From: Tetrahymena thermophila SB210
Taxonomy: Eukaryota; Ciliophora; Oligohymenophorea; Hymenostomatida; Tetrahymenidae
NCBI RefSeq assembly: GCF_000189635.1
Contig: NW_002476512.1
Location: forward strand, 682,001-746,000
DNA: 64,000 bases
Reading direction: 5' to 3'
Translations under genes and position numbers: made by a program
Shown here: positions 1 to 64,000 of the stretch, piece by piece
Numbering within the stretch: the stretch's first letter is position 1
Layout of the letters: each line of letters begins with the position of its first letter
Notes under the pieces: generated by a model
What the model was told of the DNA's origin: nothing
What the model saw: the letters and a program-made list of their open reading frames with translations, nothing else
The model's database searches: none

Positions 1-1215
1 TTTTCTATTTTAATACTTTAAGGCTATTCCTATTACTACTCACTACTATTTAAAGATACATTACTTTCTATTTCAATTTTATCACATTCGAAGCTTCTAT
101 TACTATCAAAAATATTTTACTTTTTGTAGCTTTTTTAATTTTACAACTCATTTTTTTGGCTTTAAAAAGAATTTTTTTCAAGAGAGTAATCATCAACTTC
201 AAATTCTATTTTATCTTCATCATCTGTTTATTGCTTTTTTTTCTAATTATACAGGATCTCTTTCTTTCGAATTAAGCTTATTGGTTTTGGGATATATTTC
301 TTCCCTTCTTTTGTTTTTCCAAATTCTATTTCAAGCATCTAACACACTACTAACCCTTGAGAATTTTCTTCATTATGTAGCTCTTTATTGTATAAATCTA
401 TTTAAAAATAAATGAAGCAACCAAGAATTGATATTACTTTTAAAAAAACTCACCTATCTTTTTTGCAATATGCATTCTAAACCTTTTCTGAACAAGATTT
501 CCATTTTCATCAGATTCCACGCCTTCAGTTGTTGCTATTTTAAATTAAAGAACAGTAAAAAAAATCATAAATTTATTAACTGTAATTTTTATTGATTTAT
601 TGTTAAATGATTTAAAATCGAATTACCGCAAATATAAACTATTTTAGGGTCATTTTTTGGAAGTTTTGTTGGAAAATTATTTCTTTTCCATTTCCATGAT
701 TTTTTATTTAATGATGAAGTTCTAGGAAATCCAAGCTTAAATGGACCATCTTTTTCTAAATCAACTTCTTTTAGGAAATAGAGATGTCCATCTATTTTTT
801 TTTTTCAATTAATAAAAACAACCTAATAATTTAATAGTAATTATTTTACTTACTGATAGGTTTTTCATATATCCAAGTTGGATGAGATGACAACAATGGA
901 AATTACTTTTAGTCTAATCTGTGTTAGTTTTTAAGTAGCATATAGTATTAGTATCCTTAATTATTTATATAATAATGTAGAAAAATAAGTAATAAATTTT
1001 AATTTAATCAAACCATCAAGCCAGTTGTCTTTCCATAGTTATTTATTCACTAAGACAGTATCTAAGAAGTCTAAGTTAAGATCTTCCTAGTTTTTGTAAA
1101 CCTTAGGTGCTCTTTTTCTTCTTTTTTGAACATAATTTTCTCTAGAAGACTCTAAACTTTTAGTAAAATAATAGTAATTAACTATTAAAATTACATGTGA
1201 AATTAATTACTCCAT
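1..1215 (-). CDS. Unrecognised protein, 5' part only (3' end beyond left edge)
   Basis: I do not recognise this protein. With TAA/TAG as Gln it reads in six exons: 1215-1211, 1156-1014, 955-854, 791-627, 534-454 and 397-1. The introns are 54-92 nt GT..AG, and every junction keeps frame. At least 297 residues are visible. The first half is basic and rich in Trp, Tyr and Lys (for example KRRKRAPKVYKN, SWKWKRNNFPTKLPK). The second half becomes acidic and Gln-rich (TDDEDKIEFEVDD) and runs off the window without a stop. No signal peptide or membrane segment is seen, so a soluble, possibly nuclear protein is likely (inference). The first exon is only ATG plus two bases. The 54-nt intron after it is itself open in frame, so a start without splicing, adding 18 codons, is possible. 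The gene diverges from the MORN gene at 2381. Confidence 0.7.
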
Positions 1216-2380
1216 TAATTAAGTCTTATGTATTTTATTTTAATTTGAAGATTTTTTCATAAATAACTATTAATGAAGATAGATTATTAGTTTTTATTTA
1301 TTTATTCACTTATATTTATATTATGATATACACATAAACAAATTAATTTATAAATGCTATTTTTAATTTTTTGTAGTGATTATTAGTGAATTTGGTTGTC
1401 GATGCTTAAAGATTGCGGAAATTTTACTAATTTTCAGTACAATCAAATATTCAAATTTTAATTATCCTTACGAAAAATAAAATTTATCAAGTAAAAATCA
1501 AAATTAATATCATAAGTTTCAATATTAAAGAATGAGTAAGCTAAAAAAAGCAAGATTCGAACTTGATTAAACCTTAAATACTGGTGGTACATACCTACTT
1601 GAAATTAAATTAATTTGTACATTTACTTTAAAAAATAACAAAAAGCGCTTGTATGAATTAATAAAAATAATTTTTATGTAAATTACTGGGCCTTTTGTTT
1701 ACTTAGTTTGACAATTCATAAACATAAAGAGTATTAATTTAAATTGGAAATAAAAAGGAATTATATAGATTATTAATTGATTTATCTAAATCCAATAGAA
1801 AATAAAGAAACTAAATAATCAAAACATTCGTTATGCTTGATTAATTGTACAAACAAATCTTGAAAAAATGTAATTTATTGGATAAACACCAGTATTAAAA
1901 AATTAATGAAATAATGATTGATAGCAGATATTTGATGCTTTTTGTCTATAATCATTATATCAATTGTATAGATTAATAATAATATTTAATCTTTTAAAGT
2001 TATTGAAAATTTATCACAAAGGTTTTCTAAATTTATAGTAAAAATTCTTTATCATTTAATTAATTAGCTAGAAGAAAACTAAATAATTAAAGCAAGCAAA
2101 TAAATAGAAGAAACTTATAACCATAATAAATAGTTCTTCTATAAATACAAAAAACTTGGTATCTAAACTTACACTAACAATAAAACATTTATTATCATTA
2201 AATTAAGGTAAATTTAACAAATTTTTGATATAAAACATCTTTCAATTATCAGTATTTTTGTTTTTGTACATACTTCGTTTATTTATTTTTGAAATAACCA
2301 TATTCTTACTTATTTAAAATTAACATAACAGATCATACATTTCTTGAATAGTTAGCTCATAGCTTATATTAGGAAATAAG
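1216..2380. other. Intergenic region between divergent genes
   Basis: About 1.2 kb of AT-rich DNA separates two divergent starts, so it should hold both promoters. I see no convincing exon. A short B-box-like stretch lies at about 1548-1565 on the minus strand, but no tRNA can be folded around it. Confidence 0.6.
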
Positions 2381-4711
2381 ATGGGGAATTGTCAAGGATT
2401 AAACCTTGATTTAAATTAAATTTAAAGTGTGAATTTAAACCAGATTCAATTTAATGGCCATAATAAAGATTTTAACAAGTAGGATATTAGCAGCGAAGAA
2501 ATAAGTTAAATGATATCTTAAATTCGAGATGTAGAAGATTTGACTAATTCTTTATTAATAGAATAGAGCTTCTTAGAAGAGAGTTAGATGATTTAAAATT
2601 AAAACTTTAATCAAACTCCTAATTTGTTTTCTAAGTTACCCTCTACAAAGCTGAATAGTTTACATAAAATTCCTGAAAAGCAACTTTTTTTAAGCTAAGA
2701 AAGTCTTCATAAAGCAGACTTGAATGTTTTATCATTGATAAAGAAAGACAAAAAACAATAATAAATATTAAACACCTTAAAATACGACGAGGACATATGT
2801 AAAATTATCTTAAAAATTAATTACCATTTAAAGTATAAAGCTTTTTAACAACTATAAAGTTAGTTTAATTCTAATTTTATTAGCAATATATAAACAAATT
2901 AACTCATTTATTAAGCAGTAATTAATTATAAATTATATATTTATAGATTAAGAAGATGAAATAGGCCAAACTATTTATAATCAAAGTTATAAACCAATCA
3001 AAGTTTTTAGTCGCTTTTTTGAAGATTATAAAAATCCTAATGCTTAATTTAAATTAAATACTGCTGCTAAAGGATAAGTATAAAATAATTTTAAAAAAGT
3101 GAGGCTCTTTTAGTAATAAATGTAATAAGAAGAGCTCCCTTTAGAAACTGAAAGTGATGGAAATTATGAAGGCTCTGAAGAAGAAAATTTTAAAACAAAA
3201 GAAAAATTAATTGATAATATATTTACTGATAGATCTAAAAGCTCTAGAAATAACTAGTAATTATCTGTAATTGAAGATGCAGAAGAAAGTGGTGATTATT
3301 CACCTATTCAAGCTTCGCCTAAAATGCAAACCAAAAAAGAAAGTATCCTAAAAGTACATGAAAGAAATAATAAAAAGATTAAAAGATTTAAAACTGTATT
3401 AATTTAAGGCTGCAGATTTTAAGGATAATTAATTAATAAACAAAGAAACGGAATTGGTAAACTAACTTTCTAAGACGGTACAGTGTAAAATATTTATTTT
3501 TAATATTTTGTATAATAGAAGCAAAAAAATATAATTATATATTAAAGTTTAATACAACATATTACAATCAATTAATATTAAAAGTTACATAGGAGAATGG
3601 ATACTAGATAAAAGACATGGAAAAGGAGTACAAATATGGCCTGATGATACTTTGTAATTATCTATTAATTATTTTATTCTACTATAATTTAAAAAAAATT
3701 CTCTCCTAAAAAAAATATAAATTATACTCTACTTATAAAACTATTAATGAAACTGCTAAATAATAACAAATTTAATCATTTAATTGTTAATTTAAAGATA
3801 TGAAGGAGAATGGGAAAACGATTTCATATAAGGAATGGGCAAAATTGAATATAGCAATAGAAGCTATTACATTGGGGAATGGAAAGAAAATAAATTCCAT
3901 GGAAAAGGAAGGTTTTAACATTTTTCTGGATCCTACTATGAAGGCTTATGGTTTTAAGATAAGCAACATGGTAAAGGTGTTGAAGTTTAACTCTATCCTA
4001 CATATTCTAGGTCAGTATTTGTTTTTTTAGCTTAATTTTAAATTACAATATTATACTTATAGGTATGAAGGAATATTTGAAAATGGAAAGAAAGAAGGTA
4101 AAGGGAGAATATCTATGGCAAACGGCTCAAGCTATAAAGGAGATTTCAAGGATGGAAACGTTCATGGACTTGGAGTATACAATTGGCCAAATGGAGTTGT
4201 ATACGAAGGAAGATGGGAAAATAATAAAATGTCAGGGAATGGAAAAATGACATGGCCACATAATATAATTTATTAAGGAGAATTTAAAAATGATTAAAAG
4301 AGTGGAATAGGATGCATAGAATATGAAGATGGAAGCAAATTTATTGGTGAATGGAAAGCTGATAAATAACATGGAAATGGAACATTTTATTTCAAAAAAA
4401 ATAGTTCCTAAATAAAAGGTATTTGGGAACATGGAAAATTAGTTAAAATAATCAATTTTTACATGTAAAAAATGAATGGATAAAGCCTTTAAAACTTAAA
4501 TTAAAATAATATTAACCTTACTAATTTATCTTTTGCACCTAGTATAAACTTAAATAAATCATTTTACTCTCCTAAAAGTAGCATAGATATACATGATAAT
4601 TTCGTTTATGATAGTAAAATAATGTCAGCAAACAAGCCTAATAAAAATAAAAGCAAACAAAATAATAATTAAAAATAAAGTTCAAGATTTATTAACATTC
4701 CGAACGAATGA
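2381..4711 (+). CDS. MORN-repeat protein with N-terminal MGNC acylation signal
   Basis: Five exons (2381-2798, 2947-3484, 3585-3653, 3798-4010, 4063-4711) splice to 1,887 nt, giving 628 residues with a TGA stop. Residues 1-295 are Gln/Asn/Glu-rich with no known domain. Residues about 298-540 hold about ten MORN repeats of the form YxGEWxxxxxHGxG, for example YIGEWILDKRHGKG, YEGRWENNKMSGNG and FIGEWKADKQHGNG. The tail is Asn/Lys/Ser-rich. MORN repeats bind lipids or scaffold membrane and cytoskeletal structures; in ciliates and apicomplexans many sit at the cortex. The protein begins MGNCQ: Gly2 fits N-myristoylation and Cys4 fits palmitoylation, so membrane anchoring is likely (inference). 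No kinase or lipid-kinase domain follows the repeats. The start is the first ATG, preceded by an A-rich leader. Introns interrupt the repeat array between rather than within most repeats. Confidence 0.9.
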
Positions 4712-5715
4712 ATTAATAAATGAAATAAATAAAAAAATAAATAAATAATCTAATTAGGAAAATAATTTGGACACTGGAAAGAGATTCTTAATTCAAAATT
4801 TATCTCTCTTTATGCTTTAAGTTCAAAGATGGAAATTCATAAATAAATAAATGAATGAATGCATACATTCATACATCTATAATTCTAATAAACTATTCTT
4901 AATCTCTTAATATTTTAGTATAATTTTTGAATATGATAAATAAACATTATAAAAATAAAATCAATTGAATACTTATAAAAATATAAAATAATTTATTTAT
5001 AATGTAATATATAAACTGCTTCATTTAACTAACAATTTGTAATTAAATATTTATGATTAAAAATCTCGATTTTCTTAAATATATTTACAGTAATATCTTA
5101 AAATTATTAGAAGTAAAATTAAATAAATATAATTGATTTTATCTAAATTTGAACATATTCTATTTTTTATTAAATTAAATTTTCTAATGTTAGTCAGTTA
5201 GCCTCACTAAATAATTTCATTACAAAAAAGTAATTGATTTAAAATTATTTATTTTTAATAAAACTTTTTATCAGGTTTATTTAATATTAATAAATATTTT
5301 TATTGTTCATAAAACAAACAAAAAATTTTTATGATAAATATTTTGAAAATAATTATTACAAATATTTTTCACTTTATAAAAAAATAACCTTAAATTAGAG
5401 AGCTGATTGTATAAATAATTAATTAGTGAAAAGAATTATGATAATAATTGAAAAGGAGGGAAAGCTTTAAACTAAATAATAAATTTATTTAATTCTTCAA
5501 AGCCATTTTTGCTTAACTGGAAATTTAGTAATAAATTAGACTTTATATATCTTTTTAAAATATAAATTCATAAATGAAATTAAAAGAATTTCAAATTAAA
5601 AAAATTATTTACAAGTTGTATATTAAGGAATATAAACGAAAAATTTTAATTTTAAACTATTTTATTAAAATTTAATTTTTAATTTAGAAGAGTTTGATGA
5701 AATTAAATTATTTCC
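4712..5715. other. Intergenic region between convergent genes
   Basis: About 1 kb of A/T-rich DNA lies between two convergent 3' ends. Its left end (about 4712-4750) has loose AAAT-type tetranucleotide repeats, and further on are GAAT/CATT-type repeats (about 4840-4880). No coding or RNA gene is seen. Confidence 0.6.
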
Positions 5716-7510
5716 TCATTATTTTCTTTTTAAAAATAGCAACTCATCATTAACTGGACAATAAAGTGAATTAGAGTCCATTTTAAGAGGAACATTTTCG
5801 TTATTCGTTATATCAAAGTTAAGAATAAACTAGACAAGGATAATTTTAGCCTCAATCAAAGCCATATGCTAGCCTATGCAGTTTTTAGGGCCACTTGAAA
5901 AAGGGATAAAGGCAAGATGGTTAATATTTTTCTTATTTTCTTCACTAAACCTTTCAGGAATAAATTCATCTGGATTCTAGAAATATTTTTCTCTTCTTAG
6001 CACTCCATGAAGAGAAATATTAACTTACATTCCTTTCTAAACAAGGATATTGTCTCCAATGTAAAAATCTCTTTCAGCTCTACGTGTGAACCTTAAAAAT
6101 TTACAAAAGTTAATTTTAATAGACTAAAAATATTATTTATTTACAATAACATTGCTGGGCAGTGGTATCTGAGACATTCTTAGATAAACATGTGGCAATA
6201 ATTTAATTTCTTTAGTTATTCGTCATTGATTTCAGGATCTTTATTTTACCCAAATACACTTTTTATTTCTTAAACTAATTTCTCATATATATCTTTTCTT
6301 TTAGAAACCCTATTTGATAATAATTTACATTTAATTATTATTTTTATTATTTTTATAATATCTACCAATAAAGCATGATGCCAGTCAAATTTCCAGTTGT
6401 ATCCATACCTAAATTTTAAATGAGTAATATTTTCTTACATTAAAAATATTTTCTTTTAAATTTATACCTGCAAAAAAGAAAACAATAAACTAATGGATTA
6501 TGGATTCTTTAGTAATGTATTCTTCAACTTTTCCATCATTTTTAGAATAATTTAATTTGTATTCATCAACTAAAATGTCTAAAAAGTCTTTTTGAGTTTT
6601 ATTTTAATCATAGTTTTCAATTCTTAGATTAACTTCTTTTTCTATTAACTATCTAAACTCAATACAATTTTTTTAAACCTCATAATATTTCTCATCTGCA
6701 AATATTTTTGACATAAATTTAGGAAAGAAAAATGAAGGTATTAGCATCCTTAATCTTCTTGTTTAATCAAAAACAGAGAGTAAAAGCTAAGCTAAATATA
6801 TGCCTAAGTTTATTCCTTTATGTTATTGTTAAGAAAATCTCTCTCCAAAAAAGGATCTTAAAACAACTTCTGCCGTTATCTTAGTGCATTCAGTTACAAT
6901 TTTAGTTGGTTTTCCTATAAAAAAATAATTAAATTATTTACATACGATATTGTTTTAACTTTATATTCATCAAATCAGATTAATTATAAATAACTAAATT
7001 ACCTTCTTCAATTTATATTTTATTAATCATTTCTTTAACAATATTATTGATTTTAGATACTCTATTTTTCAACACATCAAAAGAGAATGAATGAGAAAGA
7101 ATTTATCTTTATTTTTTCCACTTTTCACCTTCAGAAAAAACGATGCCTTATTTAAAAAGTAAATCACCAAATTACATACCCATGTCCTTTCTAATATTTT
7201 AAAGATTATTTAAAGTTATATCTTTTGCTAATTATGCATCCACAATATGTATATTATTGTATCCAATTAAGAATTAGACATCATTATCATTTTTAAGGAG
7301 TTCTCTTATCCATTGCAAACTATCTCCATATTTTTTAAAAGACTCTCTTACAAATTTTATATTTCCAAGTATAGGATAATATATTGGCTTGCATATTTTA
7401 CCATATTACTTAACGTACCATTTATTCCTTACGTAAGGTTTCACAAAGATAAGGTATGCGAAATATGAGAAGAGTGAAAAAATTAACAGTCCTATTATTA
7501 ACAATATCAT
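5716..7510 (-). CDS. Cytochrome P450
   Basis: Five exons (7510-7003, 6914-6468, 6408-6366, 6309-6151, 6091-5716) splice to 1,533 nt, 510 residues, the usual length of a microsomal P450. The N-terminus ([20 protein letters not shown]) is a membrane anchor, so the enzyme should sit on the ER facing the cytosol. The I-helix oxygen-binding motif AGMDTT is at 318-323, the K-helix ExxR motif (ECLR) at 377-380, and the haem loop [10 protein letters not shown] contains the thiolate ligand Cys457. An aromatic/PERF-type segment (EFIPERF) lies between them. All key residues are present, so the enzyme should be an active monooxygenase using NADPH-P450 reductase. The substrate cannot be told from sequence. 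Introns are 56-88 nt. It reads away from the MORN gene's 3' end. Confidence 0.95.
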
Positions 7511-8208
7511 CAGATTTGTTTGTTTTCAATTATTTATTTATTAATTAAATATTTATATACAAATTTTCAATCTTTTTTTTTTAATATGAAAAAAAGTTAA
7601 TCAAATAGTAATAAATATATTTGATTGTTTAAATTTTTCGTTTTATAAAATTGATTAGAATTTTTCTATTTATTGCAATTAATTCTGATAAATTATTTAC
7701 ATTTTTTAAAATTCAATTTTAATATCTTTAAATTTTTTAGAAGATTGATTACAATTTTTTGAAAGCAAAATAATTGTTCTTTTTTCTGGAATTATTCTAA
7801 TTAAATCTATGGATGATTTTATTTACAAAAAAAAATAAGCAAGAGTATCTTATATTTAAGTTAAAAATAAATTTTAAAATGCAAAGGATATCATTTAAAT
7901 AATATAGTTATGAAAGATATCACAAATCTAAAATATTCAAATAATGGCATATTATTTTTTTTAATTTTCAAGTTCTTATTTCTCAAAAATTAATAATATG
8001 GAATTAAAATATTACTACTCAATATTAAGATTATTTTAATGATTTTCAGTAAGTAAGTTAAAAAATTATTAAATGTATTATAATAAACATATTTTCATAG
8101 ATAAATAATCTTCATGTAAAGTTTTTAGTTCAAAAATAATAAATTTTACTAAGTTTTAAAATTTTAAAGCAAATAATTAATTAAGGATAAAAAATATATT
8201 AAAATGAT
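7511..8208. other. Spacer between P450 start and giant gene A, with duplicated 3' flank
   Basis: No gene is seen. From about 7958 to 8208 the sequence closely matches about 17380-17632, the 3' flank of paralogue B. The copied block that links A and B therefore extends past the stop codons into this spacer. The remainder is AT-rich and must hold the P450 promoter. Confidence 0.65.
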
Positions 8209-11200
8209 TCATTATTTTAAATTATTTACAAGCTTTCCTGTATTTAATTAATTATTTTTTTAGAATCTAAATTTATCTTGGAACCTTGGAGCTTAATCTT
8301 AATGTTAGCTAGACATTTCAGAATTAATAATAAAAATGTCATCTTATTTTCCACTTGTTACTTAATTGTTTTAATTTATGTCTTCTTGCTATTTAGATTG
8401 TTAATTAAATAAAGACTATTTATTTTAACTATCATAATTTTTATTTAGTAATAAATTAGTCGGAGACAATTAACTGTTGATTGGTTAAATTATGTTTCCA
8501 TTAGGAGTACTACATATTCTCTCAAATATGCTAATTTCTTGATGGTTAAGTATTGGAGTTTAACAGCAAAAATTGCTTTCTAATCTGTGTCTTGGATGAA
8601 TTAAATTAATATGTGTTTAATTTTCCTTTTAACCTTTTTAAAATATATAATAAATAAATTTAGTAAATTTAATTGATAAATTTTACTTATTGTTTAATTC
8701 ATTTTATTAATTGTATGTAAATCTATATAATATTTCAAATTATTTCTAATCTTTTTCCAATTTTAATAGACTTTCATAGAAACTTCAGTATGCCTTTATA
8801 TTTTATCAAACATTTTCTAACTTAGAATCTTTTAGATAACACAAAGAAAAGTTCTACCCAAAATATTTCGTTTAGTAAGTAACTAACGATATAAAATAAT
8901 CCAAATTACATAACTAATAAATGAAAAATGAAGTAAAATCATTATTATTTTAATTGCTGGTTGCTAATTATAGATACTTAGAACGATTTAAAAGCATATT
9001 AAAGCAATTAAATTAAATAATGAAAGCAATTCTAATTTTTTCATCCTTTAATTTAAGAAGGGGTCTGAGTTATTTAGATATGAGATATAAAGGACTATAA
9101 AGACAACGGCAACCATGTAAGAAAACTTTTAATTTCCATTAAAAAGAGTAAAGAATATTACTATCTATACCTTCAAGTACATCCTTACAAATTCCCAGTA
9201 ATATTTATTTTTCTTATATTCAATAAAAAAATAACCATAACGAAAGATTGTTGAAGATATATTTAAATTTTTGGATCTTTTACAAATTTAAACAAATATA
9301 ATTGCAGGAAAAACTATCCAAAAGACTAATAAAGGAATTCCGAAGTAATATTAAAACAGTTTATAGTCTGATTAATTGCATAAAATTTATAAATCTTCAG
9401 TAAAATATGAATTATCTCCAATTTTTCTACAAGTAAGAAATTTTGACAGTAGTCTCAAGGCGTCAGGTTGCATAAATGTGTAAAGCAAGTAAAAGACATT
9501 ATATCTCAGGTACTTTTTAAAATTAATTTTGTTAAATTTAATCTTCTCAACAAATATAATCAAACATATTATTATTGCTCCTAGAATTAGATTATAAATT
9601 TATGAAATTATAAGCTTAGTCTTTCCAGGTCCATTTTTATCTAGTGTTTCAGGTGATACTATACATAAAGCGTCAATAACAGTGAATGAAGAAGGCTAAG
9701 CTAAAGTGCTAGGAATAAAATTTATAGATAAAGAAATTTTATTTATTTGATCTACCAAAAATACTTAAAGTTGTAAATAACTCAATAAACATTTTATATA
9801 AAAAGTGTTTATAAGCTTAAATTAAGAAACAGAAATTGGAAGTAGATTCATCATTCTTATATAACTTATTATTAAAAATAGTAAAATATATATATATATA
9901 TTTATACAATAAAAACTCAAAAAAAAAAATAAATGATAAATAATCTTTAAATATTTTGTAAAGAAAAGAAAGCAAATTAGTTTTAAAATTTTAATTCTAT
10001 TCTGAAAAATTATCGAAATTTGTTGTCAAAAAAAATTTTAAGAAATCGAAAAATTAAAAAAAATAAATTAGTAGTAATTATTTCAAAAAAAAATGAATCT
10101 TACTAGCAAGATTAATATGTGTACAAGTTCGATACAATAAAAATAACTTGTAAGAAGAGGTAGATTAGTATTATGAGACTAGAAATTACGATTGCTACAA
10201 TCTGATAAGACATAGAACTGCATTCTTAGCAACTTGTACTTATGCTATTTTCACTATATCTCCTCTACCATATAGATCCAGAATAGTCACATTACTCGCA
10301 CAATGGACCCACATATCCTTAAACACATCCAAATAAATTATTAAATTCTTATTCATTACATGCTTCTTAATATTTAGTGCATTAAATGATTATATTAGAT
10401 GTATTAGACTGCCTCCAATACCCTTATTTCAATACAAAATTATCTTTATTGCATATTAAAGATTCCTCAGGGCACTTCTAGCACTCTATATCACTTACAT
10501 AACTATTTTATGAATACTCATACATAGAATACTACCCAATATTACATGGAACACAAATTCTTATTTAATCACTTAAAATATGATCTATCTCACCTCTTTA
10601 ACATTTTCTGAAATTAATTTACATTAAAATTTAAGATTACTATACATAATCAGCCAAGCTATATTCTAAAATTATTTATTATGTTGTAAAAGGTATAGAA
10701 TTAATTATTATACTCTAAAAAGTGAATGATTTAGTTGTTTCATTATATTAATTGTAATTTACACTTGATGCTCCAATAATCTAAATTGAACTTTTATTAA
10801 ATAAATCTAAATGAGCATTGAATTGTTATATTTCGTTTTCTATTACTTTTGGATAAAGTCCTTATTTAAAAGAATTTACTGAAAAATTTAGGTGTTTTCC
10901 TTCATTGTCCATAAAAAATAAATAAATATCCAAAGATCCTCCACTTTAAAAATCTTGAATATAGATCTATCTGTTGTTAGTAAAGTTGCTATTATCGAAC
11001 TTAAATTAGTTATTTACTTAAGAAAATAATTCTATCTACAATAAGCTTGGATAAGTTGCTATGTTTTCTCCATATATTTCTGCTTTATTATTAAAAATTT
11101 ATCCATCGTTAATTAAATTAAATTCTTACACACCTCTAATTCTGATACCACCACCAATCAAAGCACTATTAAATAATATTTTAGTATTTTAATCAAAAGA

Positions 11201-14200
11201 AATACACAGTATAGTATCGAATAGGATAGCTCCACCATTAGCATATGCTGAATTATTGCTAAATGTAGAGTTTTAGAAATAAATATTTCCTTTAATTTAA
11301 GTAATAAATATTGCTCCTCCTTCTAGTGCAGTGTTATTTTCAAACAAGCTATTTTAAATTATAATTTAAGTGGTTTGATTTAGCAGGATATTCATATTAT
11401 TAGATATGGAAACAATATTGTTGATGTCTACAAAAGAACTTTAAGTTTATATTAGAGGGATTTATTAAAAGCTTTCAACATAATTTGGAGCTTCAATTGG
11501 CTAATTCTGTATATTTTATTTTAGTAAAATATTTTTTAAAGTTAAAGTATCATTTTTTAAATATATAACCGTATTTTTATAATAATACTAGCTTTGAGAA
11601 TCTAAAAATTAAATATTTACATTTTATGTAATATTAGCATTAAATATGATTGTATTTTAACATCCATTTAATAGGATTAGTTATTATCCTTAAAATGATT
11701 CCTATACGTTGTTATAAATTTGAATATTTGATATTGAAAGATTTTGAACTGCTAAGAATTAAATTAAAGTATTTTATATGATATTCTCTTCTATAATCAA
11801 ATTATCAATTGAAACCTAATTAATCTCTTCAAACAGCAATAATGTTGTTATATTTTAAATAAACAATCTTCTAATTTCTAAGTTGTTAATATAAATTTCT
11901 GTGCAATTAAAAAAATAAATGAACTATTGATTTTAAAGAACACTTCCGATTTTTTAGTTTTTTTATGAGTCAAAAATATTTTCTAATACCAATTCATTTA
12001 TTACTATAGTTTTTTGGTTCTTAAAATTTAAATGTATTCCAGATATAGTTTGGTTTTAAATTATAGTATTTTCCATGGTTATTTCTTGTACACTATCACT
12101 AAAATTGTATTAACCTTATTCTAAAAATTAAAATTTAAAATTCTTTAGAAAGACCTTGTATTAAAAATAACTCAGGCTTTATAAATATAGCTAAAACTCT
12201 TAATTAGCTGAGGACTATAAAATCAAATTATTTTATTATTGATTTACTAAATTCAAGAAACTAAAGCTATCAATAACATTTATATAAATTGTTTATATGC
12301 TTGTTGTTGAAGATTGTAATAAAAGCATCTTTGCATAGAATTAGTAAGGATCTTAATAATCAATTACTTAAGAGCATTAATTAGGAAGTAAGCTTATAAA
12401 ATTTGAGACATCATACTAGAAATGGAATATATTACTAGTTGTAAATCCAATTATTTAGAGTTAATTTGTTGTTAAATTAACTTCACATTTCATAATTTAA
12501 GGATATGAAAGAGTTTATATATCTATTAAGGAGAAAAAATCATCATTGTTGTTATCATAAAGTGGTATATCCTAATTAATTTAATAAATATTTATTTTTT
12601 TCTGAAATTATAGCACTAATACTCTTTCATTTAAAATAAAAGTTTTTATTAATTGCTGTCTTCTCATATTATCTCTTATGTAGAATAAGAATTATTTTGT
12701 ACTCCTTAAATGTATATTTAACTAAGCAGAACTTTGTAGCAGAATATAATTTTTACTAACTTGTAAATAATTATAAATACTATGAGGAAACATAATATTA
12801 CAGCTAACAGATAGATCATTTATTTTTATTTAATAGATCTACTTAAAATTTTCAAAGTGAATAAATATCTCTGAATATAATTCATCAATAAAAACTTATC
12901 TTAATTCTAATTAGTTTGCTTATAGTACTTATTATGCTTTAGTTAATTGAACAAAATCTAAAATATTTATTGGATTTTATAATTAATTTTATAAAAATTA
13001 ATTTGTTTTAAATATTTATGCCTTACCATATTGATAAATAATCCAAATTTGATCTATGTACATAAAAATATTAATAATACTTTAATTTATTTGTTAAGTT
13101 ATTATCGTATACTACTAAATTTACTTATTAAATACTGATACTTTACCTGTTTAAAAGCCAAATACAACAAACTATTAATCAGAATTTGAGTAGAATTACT
13201 TTAAAATTTCAGTTTATGAAAATTAGACTTAAAAAAGAATTTTATTTAGTTAAAAAGAAAAATAAATAAAAGTTTGATTCTGTGTAATAAAAATATCATC
13301 ATCAATGAATTAACTAATCGATATATTGTTAACTTTGTAAGAAAAATTTTGATAGCTGATTTTTTCTATATCTAAATTTTAATAAACAAAAAAGTAATTT
13401 TAGAAATATATGATTATGTTTTTATAGTTTGTAGATTAATATAATCCTAAGACACTATCATTAAAATCAGTTTAATAGCTGTAATTTTAATATTTATAAT
13501 TATATAAGATATTATTTGAGCTTATAATTAAAATATTACTATTGAAGCTTCCTTAGTTAATGATGTACATTTAATTTTAAGGTTATTAAACTGAAATAAA
13601 TGTACGAACTACATCATTATAGTTTAAAATATAGGCTTTAAATTCATCATAAATAATAATATTTCCTGTCTAAAAATTATTTGATACACTTAGCTTAGTA
13701 TTATTCTAAAATTCATCAAAATTTAAAGGATTATCAACAGCTTAACTTTCATAAAAATACATTTAAATAAAACCTTATTCATCAGTTAAGCCTATTATAG
13801 ATAAAGCTTAATCATGAAATACACTTCTTACTTAATTAAGAGGGAAAAAAGCCTTTAAAGCAGGTAGTTAAGAAAGAGTAGTCAGGCTAAAAACAAATAT
13901 CTAGCCTTATGTAATGTTATCTGTATAGTATAAAAGATGGTTATAATCTCCTAAATAAAAGTTACCAATGAAATTTCCAAATAATTAAAACACCGCTTAT
14001 TATTGCTAAGAATTTCTATCTAAGATAAATCCATCTATTTAAAATATAAAAAAAATATTTTATATACGTTATTATGTTATTTTAAATATACTGCTTATTT
14101 ATAGCAAAAAATCTTTTTATTTATTAAAATATTTTATTCATTTAATTTAATTAATTGTTTATTGGAGTATGGTATAATAAGATGTAACAGTATGATAATT

Positions 14201-17200
14201 ACATTTCAAAAAATTTTTAATTTTAAAATAAAATAATAATAAATATTGTTCAAAATAAAATTATTGCTTACTTTGATTGGTAAAGATTACAATTTTTGAG
14301 CCAAAGATATTTAATTATAAAATTTGAGAATTTTGCACCAATATTTAATTTAATGATTATTCTGATATTGAGAATGATAATATTTAGGTTTTATAAATAT
14401 AAATATTTCTATAAACTTGATCTGCGAGTAAAAAGGATTAATCTTGAATTTCAATAGAGGAAAATGTTTTAATTACAAAAAAGCTTTAATTTTCTAAAAT
14501 TTTTATTTACTAAGGAGCTGTTTAACAAACCAAGTAGCTTAATAAAAAGACACATTAAGTTATTATATAACTATTTGATTCATAGATAATTTTGAGGTCT
14601 TTCAGTTACAAATCATATATGAATATATTGGAGCCATAAATATATATAATTTATTTTTCTTCTTAAAGATAATAATTCGAAATGTAAGAAAAGTTTGTCA
14701 AAATATTTTAAATTTTTAAATTTTATTAACAATTCAAAATAGCGAAATATTAACTTTTAAAGCATGTGATTAGCTTTTGTTATTTGCTATATTAAAACCC
14801 TTGGATATATTCTAACGAATTATCACCTTCATTATCTAATTTTATTTCTTCAACAAATAAATATTATGCTATATCAAAAACTAATAGAGTTTTTTTTACT
14901 ATAAAGATATACCCTATATCATAAATCTATTAAATATTTTGTATTTATGACGAGCTTTCTAATGTTTGATAAAATATCTTTCCTGGATTTGATATCAAAT
15001 TAGTTAAACCGACATTGCCACTAACATATCCTTCATAAACAATTTTATTTGATTCCTCATTGTAGTTCACTGAAAAATTTTGATTTCTATTAAAAGTGAA
15101 GCTATCTAAATTTTGAAAACCTGTTTATAAATTCCACTTAAGTGCTGAAATTAAAGTTAAGTAACTCAAGGGTAAAGTCATGTAAACTTTATAAACAACT
15201 TAGTTTAGATTATTTCTATATTTTAACACATTTATTATATTTGCTAACAAAACTTGGTTAGTAAGATATTATATCGAGTTTTATCCTGAAAGCATCGTAA
15301 ATAAGCAATATTTAAAAGGTAATGTTTAAATATTGCAATTGTATATAACAAAATAACGATATTTATTTTAGAAAGAGTCGTCAATAATAGTGAAAATATC
15401 TATCATATAAGAAGCTTATTACAAAGTAAATTAATCAATTACATTTAAGGAAGTATCTATGATTACCAATTATTACTATTGCTTATCAAACACTGTAATA
15501 TAATTAAATTTAGAATTATATTTAATATATTAAATATCCTAAAACTAAGTTAATTAATTGTTAGTTTATATTATTTGTTCAGTGTATAAATTTATTGTAA
15601 GTAATTATATTTAGTTTTTAAATATAGTTATTAAAAAGTTATCATCTATGAAAATATATTTCATAATATTCTAAAATTCATCTTAGCATTATTATAAAAT
15701 AGTCTGAATTTATTCATTTACAATATAAAGGCAATTCTTAAAAGCAATCAATATTTAGCTTTAGCTTTACTAAATAGTATATTTATCAATCAGCGTTTTA
15801 TCATTTGTCTAATATATTTATATTTACTAAAATTATGAATCTAGGATTTAGATAGAGTTTGAAAGTAATACAACAAGATACAAGCTTTTATAAACTATTA
15901 AATCTCTGCAAGTATCATTGATAAAATAAAAGTTTTTATAAAATTTCAAATTAAAAGAGCTAATACTATTCCAAATTACAATTTATCCTTCTTAAGAACA
16001 ACTATAAAGCAATTAAGTCAAAGGATCAAAATAAATTTTAGTAACATTTGACATATTTGATATTATTTGCTAAGAAAAAGGAGCTGCAATAGAAATATTA
16101 TTTAAATTATTTGGTAAATTGACATTTATTAACTAGAAGTCATAGCCAGCTACAAAAAGCTGTATTTAATTTTATTAGTTTACAATTAATTTAAGAAATT
16201 ATGGATAACTTATTTTAATGTAAATTTAAGACTATTAAACAAATTGCTAATTGATAGTTAAGCTTGATGAATATAATTTAAGAATGTTATCGGTAGTTAA
16301 AATAAGTAAATAAATTAAATTATTTTAAACTAAATATTAATAATCGATTATATTAGATATTGTCTAGATTGATGATAAATCTTTCTAATCAAATTATTAA
16401 ATTTAGATATAAGTGCTGAATTGGTATATTAAACAGTTAAAGTCTTAAAAGTTAATTTAGCTTACTTTAATTAAATTACTAGTCAGGTTTATTTTTGAGC
16501 AAGAGTGAAGAAGTTTTGAATAAGAATAGTAATTTAGGCTTTTTTGAATAAATATATAAATTGAATTTTAATCAGGAGTCATTAAAGCACTTAAAATATG
16601 AATATCTGCTGTGAAGCCGCATTCCATAAAATTTGAAATAGTCTATAAAGAAACTGTATTTAAATTGTTTTCAACAATTTCTAAAAGTTTTAAATTATTT
16701 TATTATGATAGCAACATAATATAAGAATCAAAAATATAAAACTTCTGATTATAAATTTAGATAGATATTGTGCTTATGAAGATAAAAGATTTATTATTAC
16801 TCCTAAAAATATTCAAAAATATATTTTGTTTATTTTAGCTAATTGAAGTAATTACTATCAAATCTTAAGAAATACTTGTCATTATGCTGGAAGATGATAC
16901 ATTTCCTTAAGTAATATTATATAGATTTAAGTAGAGCTAATTTTCTACTATTAATTATGAAACAGAATTATCTTAACTTACTATTATGAGCTTATTAAAG
17001 ATAAAGTCGCATAATAACACTTAGCTGTTAGTTTTTATAGACACTATAAACTATCCACTTTATGAATCAATAATATTAAGGAATCCATTATATTTTACTA
17101 AGTAGACTTATGATGAATATGCTATTATGTCTTATATTACTTAGTTATTGCTCAAAGTTGCTTGAGAAATGTAATTTTAAGTACAAATACTACTTTAAAC

Positions 17201-17287
17201 ACATTAATTATTAGACGTGTTTGCAATTTAATTATTATTACAAATACTTACACATTGCAATTATTGATTATCTTGCTTTAAAAACAT
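8209..17287 (-). CDS. Giant surface protein A (Cys-rich, beta-helix repeats, multi-pass membrane)
   Basis: Four exons (17287-14272, 14034-10104, 9864-8687, 8633-8209) splice to 8,550 nt, 2,849 residues, with all phases consistent. The first ~1,900 residues are long extracellular-type sequence (Asn, Ile, Ser, Tyr-rich). Polymorphic-membrane-protein-like repeats follow at about 1,900-1,960 (EGGAIFIT, NGGAILFD), suggesting a parallel beta-helix. A Cys-rich block at about 2,170-2,280 contains KQGYWRQSNTS and GCVQGYVGPLCEQC. About six membrane segments run from 2,285 to ~2,680, then a Gln/Asn-rich cytoplasmic tail. This architecture is common in ciliate genomes, where such genes are usually called only 'transmembrane protein'. 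The function is unknown; surface recognition or adhesion is inference. Unlike B and C, the protein starts inside the N-terminal Cys-rich region and has no visible signal peptide, so it may be 5'-truncated. Confidence 0.8.
9885..9902. repeat. (TA)n microsatellite inside an intron of gene A
   Basis: A pure TA run lies in the 239-nt intron 9865-10103. The matching intron of paralogue B (19283-19506) lacks this run and is 15 nt shorter overall. Confidence 0.8.
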
Positions 17288-17632
17288 TTTTTATTAACAA
17301 TATTAATACACACAATATATAAGAGGAAAAGTGAGGTCTGGCGATTGATTTTTTTAGACTAGCTTTTTAAAACAAATTTATAATTTTTAATTTTCAAGTT
17401 CTTATTTCTCAAAAATTTAAAATATGGAATTAAAGTATTGCAATTTAATATTAAGATTATTTTAATAGTTATCAGTAAATAAGTTAAAATATAGTAAAAT
17501 ATGTTATAATAAACACATTTTCATTTATAAATAATCTTTATCTAAAGTTTTTAGTTCAAAAATAATAAGTTTTACGAAGTAAAAAAATTTTAAAACAAAT
17601 AATTAAATTAGGATAAAGAAAATAATAATTTT
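17288..17632. other. Spacer between giant genes A and B
   Basis: Only 345 bp separate the first ATG of A from the stop of B. About 17380-17632 is a copy of the 3' flank of A (7958-8208). The remaining ~90 bp next to A has no signal-peptide exon that I can find. Promoter space for A is therefore unusually small. Confidence 0.65.
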
Positions 17633-20600
17633 TCATTATTTTTAATTATTTTCAAGCTGTCCTTTATTTAATTTATTAATTTTTTAGAATCTAAATTTAT
17701 CTTGGAACCTTGAAGCCTAATCTTAATAATAGCTAAACATTTCAGAATAAATCATAAAATTTTCATCTTATTTTTCACTTATTATTTCATTATTTTAATT
17801 TATGTCTTCTTGCTATTTAGATTGTTAGTAAAATAAAGACTATTTTTAGCTATCAGAATTTTTATGAACTAATAAATTATTGGGAGACAATTAACTGTTT
17901 ACTGGTTAAACTATGTTTATACTAGGAATATCACAAATTCCCTCAAATTTACTAATTTCTTGGTGTTAAAGTATAGGAGTTTAACAACAAAAATTGCTTT
18001 CTAATCTTTGTCTTGGATGAATTAAATTAATATGCGTTTAATTTTCCTTTTAACCTATTTAAAATATATTATAAATTTTCTAATTTTTAATGAATAAATT
18101 TTACTTATTGTTTAATTCATTTTATTTATTGTATTCAAATCAATAGTATATTTCAAATTATTTCTAATCTTTTTCCAATTTTAATAGACTTTCATGGAAA
18201 CTTCAGAATGCCTTAATATTTTATCAAACATGTTCTAGCTTAGAATCTTTTAGATAAAACAAAGAAAAGTTCTACCCAAAATATTTCTTTTAGTAAATAA
18301 CTAACGATATAAAATAATCCATATTACATAAATAATAAAAGAAAAGTGAAGTAAAATCATTATTATTTTAATTGCTGCTTGTTAATTATAAATGCTTAGA
18401 ATTATTTAAAATCCTATTAACATTATTAAATTAAATAACGAAAGCAATTCTATTTTTTTCATCTTTTTATTTAAGTAGGGGTCTGAGTTATTTAGATATG
18501 AGATATACATAACTATAAAGACAACAACAACCATGTAAGAAAATTTTTAATTTCCATTAAAAAGAGTAAAGAATATTACTATCAATACCTTCAAGTATAT
18601 TCTTACAAATTCCCAGTAATATTTATTTTTTTTATATTCAATAAAAAAATAACCATAACGAAAGATTGTTGAAGATATATTTAAATTTTTGGATCTTTTA
18701 CAAATCAGCACAAATATAATTGCAGGAAGAACTATCCAAAAGATTAGTAAAGGAATTCCTAAGTATTGTTAAAATAATTTATATTCAGATTAATTGCATT
18801 GAATTTATAAATCTTCAGTAAAATATGAATTATCTCCAATTTTTCTACAAGTAAGAAATTTTGAGAGCATTTTCAACGCATCAGGTTGCATAAATGTGTA
18901 AAGTAAGTAAAAGGCATTATATCTCAGGTAATTTTTAAAATTAATTTTGTTAAATTTAAACTTCTCAACAAAAATAATCAAACATATTATTATTACTCCT
19001 AGAATTAGATTATAAATTTATGAAATTATAAGCTTAGTCTTTCCAGGTCCATTATTATCTAGTGTCTCAGGCGATACTATACATAGAGTATCAATAATAG
19101 TGAATGAAGAAGGCTAAGCTAAAGTGTTAGGAATAAAATTTATAGATAAAGAAATTTTATTTATTTGATCTACCAAAATTACTTAAAGTTGTAAATAACT
19201 CAATAAACATTTTATATAAAAAATGTTTATTTACTTAAATTAAGAAACAGAAATTGGAAGCATATTCATCATTCTTATATAACTTATTATTAAAAATAGT
19301 AAAATATTTATTTATTCAATAAAATATTCAAAAAAAAAATAAATGAAAAATTAACTTTAAATATTTTTTAAAGAAAAGAAAACAAATTAGTTTTAAAATT
19401 TTAATTCTATAGTGAAAAATTATCCAAATTAACTGACAAGTAATTAAGAATTGGAAATTTTTTTTTAGTAAATTATTAGCAATTATTTCAAAAAAATAAA
19501 TCTTACTAGCAAGATTAATATGTGTACAAGTTCGATACTATAAAAATGACTTACAAGAAGAGGTAGATTAGTATTATGAGACTAGAAATTACTATTGCAA
19601 CAATCTGATAAGACATAGAACTGCATTCTTAGCAACTTGTACTTATACTATTCTCACTATATCTTTTCTACCATGTAGATCCAGAATAGTCACATTATTC
19701 ACACAATGGACCCACATATCCTTAAACACATCCAAATAAATTATTAAATTCTTATTCATTACATGCTTCTTAATATTTAGAGCATTAAATGATTATATTA
19801 GATGTATTAGACTGCCTCCAATACCCTTATTTCAATACAAAATTATCTTTATTACATATTAAAGATTCCTCAGGACATTTCTAGCACTGTATATCACTTA
19901 CATAACTATTTTATGAATACTCATACATAGAATACTCTCCAATATTACATGGATCACAAGTTCTTATTAAATCACTTAAAATATGATCTATCTCACCTCT
20001 TTAACACTTTCTAAAATTAATTTACATTAAAATTTAAGATTACTATACATAATCAGCCAAGTTATATTCTAAAATTATTTATTATGTTGTAAAAGGTATA
20101 GAATTAATTATTATACTCTAAAAAGAGAATGATTTAGTTATTTCATTATATTAATTGTAATTTACACTCTATGCTCCAATAATCTAAATTGAACTTTTAT
20201 TAAATAAATCTAAATGAGCATTGAATTGTTATATTTCGTTTTCTATTACTTTTGGATAAAGTCCTTATTTAAAAGAATTTACTGAAAAATTTAGGTGTTT
20301 TCCTTCATTGTCCATAAAAAATAAATAAATATCCAAAGATCCTCCACTTTAAAAGTCTTGAATATAGATCTATCTGTTGTTAGTAAAGTTGCTATTATCG
20401 AACACAAATTAATTATTTACTTAAGAAAATAATTCTATCTACAATAAGCTTGGATAAGTTGCTATGTTTTCTCCATATATTTCTGCTTTATTATTTGTGA
20501 TATTACCATCGTTAATTAGATTAAATTCTTACACACCTCTAATTCTGATACCACCACCAATCAAAGCACTATTAAATAATATTTTAGTATTTTAATCAAA

Positions 20601-21500
20601 AGAAATGCTCTGTATAGTATCAAATAGGATTGCTCCACCATTAGCATATGCTGAATTATTGCTAAACGAAGAGTTTTTGAAATAAATATTACCTTTATTT
20701 TAAGTAATAAATATTGCTCCACCTTCAAGTGCAGTGTTATTTTAAAACAAGCTGTTTTAAATTATAATTTCATTGGTTTGATTTAGCAGGATGTTCATAT
20801 TATTAGATATGGAAACCATATTTTTGATGTCTACAAAAGAACTTTAAGTTTATATTAGAGGAATTTATTAAAAGCTTTCAACAAAATTTGGAGTTTCAGT
20901 TGTCTAATTTTGTATATTTTATTTTAATTATATATTTTTTAGAATTAAAGTATCATTTTTTAAATATATAATCGTATTATTATAATAGTATTAGCTTTGA
21001 GCATTTAAAAACTAACTATTTACATTTTATGTAATATTAGCATTAAATATGATTGTATATTAACATCCATTTAATTGGATTAGCTATTTTCCTAAAAATG
21101 ATTCCTATGCATTATTTTATATTTGAATATTTGATATTGAAAGATTTTGAATGGCTAAGAATTAAATTAAAGAATTTTATATGATATTCTCTTCTATAAT
21201 CAAGTTATCAATTGAAATTTAATTAATTTCTTCAAACAACAATAAAGTTGTTAAATTTTAAATGTGTAAATTTCTAATTTTTAAGTTGTAAATATAAATT
21301 TCAGTACAATTAAAAAAATGAACGAAATAGTCATTTTAAAATCTACTTTCAAATCTTTAGTTTTGCTTTGAGTCAAATATATTTTCTAATACCAAATTAT
21401 TAATTACTATTATTTTTTGATTCTTAAAATTTAATTATATTCCAGAAATAGATTGATTTTAAATTATAGTATTTTCCATGGTTATTTATTGAATACTGTC
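17380..21500. repeat. 4.1-kb segmental copy shared with 7958-12115
   Basis: By eye, the 3' flank, last two exons and most of the second exon of B match A over about 4.1 kb at high identity. Most size differences fall in introns (239 versus 224 nt, 53 versus 50 nt). Similarity stops abruptly near 21500 in B and 12115 in A. Beyond that point the two genes are only distant paralogues. Confidence 0.8.
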
Positions 21501-24500
21501 AAATAAATATTTTCGATATTAATATTTTGTATATTCTCAAAAAAGGCCATTATTTCAAAATTCGATTCTTTCACAGTAACATTTTTTAAGACTATTTAAT
21601 TTATTCTTGAAAATATTAAAAACTGTTAAATGTTTTTTATATTTGCTTGGAATATCTATAAATTGTAGATTATTACTTTTTAACAATCTTGAAAGTCCAA
21701 AAAATTTTGAAAATCTTAATCTAAATTTTAATTTGAACTATTTTATGTTTTGTTTGGAAAGTTGTCACTAACATTCGTTAAAATTAAATTATTAATAACT
21801 ATTAAATTTTTTTAGGAAAAACTAATTGATACATTTAAAATGTTTTATGATTCAATCTTTAAATCCTAAATGTATATATTTTTTGTATAATTACTAAACT
21901 GATAAATTCCTTACTCTGTAAAATTCAAATCAAAATTTTTAAGGTATGCATCACTTTAGATACTTTAAAAACTTTATTAATTTATATCAAAAGCTGATTT
22001 TTAGTCAAAAGATTAAAGAATCATAGAAGTTAGTTATTAATTAATTGAGTTAATAGGAGTAAAATCAAATAAATTTAGATAAAGTAACTACTATTGCTAC
22101 ATGTTGATATTTGAATCTTTTAAATCATTTAAATTTTTTAAAAACTAAACACTTGTAGAACCTTCTACAACTGAGCTACACCATTAAGAAGAAAAAGTAT
22201 AACTTGCTAGCCAATATTTTTTTTCAAAGATATTTGTACTTGAAAATCCTACAAAATTAAGAAGAGTGTTAGATGAATCATAATTAGAATATATAATCAC
22301 TGGAAATTAAGTGCTTAATGAATCAACAAGTTCTATTGTATTTTAATTATCTATTAAAAAGTAAATATCTATTCTATTTGTAAAAGTAATTAAATAAACA
22401 GAGTCATTTAGAACTTTTAAGTCTGTTATTTAATCTAATCTGTTGTTACATCTTATTTATTATTAGAAAAAAAGATTATCTCTTCTGTGAACATTTATTT
22501 ATGCTGTTGAATACAAAATTACATATTATGTAGTTATCATTATTTTGCTTATTTCATCTGTTGGAAAAGACATGTTTTATAAAATAGCATTTGTTATCAT
22601 ATTAATTACAATGCATCTTTTTTATTTTACAAATTAAACAAAGTAGCGGTTATATTATTCATCCAAAATAATTAAATTGAGTTATACTTAATTTTAGTTC
22701 TTTGTTACAGTTTGTAAATTAAAACTTGAGCTTGGTAATGAAAACTAACTAAAATTTTATATTTAGAAAATGTTAATTGAACCATCTTTCTAAGAGAACC
22801 AAAATTAAGTTGATATTGACTATATATTTACAACAGGTTAGATATATTAAAGACTCAAAATAAATGATGCCCTTTTAGTTAAATTATAGGTAATAATTTA
22901 ACCCATAGAAGTCCCAAGTATTATCAAGTCATTTACTAATTAAAAGCTTTTTACAACTTAATTAGCTGATAAGGTTAAATTATAAAGCAATAAATTATTT
23001 TAAAAGTCATAATGTATTAATTAATTATCAGCAGTGAAGAAAATATTATCTGTAATAAAACTGTGTTTATTATTTTAATCTGTTTTTATGATATATTAAT
23101 ATTAAATTGGCTAGACTATTTAATAAATTTTTTGAGTTAAAAGATTATAGTTTAATTACACTACTAAATTTATATTATAAACAATTAATGAATTTGTTAA
23201 ATAATCTATTGAAAAACCTGATGCTTTGTTATTTTGAAATTAATCAATAGGTAAAAAATTATAGCTTAAACCTAATGGATAGTTAAAAACTTCTATATTA
23301 CCCATTTGGTTTACAATAATCAGCATTTAGCAAGACTCTTCATAAGCAAAATCAACAATTTGTACTGAAGGATTAAAAGAAAGAAATAGTGGGTTCTTAG
23401 ATTTTAAGTTCGTTAAATCAAATACCTAAATTCCACGAGTTACATAATTACTAAAAAACAAAAGATGATTTTACTAAGCAATGTAAATACTTTTTATAAT
23501 ATTTCCACCTTAGCTACTTAAAAATGTGCTGACATAATTCTATGTCACTCTATCATATATGTATCCATCTAATTTATATTAAAAATAAAAATATTTAAAT
23601 TATAAAAAATTACTATTGTAATCGAATAGTGCTTATTCAAAACCTAATAATATCAATAAACAAAACTCTAAATATTTAATTGATTATTATTAGTTTTACA
23701 ACTTAATGAAATAATTTTTTAATTTACTTCCTATGGTTAAAACTGCGATGTAATTTCCATAAAAGTTAAACTCAATGATATCTTGATAAAGTTGATCCAA
23801 AGAAAATATAAATTAGCCTAAAATTGTATACACTTATATTGTTTGCTTATAGATATAAAATCTGTTATTTATTTAGTCAAAATTTAAAAAAAATCCTAGT
23901 TCTATTCCTGTAACTTAGAATTATTTGATTATAGTAAAATCTAGACTATTCAAAAATATTAGCTAATAGTTTCCTTATTTGCAGATAATTAATCCATCAG
24001 GGAATATACATTAAGCAATTAAATTATTTTAAGTATTAGAGGGAATTATAATAAATTCATTTTGTAAAGCTAAATTAAATATACTTAATTTTGTTCCATA
24101 AATAAAGATTATGTTTTAATCCTCATTTATATAATAGTTGCTTATAATCCCAAAATTATTAAGTTTAAAGACTTAAGGAGTGGTATAATTATAAGATTTT
24201 ACTAAAAATGACTGACTTTTATAACATGAAATTAATCGAAGATTATTAGAGATCTTAAAACCTTAAACGTATTCTATCTAATTTTAACTTATATCATCAA
24301 AAGAAATGTCTTCAATATAAGTATTCAAAATTAAATCAAATTCCTTAATATTTTTTTTTACAACAAATATTCTATTTAGTTGATAACTTTATACTACTTA
24401 CTATATATTGTTTGTATCATTAGGAGGATTTTAGTAAATTAAATTTGCATATTTAGAAGTAGATGAACTTATTCCTGTAAATCCACTTTTACTTCCTGTG

Positions 24501-26965
24501 TAAATAAATTAGGTATTATAGGAGGAGGTAAGAAAAGTAAATTAATCTCCAGTATTTACGATTAGTTATTCTATATTAGATGTACCTTAAACAGCATTCC
24601 ATTATATTGTAAAAATTAAAGAGTCTGTAATATTATTGGATGCTAATATCATATTAAATATAAGCTATCCATTATAATTTAAATAATTATCTACTTAGTA
24701 AATTCCTAAACTATTTGTCATGTTTTAGATTTGCGTAAATTAATTACCTATCTCATTTATGGCAGCTATAAAATATAAGTTACCTTATGTTATTACACTA
24801 GTCTTATAAACCAAAAAAAGTGTAGTTTGCTAATTTAAATCTATGAAGGGTTTAATACTAATGAATTTAGATATTGAATTTAATTAAGCTTGAAATTAGA
24901 TGTTCAACTTATCATCCAATACAAATAGCTATTACAAAATTGAATCAAAGTAGATTATTTAAATTTAATTAGGAATACTTTCGTCTAAAAAGAAGTTTAC
25001 TATATTCTGACAATTTTGAATAGAATAACTCTGCAATATTAGATCATTATTTGTTAAATCTATTTAATATGCATTTATAAACTATTACCCATAAATATAA
25101 ATTATTTATTTAGAAGATATTTCAGAATTTACAATATTTTGAGCAATGCATTTATCAACTAAAATATTGAGATTAATATCTATTATCTTTGTGCATGAAT
25201 CAAGATGAATTAAAATGTATTACCCATTAGTAGAAAGAGAATATTATTAAATAAATTGCATATCTGTTTAAGTTAATACAGTCTTTTTGCTTTAGTCATT
25301 CAAATCAAAAATAACAATAGAATATTGTAATAAAACAGCCGCAATCGTATTTTAAAGCTAAACAAAATCTCTACAACTATCATTTTTAAACAAGTATTCC
25401 TTATAGTATTCAGCATTAAATTATGTAATAATATTCCATACTGTTAGCATCCCATCTTGTGAGCAAACATATAATAAAGATTAATTATTTTCATAAATAA
25501 TTTTATTAATTAATCCTTTATTAGATAAATAAGATTACCTAAAACTTTTAGAAATATATCCAACTTATATGTCAGAATAGCTAAAATAAAATTATTAGAA
25601 GTCTTTTCCAATAGTGAAAAAAATGTTTTAAATTTAATTGCTCTATGATGGATATATTAATTATTAGGGATTTTTAATTAAAACAGGGAGAGTTTTAATT
25701 ACATTGTATTAAAATTTACCATTTTAATTTTATTATTAAATGCATGTAATTTAATTTTAATTTGTTAAAATAAACATTTATTGATTAATATTATTTATCA
25801 AAACATCTAGGATTAGAGGATTTCCGTTTAATGATATTTAGTCTAAATTATTATTAATATCACTAATAGCTTTAATAATTATTTGAGTTTAAAGTTAAAT
25901 AATTAATAAGTCATTACTTTATTACGATTCTACTAATTCAATTTTCATAATTTGATTTCCAACTTTAACTTCAAAACAGTTTTGTTATTCTTCATCGATA
26001 ATATTAAAATTTTATTAATTTTGCTAGAAAAAGATGTATTTTTTATTATTTAGTGAATATATCAAATTCTTTATCTCCTAATCAGTGATAATATTACAAA
26101 TAAAATTTGGCGTAATTTCATTTAAGTAAAAGCTGGCTATATTTTCTTATTTTAAGATTAACTAGTTTAACTTAATTTTTGTATTATCTTAAATAACAAT
26201 GTATTAAGAAAAGAAAAAAATTTTTTAGTAGGAATTAGATAATTACAAATCAATAACTTTTATTTCTTACTAAAGGTTGAAAAGATTAATATAATTTGTA
26301 TTCTTTGAAAAGTCATAAGTGACAATGTAGTAATATTCCTCTTCAACATAGTACATAAGAGTATTATTGCTTAATTTTCCAAACATTATTTAACATAATT
26401 TTTAATATGTATTTTTTTCAATTTCCCATAAATTGATAGAATAATCCATCAAAATAATAAATAAATTGCCATTAAGAGTGTAGACGCCTAAATTATTGCT
26501 ATCATAATTAAATCTAAGGATTATTTCTCCTGTTGTTTTATTTACATAATTTAGAAAATTGCTATATTAAACAAGATAGGAGTTATCTTAATAAGAAAGT
26601 ATATTTAGTATACTAGTATTGCTACTATAATCAGAGCTTGTAATAAAACTCTAAGGACATTAATTTAAAAGATTACATGTATTCTAAATATCATTAGCTT
26701 AATAATAATCATTGCAAATAGCTAAGCATTGGCTTTTTGTTGGATCTGCATTTGTTTAGTAGTATAAGTTTTCATCACACAATTAATAAATGCATAAACT
26801 ATTTGATTTATCTAATTAATAACCTTAATCACTCTGCAGGCACTCTTATTTTTAGAAAGATTCAGCAGCATTACAGCTTATACAGCCCTATATGCATTAG
26901 TCCTGTGATACTATAACCTAAATACAATACTGTAGAAGAAGAATCAGCTTAAAATTATATTTCAT
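17633..26965 (-). CDS. Giant surface protein B, mosaic paralogue with probable -1 frameshift
   Basis: The start MKYNFKLILLLQYCIQVIVS is a clear signal peptide, followed by a Cys-rich region. Exons are 26965-23728, 23568-19507, 19282-18105 and 18054-17633. The 3' half encodes the same modules as A: GGAI beta-helix repeats (about 20770-20620), the GYWRQSNTS Cys-rich block, membrane segments and a Gln-rich tail. It is nearly identical to A from about 21500 to 17380. The 5' half instead resembles C (NGYIYDR after the shared intron, and the ESNFEIMAFF region). Exon phases fit everywhere except near 21500: the upstream frame meets the A-like segment one base short, so the gene as read (8,900 nt spliced) is not a multiple of three. 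Either B is a broken mosaic, the assembly lacks a base, or an intron I cannot see lies there. If intact it would be about 2,966 residues. Confidence 0.7.
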
Positions 26966-28809
26966 ACTAATATATTAGTTATAATTTATGAAGTTTTTAT
27001 GTTATTAAATAACAAAATTAATTATTTTAAATAAATAGTAAAAGCTTAATATTCAAATAAGCTTCATTCATACTTCCCATATATACATATAAATAGCTAT
27101 TTTAACTAATATATAGAACTCTCATGAATTAAATTATTTTTGATATTGAGACACATTTACTTTATTCTTGAATTTAATACAAAAATATTTTTTAATTACT
27201 ATCATAAAAATCCATATTATATGATATATTTAAAATTTCACACTTTATTTTACAAAATATTTATGTTAAAAATGTGATACTTTTAATTTTATGTTAGAAA
27301 GCATTTATTATTTAAAAACCAAATAATTTCAAATTCTTTTAGAAAATTAATAAATTTTTCGCAATAATTAATTAAATTTACTCTACAAAAAATAAAAAGA
27401 AAAAATAGCGATATCAATATATAAACAGGCAACAAAAGATTAAAAGAAATTCAGAACAATTATTAAATTTAGATTAAAATTTCTAGAAAATTTAGCAACC
27501 TTTAGATTATTTATTTCTCCTTCCATTTAAAAAAATTAAAAATATAACATTAAAAGACTATTCTAAATATAATTAATAAAATTTTAAATAAAAATATTTT
27601 ATGACAAAAACAAAAAAGAAGGTATTAAGATAAAATATTAGTAAATAATTTTATTTATTAGCTTAATGAATCTAACTAGCTATCCTGAAGATTATTATTT
27701 TTTAAAATAATTAATATTCTCTAGAATCAGTAACTTATTTTAGCTTAATAGTAATGCATTATTTAGTTGTATGTAAATATTTAATGAAGAGCATAAAATT
27801 GTGTAATGAGAGTTCTGAAAATCTAAAATCCTATTTTAACCAAGAGAATTTAAAATATGAGAATGAATTGGATTTTTTTTGGTCTAAAATTTAATAATTG
27901 GCAAATTGATTACACATAAAATTATTTTTATATCTTAAACATAAAAATTTTTAATTAAGATGAATATTATTTATAAATTTTAATTTATTTTTTCTAATGA
28001 AGGCTCATTTATCAAAAATATCAAATTAATTATTATTTTCTTCTAGTAATAAAAAATTTTTAAACAAATTTCAACATGTTTATATATTATCAAACTTTTC
28101 TTGTGTGTCTTCGATAAAAATAAAATGAATTACACTTATCAAAGCATTTCTTTTAAAAATAATTTATAATTCAATATTACATTACGAATAGTATTACTTT
28201 GACAAAAGTTATTATTTATCTAAATTTTTTATATTTTCTAAAATGATAAACAGATTCAAATTAAAAAACAATAGCTTTCTCATTATCATAACGTAATTAT
28301 TTAGGAATGAATTTGAATAATTAAAATATAGCAAGTAAGAAACCATTAAATGATAATTATCAATTGTAATAACTATTTATATCAATTATACAGTGCAAAA
28401 AATAAGAAAATCACTATTTTTTGTGTATATGTTTTTATTTAGATAAAAAAAATCTGTTATCATTTTTTAATTTACCGCATTCATTTAATAAACAAAAATT
28501 TCGTAGCTAGGTAAAAAAATTATCTCTAATTATTGAATAATTAATTAAAATAATAAAAATGGTCCTAATATAATCGAATCTTAATTAATGAGGATTTATT
28601 ATATATAAATTTTGCTCAAAACTAATATTTCTTGTATTCTTGTATTTTTCGATTAAAAATGATTTTTTATCAATAAAAAAATTAAGTCATAATTCCAAAT
28701 TAAAATTTAAAAGTTTTAAGAAACTTGTAAAATGTACTAAATTTTATATGTAAAGTATCCAAGGTAATTAAATATAAGTTATTGAAAAGTAATTTTTTTC
28801 TAAATATCA
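26966..28809. other. Intergenic region between giant genes B and C
   Basis: About 1.8 kb of AT-rich DNA separates the start of B from the stop of C. It is much larger than the A-B spacer and presumably holds the promoter of B. I see no coding exon, tRNA or repeat shared with the other spacers. Confidence 0.6.
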
Positions 28810-31800
28810 TCATATATTACCATAGTTTTCAATATTATTTTCTAATTTTTTTGTTTTATTTTCAAATTAATTTATTTAATTATCATTTTTAAACAAATTT
28901 TCCATTTTTTAGAATTCCATTTGTTTAAATTACATGCTTATTTATTTTTAATTATATTCACAATGCTCTTAAATTTCATTATTAAGCTCTTCTATCTTAC
29001 TTTCTTATAAACTTATTTCTTGAATGCAATCTATTTGGTTATTTTAGATTACTTTTAAAGCTTAATTTTTTTATTATTTCTATTAGGGAATCTACTTATT
29101 GAGATTTTCAAATTAATTTAAGAAACTCTTAACTTTTTTAGTACTAAAAACAATACAATTAAAGCTACTTAATGCATTTTAACTAAATTAATTAGATATT
29201 TCCTAACTCAGTTTTAGATATTTCAAAGTTTAGTCATTTTAGTTTATAGTAACTATTAATAAAATTTAATTAAATATAATAATTATACAATAATTTACTT
29301 TATAAATCTTCTGCTCCATTTTTTTCCACAATATCAACTGCTTTTGAGTTAATAAGCTATTTAATATTTTTCTTAATTTTTTTCCAGTTTTTAAAAGTCT
29401 TAAATTGAATTTGAGGTTTGTACTTGTATTTACTGGATATTTTTGAAGCAATATAAAAATATATTTTTTTCAATTTGTCATTATTTTATATAAATCTGTT
29501 ATATATAATTGTACCTACTATGTATATGATAAAAGCAGAATGGATTATAATGTATATGTATTCTAAAAATCCATTTTAGAAGGTAATATTTAAGTCCTTA
29601 ATTAAAATTACTAGCATAAGGGTGATGTACGAGTATTATTCTAATCTTACCATATTTGGATTTATGAAAGGACTTGCTTTTTTTAGAGATGTTAGATATA
29701 AAGCTATGCAAAGAAGTATGATCATATGAGACTCATATAAGTTTTATTTGTATAAAGTATAGAATACTACTATCCCTGTTTTAAAATAGATTCTAATAAA
29801 CTCCCAATAAAAATACTTTTCATTGTACTCTAAATAATAGAACCCAAATATGAAAACACTAGAGTAATACATTAATTTTTTCTATCTTTTAAACAATAGA
29901 TAATGAATAAAAACAGGTATTAATGTCCAAAATATCAAAAGAGGAATCCCAGCATAGTATTAATATATTTTATAGCTTTCATTTTAGCACTCATAAAGAA
30001 GATCAGTAGAAATATAACTTTTACTTCCTATAGACTTGCATGTTAAAAATTATGTAATAGAACTTATTTAATCTGATTAGAAGAAGATATATAAAAAGTT
30101 TAATGCTGTATATGCTTATATGAATTTTATTTTTAAGGATTTGATTCTCATTGCTATTAAAAAAAATATTAAAGTAGCAATTAAATAGGCTATAGGCTAT
30201 AAGATGATTAAAAACATTTTTATTTTACCAATTCCATAGTTATCTATAATTTTTGATGGAATTATACAGACTATATTCACTATTATATGAGAATTAGGTT
30301 TTCCAAAAGCATCAGAAATATAGAATATGCTCTAAGGTAGCCATTAAAGCTCAAAGTCTACAACTATCGAATGCATTTAGATGTAGGTTAAAAGGCATTT
30401 TATGTAAAAGCTGTTTAGTTTGCTCATCTAAGTAGCAGAAATAGGTAAAATATTAGATAATCTTAGGTATTGTTAAGTTAAATATATTTGAAAATTCTTC
30501 ATAAATGCGTAGACCTATATAGTAATATAAAAAAATAGTCCAAGGCCTGATAATGCTAAAACTACTATTTGCGTTTAAGTAGAGCTACAACTAAAGCATT
30601 TTTTTAAAAAACCATAGGCACTATATCTCTTACTCCAAACTAAACCAGAGTAATCACACTATTCACAAATTGGGCCTAAATATCCATCTAAACATCCAAA
30701 TTTGTTAGATTAATTGCTTTCATCACAAGAGTTATTTTAAGTATCACATTAGAGTATATTCAGAGAGCTTATTTACTATTCTCTCCAATAGCCTGGCTTT
30801 AATATCAATTGGTTTTTATCACAAGAATCTGCTTCGCTAGGACACTATTAAATTTTTTTTTATTTGTTATTAAATTAATATTATTTTATGAAAATCATTT
30901 TAAAAAATAAAAAAATTTAAAAAGTACTTTTTAACATTCTGTGGTTTCGTTTTTTTAAGGATGTTAAATCGAATAATATCCTCCAGTGCATGATTAACAT
31001 ATTTAAATTTATTTTGAAAATTATTTATAAATTTCTCCTTAAATACATTATCTTAATTGTATGTTTAACTGAATAATATTTTTTTTTTAATACTTGCTAA
31101 TAAAGTAAATCAAATTTATTTGCTAATTACTTTCAGGGTTTGCATTTATGTAAACATTTTCAAATCTAAAAAATTTATTAACACTATCAAACTGATTATA
31201 GTTAATCTATTACTATCCTGTTAACTATACTTAAGTAGAATCTTGGCTTTCTAATTGGAATAACCAAGAAGTTATTTCATCAATTATTATTTATGGGTAA
31301 AGTTTATTCATAACATCATCTGGTGTAAAATTTATTTTTCTATTTTCTGAATCAACATAAGAAATTAATAGGTTAGTAGAACTTCCACTCTAATAATTAT
31401 ACATCTCTACTATCCCATATTTAGTAATATCATTTTAAGTTTTTGTAAAGATTAAATTTTCTTTTTTAGTACCTGAAATAATTTCAATATCAACTGGGAA
31501 GGTTCCAATATTATTCCCAAATATCTTTGCTTAATTTTATGAAACTGAGTTCTAGCTAATATTTTGTAATGCATTTTGCCCTATAACTCTAATACCTCCA
31601 CCAATTAAAGCTTGGTTATTAATTATTTTAGTATTCGCTTGTATAAATATTTGAGCAACATTTTCCGCATAAATGGCTCCTCCACTAGCTCTTGCAATGT
31701 TATATTAAAAGACTGAGTTACTAATTAAAATTTAATTGGAAATTTATATGAACTATATTGATCCACCTAATAAATTTGTATTATTTTAAAACTTAGAGTT

Positions 31801-34800
31801 AATTATTGAAACAGAACTAGAAGAAGTGACTTTCATATTCATTTAATTGTTTATATAGGTAAAGTTATCAATTTTCAAGTTTGAAATTTAGAGAAAGTAT
31901 TAATTAAAATCTTAATTTTTATCAATATAAGATAAACTATTATTTGCAGAGTAAATCGTATTTAACTAGACTTCATCATTTTTAAATTGAATTAGCTAAT
32001 TACCTTGCTAGTAAGAATTAACAATATTTAAAATTTAATAATCACTACAATTTATTGATTATAAATTATTTATATAAGTATTCATACTACCTTGAATTTA
32101 TAAAATTTGCTTAGGAATTTTAAAATCTAACTTTTGTGCCTTATTATTGTATATTTAAATGTTCTAAATTGTCAAATTTTATATGTTTTAAAATTATGCC
32201 ATAATATTGAATTCAGATTCATACACTGTCAAATTCTTAATTAAAATATTTTCGATTTCAGAAAAAAATATTAGCTATTGAATATCTTTTATAATTGTGT
32301 TAGATATTTATAAGTCATAAATAATTACGTTTTGACAGTCATAAAAATTCAGAAAACTTGAATAATTTTACTGTTCTAAATTTCTAAAATTAAATTTATC
32401 ATTTTGATAGTCTGTTTAAGATAATAACCTTGTTGTAACTTAATCAGTAATATTGTTAATTATTAAGCCTTTTATTACAACCAAGGATTTTTATGAAAAG
32501 TTTATTTATATTTTTTATATGCTTTAAGATGTTATTTAAATATTCTGCAAAAAAATTTTATTTGTTTATTCGCTAAATTAAAATAATCCTTATTATTCAA
32601 AGTTAAATTCAAAGTTTTTGAGATAAGCATCACTTTAAATATTTTTAAAAGTTTAAGTGTTAATATTAAATGGAGATAATAAATTATAAGGCTATAAGAT
32701 TATTGATACCTATGCTTAGTTAATAAAGTTCACTGATGTAAAATCAAAAAGGCTCAGGTAAATTAATTACTATTATTACAGTTTTATATTACCTGCTTAT
32801 AATAAATTAATATTTTTTATTATATCTATATTTGTGGAACCTTTCACAACTGAGCTGCATTTTGGTGAAGTAGTTATATAGCTTATTATCCAATACTTCA
32901 TTTCATAAATATTGTTATTTGAAAAACCAATTATATTTAATAATGTTGAAATGGGATCATAATTTGAATTTATTATAATTGGAAAGTTCATGCTTATTGT
33001 ATCAATTAGTTAAACATTTAACTTATCCTAGAAAAAATAGTAAATTTACAATTTGTCAATAAATGAAATTATGAAAATTTAATCAGACAAAATTTTTAGA
33101 TCCGTTATTTGATCAAGCAAGCTATTACATTTTATTTGATACTAAAATAAGAGACTTTCTCTTTTGTGTATATTCAATTAAGATGTTGAGTATAGAATTA
33201 AATAATTATCTGTTATCATAATTTAACTAATTTAATCAGTAGGAAATGATAAATTTTTTATTATTAAATTTGTAGTCATATCAATTACAGTGCATCTTTT
33301 TTAGTTACTTAACTAAACAAAATAGTGATTTTAATCTTCATCTAAAAAGATGAGATTTAATTCATTATTTGAATTTGGTTGAATTAAATTAATTATATTT
33401 AAATTAGAAATAGGTTATGAAAGAGCATTAAAGTTAATTTTTAAGTAAATATTTAAAGATCCATCTCTTTAAGCAAACTAATAACTTGAGGATGTTTATA
33501 AAATGTTCATTATTGGTGATTGAGATGGCAGTTTTATGGCAAACATACTCTTTTTACTTATAATATATGAGATAATTGTACCCTAAGAAGTTCCTAATAA
33601 AATTTGATCATTTTACACTAATTAGCTTTTAATAAATTATGGAAAAGGTATAATGAAGGTAAAAAGGACTATATTATTAACATAATCATAGTGAACTACT
33701 TAATTATCTATTGTGAGAAAAATGTAGTCTGTAATGAATTATTTTATTCTATAACCCTTTACAATATAGTTACTATTATTACTTAAATACATTTACTCAA
33801 AATTTTTATTAAAATAGACAATAAAATAGTCTAGAAAGTATATTAAAACAACTGACTAATCTTAAGTTTAATAAATTCCTTTTATCTAATCTTAAAAGTA
33901 TGATTGATAAGACAAAGAATAATTTTGATAAGTGTAAACTATATTTTTTGAATCTAATAAAATAAATTTTTTATTATTCAGTTAATTAATTTTTAATATA
34001 GTTTAGTATTAAACTGGATCAACATTTCTTTACAGTTTCTAAACAATTAAAGCATAATTTACTAAGACAGCTTTATTGTTATTGTAAACAACTAATGAAT
34101 TAGATACATAATCAACAGAAAAACCTATAGGGTGGCTGTTTTCAAAGTCATCAATCGTTAAAATATTATAAGTAATACTTTGCTAATAATTAAAAGCTTG
34201 AATATTACCTTAATAATTAAGAATAATAAACATTTATGTTGAATCATCAAAAAAAAGATCAGCAATTCTTACAAATACATTAAATGTAAGCTATAAAAAG
34301 CCTTTTAATACAAGTTATGTTAGATCATATACTGAAATTTATCCAACTGTAACATAATCGGTATAAAAAAACAGCTAATTGTATTGAGGAACATAAATGC
34401 TTTTCTAAAAGACACCAACTTAGTTACTTAAAAAATTAGATAGAAAAGCCTATGAAGCTCTATCATAGAAGTATCCATCTTTTTAATTAATTTAAATAAA
34501 ATATAAGAAAAACATGTTATTTATTATTTAAATAAAATCAATTGTAGATTATTATTATTTCTTTTCGGGTTTGTTTTTATTTTAAACAACAAAAATTAAA
34601 TTATTTTATTTGTGAAATTAAAAAAATAATTTCTTTAAAAATAAAATAAAAATGACAATTAAAAAAATTAAATCTTACTTCCAGCTGTCAAAATAGCAAT
34701 TTTATCTGAACAAAATTTGAATTCTATAATAAGTTATTTTTATTGATTCATTGAATATAGATATTATCCTTGAAGAGTATAGACTTAAATAGACTATTTA

Positions 34801-37800
34801 TATAAATACAGTTTATTATTTTATTAATCAAAAGTTAAATTAAAGCCTATTTCTATTCCAGAAGCATCAAATTTTTTAAGGATACTATAATCTTAACTAT
34901 TCAAAAATACTAAAGAATAGTCTCCATATTTACAAATTATTAAGCCTGTAGGGAAAACGCATTAGTAAATCAATTAATTTTGTTATGTAAAAGATATAAT
35001 AATTTACTCTTGTTGTAATTTTGGATCAAATCTGCTTAGTTTAGTTCCATAAATGTATAGATAGTTTGAGCTTTCACAAAAGTAATAATTTTATATGATC
35101 CCAAAATTATTTAGCTTATAGATTTCCGAATTATCATCCTCATATGATTTAATAAGAAATTAATAACTCTTAAATAGCATGATAATTCTTAAACTATTTA
35201 CAACTTAAAAACCTTAGACATACTCAATAGTATTTTAATTACTTTCATCAAATGTAACTTCATCAACATAGCTATTTAAAACTAAATCGTATTCAATTAT
35301 TGTTTTTTTAATTATAAAAATTCTATTTAACTAATAGCTTAGAGCTACTTACTATATTAAACTATTATCGTTTGAATTGCTTTGATAAATATTTTTAGTA
35401 TAGAGAGTATTAGTAGGATTTAATGCAGTAAATCCACTCAGAGTACCAATGCTGATCATCCTATTTTAGTTATTTTACTCTATAAATTTAATTTAACTTC
35501 CTTCAGTGTTATAAATGAACTATTAGAGTATGCCAACATTTTGATTACTATTCCATTTAATAGTAGAGAGAAAAGATGTGTTAAGATTATTAGAAGCTAT
35601 TGTTAGATAAAATATTAGTTAATTATTATAATTTATTTGACAGTTAATGCCATAAATTCCTAAAATATTGGTCATGTTATAAATTTATTAAAACATTTAA
35701 CTTTGTTTATTAATTGCTGCCACAAAGTAATTATCAGTTAAAGATTTAATATTTGGTTTATATATTATAAAATACCATATTTATTGATTTAAATCTGTAT
35801 ATGGTTTCACAGATATAAGCTATTAAATTTATTTTAATTAAAATTAGATAATAGTATTAAATTAATCATCAGTGATAAATAATATTTGCGATGCAAAATC
35901 AAAGTATATAATTTAATTATTGTTAGGTTAACTTTCATCTAAATAAAAAATTTAAATGCTAGAGGCATTTGTTATTCCTTAGTTTTATAAAACTAGTTAT
36001 TTATTTACCAAATCTAATTAATAAGCATTAATAAACTTCTATCCATATGTGTAAATTATTTATTAAGAAGAAATTACAGAATTAACTATGCTTAGTACCA
36101 TGCATTAATTAATTAAAATTGTTAAGCTAATATCAATAACTTTTAAGCATGAATCTAAATAAATTAATATATAATTTTAATTTGTGTAGAGAGAGTATTA
36201 TTAAATAAATTATTTATCATTTTGAGTAAGTATCATCTTTTGATTTTCGCTTGCAATATCAAAAAGAACTATTGATTTTTGTAAAACTATAGCAAAGATT
36301 TTATTTTAGAGCAGTACGAAGTCTCTACAGCTATCATTAATAAAAGTGTATTCTCTCAAATACTTGTAACTATATTATGTTATTATATTCCAAACTGCCA
36401 AAACTCCATCCAAGGATGACACATAGAGTAAGGATTGATTATTTTCATAAAATATTTTACTAATTTAACCTTTATTAGATTAGTAAGATTACTAGAAGCT
36501 TTTTGCTACAAACCCTACTTAGATATCAGAATTATTAATTTTAATCATCTATAAATCATTACTAATGACAAAAAACAAATTCTAAATTTTATTAAATTAA
36601 GAAGGATAAACTAATTATTAAGGATTATTAATTAAAACAGGCAATTTTTATTAAAGAATAAAATCCATAGATTCATTTTGATCTGACGATTGAAAGCTAA
36701 AAACTTAATTTTAGTTTGTCAATATAAATATTTAAATATAGGAGGGAATATTATTAATCAGTATATCTAATATTTATGGAGTTCCATCAATTTATATGCT
36801 AGCAATATTAGTGGATATTTAATTCAAATCTTTAATAACTATTTATGTCATAAGTTAAATAATTAATAAATCTGAAATATTTTATCTTTGATAGATAATT
36901 ATTTTCTAAATTTACTATTGGAATTGAATTTAATTGCAATTTTGTTTTTATTCATCAACAATATAAAATACTTATTAACTTTGAAAAAAGAAAATATACT
37001 ATTTGTTTGTCGAAGAGAATATCAAATTTTAGATTATTGAGTTTTTTTATTAAATACAAAGGACATTCGCAATAACTTCTAATATTTAAATTTTTGACAT
37101 ATCAGAAATATTCATATTGATTTAAGATATCTTAGCGTTTGAGTTATCTTAAATAAAAATTAGATTTGAAAAGAAATACATCTTTTAGTTATTACTAGAT
37201 AATTAATAGGCAATAAATTCATTTTATTACTATGATGTACTTATTAAAGTAATGTAATTTATATTTTTTTATATATCTTAAGTAACAATATAATAATAAT
37301 CATCCTAGATGTGATATATTTAGCTAATCGACGTTAATTTACCAACAGTGATTAAATTTAACTATTAAAATGAATTTCTTTCTAGATTCCATAAATTTAT
37401 AGAATAGTCTTACAAGACAGCAAATAAATTGCCATTTACAACATAAAGTGATAAAATGCTATTCGTGTAGTTAAATCTCAAAATAAACTCACCGCTCGTT
37501 TTGTTAATATAATTAAGAAAATTATCGTATTAAATAATAAAAGAATTATTATCATAATAAAGGATATTTTATACTTTAGTATTATTACTAAAATCTGGAA
37601 GTGTAAAAAAATTCTCTGGACATTAGTTCAATATATCGCAAGTATTTTAAAGCTGGTTAGTAGAATAATAATCATCACAAATAGCTTAACACTATCCTTA
37701 ATCTGAGCTTGAATTTTTTTAAAGGTATAAGTATTGCCCACACTATTAACTTACACAAGTGTTTTGAGATTAATTTAGTAAGTACCCCTAATCACACTAC

Positions 37801-37919
37801 GTACAAATGGAATTCACTTGCGTACCGACTTATTCACATTTTAAGCATGCGTTTTAGCATTATGAAATTATTTTTTGCATATTAAATGCAAAGAATAATA
37901 CTTTTAAGATACCTATCAT
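28810..37919 (-). CDS. Giant surface protein C (Cys-rich, beta-helix repeats, multi-pass membrane, coiled-coil tail)
   Basis: Four exons (37919-34679, 34478-30928, 30844-29299, 29252-28810) splice to 8,781 nt, 2,926 residues, with all phases consistent. The N-terminus (MIGILKVLFFAFNMQKIISQ) is a probable signal peptide, followed by Cys pairs such as CQNACLKCEQ and CTQCDQGY. GGAIYAEN-type beta-helix repeats lie near residue 2,013. The Cys-rich block has CPSEADSC, LKPGYWRE and GPICEQCDYSG. The first membrane helix is near 2,360, and others include AGIPLLIFWTLIPVFIHYLL. The tail after the last intron is Gln/Glu/Lys-rich and coiled-coil-like (LQESKIEELNNEIQE), unlike the tails of A and B. The protein should sit at the cell surface with a large ectodomain. 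Ligand and role are unknown. It shares one intron position with A and B but lacks their intron between the first two membrane helices. Confidence 0.85.
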
Positions 37920-38336
37920 TTGCTTTTCTTTAAATTTGAAAAATTAGTAATTACTTTCTATAACTTAGAAATAAATATTAAAAAGTATATACTTTTTATT
38001 TGTTTCTATCTTTCTTTCAAAATGCTACTTCAAATTTTTCTTACATATAGTTATAATCTTAACCTAAGCAAGCGTGTAAAAAATTGCAATTTTTTACTAT
38101 TTAATACGAAATTACAGAAAATTGACACAAATTAAATTTATCAAGTTGTATGAATAACTTTTTATGAAGTGTTAACATTAATTTTAATTATAAGTGTGGT
38201 TATACCAAAAAAAAATTTTAATTATTTTATTATTTAAAAAAAATAAAGATATTTTAAAAAGGAAAAAATATTATTAAAACTTAAAAAATCATTTTATTTA
38301 ATAATTTTTTTAAAGCATAAAACTACAATTATTTTA
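37920..38336. other. Spacer upstream of giant gene C
   Basis: 417 bp of AT-rich DNA lie between the start of C and the stop of the RIO2 gene, both on the minus strand. It should contain the promoter of C and the RIO2 3' end. No further feature is seen. Confidence 0.6.
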
Positions 38337-40378
<2,042 letters not shown>

Positions 40379-40872
40379 TTTTTTTTTTTTTTTCTTGCTT
40401 TTTACTTATTAAATTTAATAGAAGTGAATTTATAGTTTAATTATTTTCAATACTTTTTGATGATATTTGATATTTTGAGGTAATAACAAATTCTTTTTAT
40501 TTAATTTTGATTTGCATGGGATTACTAATTTTGATAATAATCATAATAATTTAGGCCTTTTGTAAAATACATGAACAAATAGCAAACATAATTAAATTTG
40601 ATTTTTTTAAATTAATAAATTAGAAAGAAATAGTATTAAAAATCAAATAGCATTAAAAATAAGTAATAAATTGTATAAACTATCACAAAAATGACTGAAT
40701 ATATAAATTAGAAAGAAACATTTTTTATTTATAAACGAAAACAAAACATAAATCTCTTAACTTTTGTAGATTAATTATTTTTACTTAATTCAATATCAAA
40801 AATTTTATTACAGTTTTATTAAGTATATCTACTAATTTTAAAATGAGATTTAAGATCATACTGATACATTTA
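40379..40872. other. Spacer between RIO2 start and coiled-coil gene
   Basis: 494 bp without a gene. On the minus strand a run of 15 A lies directly upstream of the RIO2 ATG (40379-40393), so the leader is an uninterrupted poly-A tract. The remainder is AT-rich. Confidence 0.65.
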
Positions 40873-42630
40873 TCAATATTAATTTTTGAAGTTTTTTTTA
40901 CCCTTCTGCTAGCTTTGTGGAGTTGATTCTTGCTATTATTCTTTTAAATTCTATTTATTTTTACCATTAAAGTTAGATTATTAGTTTTATTAGTTATTTG
41001 TGATATTTTAGTTATTAATCAAGTTTTTCTTTTAATTAGGAGTATTTTCTCCTTTATTGTTGTTATTTTACTCTTGTTTTATGAAATTTTTAGTATTCTC
41101 TTTCAATTTATTCAAATTATTAAAATCTTTATCACTTTAAGGAGTTTTTTATTCCTTCTTTTTTTGATTTTATTTAGACATAATTTTACTCTTACTTGGT
41201 AAATTTTCACTTTCACTTGATTCTTCATCTTCGCTAGATGATCCATAATCATCATTATCATTTTTTAATTAGATTTGCTACTCCTTTTTAATTATCTTCA
41301 GGGCTTACTTTGATTCTTATGCAAATGACTTAGGTGTTATTTCTGTTTTAGATTGATTGCTTTACTTTGGGGTTTAATCTACTTTTATTTCAGAATTATT
41401 TTAAGGAGTTTTATCTTGTTTGATCTAACTTTTCTAGAGTGTTTAAGATTATTCCTTTTCATTTTACTTTTGGATTGCTTTCTAGCTAAATTCTTAAATT
41501 TCGAACTATTAGACTTTATCTTTCTTTTCTTTAGGTGTAGATGATTATTCAGCCAACTGCTGTTTAAATTAGCCTTGTTATTTTTATTTAGGTGTGGTTA
41601 TATCTTACTAAATATCCATTTAGTCTTTTTCTTTCTTGGATTTAGGAGTTGGAGCATCAATAGGATCTTTAGATAAGGGTTACTTGAATTTTTTTGCTGG
41701 TGATTCCTCTTCTATATCTTATGATATATCTTGTTAGATAGGTTTACTTGTATTAGAAGATATAAGTTTTTGATTTTGTTATTATTAGGATGCTATCTAC
41801 TTCTCTAAACGTAAGATTAAAGTTTTATATTCGTTAACTTCTTTTTTAAGTTAATTTATCTCATCTTTAGTAGTTAAAATCAAATTATCTTTTTAGCTTT
41901 CCAATTTTTATGATATTTATGAAAACTTCTATTCTAAATCAGTTATAGATTTGATAATTGCCTTATTGGTAGATTGACTAGATTCTTAAATATTTTTTAC
42001 AGATGATTCGAGACTATCGATACGAGTTTTTTAGTTAGCCATGTCTTCTTCAACTTTTGAAATTTTTTGAGAGTGAGAGATGATAATTTTTTCAATTTGA
42101 GTAGAAACAACCTCCTCAACCATTTTAGTAGTTTAGATATTTGACAACTCTTAGCTTTCTTTAATTTAAGATAATAAAGATTATTCAAGATTTGTGCATT
42201 TTTAGTTGAATGAATTATTAATAAGGTCTAGCTATTTTTCTACTAAAGTCAACTTCGACTGAAGACCTTCAAAACTCTTAACTAGTTTATTATCTTATTC
42301 TCTAGAAATAGATTCCTTTAGGATATCTAATTTAGAAGAAAATTCTACTTCCATTTACTGATCTTTTATGCAACTATTGCTAAGACTTTCTTATTAATTG
42401 CTTATTCTAGACATCTCACCTAAGATTTCAACTTTTAATTCATTATTTTAGCTGTCTATTGATTTCATTTATTTAGATAAGTCACTTTAAGATTTAAGTA
42501 TTTGGTCTAAAATTTATTGTGTGGAAGAGAAAGTTTTAAATCTATCATTCATTTTATTTTCTAGAACTCTCAGTCCATCTGATAACTCTTTCCTTTATTG
42601 ACCAATAATCTTGCTATTATCTCCTCCCAT
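40873..42630 (-). CDS. Coiled-coil, Gln/Lys-rich protein with Thr-Pro motifs
   Basis: A single exon of 1,758 nt gives 585 residues with a TGA stop. I do not recognise the family. The first ~300 residues are heptad-like coiled coil with regular Leu/Ile spacing (KSITDLEQKFSQISQKLESQ, DEINQLKKEVNEYKTLILRLE). The rest is disordered-looking and rich in Gln, Lys, Asn and Ser. It carries repeated Thr-Pro sites (APTPKSK, TTPKQK, STPKEK, KTPQN, QTPKQ, ITPKS, NTPNQ, STPQS) and an acidic Ser/Glu patch (SSSEDEESSESE). Thr-Pro sites in Lys context fit proline-directed kinases such as CDKs (inference). No signal peptide or membrane segment is seen. A cytoskeletal or nuclear role is possible but not shown. 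The gene lies between RIO2 and the lipases on the same strand. Confidence 0.85.
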
Positions 42631-44071
42631 TTTATGCTTGCTATATCTATTTATTTAATTTAATAAATATCTATTTTTATATTTTGCTTATAATTATTAA
42701 TAATTTAATTTATTATAATTTTGATGTTTGATAAATATATTTAGACTAATAAACAATTAATTTCCACATATTTTTTAGATCTAAATGGAAATTAATTATA
42801 AAATAAAAAATAAATTTGAAATATCCCGCTAATACTTGTTTTTTAAATTAATTTTAATCATTAAATTTTTCAAAAACAAAATAAAGCATATTTGATTTTA
42901 AAAATTAAATATTTTTCAAATAAATTATTAATATACTTAAATCAAAATAAATAATGTTTTCATACTGAATTAAAATCAAGAAAAAAATATTTATCTAACA
43001 AACTTACAAACTTTTTGTAATTAAAGTAAGCAAATGATTTAAAAAAATTATTTTTCAATTAAATCGTTTTATCATTTACCTTGTTTTAGCAGCTAGCCAT
43101 CTATTTTTTTTCTTTAGACAAAGATAATTTAGGTAAAAAAACCATAATAACTGAACAAAATAATTTTCAACAAAGGATTATTATTGGATTTTTAATATTA
43201 ATGATAGCTGTTATTAAAAGTAATAAATTAATAGAGAAAATAATTTTTTACAGATTATTTATTATCAAAGTCTTAAAATCCCTAAAAAATTTCACCAAAA
43301 ATTTATAATCAGTCGATTTTGTTGATTCTATCAAAAACCCTTTTAATAACTTTTAAAATAGATGAGAAATATTTTTTTTCGAGGTGATTTATCGATTTAT
43401 TTTGTTATAAAACTGATTTAGAGTTTAAATTAAATTTCTTTAATTTTCTTTTAGACATTCCAATTCATCATAATTTGATAAAAGTAAATAATTAAAAAAT
43501 AATATTTTTAAAAACTTTAAATCCTTTTAATATTTTTATAATATTTATTTTTTATTAAAATTTTGATAATTATTTTTTAAAAATTCTATGTTAATTTAAT
43601 TTTATTAAAAATTTAAGAAAAAACAAACTATTTACTTGCTTTATGAAAAATAAAAAATAGTAATTAAAAATTTATTTCAAAATGTTCTTATTAAATTCTA
43701 TTTCTCAACCTAAATAGTTATTGTAGCTAAATAAGTATAAACTAAAAAATTTTAAATATTTATATTCTTAAATATATATGAATTATTTAAATAGATGAAG
43801 TATTTTTACATATTTTTATTTAATAAATAAATTATCTATCAGAGTTCAATTCAATATCTAATATAGATTATAAAATAATAAAAGTTTAGTCATTCGACTA
43901 ATTTTGCAGCTTTATTGATAAGAAAAAATTATTTATGTATAAACTAATTTAGTGATGTAATGAGCTAATGATGTAATTATTTATATATTTATTAATATTT
44001 ACCAATATAGATAGTAATATATATCATACTTATAAAATCTTAAAAAATTTAATATGTCATCACTTTTGTAA
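42631..44071. other. Intergenic region, 1.4 kb
   Basis: AT-rich DNA lies between the start of the coiled-coil gene and the stop of the first lipase. It must include the coiled-coil gene's promoter. I see no coding exon, RNA gene or repeated block. Confidence 0.6.
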
Positions 44072-45640
44072 TCAGAATTAAATTTTGGTTTCCTTTTGAT
44101 TATAGTCATTAAGGACAGCGAATACATCATTCATGAATGTCACATTTTTGCCAATCAAGAAAGAAGCATGTCCGAAAGGATATAAATTGTATGTTACATT
44201 AGGAGAACCTATGAGATTTTGTCTAAGAATTTCAACATCACTAACATCAGCGAGTTCATCAGTTTGGCCAACAAATAAATGGACAGGTACATTAATTTTT
44301 TCAACTTCAATTTTAGGTGCTTTGGCTTATCCATAATGTAAATAATTTCCTGCTGTTCCATAATCGAAGTATCTGTATTCCTTACTACGGATGTTCTATG
44401 CCCTATTTATATATAAAAGAATAAATTTTAGATTATAAATTTTTTGGATATTCATATTAATCATTCAATTAGTCTTTAAATTAATAATTAAATTTTAATT
44501 TGTGAGTAACTAAATTTCTTTGGAATTAAAATCTAATTATTAGATAAATTACTCTAAAATTTCATAAATTTTGATTTATCAAAACTGACATAAGTGATGT
44601 AATAAAAATTTTTTTTTGAACACTTTTTATAGCCTAATTTGAATTCTTAATTGCCAGTTTATTAATTGTATAAACAAAACTTTATCTCTTTATATTGCAC
44701 TTTTCGAAATAACTAAGACTTTATCTTATTCATTAAAAATTTAATAAATGAATATTTACCAATGTCTCATATTTAAGGTAGAAGTGCCTGCTGGAAGATG
44801 GCCAACAAAAATGTTCATTCTCTTTAAGTTATCATAAGAGTCATTCATATCCATTAAGGCTTCTAAAGTTAAACCACATAATTGAGGAACATATGTGCAA
44901 AGTAAAGGTAAGACTTCTTCTTACTTATAAGGGAGGAATTGCTAAATTCCAGTAGCAATAATTGCGTCAATTAATGGCTTACTTTCACCCATAGAACGTA
45001 AAAGAACTGATTTAATTTAACCAACCCAAGCTACAGGTCCAAGAGCAATATAACTCTTTAAATTGTTTAAGACTTTCTTTTCATGTCTAGACAAAGCGAC
45101 AAACATTTGAATAGTACCTTAAGAGTGTCCAATATAGTTAATTTTTTGATTAGTAGCCTTTGAAATATACTCAAAAGCAGCTGGGACATCATATTCACCC
45201 ATGTGTTAGAAAGTGAATTACCAAAATTATTTATCAGAAGTAGTGTATTTAGTATGATTTAAACTATATCTGTTACCTCTACTATTACCCAACCATAAGT
45301 CATAACCTTCATTAGCAATCAATAAACCTGGAGCATTTTCTTCATCATTTAAGCATATGGTATCTGAGCTATCTTCAAGTCCATGTTAGAAGTAAACAAC
45401 AGGTAATCCGCTCTTAATAGTAGTATTCTTGGCTTGAATTCTAAAGAAAGTTAGGATATATCCATCTTGAGTAGTGATATAGTGAGTTTCTACAGGGTAA
45501 TTTAAGTAATTCATAGCTTCAGGAAAGGTCATATTTGTGAGAGCAGGAAGATGATTTAAGTCTATAGGAGTTTTTGTAGGGAAGAAGCAATTGCTTAGAG
45601 AAAGCAATGCTACAGTTAAAATAATCACTTTAATGCCCAT
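44072..45640 (-). CDS. Secreted acid-lipase-type alpha/beta hydrolase, copy 1
   Basis: Two exons (45640-44760, 44402-44072) around a 357-nt intron give 1,212 nt, 403 residues. The N-terminus (MGIKVIILTVALLSLSNC) is a signal peptide. The sequence follows the lysosomal/gastric acid lipase family: an alpha/beta-hydrolase lipase cap (YPVETHYITTQDGY), the oxyanion-hole stretch around QHGLEDSSD, LWLGNSRGN, and a nucleophile elbow GHSQG with Ser173. Exon 2 supplies the acid and base of the triad: Asp342 in TDEL and His372 in PFGHAS. The triad is complete, so it should hydrolyse triacylglycerol or cholesteryl/retinyl-type esters in lysosome-like compartments or outside the cell. Length fits the family (~400). 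It is a clear paralogue of the gene at 47295-48790 with the intron in the same Trp codon. Confidence 0.94.
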
Positions 45641-46829
45641 GATATATTTAAATGATGTTTCTTTTTAAACTTTTACTCTATTTAATTTTATTAAATAAAT
45701 ATCAATTAGTTTTGATTAATAATAACAGTATTTGTTTTTATATCAAATTTAATAATAAAACAATAACATTTATTTTCAACACACATCAATCAATTTTCTT
45801 TTTTTTGCATCAATTTTAAAAAAGGTTGGAACTTACGTAATAATTAAATAGATATTATAAATTAAATGATTATAAAAGAATTCCATTTACTTTTTTATTC
45901 ATTATGAAATATAATTTTATGTTTTTAATCAATAAAATTATTGAAGAAATCTCATCTCCCCTCAAATTCTAAATAAAGAAGTGATCAAATTTCTAGTCAA
46001 TATATATTCAAATATAATTTTTATATTTTTAAATATATTCCTGATAACAATAGTAATTTTTTAGGATTAAGTTTATTAAATAGTAATGTAAATTTAATTT
46101 ATTATTTTAAAACTATAATTTTTTATGTAAATTTTTGATTTAAATTATATCATTTGGACCTAGATTTCATTTATTTATGTTATCAATTGTGATACTAAAA
46201 TTTTATATCTTTAAATAATTTGTTAGATTAATAAGGATATAAGACCAAGAATATGATTAAAATCTTTTACTATTTCTAAAAATAAAAATAAATAAGAATT
46301 ATAAAACATAATATTTTTATTTGAAAGCTAATAAATATCTAAAAAAAAGCAAAAATAAAAACTTATATTTAAAAATAAAAAATAGTTAATGATTTGAAAG
46401 TAGAAAGTAATTATTTTACATATTAGTCATTATTACTTCTTAAAAACTATATAAAATTCTAAAAAAAAACATATAATGAATATCTATTTTAAAAAATATG
46501 AATTCATGATTTAGTGTTTTTTAATTATCTAAAATATCAAAAAATATTAATAATTTATTTTGAATTAAATTACTATTAAACCTTGTTCTTAAATAATTTA
46601 TTTAATTATAATTGGTTTTACAATAATTTATTCATCCATAATTTCCTATGTTATCTTTATTTACAAAATAGTTTAATTAATTTTAAATTAATAAATCATA
46701 CCTTAAATCAAAAATGTGGTAATTAAATTAATACAAATCATGACAACTGTACTATTTTATAAAGCCAATTTGAAAATTATTTACATATAAGAATTTTACT
46801 TATGAAACTAATCAGTTTATGCTTTCATT

Positions 46830-46832
46830 TTT

Positions 46833-46863
<31 letters not shown>

Positions 46864-46867
46864 TTTT
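46830..46867. repeat. (TTTA)n microsatellite
   Basis: About nine perfect ATTT units in tandem, the longest simple repeat in the window. It lies in the spacer between the two lipases. Confidence 0.9.
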
Positions 46868-47119
46868 TGAATTATAATATTTTTAATTTAACAATATTTT
46901 CTGAGGATTTTAATTTACAAAATTAATTCTATAAATGATTTATTTAAATAAAAGTCTATTTTATTCTAAATGTTTTATTCAAACTACAATAGCAAAATGC
47001 CTTATATTTATTTTTAAATAATTAATTTTTTAGCTTAGATAAGCTAAGTAGAAATTTGATAGTTCAAAAAGTAATTTAATTTAATTGAATAAAAATATAA
47101 AATAAAAAATTATATAATA

Positions 47120-47200
47120 GGTCCATGGGCATAAATTTAATTTTTTGTGCTGGGTCTGGGGAAAAATGGCCTCAAAAATATCTCCCCAAAAAGAAAAATC
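47120..47200. other. GC-rich patch with short inverted repeat
   Basis: An isolated stretch of high G+C in very AT-rich spacer. It contains runs of G (GGGTCTGGGGA) followed by TCTCCCCA, so TGGGGA and TCCCCA can pair as a six-base stem. It lies just downstream of the second lipase's stop, where it could be a 3' end structure or the remnant of an element. Nothing else in the spacers looks like it. Confidence 0.4.
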
Positions 47201-47294
47201 AGATAAATGTAAATTTTAACTTAACTTAATATAAAGATACTATATTATATAAATTATATAAGGTTAATCATAATTGATATCAACTGAATATATA

Positions 47295-48790
47295 TCAGTA
47301 TTCTAATTGAATTTGATTTTAATCATAATGCTTAAAAATAGCAAATACGTCATTCACATATGACATATTTTTTGCAAATAAGAAAGAGGCATGACCAAAT
47401 GGGTAGATGTTTAATGTAACATTAGGTGATCCAGTAAGACTATTTTTAAGAATTTGAACATCATCAAATGGGGCAAGTTCATCAGTTAAACCAGCAAATA
47501 TATGAATAGGGAAATCTATGTCTTATAGCTAAATTTAAGGTGGAAGTACAGATCCATAGTTCTTTAGATTTCCAAGCTTTCCATAATCAAAATACCTGAA
47601 TTCCTTATCACGAGAGTTTTAAGCCCTTTTAAATATGAAATATCTATAAATATTTTTTGATATTAAATGGTGATAATTTGATATAATCTTTAATTTTTAA
47701 AGATCATTTCATTTATTCTTTGTATTTTCTAATTTAAAATCAAAATTATAAAATTTGATAATTATCTAATTTTTTTGTATTTTTTGATGATGCTTATTTT
47801 TTCAAATTAAGGTTTTAAAAATTAAGTCATTTGTTTAAGATAAATTTTACTGAATACTTTTTTAGCCATTAATTTTATAATTTTCATACAAAATAAAAGT
47901 AAATAAATTTACCAGTGTCTGGCATTTAGAGTTGAAGTTCCTGCAGGACAATGACCAACTAAAATGTTCATTCTATCTATATTATCATATGAATCATCTA
48001 AATCCATTAGTGCTTCTAGCGTTAATCCACATAATTAAGGAGAGATAGTACACAAAATTGAAGTAAACTGCTTATTTTTGTAAGGAAAAAACTATTAAGC
48101 TCCAGATGCAATAATAGCATCTATAACAGGTAAACTTGCCAAATTGGAAAAAAGCTTAGATTTAATGTTACATAATTTACCAACTGCTCCAAGGGCAATA
48201 TAGCTTTTGAGATTATTGATGACCTTAGAATCTTTTCTGGCCAAAGCCATAAACATAACAATAGTACCTTAAGAATGTCCAATATAATGTATTTTTTATT
48301 GAGTAACTTTTTTTATGTACTCAAAAGCAGCTGGAAGGTCATAATGAGCTATGTGCTAATAGGTAAACTGCCAGAATTATGTATCATTTGAAGAATATAT
48401 AGTATGGTTCATACTATATCTGTTACCTCTACTATTTCCAAGCCAAAGGTCATACCCAGCATTAGCAATCATTAAACCGGGGGCTATTTCCTCATTGTTC
48501 AAACAAATTGTATCAGAACTATCACCTAGGCCATGCTAAAAGTAGACTGCAGGTAAATTACTCTAAATTGTTGAGTTTTTAGCTTGGATTCTAAAGAATG
48601 TTAAAATGTACCCATCTTCAGTGGTTATGTAATGAGTTTCCATAGGATAATTTAAATATTTCATCATTTCAGGGAAAGTCATGTTAGTAAGTACAGGAAG
48701 TTTAGTATAGTCTATTTTTGCATTTGTTGGATAGTAGCATCTACAAAATGAAATTGCTGCTAATGCAAAAATAAGGATTTTCAAATTCAT
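47295..48790 (-). CDS. Secreted acid-lipase-type alpha/beta hydrolase, copy 2
   Basis: Two exons (48790-47913, 47625-47295) around a 287-nt intron give 1,209 nt, 402 residues. The signal peptide is MNLKILIFALAAISFCRC. It is collinear with copy 1 throughout: QHGLGDSSD, LWLGNSRGN, GHSQG with Ser173, TDEL with Asp341 and PFGHAS with His371, so the catalytic triad is intact. The intron splits the same Trp codon as in copy 1, showing that the duplication came after the intron. The copies differ at many positions and the introns share little, so the duplication is older than the protease and giant-gene copies here. Its 5' end faces the DHHC gene, and the 799-bp gap must serve both promoters. Confidence 0.94.
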
Positions 48791-49588
48791 TTTTTTTTAT
48801 GTTTTTGATTTTTTCTAATCTGATTTAAATTATTATTCAAAATATCTGATTTTTTGCTTAAATTTATTATTTAAATGGAGCTTTGTAATTTTTGGGAAGT
48901 TGAGCGTGTTTAAAATAAATTTTTTTTTTCTTTATTATTTAAAAGTTAATCTGAAATCTTACAATTTAATGGACGTATTTTAATAATTTTAGATTTAATT
49001 CGTTATTTAAATTTTCTAAATAATTTATTCTATTTCTTTCTTACATTTATTCAAATTAATTATATTATTATTTTTAAATTTTTCAAAAACATAAGATAGG
49101 AAAATTACAACTTTTTTTATCATGTTAATTCAAACTAATTATAATTACTTAATGCATATTAAATTATATTGGAAATTTTATTATTTTTTTGTTTTCTAAG
49201 TATTTTATTCCTTCTGATTAAAGTAATAATTATTTTATTACTAAAAACAAAAGAAAAAAAGTTTATAATTTAGATGGCTTTTAGAGTAATTTATTGAATA
49301 AATGAGTTTGAATTCATGTTTATTAATTTTTTAAGAATGAATAATATTTAAAATGGATTTAATTAAATTAAAAATGGTTTAAAATTAATAAAATTATATA
49401 GAAAATTTATTTATCAAACTTTAATAGATTTCTATACTATTATTGATTCTCATAAGATTTTGATAAAAAGAAAAAAATATTTATATATTTGATGGTCATT
49501 GGTAAAGTAATTATTAAAAGATTTAATTATTATAATTAAATACTATTTAGCATTATCATTTATTTTTAATAAGATTACTAAAACAAAC
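48791..49588. other. Divergent promoter region (lipase 2 / DHHC enzyme)
   Basis: About 800 bp of AT-rich DNA lie between two divergent starts, with many T and A runs. No coding segment or recognisable motif. Confidence 0.6.
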
Positions 49589-51734
49589 ATGAATGTAAAA
49601 GATAATGATCTAAATAATTTACAAAAAGACAATAAAGAAGTCAATTAAGAAAATAAGCTTTTTAAGAATGAATGTGATGAAGATGAAAAGATTAAAGAGT
49701 ATAAAATTATTAAAAGAAAGGTGAAAGTAAATGGATGTTCAACTCCTTTTACTCTTTATCAAATAACATCTTGGATAATTTTTACAGCTTAAGCAATATG
49801 GGTTTTTTACATCTTTAGAGAATTTTTAAAAGATTAAAGCACTTTAAATGTAAAAAAATGTTATTTTTTAGATGCTAATATTAATAATCTTTTAAAAGTT
49901 TATTTACCTAACTCTGAATGGCGCATTTTATATTCTGATACTCATTTTTGGAACTATTGCTAGTTATTGCAATCCAATAGATGATATGATTACATAGCAA
50001 ATGAATGGAATTTAGTAGACTTTAGTTAAATCACTAATTAAATATTTTTATTTTCTTTGTTAAAAATAGGATAGATGAAAATAAAAAGACTCACTAGTGT
50101 AAGATTTGCAATTTGTTTGTTAGTGAAAAAACAAAACATTGTGGTGTCTGTAATAAATGCGTCTTCGAATTCGATCATCACTGGTATTTAATAAATAAAA
50201 AGAAAGAAATAAAAAAATATTAATATTATTTTTATGAATAGTGAATGGCTAAATAATTGTATAGGTTCAAAAAATTATAAGTAATTGCTTTTGTATTATT
50301 GAGATAAATATGAAATAATTAGTTTATTTAAAAAATAGATATTTTATTTTACTTGTTTGCTCTTTAATTGGCGAACTATTGACAAGCATATCTTATACAG
50401 CCTATTCTCTTGCTCTCTATAGCAATGATTATGAGAGTTATGTTTAAAGAAGTGAGTTTTCATTATCTTGCAAGACTTTTTTAGGGCTCTCAATAGCTGT
50501 TATTATAATAAATATAGTTTCGTTTTTATTTTGTTTACAATTAGTTTTGTATCATGCGTGGCTTAAAATTAAAGGAATAACTACTTATGAGCATATTGTT
50601 AAAAACAGGAAAAAATAATAAGTGAGAACAAATTATATTATAATTTTTTCACATTTAAATTTATTATAAATTAGGAAAAGGCTAAACATAAAATTGATTA
50701 TAAAAAGAGTAATAAAGAACAAGTAAGAAATTAAACTATATTAGATTAAACTCATGGGGTTATTAATAGTAAAAATCAATAAAATAACAGCTAATAAAAT
50801 AAATTAAGCTAAAATTTAGAAATGACTAATTAAATACAAAAAGTAGATCAACAAGAATAATAGTTATAACATATTTTTGGAACTAATCCATTAAACCAAA
50901 CAAATGATATTTTATTAGATAAAAAGTAAAATAACTTATAAACTGGATCTCAATTTTGCAATAACAATTTGGGTAAAATATATTTTAATTCATAATAAAA
51001 TAAAGATAAAAATAATAAAATTATTAAAAATATTCTAATGAATAATTAAGAAATTTCAGTTATTGTTGAACGAATCTAAGGCTAAGATATGAAAATTAAT
51101 TTTTTATAATTCTCTAATCCAGATGAAGTACTATCTAATTAAAATTCTTAAATCAATGAGTATACTCCGAATTGCATTTAGAATAAAGATAAAAAAGACA
51201 ATTTATCGATATAAAATGATACTTAAAATGAAATTGATAGACAAAATGAGGATGCATAGACTTAGCAAACTCATCAAGAAATAATAGATTAAGTGGCTAT
51301 ATTCCATGGAAGGTATTTATTTTTTAAATTCACTATTTAAAAACATATTTAAAAATAGGAAAATTATATAAAAACCTGAAACAAATAATAAATCCTTAAG
51401 AAAATCTTGTTCTGAATCTTAATATAAAAATGATTTAGAAAACTAAATTAAGAACAAATTTTATCCTGCATAATAAAAGAGCTAACAGAATTTAAGTAGG
51501 ATCTAATCTGCAAATTCAAGAAAAAATAGCTAAAATAAAATTTTATAAAATAATTCTGATTAATTTAAAAGTAAATCTATCAAAGTTTAACCTTTAAAAC
51601 CTCATTAACCTTAATAGTAGTAATCAAAATAATAAAAAAGTTAATGTAATAATGAATTATAAATTATAGATTCTACATCAAATAAAAAAGACTCTGATGA
51701 GACTATAGTAATTAAGCAATAAAATTTTTTTTGA
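49589..51734 (+). CDS. DHHC-type protein S-palmitoyltransferase
   Basis: Seven exons (49589-49849, 49899-50014, 50070-50183, 50242-50280, 50339-50621, 50675-51312, 51359-51734) splice to 1,827 nt, 608 residues. Membrane helices are at about 56-77, 93-112, 178-200 and 223-247. Between the second and third is the zinc-binding cysteine-rich domain (CKIC, HCGVCNKC) with the catalytic DHHC at 161-164, followed by NNCIGSKNY. A TTxE motif (TTYE, 258-261) follows the fourth helix. These are the defining parts of the family, which moves palmitate from CoA to cysteines of membrane-associated proteins. Active residues face the cytosol. After residue 271 comes a 337-residue Gln/Asn/Lys-rich tail of unknown role. 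One intron interrupts the codon of catalytic Cys164. The acylatable MGNC protein at 2381 is the type of substrate such an enzyme could modify, but no link is shown. Confidence 0.95.
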
Positions 51735-52465
51735 ATTCAATATTTAAATTATTAATTTATACACTAAATATATAGTAAAAATCCATAACACAATCAAATA
51801 TTTATTAATGTTTAAATAAATAAAATATAATTATTATTATAAAAATAAAAAAATCCATTTTTTACTTAAAAAAACGTTGTCTAACAAACAATTTATCAGA
51901 ATTAATTATTTATATGCATAATATGATATTAAATATATATTTACGATTTAGTTATTAAGTTCTTTTATTTTCATAATTAAAATATTCTCCTCTACTAAAG
52001 TGCGCATAATTCTTACAATCTTATGCATATTAAAAATTTTATTTAAAAGAACTTTTTGTATCTTTTGCCCATCTTGTAAAATTAAAAATTTTTTTAAAAC
52101 AAAAATTTATTGAAATTCGTTGACTTTATGTACCCAGCCATTCTGTGGAATTTGAATACCTGGATTAGCAATAAATAGGAATTAAAGGTTTGAAAAAATG
52201 AAAGATTTGAAGAAAAATATTTTTTATAGTTTTGAGCATTAATTTGCTCAATAAATCTAAACCTAATAAATTTAAGGATTGCAAATCTTTGAATACTTAA
52301 AATAAAAACAATTATGATATTTTATTTTTTAATATTTTTTGAAAAGCAAATACTATTTATAAATCTAATTAGTTTTATTTTTTGTTTTAAATTTAGTTTA
52401 AATACATTTTATATTTATATTTATATATATATTTACAATTAAGATAATTTTTGTGCATTTACTAA
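51735..52465. other. Intergenic region between convergent genes
   Basis: 730 bp of AT-rich DNA between two 3' ends. The right end, from about 52330, is also found in copied form at about 57790 next to the protease genes. No gene is seen. Confidence 0.6.
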
Positions 52466-55280
52466 TCATTAAAAGCTATTAAATGTTTAAATTTATTAAT
52501 CTTACTATCCTTTTTAAGGAGAGAAGGAGAAGTTATAATATTCATTAGTAAAATTAGAATACTGTAAATCAGAATCTACTTTTATTATTTAATTATTTTA
52601 TTGTTCTAAAAAGTTATAATAGTTACTTCCAAATTGGTTCTAATTTTTATCCTATTAATAGTTATTTAATTAAATATTTTAATCAATTTTAGTAATAAAA
52701 ATTAATTTACTTGATAATTTTATATGGGAAAATTATTTTCTTAATTATAAATGTTATAAGATTAAGTTTAGTTTTAATTATTAAAAGGTGCTACTTAAAC
52801 AAATTGATTTTTTAAGTTTGTAGCCTATCTATAAGGAGATACATTTGTTTGAGTTTGCTAATAAGAGCTTAAATGATTAATTCTTCTATGGGAATTAAGG
52901 ATGGATTTAATATTTGAAACACCATTATTGCTGTACTAAAAATTACTACTGGGGCTATTTGAATTAACTCTATGAGATGCCTAGACTTAATTTATATTTA
53001 TTGATGAGCTTGTTTTCTTTATTTTTTCAGAACTTTTAGATTTATCCAGCTTTTGATAAATATACTGTTCCTTGTATTTCAACTTTAGCTTTAAATTTAG
53101 TTGCTTAGGATCAATTTTTGTTGTTTGTCTGTTATGATTAATATAGTCTCTAACTGGAGAGTATTAGGTGCTTTCTCTGTATGTCATAGATTCTTTTTAT
53201 TCAGTTGGATTAGTGAAATTTTTGAGAGTATGGTTTTTAATTGAATATCTAAATTAGTTAATATTTGTTTGATTATTTTTAGTATCGCTTTATGAAAATC
53301 TCTTATAATGTTCTTATTAATAAGTTTAACTACCTCGATTCTGTGGAGAAATTTTGTTAAAATTTTAAGGACTAGAAGAACGAGATTTATTTTATTTCAT
53401 TTAGTTTATATTATTTTTGTTCAAATTATCTAGTAAATATTAATCTGCTTAAGAATGAGTTGGTGTTTATATATTTAAAAATCCACCTGTTAGATAATAT
53501 TAAATGATTTCTTTTTCAAAATTCTAATATAATTATATAAAATTAAAAATTATCGAGTTAACGAATTGCTAATAAGTCTTTGGGAACTAGCCTTCAACGT
53601 TTAGGAATGTTGCCATATAATTTTATTTATAAATAGAATAAATTTAAGACTTTAATTGCTTATCAGTAACTTAAATATCATTAGTTTTAATCCAATACAT
53701 CTATTTAATTATAATAAAAATGAATTAAATAAAATAATTATTTTATTATTGATAAATAGTAAAAGGTATTTACAATTGCAGAGTAGTTATCATTTAGACA
53801 ATAATAAATAGACTTTGCTATTGGACTTTGGTTAAGTATATTCTATAAGTCTTCAATATTTTATCTTTCTTACACTAATTAATAAGCTTTACAAAAACTT
53901 AAATCGAAAATACTAGGAAATTATTGGAGAAAGTCTGTATTATACTCCATTTAATTTTAATTTTGATTATTTGCATTTTAATGTATATTGTTTTGAGCTA
54001 TATTTTAAAATTTTTAATCTTCATTTTGCTAAAAGTGATTCTAACCTGTTTAATTTCTAATAAAATGACTTTAGTCTCCTTTATTTATGCTTTATCTAAA
54101 CTACATTTATGAATTTGATCTAGATTGTTGTTAATGATTTAAGTTATCTATTATCTAATTTGCCTTTTATTTAAAAGGTATAAAAAATAATATCTACTTT
54201 TCAACAGACTTAATCAGCTCAAATACTATATTTTGACTAATAAGTCGCTTGTTGTAAAAGAAAAGCTTAAAATATCTCATAGAGATTTTTCCTTCATATT
54301 CTTAAAATTCTTGACTCAGATTCATTAATTGGCTTTAAATTTATTTATTATTTAACGGCTTCTTAAGCAAATTTGCTTCAACTAAAGAAAAATAAAGGAA
54401 TATTAATTTTTCTTTTTTGATATATCCTACAATCTTTTCATCAAAATACTAATAAAATTTTTCAAGGAGTTCAATCTATATAATTTGTATTAAAAAAAGT
54501 TATTATAAGATATTTTTTAATTTTATTTACAATGGTTTGAGGATTTTGTTTAAGGAGAAGTTTGCTTTCACTCATTTTTTCAATTAATAACTTATTTAAA
54601 TTAGTATAAATAAAATCTAATTGCATCAAAACCTTTTTAAGTAAGAATTTTATTTAAATGAACATTTTATTGTTTGTAAAAAAAGGGGTACATTATACTT
54701 GATATCTTCCTAAGGATCCTAACCATGCCCATAAAAACTAAAAATTATCTCTGAAAATTCCATATTTGATATAAATCTATTGTACTTAGTATTAGTCAAT
54801 ATATCATTTTCATCTTATATGCCTTTTAATGTCAACCTAAATGAAATTTTACAAAACAGCAAATGTTATATTCATTTATTTTATAATTATTATTTTTTTT
54901 ACCATTTTTTGTATTGCAACTCTGCTTGCTCTAAATTTATTTTTTTAATGAAGTAGTAATTGAAAGTACTTTTAATATAAAATTTAAAAATTGTATTTTA
55001 GTCATGGCAATATTTATTACTGAATAATACTTTCTATTTAAAGTATTTCATCGTCTTTTTGTTATGTTTAGTTGTTCTTATTAATTATGCCTAGTTCCAG
55101 TTGGAGAGATGTCATAAGTGCTATTGTATGTAATTCTAATTCTAAATACTAATCAGCGATATATAGGTGCTTTATATATGGCTTTTGTAATAATTTTTCC
55201 CTTTCATTATCTATTTCCTCAAGTACTTTTGCGTAATCCTATTTAGTAGGAAGCTAAAAATTTGGCTTAATAGGATTCAT
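52466..55280 (-). CDS. Unrecognised 800-residue protein
   Basis: Seven exons (55280-55031, 54930-54903, 54836-54692, 54632-54531, 54475-53774, 53700-52711, 52651-52466) splice to 2,403 nt, 800 residues; all phases agree. No known domain is recognised. The N-terminal third is helical and partly coiled coil (YAKVLEEIDNEREKLLQ, ELQYKKW), followed by conserved-looking globular stretches (MEFSEIIFSFYGHG, FIYTNLNKLLIEKM, KFYQYFDEKIVGYIKKEK). The C-terminal half is Gln/Asn/Ser-rich and includes a basic segment (LNLKLKLKYKEQYIY). No signal peptide or membrane helix is present. The donor of intron 1 was placed at 55030 because only that choice keeps the frame. Its 3' end has been copied, in decayed form, to 57895-58595. 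Confidence 0.8.
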
Positions 55281-56269
55281 AAATTAAAATTAATTTTACT
55301 TAAAATTAAAAATATATTTGGTGTTTGCGAAAAATTAATTATTAATATTTGAATTAATAATCAACCATAAAATATGAATATTAATTTTTATTAACAAATA
55401 AAATTTGATGACTAATTAATTAGTAAATTTACATCGAAAAAGATAATATTGATATTTTAGATAATCTTTATTTATTTTAATATAAAATGAATTAATTGAT
55501 AAATAAATAACCTTAGATATTAAAAATATTTTTTTCTCTTCATTAAAATTTTTTACAAAAAAAAAGCTCAAAAAATCATTATTAAAATTTTAAATTTTAT
55601 AAAATGTAATTGAATTATTAAGTAAAAAATATTTATTTGATCATTAGAAATTAATAAAATATTTTTAATAATTAACAATTTTATATTAATTTATTTATCC
55701 AGTTTTAAAATTAAAAAATTATTTTAATTATTTTTTATTTTATTTTTTAACTTTTTAGATACAAATTATAATAATTATAATTGGGAATATAATTTTACAT
55801 ATTTTTTGAGCTGTAGAGATACTTAGAATAAACATATATATTTATTTATATTTAGATGGGAAATGTAAATTTTTATAGCAAGTTTAACATAATAGATTGT
55901 TTTTATTCAGAAATAAATTAGATAATAGTTTTTTAATTATTAATAATAAATTTACTTTTTCCAAATTTTAAATTATAAACTTGAAAATATTTTTGATTTA
56001 AAGAGAAAAATAAACAACTAATTTTAAATATTAATTTGATAGAAAAATTTGAAATGATACATCATCTTTTAAGTATATTTATAAAAGAATTTTAAATATT
56101 TATTATCTGGAAGTCGTTTCAGTAACCACATTCATTGATTCACAAATATATGTGAAATATTTATTTTTATTTGGAAGAATTATAAATTTGATACGCCTTA
56201 AACTCATAAAATTTTAATCTAAAAAAGTTAAATAACAATTATTAATAATAAAAAATAAAGAAAACTAAA
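55281..56269. other. Divergent promoter region (800-residue protein / protease 1)
   Basis: 990 bp between divergent starts. The half next to the protease, from about 55910, is shared with the region upstream of protease 2. See the conserved block at 56048-56130. Confidence 0.65.
56048..56130 (+). promoter_or_regulatory. Conserved upstream block of protease 1
   Basis: Two stretches, GAAATGATACATCATCTTTT and TTATCTGGAAGTC followed by TTTCAGTAACCACA, are nearly identical here and at 58768-58850, while the DNA around them has drifted. They lie 140-220 bp before both protease starts. Retention of these boxes suggests a promoter or leader element (inference). The first contains a near-palindrome, ATGATACATCAT. 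Confidence 0.5.
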
Positions 56270-57436
56270 ATGAAAAAAATATTAGTACTATTAACAATAG
56301 TTTACTTAGCCACAGCTTTTATAAAGATCCCTCTTCGAAGAACTGAAGAAACAGATCTTCCATATAATTAAACATCAAATCAGTCTTAATTACAAATGAA
56401 AAACTTTCTTTCCCTAAAGTCAAAGTAAATAAATTGGACTGATGAAAGAATAGACTTTTATGTTCACTCACAATACTATGGTGACATTTAAGTAGGAACT
56501 CCTCCTTAAAACTTAGGTATCATTTTTGATACTGGCTCTCCTGAATTTGTGATTCTTTCTTCTACATGTAGTCCTGCTACCTATACTTGTGGAGTTCATA
56601 AAAAATATAATCATACATCTTCATCTACATACACAGCTGATGGAGAAACATTTGTTGAGCAATATGATGCTGGTTCAATAGCAGGTTTCAGATCTAATGA
56701 CACTGTGAGTGTTGGAAATTATACTTTGAAATAGTTCTAAATTGATGAAGTTTAAAATGTAACAGGATTTATTTTTAAATACTTTAAAACTAGTGGTATT
56801 TTTGGTCTTTCCTACTAGATAGGTAACAGCACTGTTCCTTTTTTCCAGCAATATCTTTAGGAAAATCCTGGTAGTAATATTTCATATGGTTTTTATTACA
56901 CTGAAAAGTATGGAGGAGAGGGATCTGCCCTTTTTATTGGCGGTTTTGATCCATACTATGCTGTTTCTCCTTTCTATTATTATCCTTTGGTATAGGATGA
57001 TTTTTGGACTATTGGAATCAATTGTGTTAAATTCTAAAACCAGACTTTTAATATCAGCTATGCTATTGTAGATTCAGGAACTCCTCTCTTAACAGGACCT
57101 AGCATGCTTATGAATGCAATTTTCTAAAGTCTTCCTAACAAAGGTGAAAGAATAGTTGATTGTAGCACAATTAAATAATACCCTGCGATACATTTCGAAA
57201 TAGGTAACTAAACTTATACATTAAACGGAGAAGACTATATATTATAGATAAAAAGTTAAGGATAATATGGATGTCTCTTAGGTTTAAAAATAATAGATAT
57301 TGGTGAGCCAACACCTAACGCTTTAATTTTTGGTGACGTTTTCATGAGAAAGTATTTTACTAACTTTGATTTAAATGGCAAATAGGTAGGATTTGCTTTA
57401 GCTAGAAAAGATCAAGAAAGAGTTGTTGAGTATTGA
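56270..57436 (+). CDS. Pepsin-like aspartic protease (family A1), copy 1
   Basis: A single exon of 1,167 nt gives 388 residues. The N-terminus (MKKILVLLTIVYLATAF) is a signal peptide, followed by a short propeptide (to about residue 60). The catalytic domain starts near FYVHSQYYGDIQVGTPPQ. The first active aspartate is Asp87 in IFDTGSPEF and the second is Asp268 in IVDSGTPLL. The flap Tyr region is replaced by less typical sequence (SIAGFRSNDTVSVG). The C-terminal GDVFMRKYFTNFD with GKQVGFALA is the usual pepsin ending. The enzyme should be a secreted or lysosomal endopeptidase acting at acid pH, like cathepsin D. The start is the first ATG, after an A-rich leader. The gene is intronless, as is its copy 2.7 kb downstream. 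Confidence 0.95.
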
Positions 57437-57894
57437 TTGATTAATATATAAAATCAATTTTTATAATATGATAATTTTGCATGATTTATCCTATCTATAT
57501 AAACAAAAATAAATTTCAAAACTATATAAAAGAAAATTATTGCTCAATAAATAGAATCTTATTTGAAAATCAATATTAAATTTATATTTTATAAAAGAAA
57601 ATGTAATAATCCCTATTTGAATTCTAATTAAATCTAAGAATAAATATCTTAAATTTTTAAAAATGTAAATCAAGTTGGATATTAGAATTTAATTAACTCC
57701 ATAAAAAAAATTTTTCAATAGTATTTTAAAAAATTAAATGAATCCATTTTTTTACTTAAAATAATTACAATTATTATATTTTCTTGTTTAAAATTTGTTG
57801 AAAAGCAAATAATATTTTTTATTTTTAATGCTTTGTTTTAAATTAAGTTTAAATACATTATACATTTACCATTAAGATGTTTTTGTGTATTTAA
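57437..57894. other. Spacer downstream of protease 1
   Basis: No gene. The left part resembles the 3' flank of protease 2 (about 60155-60370), so the copied unit includes the 3' flank. The right part, from about 57790, is already copied DNA from beyond the 3' end of the 800-residue gene. Confidence 0.65.
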
Positions 57895-58595
57895 TACTAA
57901 TTGCTAAAAGATATTAAATATTTAAATTTATTAATCTTATTATCATTTTTAAGGAGAGAAGGAGAAGTTGTGATTTTCATTAGTAAAATTAGAATACAGT
58001 AAATCAGAATCTACTTTTTATTCTAAAAAGTTATAATAGTTACTTCCGAATTGGTTCTAATTTTTATCCTATTAATAATTTTTTTATTAATACTTTAATT
58101 AGCTTTAGTTATAAAAATTAATTTACTTAATAATTTTATAAGCTATAAGATTAAATAGAATTTTAGTTTTCACAAAGAACTACTTAAGCAAACTGATATT
58201 TTAAGTTTATAACCTATCTATAAGGGGATACATTTGTTTGAGTATGCTAATAAGAGCTTAAATGATTAACCCTTATGGAAATTAAGGATGGATTTAATAT
58301 TTGAAAGATCATAATTGTTGTACTAAAAATTATTATATGGACTATTTGAATTACTCTATCAGATACCTAGACTTAATTTATATAAATTGATGAATTTGTT
58401 TTCTTTAATTTTTCAGAACTTTAAGATTTATTCAGCTTTTGATAAATATACTGTTCTTTGTATTTCAATTTTAGCTTTAAATTTAGTTGCCTAGGATAAA
58501 TTTTTGTTGTTTGCTTGTTCTGATAAATATAACCTCTAACAGGAGAGTATTAGATGCTTTCTCTGAATATCATATATTCTTTTTATTCATTTCAA
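57895..58595 (-). pseudogene. Decayed 3' fragment of the 800-residue gene
   Basis: This stretch matches the last exon, last intron and part of exon 6 of the gene at 52466-55280 (about 52466-53215). Shared landmarks include AAGGAGAGAAGGAGAAGTT and AACAAATGTATC on the minus strand. The position of the original TGA stop is mutated, several short deletions are present, and there is no upstream part of the gene. It appears to be a passenger in the duplication that produced the second protease, with the DNA between gene fragment and protease promoter lost. It is very unlikely to make a functional product. Confidence 0.8.
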
Positions 58596-58988
58596 TCAGA
58601 TAATAATCTTTTAATTATTGATAACATATTTAATAATTTATTATAATACTTTTTAAATTACTTTTTTTAAAATTCAAATAATAAACTTGAAAATATTTAC
58701 AATAAAAAGAAAAAATTATAATGAAAATTTTTCTATTCTCTTAATCAAATCCATAAAAATTAAAAAATTTGAAATGATACATCATCTTTTAATCAAAGTT
58801 ATAAAAGAATTTGAAATATTTATTATCTGGAAGTCATTTCAGTAACCACATATTTCAAATGTTTGTGAAATATTTATTAATTATTTGCATCAATTATAAA
58901 AATTCGATACAATTTATACTCAAAAAATTTTAATCTAAAAAAATTAAATAATAATTATTAATTATATACAAAAATAAAGAAAACTAAA
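58596..58988. promoter_or_regulatory. Upstream region of protease 2
   Basis: 393 bp copied from about 55910-56269. It keeps the two conserved boxes (58768-58850) seen upstream of protease 1, followed by an A-rich leader. No other feature. Confidence 0.55.
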
Positions 58989-60154
58989 ATGAAAAAAATA
59001 ATTGTACTATTCACTATAGTTTACTTAGCAACAGCTTTTATAAAGATCCCTCTTCGAAAAACTGAAGAAACAGATCTTCCATATAATTAAACATCAAGTT
59101 AGTCTTAAATACAAACAAAAAACTTCTATCCCAAAAATCTAAGTAAATAAATTGGACTGATGAAAGAATAGACTTTTACATTCACTCACAATACTATGGT
59201 GACATATAAGTCGGAACTCCTCCTTAAAATTTAAGTGTCATTTTTGATACTGGCTCTCCTGAATTTGTGATTCTTTCTTCTACATGTAGTCCTGCTTCCT
59301 ATACTTGTAGAGTTCATAAAACATATAATCATACATCTTCATCTACTTACACAGCTGATGGAGAAACATTTGTTGAAGATTATATTGCTGGTTCAATAGA
59401 AGGTTTCAGATCTAATGATACTGTGAGTGTTGGAAATTATACTTTAAAATAGTTCTAAATTGATGAAGCTTAAAACGTGACAGGATTTATTTTTAAATAC
59501 TTTAAAACTAGTGGTATATTTGGTCTTTCCTACTAGATGCGTAATAGCACTATTCCTTTTTTCCAGCAATATCTTTAGTAAAATCCTGGTAGTAATATTT
59601 CATATGCTTTTTATTACACTGAAAAACACGGAGGAGAAGGATCTGCCCTTTTTATTGGTGGTTATGATCCATACTATGCTGTTTCTCCTTTCTATTATTA
59701 TCCTTTGGTATAAGAAGAGTTATGGACTATTGGAATCAATTGTGTTAAATTTTAAAACCAGACTTTTAATATCAGCTTAGCTATTGTAGATACAGGAACT
59801 CCTATCTTAACAGGACCTAGCATGCTTATGAATGCAATTTTCTAAAGCCTACCTAACAAAGGTGAAAGAGTAGTTGATTGTAGCACTATTAAGCAATACC
59901 CTGCTATACATATCGTAATTGGTAACTAAACTTACACATTAAACGGAGATGAATATATATTACAGATAAAAAGTTAAGGATAATATGGATGCCTATTAGG
60001 TTTAAAAGCGATAGATCTTGATGAGCCAACACCTAACGCATTACTTATTGGCGACGTTTTCATGAGAAAGTATTTTACTAACTTTGATTTGAGTGGCAAA
60101 TAGATTGGATTTGCTTTAGCTAGAAAAGACCAAGAAAGAGTTGTTGAGTATTGA
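58989..60154 (+). CDS. Pepsin-like aspartic protease (family A1), copy 2, with -1 frameshift
   Basis: A close copy of the protease at 56270. The signal peptide (MKKIIVLFTIVYLATAF) and catalytic domain are both well preserved. The domain keeps IFDTGSPEF and IVDTGTPIL (here the second motif is DTG rather than DSG) and the ending GDVFMRKYFTNFD, and stops at TGA 60152-60154. Aligning the two genes shows one base missing in copy 2 at about 59125-59140, in the propeptide. The signal peptide is therefore out of frame with the protease domain, and the span of 1,166 nt is not divisible by three. Read straight through, the first frame meets TGA just after the active-site region. Either this is a very young pseudogene, or the base is a sequence error. 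The intact remainder argues for a recent event. Confidence 0.75.
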
Positions 60155-62188
60155 TTAATAATTAAAATCAATTTAAATAATATGGTAATTTTGCATGATT
60201 TATCTTATCTATAAAAACAAAAATAAATTTCCTAACTATATAAAAGAAAGTTATTGCTCAATCAAAAGAATCTTATTTGAAAATCAATATTAAATTTATA
60301 TTTAATAAAAGAAAATGTAATAATACATATTTGCAATCTAATAAAATCTTATAATAAATCTCTAAAATTATTAAAATGTAAATCAAATTAGACAAAATTT
60401 AAAAAAAATATATAAATGAGTATTTTTAAAATACAAAATTATTCTAGTAATACATTTGAAAGATTTTTTTAATATTTAAATAAACTAATTATCTTTTTTA
60501 AAAGTTGTTCTAAATATTAAATAAAAATTAAGTTTATTTCAAATTATTTAAAAGCTTTTAATATTAAAAAAGTAAAGTTATCGTTTATCAAAGTTCATAA
60601 ATAAAAAAATAATAAAAATTACCAAATCTTCCTGTTATTATTGAATATTAGTATGTATGGAATAACTAATAATTAAACGAAATCATATTAATAAATATAT
60701 TTTTCTTTTAAAAATAGAAAAGCAATGTAGATTCTTCTATAAAACATTTTAAGAAATTTAACAACTAACTTAGTTTAAATTCAGAGTTACATAATAAGAA
60801 AAGTATTTCCATATTACTTACTTTTATAATCAAATTAATATTGTTTTGTAATTAAATAAGTAAAAAAATCTTTTTGAAAAACTTAATAATAATTTTTTTT
60901 TTCTTCTACTTTTTAAAATTTCTAAAATAATATTGCTTAAAAAAAATGTTAAAATTTTATATAAATTTTGTAAGTTTTTACTTTATTCAAAATATTAAAC
61001 ATTTTTTATTGATGATAACTCATAAGAATTAAAAATTGTATTTTTATTTTATAAAAAAATTTAGTTCAAATAATTTATTTTAAGTTATTTTTTAAGAAAT
61101 GTATTTAATAAAGACATTTACTTTCTTATGAGATTTTAAAAAAATTACAAAAAATAATAAATTTTAATTAAAAGATATTAAAATAGCTAATAATAAAATA
61201 TTATAAAGAGTAAGATTAAGTTTAAAATTAAATTATACACTATTTAAAATATACAAATAAAAGAACGGTATAAGTATTTTTTTATAAATGGTTAGTTTTA
61301 TATAAAGATGACTGCTATTTTTAGGGTGAGTTTTAGCAGTTTTAAATGTTTAATATAATTTTAATATAGTTTATGTGACTCTTAGCTAATATATTATTAG
61401 AGAAATTTATTATTAGAAATAATACATTAGATTTTAGCTTTAAAAAACGGTAGTTAATTAATAAGATAAGATAAATACTACTTTTAAGTTAAAAAATATT
61501 TTTGGATTTCAATAAATCGCTTTAGATAATTAATTATGTTTTTGTTTTTTAGATAGATAGATTATTTAATGTGTTTTATTCGAATATTTACTAGGTTTTT
61601 CAATATCTTATTAACTGCTTCTTAGGTTTTCATATACATGCTGAATTTTATTTAAATTTTAGTTTTTGTTTAAGTTGTCTGTAGCTTTTAGATTCTCACT
61701 CTTTATTAATTTTATTTCAGATTTTTTGTTATAATAGGAGAAGAAGACATTCTAAAATAATACTAAATTTAATAATTCAGGGAAAAAATCATAGGAGCAG
61801 TTCATGACATTGTTATTAATATAGTATTAGTTTATGATTAAAATGATCAATAATTGCTAAATTAACTCATGGTTAATCTATTAAGTAAGTATTTTTAGTG
61901 TTTACTTTTCTTTAATTATATAATAGAAGCTTTAAAGTTTTAGCTATTTCTTTATTGAATATAATTAATTATATTAGAAAATTAATTTGTTTACAAATTA
62001 TATAAGAGTTAATTTATTTATCAGATTCTTGCTTATATTTTTAAATTATTATTATTATTATTATCCTTCAAAGAAGTTATTTTTAAATTTAATGTTTTTT
62101 TTGTTTTTTATAGATTTTTGTTAGTTCAAGTTGCTATTTATTAGTAGAAAGCAATTTTATTTTAATATATTATGTATTTTATCATCCT
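60155..62188. other. Intergenic region, 2.0 kb
   Basis: The first ~220 bp copy the 3' flank of protease 1. The rest is AT-rich, changing to T-rich on the plus strand from about 61270, with an (ATT)n run near 62046-62064. I find no exon that can be supported and no RNA gene. Confidence 0.55.
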
Positions 62189-64000
62189 TCAATCCTACTC
62201 AAGCATAACAAGTGTATGGAAAAGAGTAGTATATCTTTGGATTTCTTAATTGTTACAGCTTGGGAACATGATTTTCAAATTTTAGAAAAATTCGCTACTT
62301 TCTAGAGGCTGTTGAACATTATTTAAACAGGATAAGGCCATTTTGTATACTTTTGAGAAATGCATGGTTCCAATTTCTTTTTCAAGAGATTATCTCAGTA
62401 ACTATTAATTTAAAATAATATTTTTTATTAAGGTATATTAAAATTTATTTAAAAATTACCTTCACACGATCTTCAGAGTTAGAAAATAAATCTGATTGGT
62501 TAGTGTTGCTTGTGGCAATAGCTTTAGATACCGCTGATTGATTATTATAAATGTTATTTTAATTATTTGATGAAGAATTTCCATTTAGGTTTGAATTAGA
62601 GCCAATATTATTACTGTTACTATTATGATTTCCGCTGCTATGCATTTTGTTTTAAGAACTCTTATTATAAGCTGGTGCTATACAACTTATGTTGCTAGGG
62701 ATATTTGAATTGAAATTCAACTATTGCTTATTATTTTGATTGTTGCCAATGTTATTTTAAGGACTAGAACCAAAGTTGTAATTATTACTATTGCTAGTAT
62801 ATTCCTCTTCATCGAGATAATCATCCTTGTCTTCGATTGTGTCTAGTTCAAATCCATTATTGTAGAGATTTTGAATTTGCTCATCAAAATTTCCAGTTAA
62901 CTTTAAATAAAATTGAAATTATTTATTAATATTTACAAAATGAATAAAAAAATTTACCATTTAGTTCAATTCATTAAGCATTTTTTCTAAGTCAGTCTCT
63001 TGTTCTTCATTTCCAGCTTTAATATCAGGTGAAATTTCGTTGTTTTTATTTTTTTTCCTCTCTTTTTCTTTAAGTTTTAACTAATTCTATATTTAAAATA
63101 AATATTTAATTTAAAATTAATGAATGTTTATAAATTTTATTTACTTCTTGGAATGGGAGAGGCAATTTTACAATGAGTTTTCTTTCTACTTTTGTTTCTT
63201 TGTCATTATCTGCATTTAGTATACTAGCAGTTACAGGTAGATTGTTAGCTTATCTTTTTTAATAGTCAATATCCTCAGATGCTGTTAGCTTGTTTTTTGT
63301 TTATAAGTTTGAGCTTAATTAGTTATTGCTACCATTCTAGCTGAAATGAGACTGAGGAGCTGGAATAATATTTGTAGGAGATTTAACACTCTTTTGGCTA
63401 TCTACACTATCGAAAATTCTTATGTCTTCGTCACTTTAACTATCTTTACGCTTTCCTTTTGCCTCAGAAAAATCTTATTTGTAGGCATTTTATACTTAGT
63501 TTTTAAATTGTCCGACTTTATTAGGCTAAGAATTCTAACTAGAAGTTGAGGAAGATGCTTTGAATTGTGAATCTGTATTATCAATATTATCTGAGCTGCA
63601 AACTTATTTTATAGAGTTGATATTTTTCTTTGCTGTTTTTAAATCTTCAAATGCTGATTGGGCAGCGGCATTTGACTTAATTGATTATGTTGCTTCATAT
63701 TAAGAGGCTTAGGTAGCTGATATTTAGCTGTAATCAGATTTCTTTAGCAACTAAGTGTTAACGATGCTTGAATTAATAGTAGCTTAAGAAACATTTTCAG
63801 ATTTTGGTGTATCTCTTTAAGATGTATCAGAGTCAACACAAAGCAATTGAATATTTTATGAGTTGAGTAAAGTAGGTTGAGTGTTAAAATTAACAATCTA
63901 AGAACCAACTTAAATGATATGTTCTTCTGTTGGTTAGGAACTTACTCTATTAGCACTAGAAATAGGTTATGCATGATGATTTCCTTAGGGCTATTAATTT
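62189..64000 (-). CDS. Ser/Asn/Gln-rich protein, 3' part (possibly NEK kinase tail; 5' end beyond right edge)
   Basis: Four exons are visible: 64000-63145 (cut by the edge), 63086-62958, 62900-62460 and 62401-62189, with three introns of 57-58 nt and all phases zero. About 546 residues are visible. Most is low complexity, rich in Ser, Asn and Gln, with acidic patches (EDKDDYLDEEEY) and a Lys/Glu coiled segment (QLKLKEKERKKNK). The last exon encodes a folded-looking C-terminus (LRQSLEKEIGTMHFSKVYK, then FPSCNNQEIQRYTTLFHTL). The Leu-Glu-x-x-x-Gly-x-x-x-Phe-x-x-x-Tyr pattern recalls the C-terminal segment of NIMA-related (NEK) kinases, many of which occur in ciliates. If so, the kinase domain lies beyond 64000. 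That assignment is tentative, as no catalytic motif is in view. Confidence 0.7.

Follow-up and report, generated by a model that had tools for sequence, protein, structure and literature searches.

Three giant genes in tandem

In a 64,000-nucleotide stretch of DNA (hereafter the window), three giant genes of one family lie side by side, and the middle one, B, resembles its neighbour C in its 5' half and its neighbour A in its 3' half. The first-pass annotation had read this as the trace of ectopic recombination or gene conversion that swaps the membrane half beneath different ectodomains. The questions addressed here are whether B is such a mosaic, which gene gave and which received, and whether the result looks like a working swap.

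The window has a G+C content of 21.5% and yields long open reading frames with the ciliate code (code 6), and none of 150 codons with table 11. Genome searches were carried out on an assembly of 101 Mb in 445 contigs, in which the window is C60:682001-746000. The telomere repeat of T. thermophila is given as C4A2 in the available text of PMC5182062, and contig C4 carries C4A2 arrays, among the matches listed, from base 5 and, on the opposite strand, from base 465,612 on. On the strength of these arrays the assembly looks macronuclear and of the Tetrahymena type. Genes C, B and A are arranged head to tail on the minus strand, and the parts needed below are the following.

29234..37919, minus strand: gene C, the nearest relative of the B front half found in the genome
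21502..26965, minus strand: front half of B, open in code 6, C-clade sequence
17378..21501, minus strand: back half and 3' flank of B, of the A type
8130..17316, minus strand: gene A as present, without about 54 N-terminal residues that a fourth gene, D, keeps
7952..12098, minus strand: the stretch of A that matches the back half of B; A is its owner, as A matches D along its whole length

The layout deduced from the translations starts with a signal peptide, a Cys-rich start and a long propeller-like part, and continues with a beta-helix with GGAI-type repeats, a Cys-rich block, membrane helices and a tail. Pfam provides only sub-threshold propeller (WD40-type) and Chlam_PMP matches on A, B and C. 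A weak model of the A beta-helix part (mean pLDDT 57) retrieves mostly parallel beta-helix enzymes and tailspikes from the PDB, with no match at E 0.001 or below. Five hydrophobic segments of the A membrane part pass a simple test; the model of this domain (pLDDT 39) was too poor for use, and no sequence relative of it was found in the PDB up to E 1. Rfam gave no match over 7800-38400 of the window. At least 120 genome matches to the membrane domain were counted (the best 120 of 414 candidates), many of them in tandem clusters. The matches at C45:375-1346 and C74:10546-11517 have equal score and frame length, and perhaps reflect a duplicated contig end. In a partial coverage of the literature, no paper was found on this giant-gene family or on hybrids in ciliates.

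Two other tandem pairs were also observed in the window: an aspartyl protease pair at 55923-60392 (88.6% nucleotide identity, Pfam Asp), where in addition 52294-53206 matches 57753-58592 at 80.7%, and a lipase-like pair at 44071-48715 (Abhydro_lipase, 69-72% nucleotide identity).

The back half of B is of the A type

When the window is compared with itself by blastn, A 7952-12098 and B 17378-21501 align at 90.8% nucleotide identity over 4147 columns. The shared block comprises the rest of the beta-helix, the Cys-rich block, the membrane helices, the tail and the 3' flank. The two copies had been described as nearly identical; their proteins agree at 85-90%. The front half of B, with the signal peptide, the Cys-rich start, the propeller-like part and the start of the beta-helix, runs for its first 1820 codons without a stop. 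It matches C at about 65% of nucleotides (blastn, B 21524-23059 and 23066-26786) and at 52%, 49% and 48% of amino acids in three aligned pieces, against 27-29% to A and D.

The passage from one affinity to the other is abrupt. Counted per block of 100 columns, A-B matches number 35-52 upstream, 62 in the join block and 80-100 inside, and drop from 83 to 43 at the far end. In windows of 150 columns, the 12 ahead of the join show 20-35% amino-acid identity between A and B, and the 8 beyond it show 79-97%, while B-C identity goes from 41-64% before the join to 24-43% after it; a single window, at the join, had too few columns in common. Identity between A and B is therefore not uniform along the gene, and the sharp step anticipated near 21,500 is present. 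The intron said to be shared by B and C fits as well, the B-C alignment skipping 49 B codons at about 23.57-23.72 kb.

A separate difference was noticed in the front half of B, which is without 75 propeller-like codons present in C (at 23059-23066), with the frame open across the gap. By the window counts, A and D also have these codons.

Gene D gives the direction of transfer

Apart from B, the closest relative of the A back half is gene D, which lies on contig C118. The amino-acid identity of D to A is 48% for the front, 52% for the middle and 54% for the membrane part, and 39-61% in all 20 windows of 150 columns with enough columns. Since D matches A evenly, both halves of A are original to it, which makes B the hybrid. 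Trees point the same way. Six front halves give (A,D)(B,C), with B joined to C at 100/100, seven back halves give ((A,B),D),C, with B joined to A at 100/99, and the two trees conflict with strong support.

Genome searches, restricted to the best-scored candidates, gave no closer source elsewhere. Above 30% amino-acid identity, the B front half has C only and the A front half has D only. For the back half, a single match outside A and B exceeds 130 bases, and it lies on C118. With the join itself as query, the genome gave, beside A, two weak matches of 124 bases (73%) on C298 and C201, which cover the A-type start.

The mosaic first proposed is thus borne out by nucleotides, amino-acid windows and trees alike, and the proposal of an ectopic exchange between tandem relatives was right. 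Gene D adds the direction: it is virtually certain that B is a hybrid and that A-type sequence went into B. Copying from B into A was considered and is ruled out by the co-linearity of A and D.

A join out of frame and out of register

The junction of the two halves of B, called here join a, is located as follows.

21496..21524, minus strand: join a, from the B front half to the A-type back half, placed by the letters, the reading frames and the alignment of B5 with B3a

C-type beta-helix stands before join a in one frame and A-type sequence after it in another. In addition, B5 1717-1829 aligns to B3a 5-116 with 34% amino-acid identity, and about 113 residues of predicted beta-helix are thus present twice around the join. 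Join a is out of register by these ~113 residues because the A-type part starts at a rung that B has already passed. A single open frame across the join is absent without splicing. Seventeen GT...AG pairs could bridge the two frames; a GTA donor is present in four, of which the shortest measures 74 bases. In DNA of 78% AT, such candidate introns are likely to occur by chance. The idea of a working membrane-half swap does not hold at this point, the join being out of frame and out of register within the beta-helix. Nor do the ends of the tract have the in-register homology of an interlocus conversion: join a is off register, and the other end lies at the repeat arm described below.

Both copies of the back half remained under constraint

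The A-B comparison gives a dS of 0.19, with dN/dS of 0.27 in exon 2 (665 codons) and 0.39 in exon 3 (544 codons). When D serves as outgroup, 33 amino-acid changes are placed on the B lineage and 32 on that of A; the other 78 of the 143 differing sites are left unassigned. At 0.093 substitutions per site and lineage since the A-B split, the number of TGA codons expected without constraint is 6.4 in the A front half, 6.8 in the A back half, 6.4 in the B back half and 10.9 in the B front half. The observed numbers are 0, 0, 1 (in the tail) and 0, respectively. The low dN/dS and the deficit of TGA show that both back halves kept coding for most of the time since the split, and a young join a would therefore account more easily for the broken frame there. 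Two features of the tract deserve coordinates.

17752..17754, minus strand: TGA ending the B tail; A continues for 66 further residues, to a stop at 8130
20016..20354, minus strand: patch of B without silent difference from A (10613-10951), likely a later gene conversion

Divergence is unevenly spread along the tract. The first 95 codons after join a have its highest dS, 0.48, which the edge of an old conversion could also give. At the other extreme, 107 consecutive informative codons are silently identical (shuffle P 0.0017, and 0.0028 when the first 95 codons are left out), even if neither the minimum nor the maximum of silent differences per 60 codons is significant in the same test (P 0.21 and 0.46). 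The run suggests that the patch at 20016-20354 arose by later A-B gene conversion. Gene conversion, as first invoked, may thus retain a place inside the tract, but it leaves the tract ends unexplained.

A repeat arm stands where A lost its start

The lower edge of the A-like tract, near 17,380 (junction b), had been taken for the 3' flank of B. It is a flank indeed, and it borders on a repeat arm and on the point where A is truncated.

17317..17383, minus strand: half of a palindromic MITE-like dispersed repeat, 67 bp, outer end ...CCTCTTATAT
17317..17524, minus strand: possible substitute start of A, with an ATG at 17524 and a frame open through the B 3' flank and the arm

The outer end of the arm adjoins the coding sequence of A, and the side of the palindrome centre adjoins the flank of B. 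In the alignment with B, C and D, the homology of A starts at a Cys codon adjoining the arm, and the residues missing from A include the signal peptide and five of the cysteines after it. The putative substitute start has a peak hydropathy of 1.47, compared with 2.29-2.38 for the signal peptides of B, C and D.

This repeat is presumably to be likened to palindromic MITEs, being a short dispersed element with terminal inverted repeats. A search for it gave 38 matches, namely the query, the flank of A itself and 36 that overlap the arm, some partially. Among 20 repeat loci, five carry arms head to head as near-palindromes (L059, L060, L061, L062 and L064), L071 has two arms around an intervening stretch, and 13 have one arm only (e.g. 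L066, L067 and L068). Direct repeats of 6 bp outside the arms, candidate target-site duplications, were seen by eye at L059 and L064 and are not evident at L060. The exact 25-base arm end occurs in 19 copies at 17 loci, two of which have it paired; this count misses any partner whose end differs.

Two other observations concern these elements. The single arms end near the palindrome centre, as if cut there. At L063 (contig C6, 12690-13658), two arms lie about 0.97 kb apart in the order opposite to that of the palindromes, perhaps within a longer related element.

The arm at 17317-17383 is identical to L066 at 67 of 67 positions, and L065 and L067 also have no substitution, nor does the second, short arm match of L071; one substitution separates it from L064 and L070, two or three from L068 and L069, and 5-11 from the rest. 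An arm dating back to the A-B split should have gathered 5.0-6.9 substitutions (the probability of seeing none is 0.001-0.007), with neutral divergence set at 0.149 (3' flank), 0.186 (silent sites) or 0.206 (intron); the test assumes neutral evolution of the arm and, by using the closest copies, favours a young age. Because of its complete identity to L066, the arm is probably younger than the A-B divergence (dS 0.19), and so probably is junction b. A tidy transfer of the membrane half is again contradicted, the far end of the tract being a probably younger, repeat-associated junction at which A has no signal peptide.

Other close pairs are even along the gene

Among 30 membrane-domain loci, four pairs share at least 80% of nucleotides, A-B and three others, all tandem, which constitute the family control. 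The C17 pair has 89.4% identity in the front and 91.0% in the back, and the C167 pair 87.6% and 86.1% (parts of 3.3-3.9 kb). In the C39 pair the values are 94.2% and 89.2%, the two pieces being separated by a stretch that does not align and differs in length. All three are even along the gene, and none shows a front/back step like that of A-B. The membrane-half swap proposed as a pattern is consequently absent from the three other close tandem pairs of these 30 loci.

A proposed history of deletions and its alternatives

The reading preferred, with moderate confidence, is that B became a hybrid through deletions from a full-length twin of A, and that A lost its head later. No simpler history accounts for frame, register, constraint and the probable youth of junction b together. 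The front half of B would be native and of the C clade, its back half and 3' flank coming from a tandem twin of A. A would have been duplicated in full, giving the order C-B-A'-A, and the twins would have diverged to a dS of about 0.19, both coding and with some gene conversion between them. A deletion would then have fused the middle of the B beta-helix to an earlier, non-equivalent point of the twin's beta-helix, with loss of frame. Afterwards, a palindromic MITE-like repeat may have been inserted in the N-terminal coding part of A, and a break near the palindrome centre may have removed the other half of the repeat, the A promoter and the signal peptide, together with the DNA up to the 3' flank of the twin. 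Full-length twins do exist in the family, as the three other even pairs demonstrate, and support this history. Against it count the absence of a second A-type front half among the best-scored candidates, the high silent divergence just after join a, which an old conversion edge could also give, and the candidate introns, with which join a might be old and spliced.

An old, spliced join belongs to the next best account, a rather doubtful one, in which a break in B was repaired long ago by copying the back half and flank of A. On the same account, B would since have been a working chimeric receptor spliced across the join, and only the loss of the A start would be recent, a corollary to be held just as tentatively. 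The low dN/dS in the A-type half of B, the conversion patch inside the tract, the highest silent divergence at the tract edge and the four possible GTA...AG introns joining both frames, the shortest of 74 bases, speak for such a conversion. A homologous conversion, however, does not end out of frame and ~113 residues out of register, the introns are of a kind likely by chance at 78% AT, and the three other close pairs are without such a tract.

An assembly artefact, with allelic or paralogous pieces misjoined at 21,500 or 17,383, is improbable. Two 4-kb copies lying about 9.4 kb apart do invite such an error, but the join at 21,500 is at an edge of homology, outside any long identical stretch, and the contig is 1.6 Mb long. 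The 9% difference between the copies shows that they are not one collapsed sequence, which rules out an assembly collapse.

Still less credible is a programmed somatic joining, in which the germline would hold fuller copies and the working nucleus would join the halves or delete the DNA between them: the macronuclear look of the assembly (the long C4A2 arrays of contig C4), the 13 of 20 repeat loci that are single-armed and the assembly of the T. thermophila MTA/MTB genes in this manner (PMC3608545, available text) speak for it, but the 9% A-B divergence indicates a germline duplication, the join breaks the frame, and the best-scored candidates included no further back half beyond A, B and D and no second copy of either front half or of join a. 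It is just as hard to believe that the half repeat is the edge of an eliminated stretch. The same low standing applies to the wider idea of a developmental joining of varied ectodomains to shared membrane halves, with half-palindromes as cut edges and with a start of A made from the neighbour's 3' flank and the arm.

Relation to known systems and significance

Taken as a chimeric gene formed by ectopic recombination, B changes its nearest relative abruptly along its length, and donor and recipient are tandem neighbours of one family. A precedent is provided by the LRR genes of Tetrahymena, which undergo ectopic recombination at non-equivalent repeats (PMC6564038, available text). As here, non-equivalent repeat positions recombine, and in the LRR genes the number of repeat units changes; these genes, however, shuffle 90-bp exons, whereas B combines long halves from two clades, joined without a common frame, and has beside it a gene that is cut short at a repeat.

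The mating-type genes offer a second comparison, in which a shared membrane exon is joined, by a programmed process, to an N-terminal segment that varies (PMC3608545, available text). MTA and MTB have, like the present family, a common Cys-rich and transmembrane C-terminal part under differing N-terminal parts, and a germline tandem array of partial copies. Their joining is nevertheless programmed and completes genes, according to the same text, while the halves of A and B are 9% diverged and meet out of frame, and no sign of a programmed process was found at the A/B locus; the likeness noted is one of layout.

Junction b, finally, can be compared with breakage at palindromes, which are described as break-prone in the available text of PMC7999016. 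In such breakage too, the junction falls in the middle of an inverted repeat or close to it, and one arm is left. At junction b the end product alone is seen, and the breakage is deduced from it. Altogether, the A/B locus resembles known kinds of gene scrambling more than an orderly exchange of domains.

For annotation, a practical caution follows, in that gene prediction may yield odd models of both B and A, fused or cut short. For the biology of the family, the locus is a well-resolved case of hybrid formation in a large tandem family of surface-type ciliate genes, in which the half that moved, the direction, the break and the cost to the neighbour can be read. The half-palindrome at the start of A, together with the single arms at 13 of 20 loci, makes it testable whether palindromic elements cause deletions, be it in the germline or in macronuclear development.
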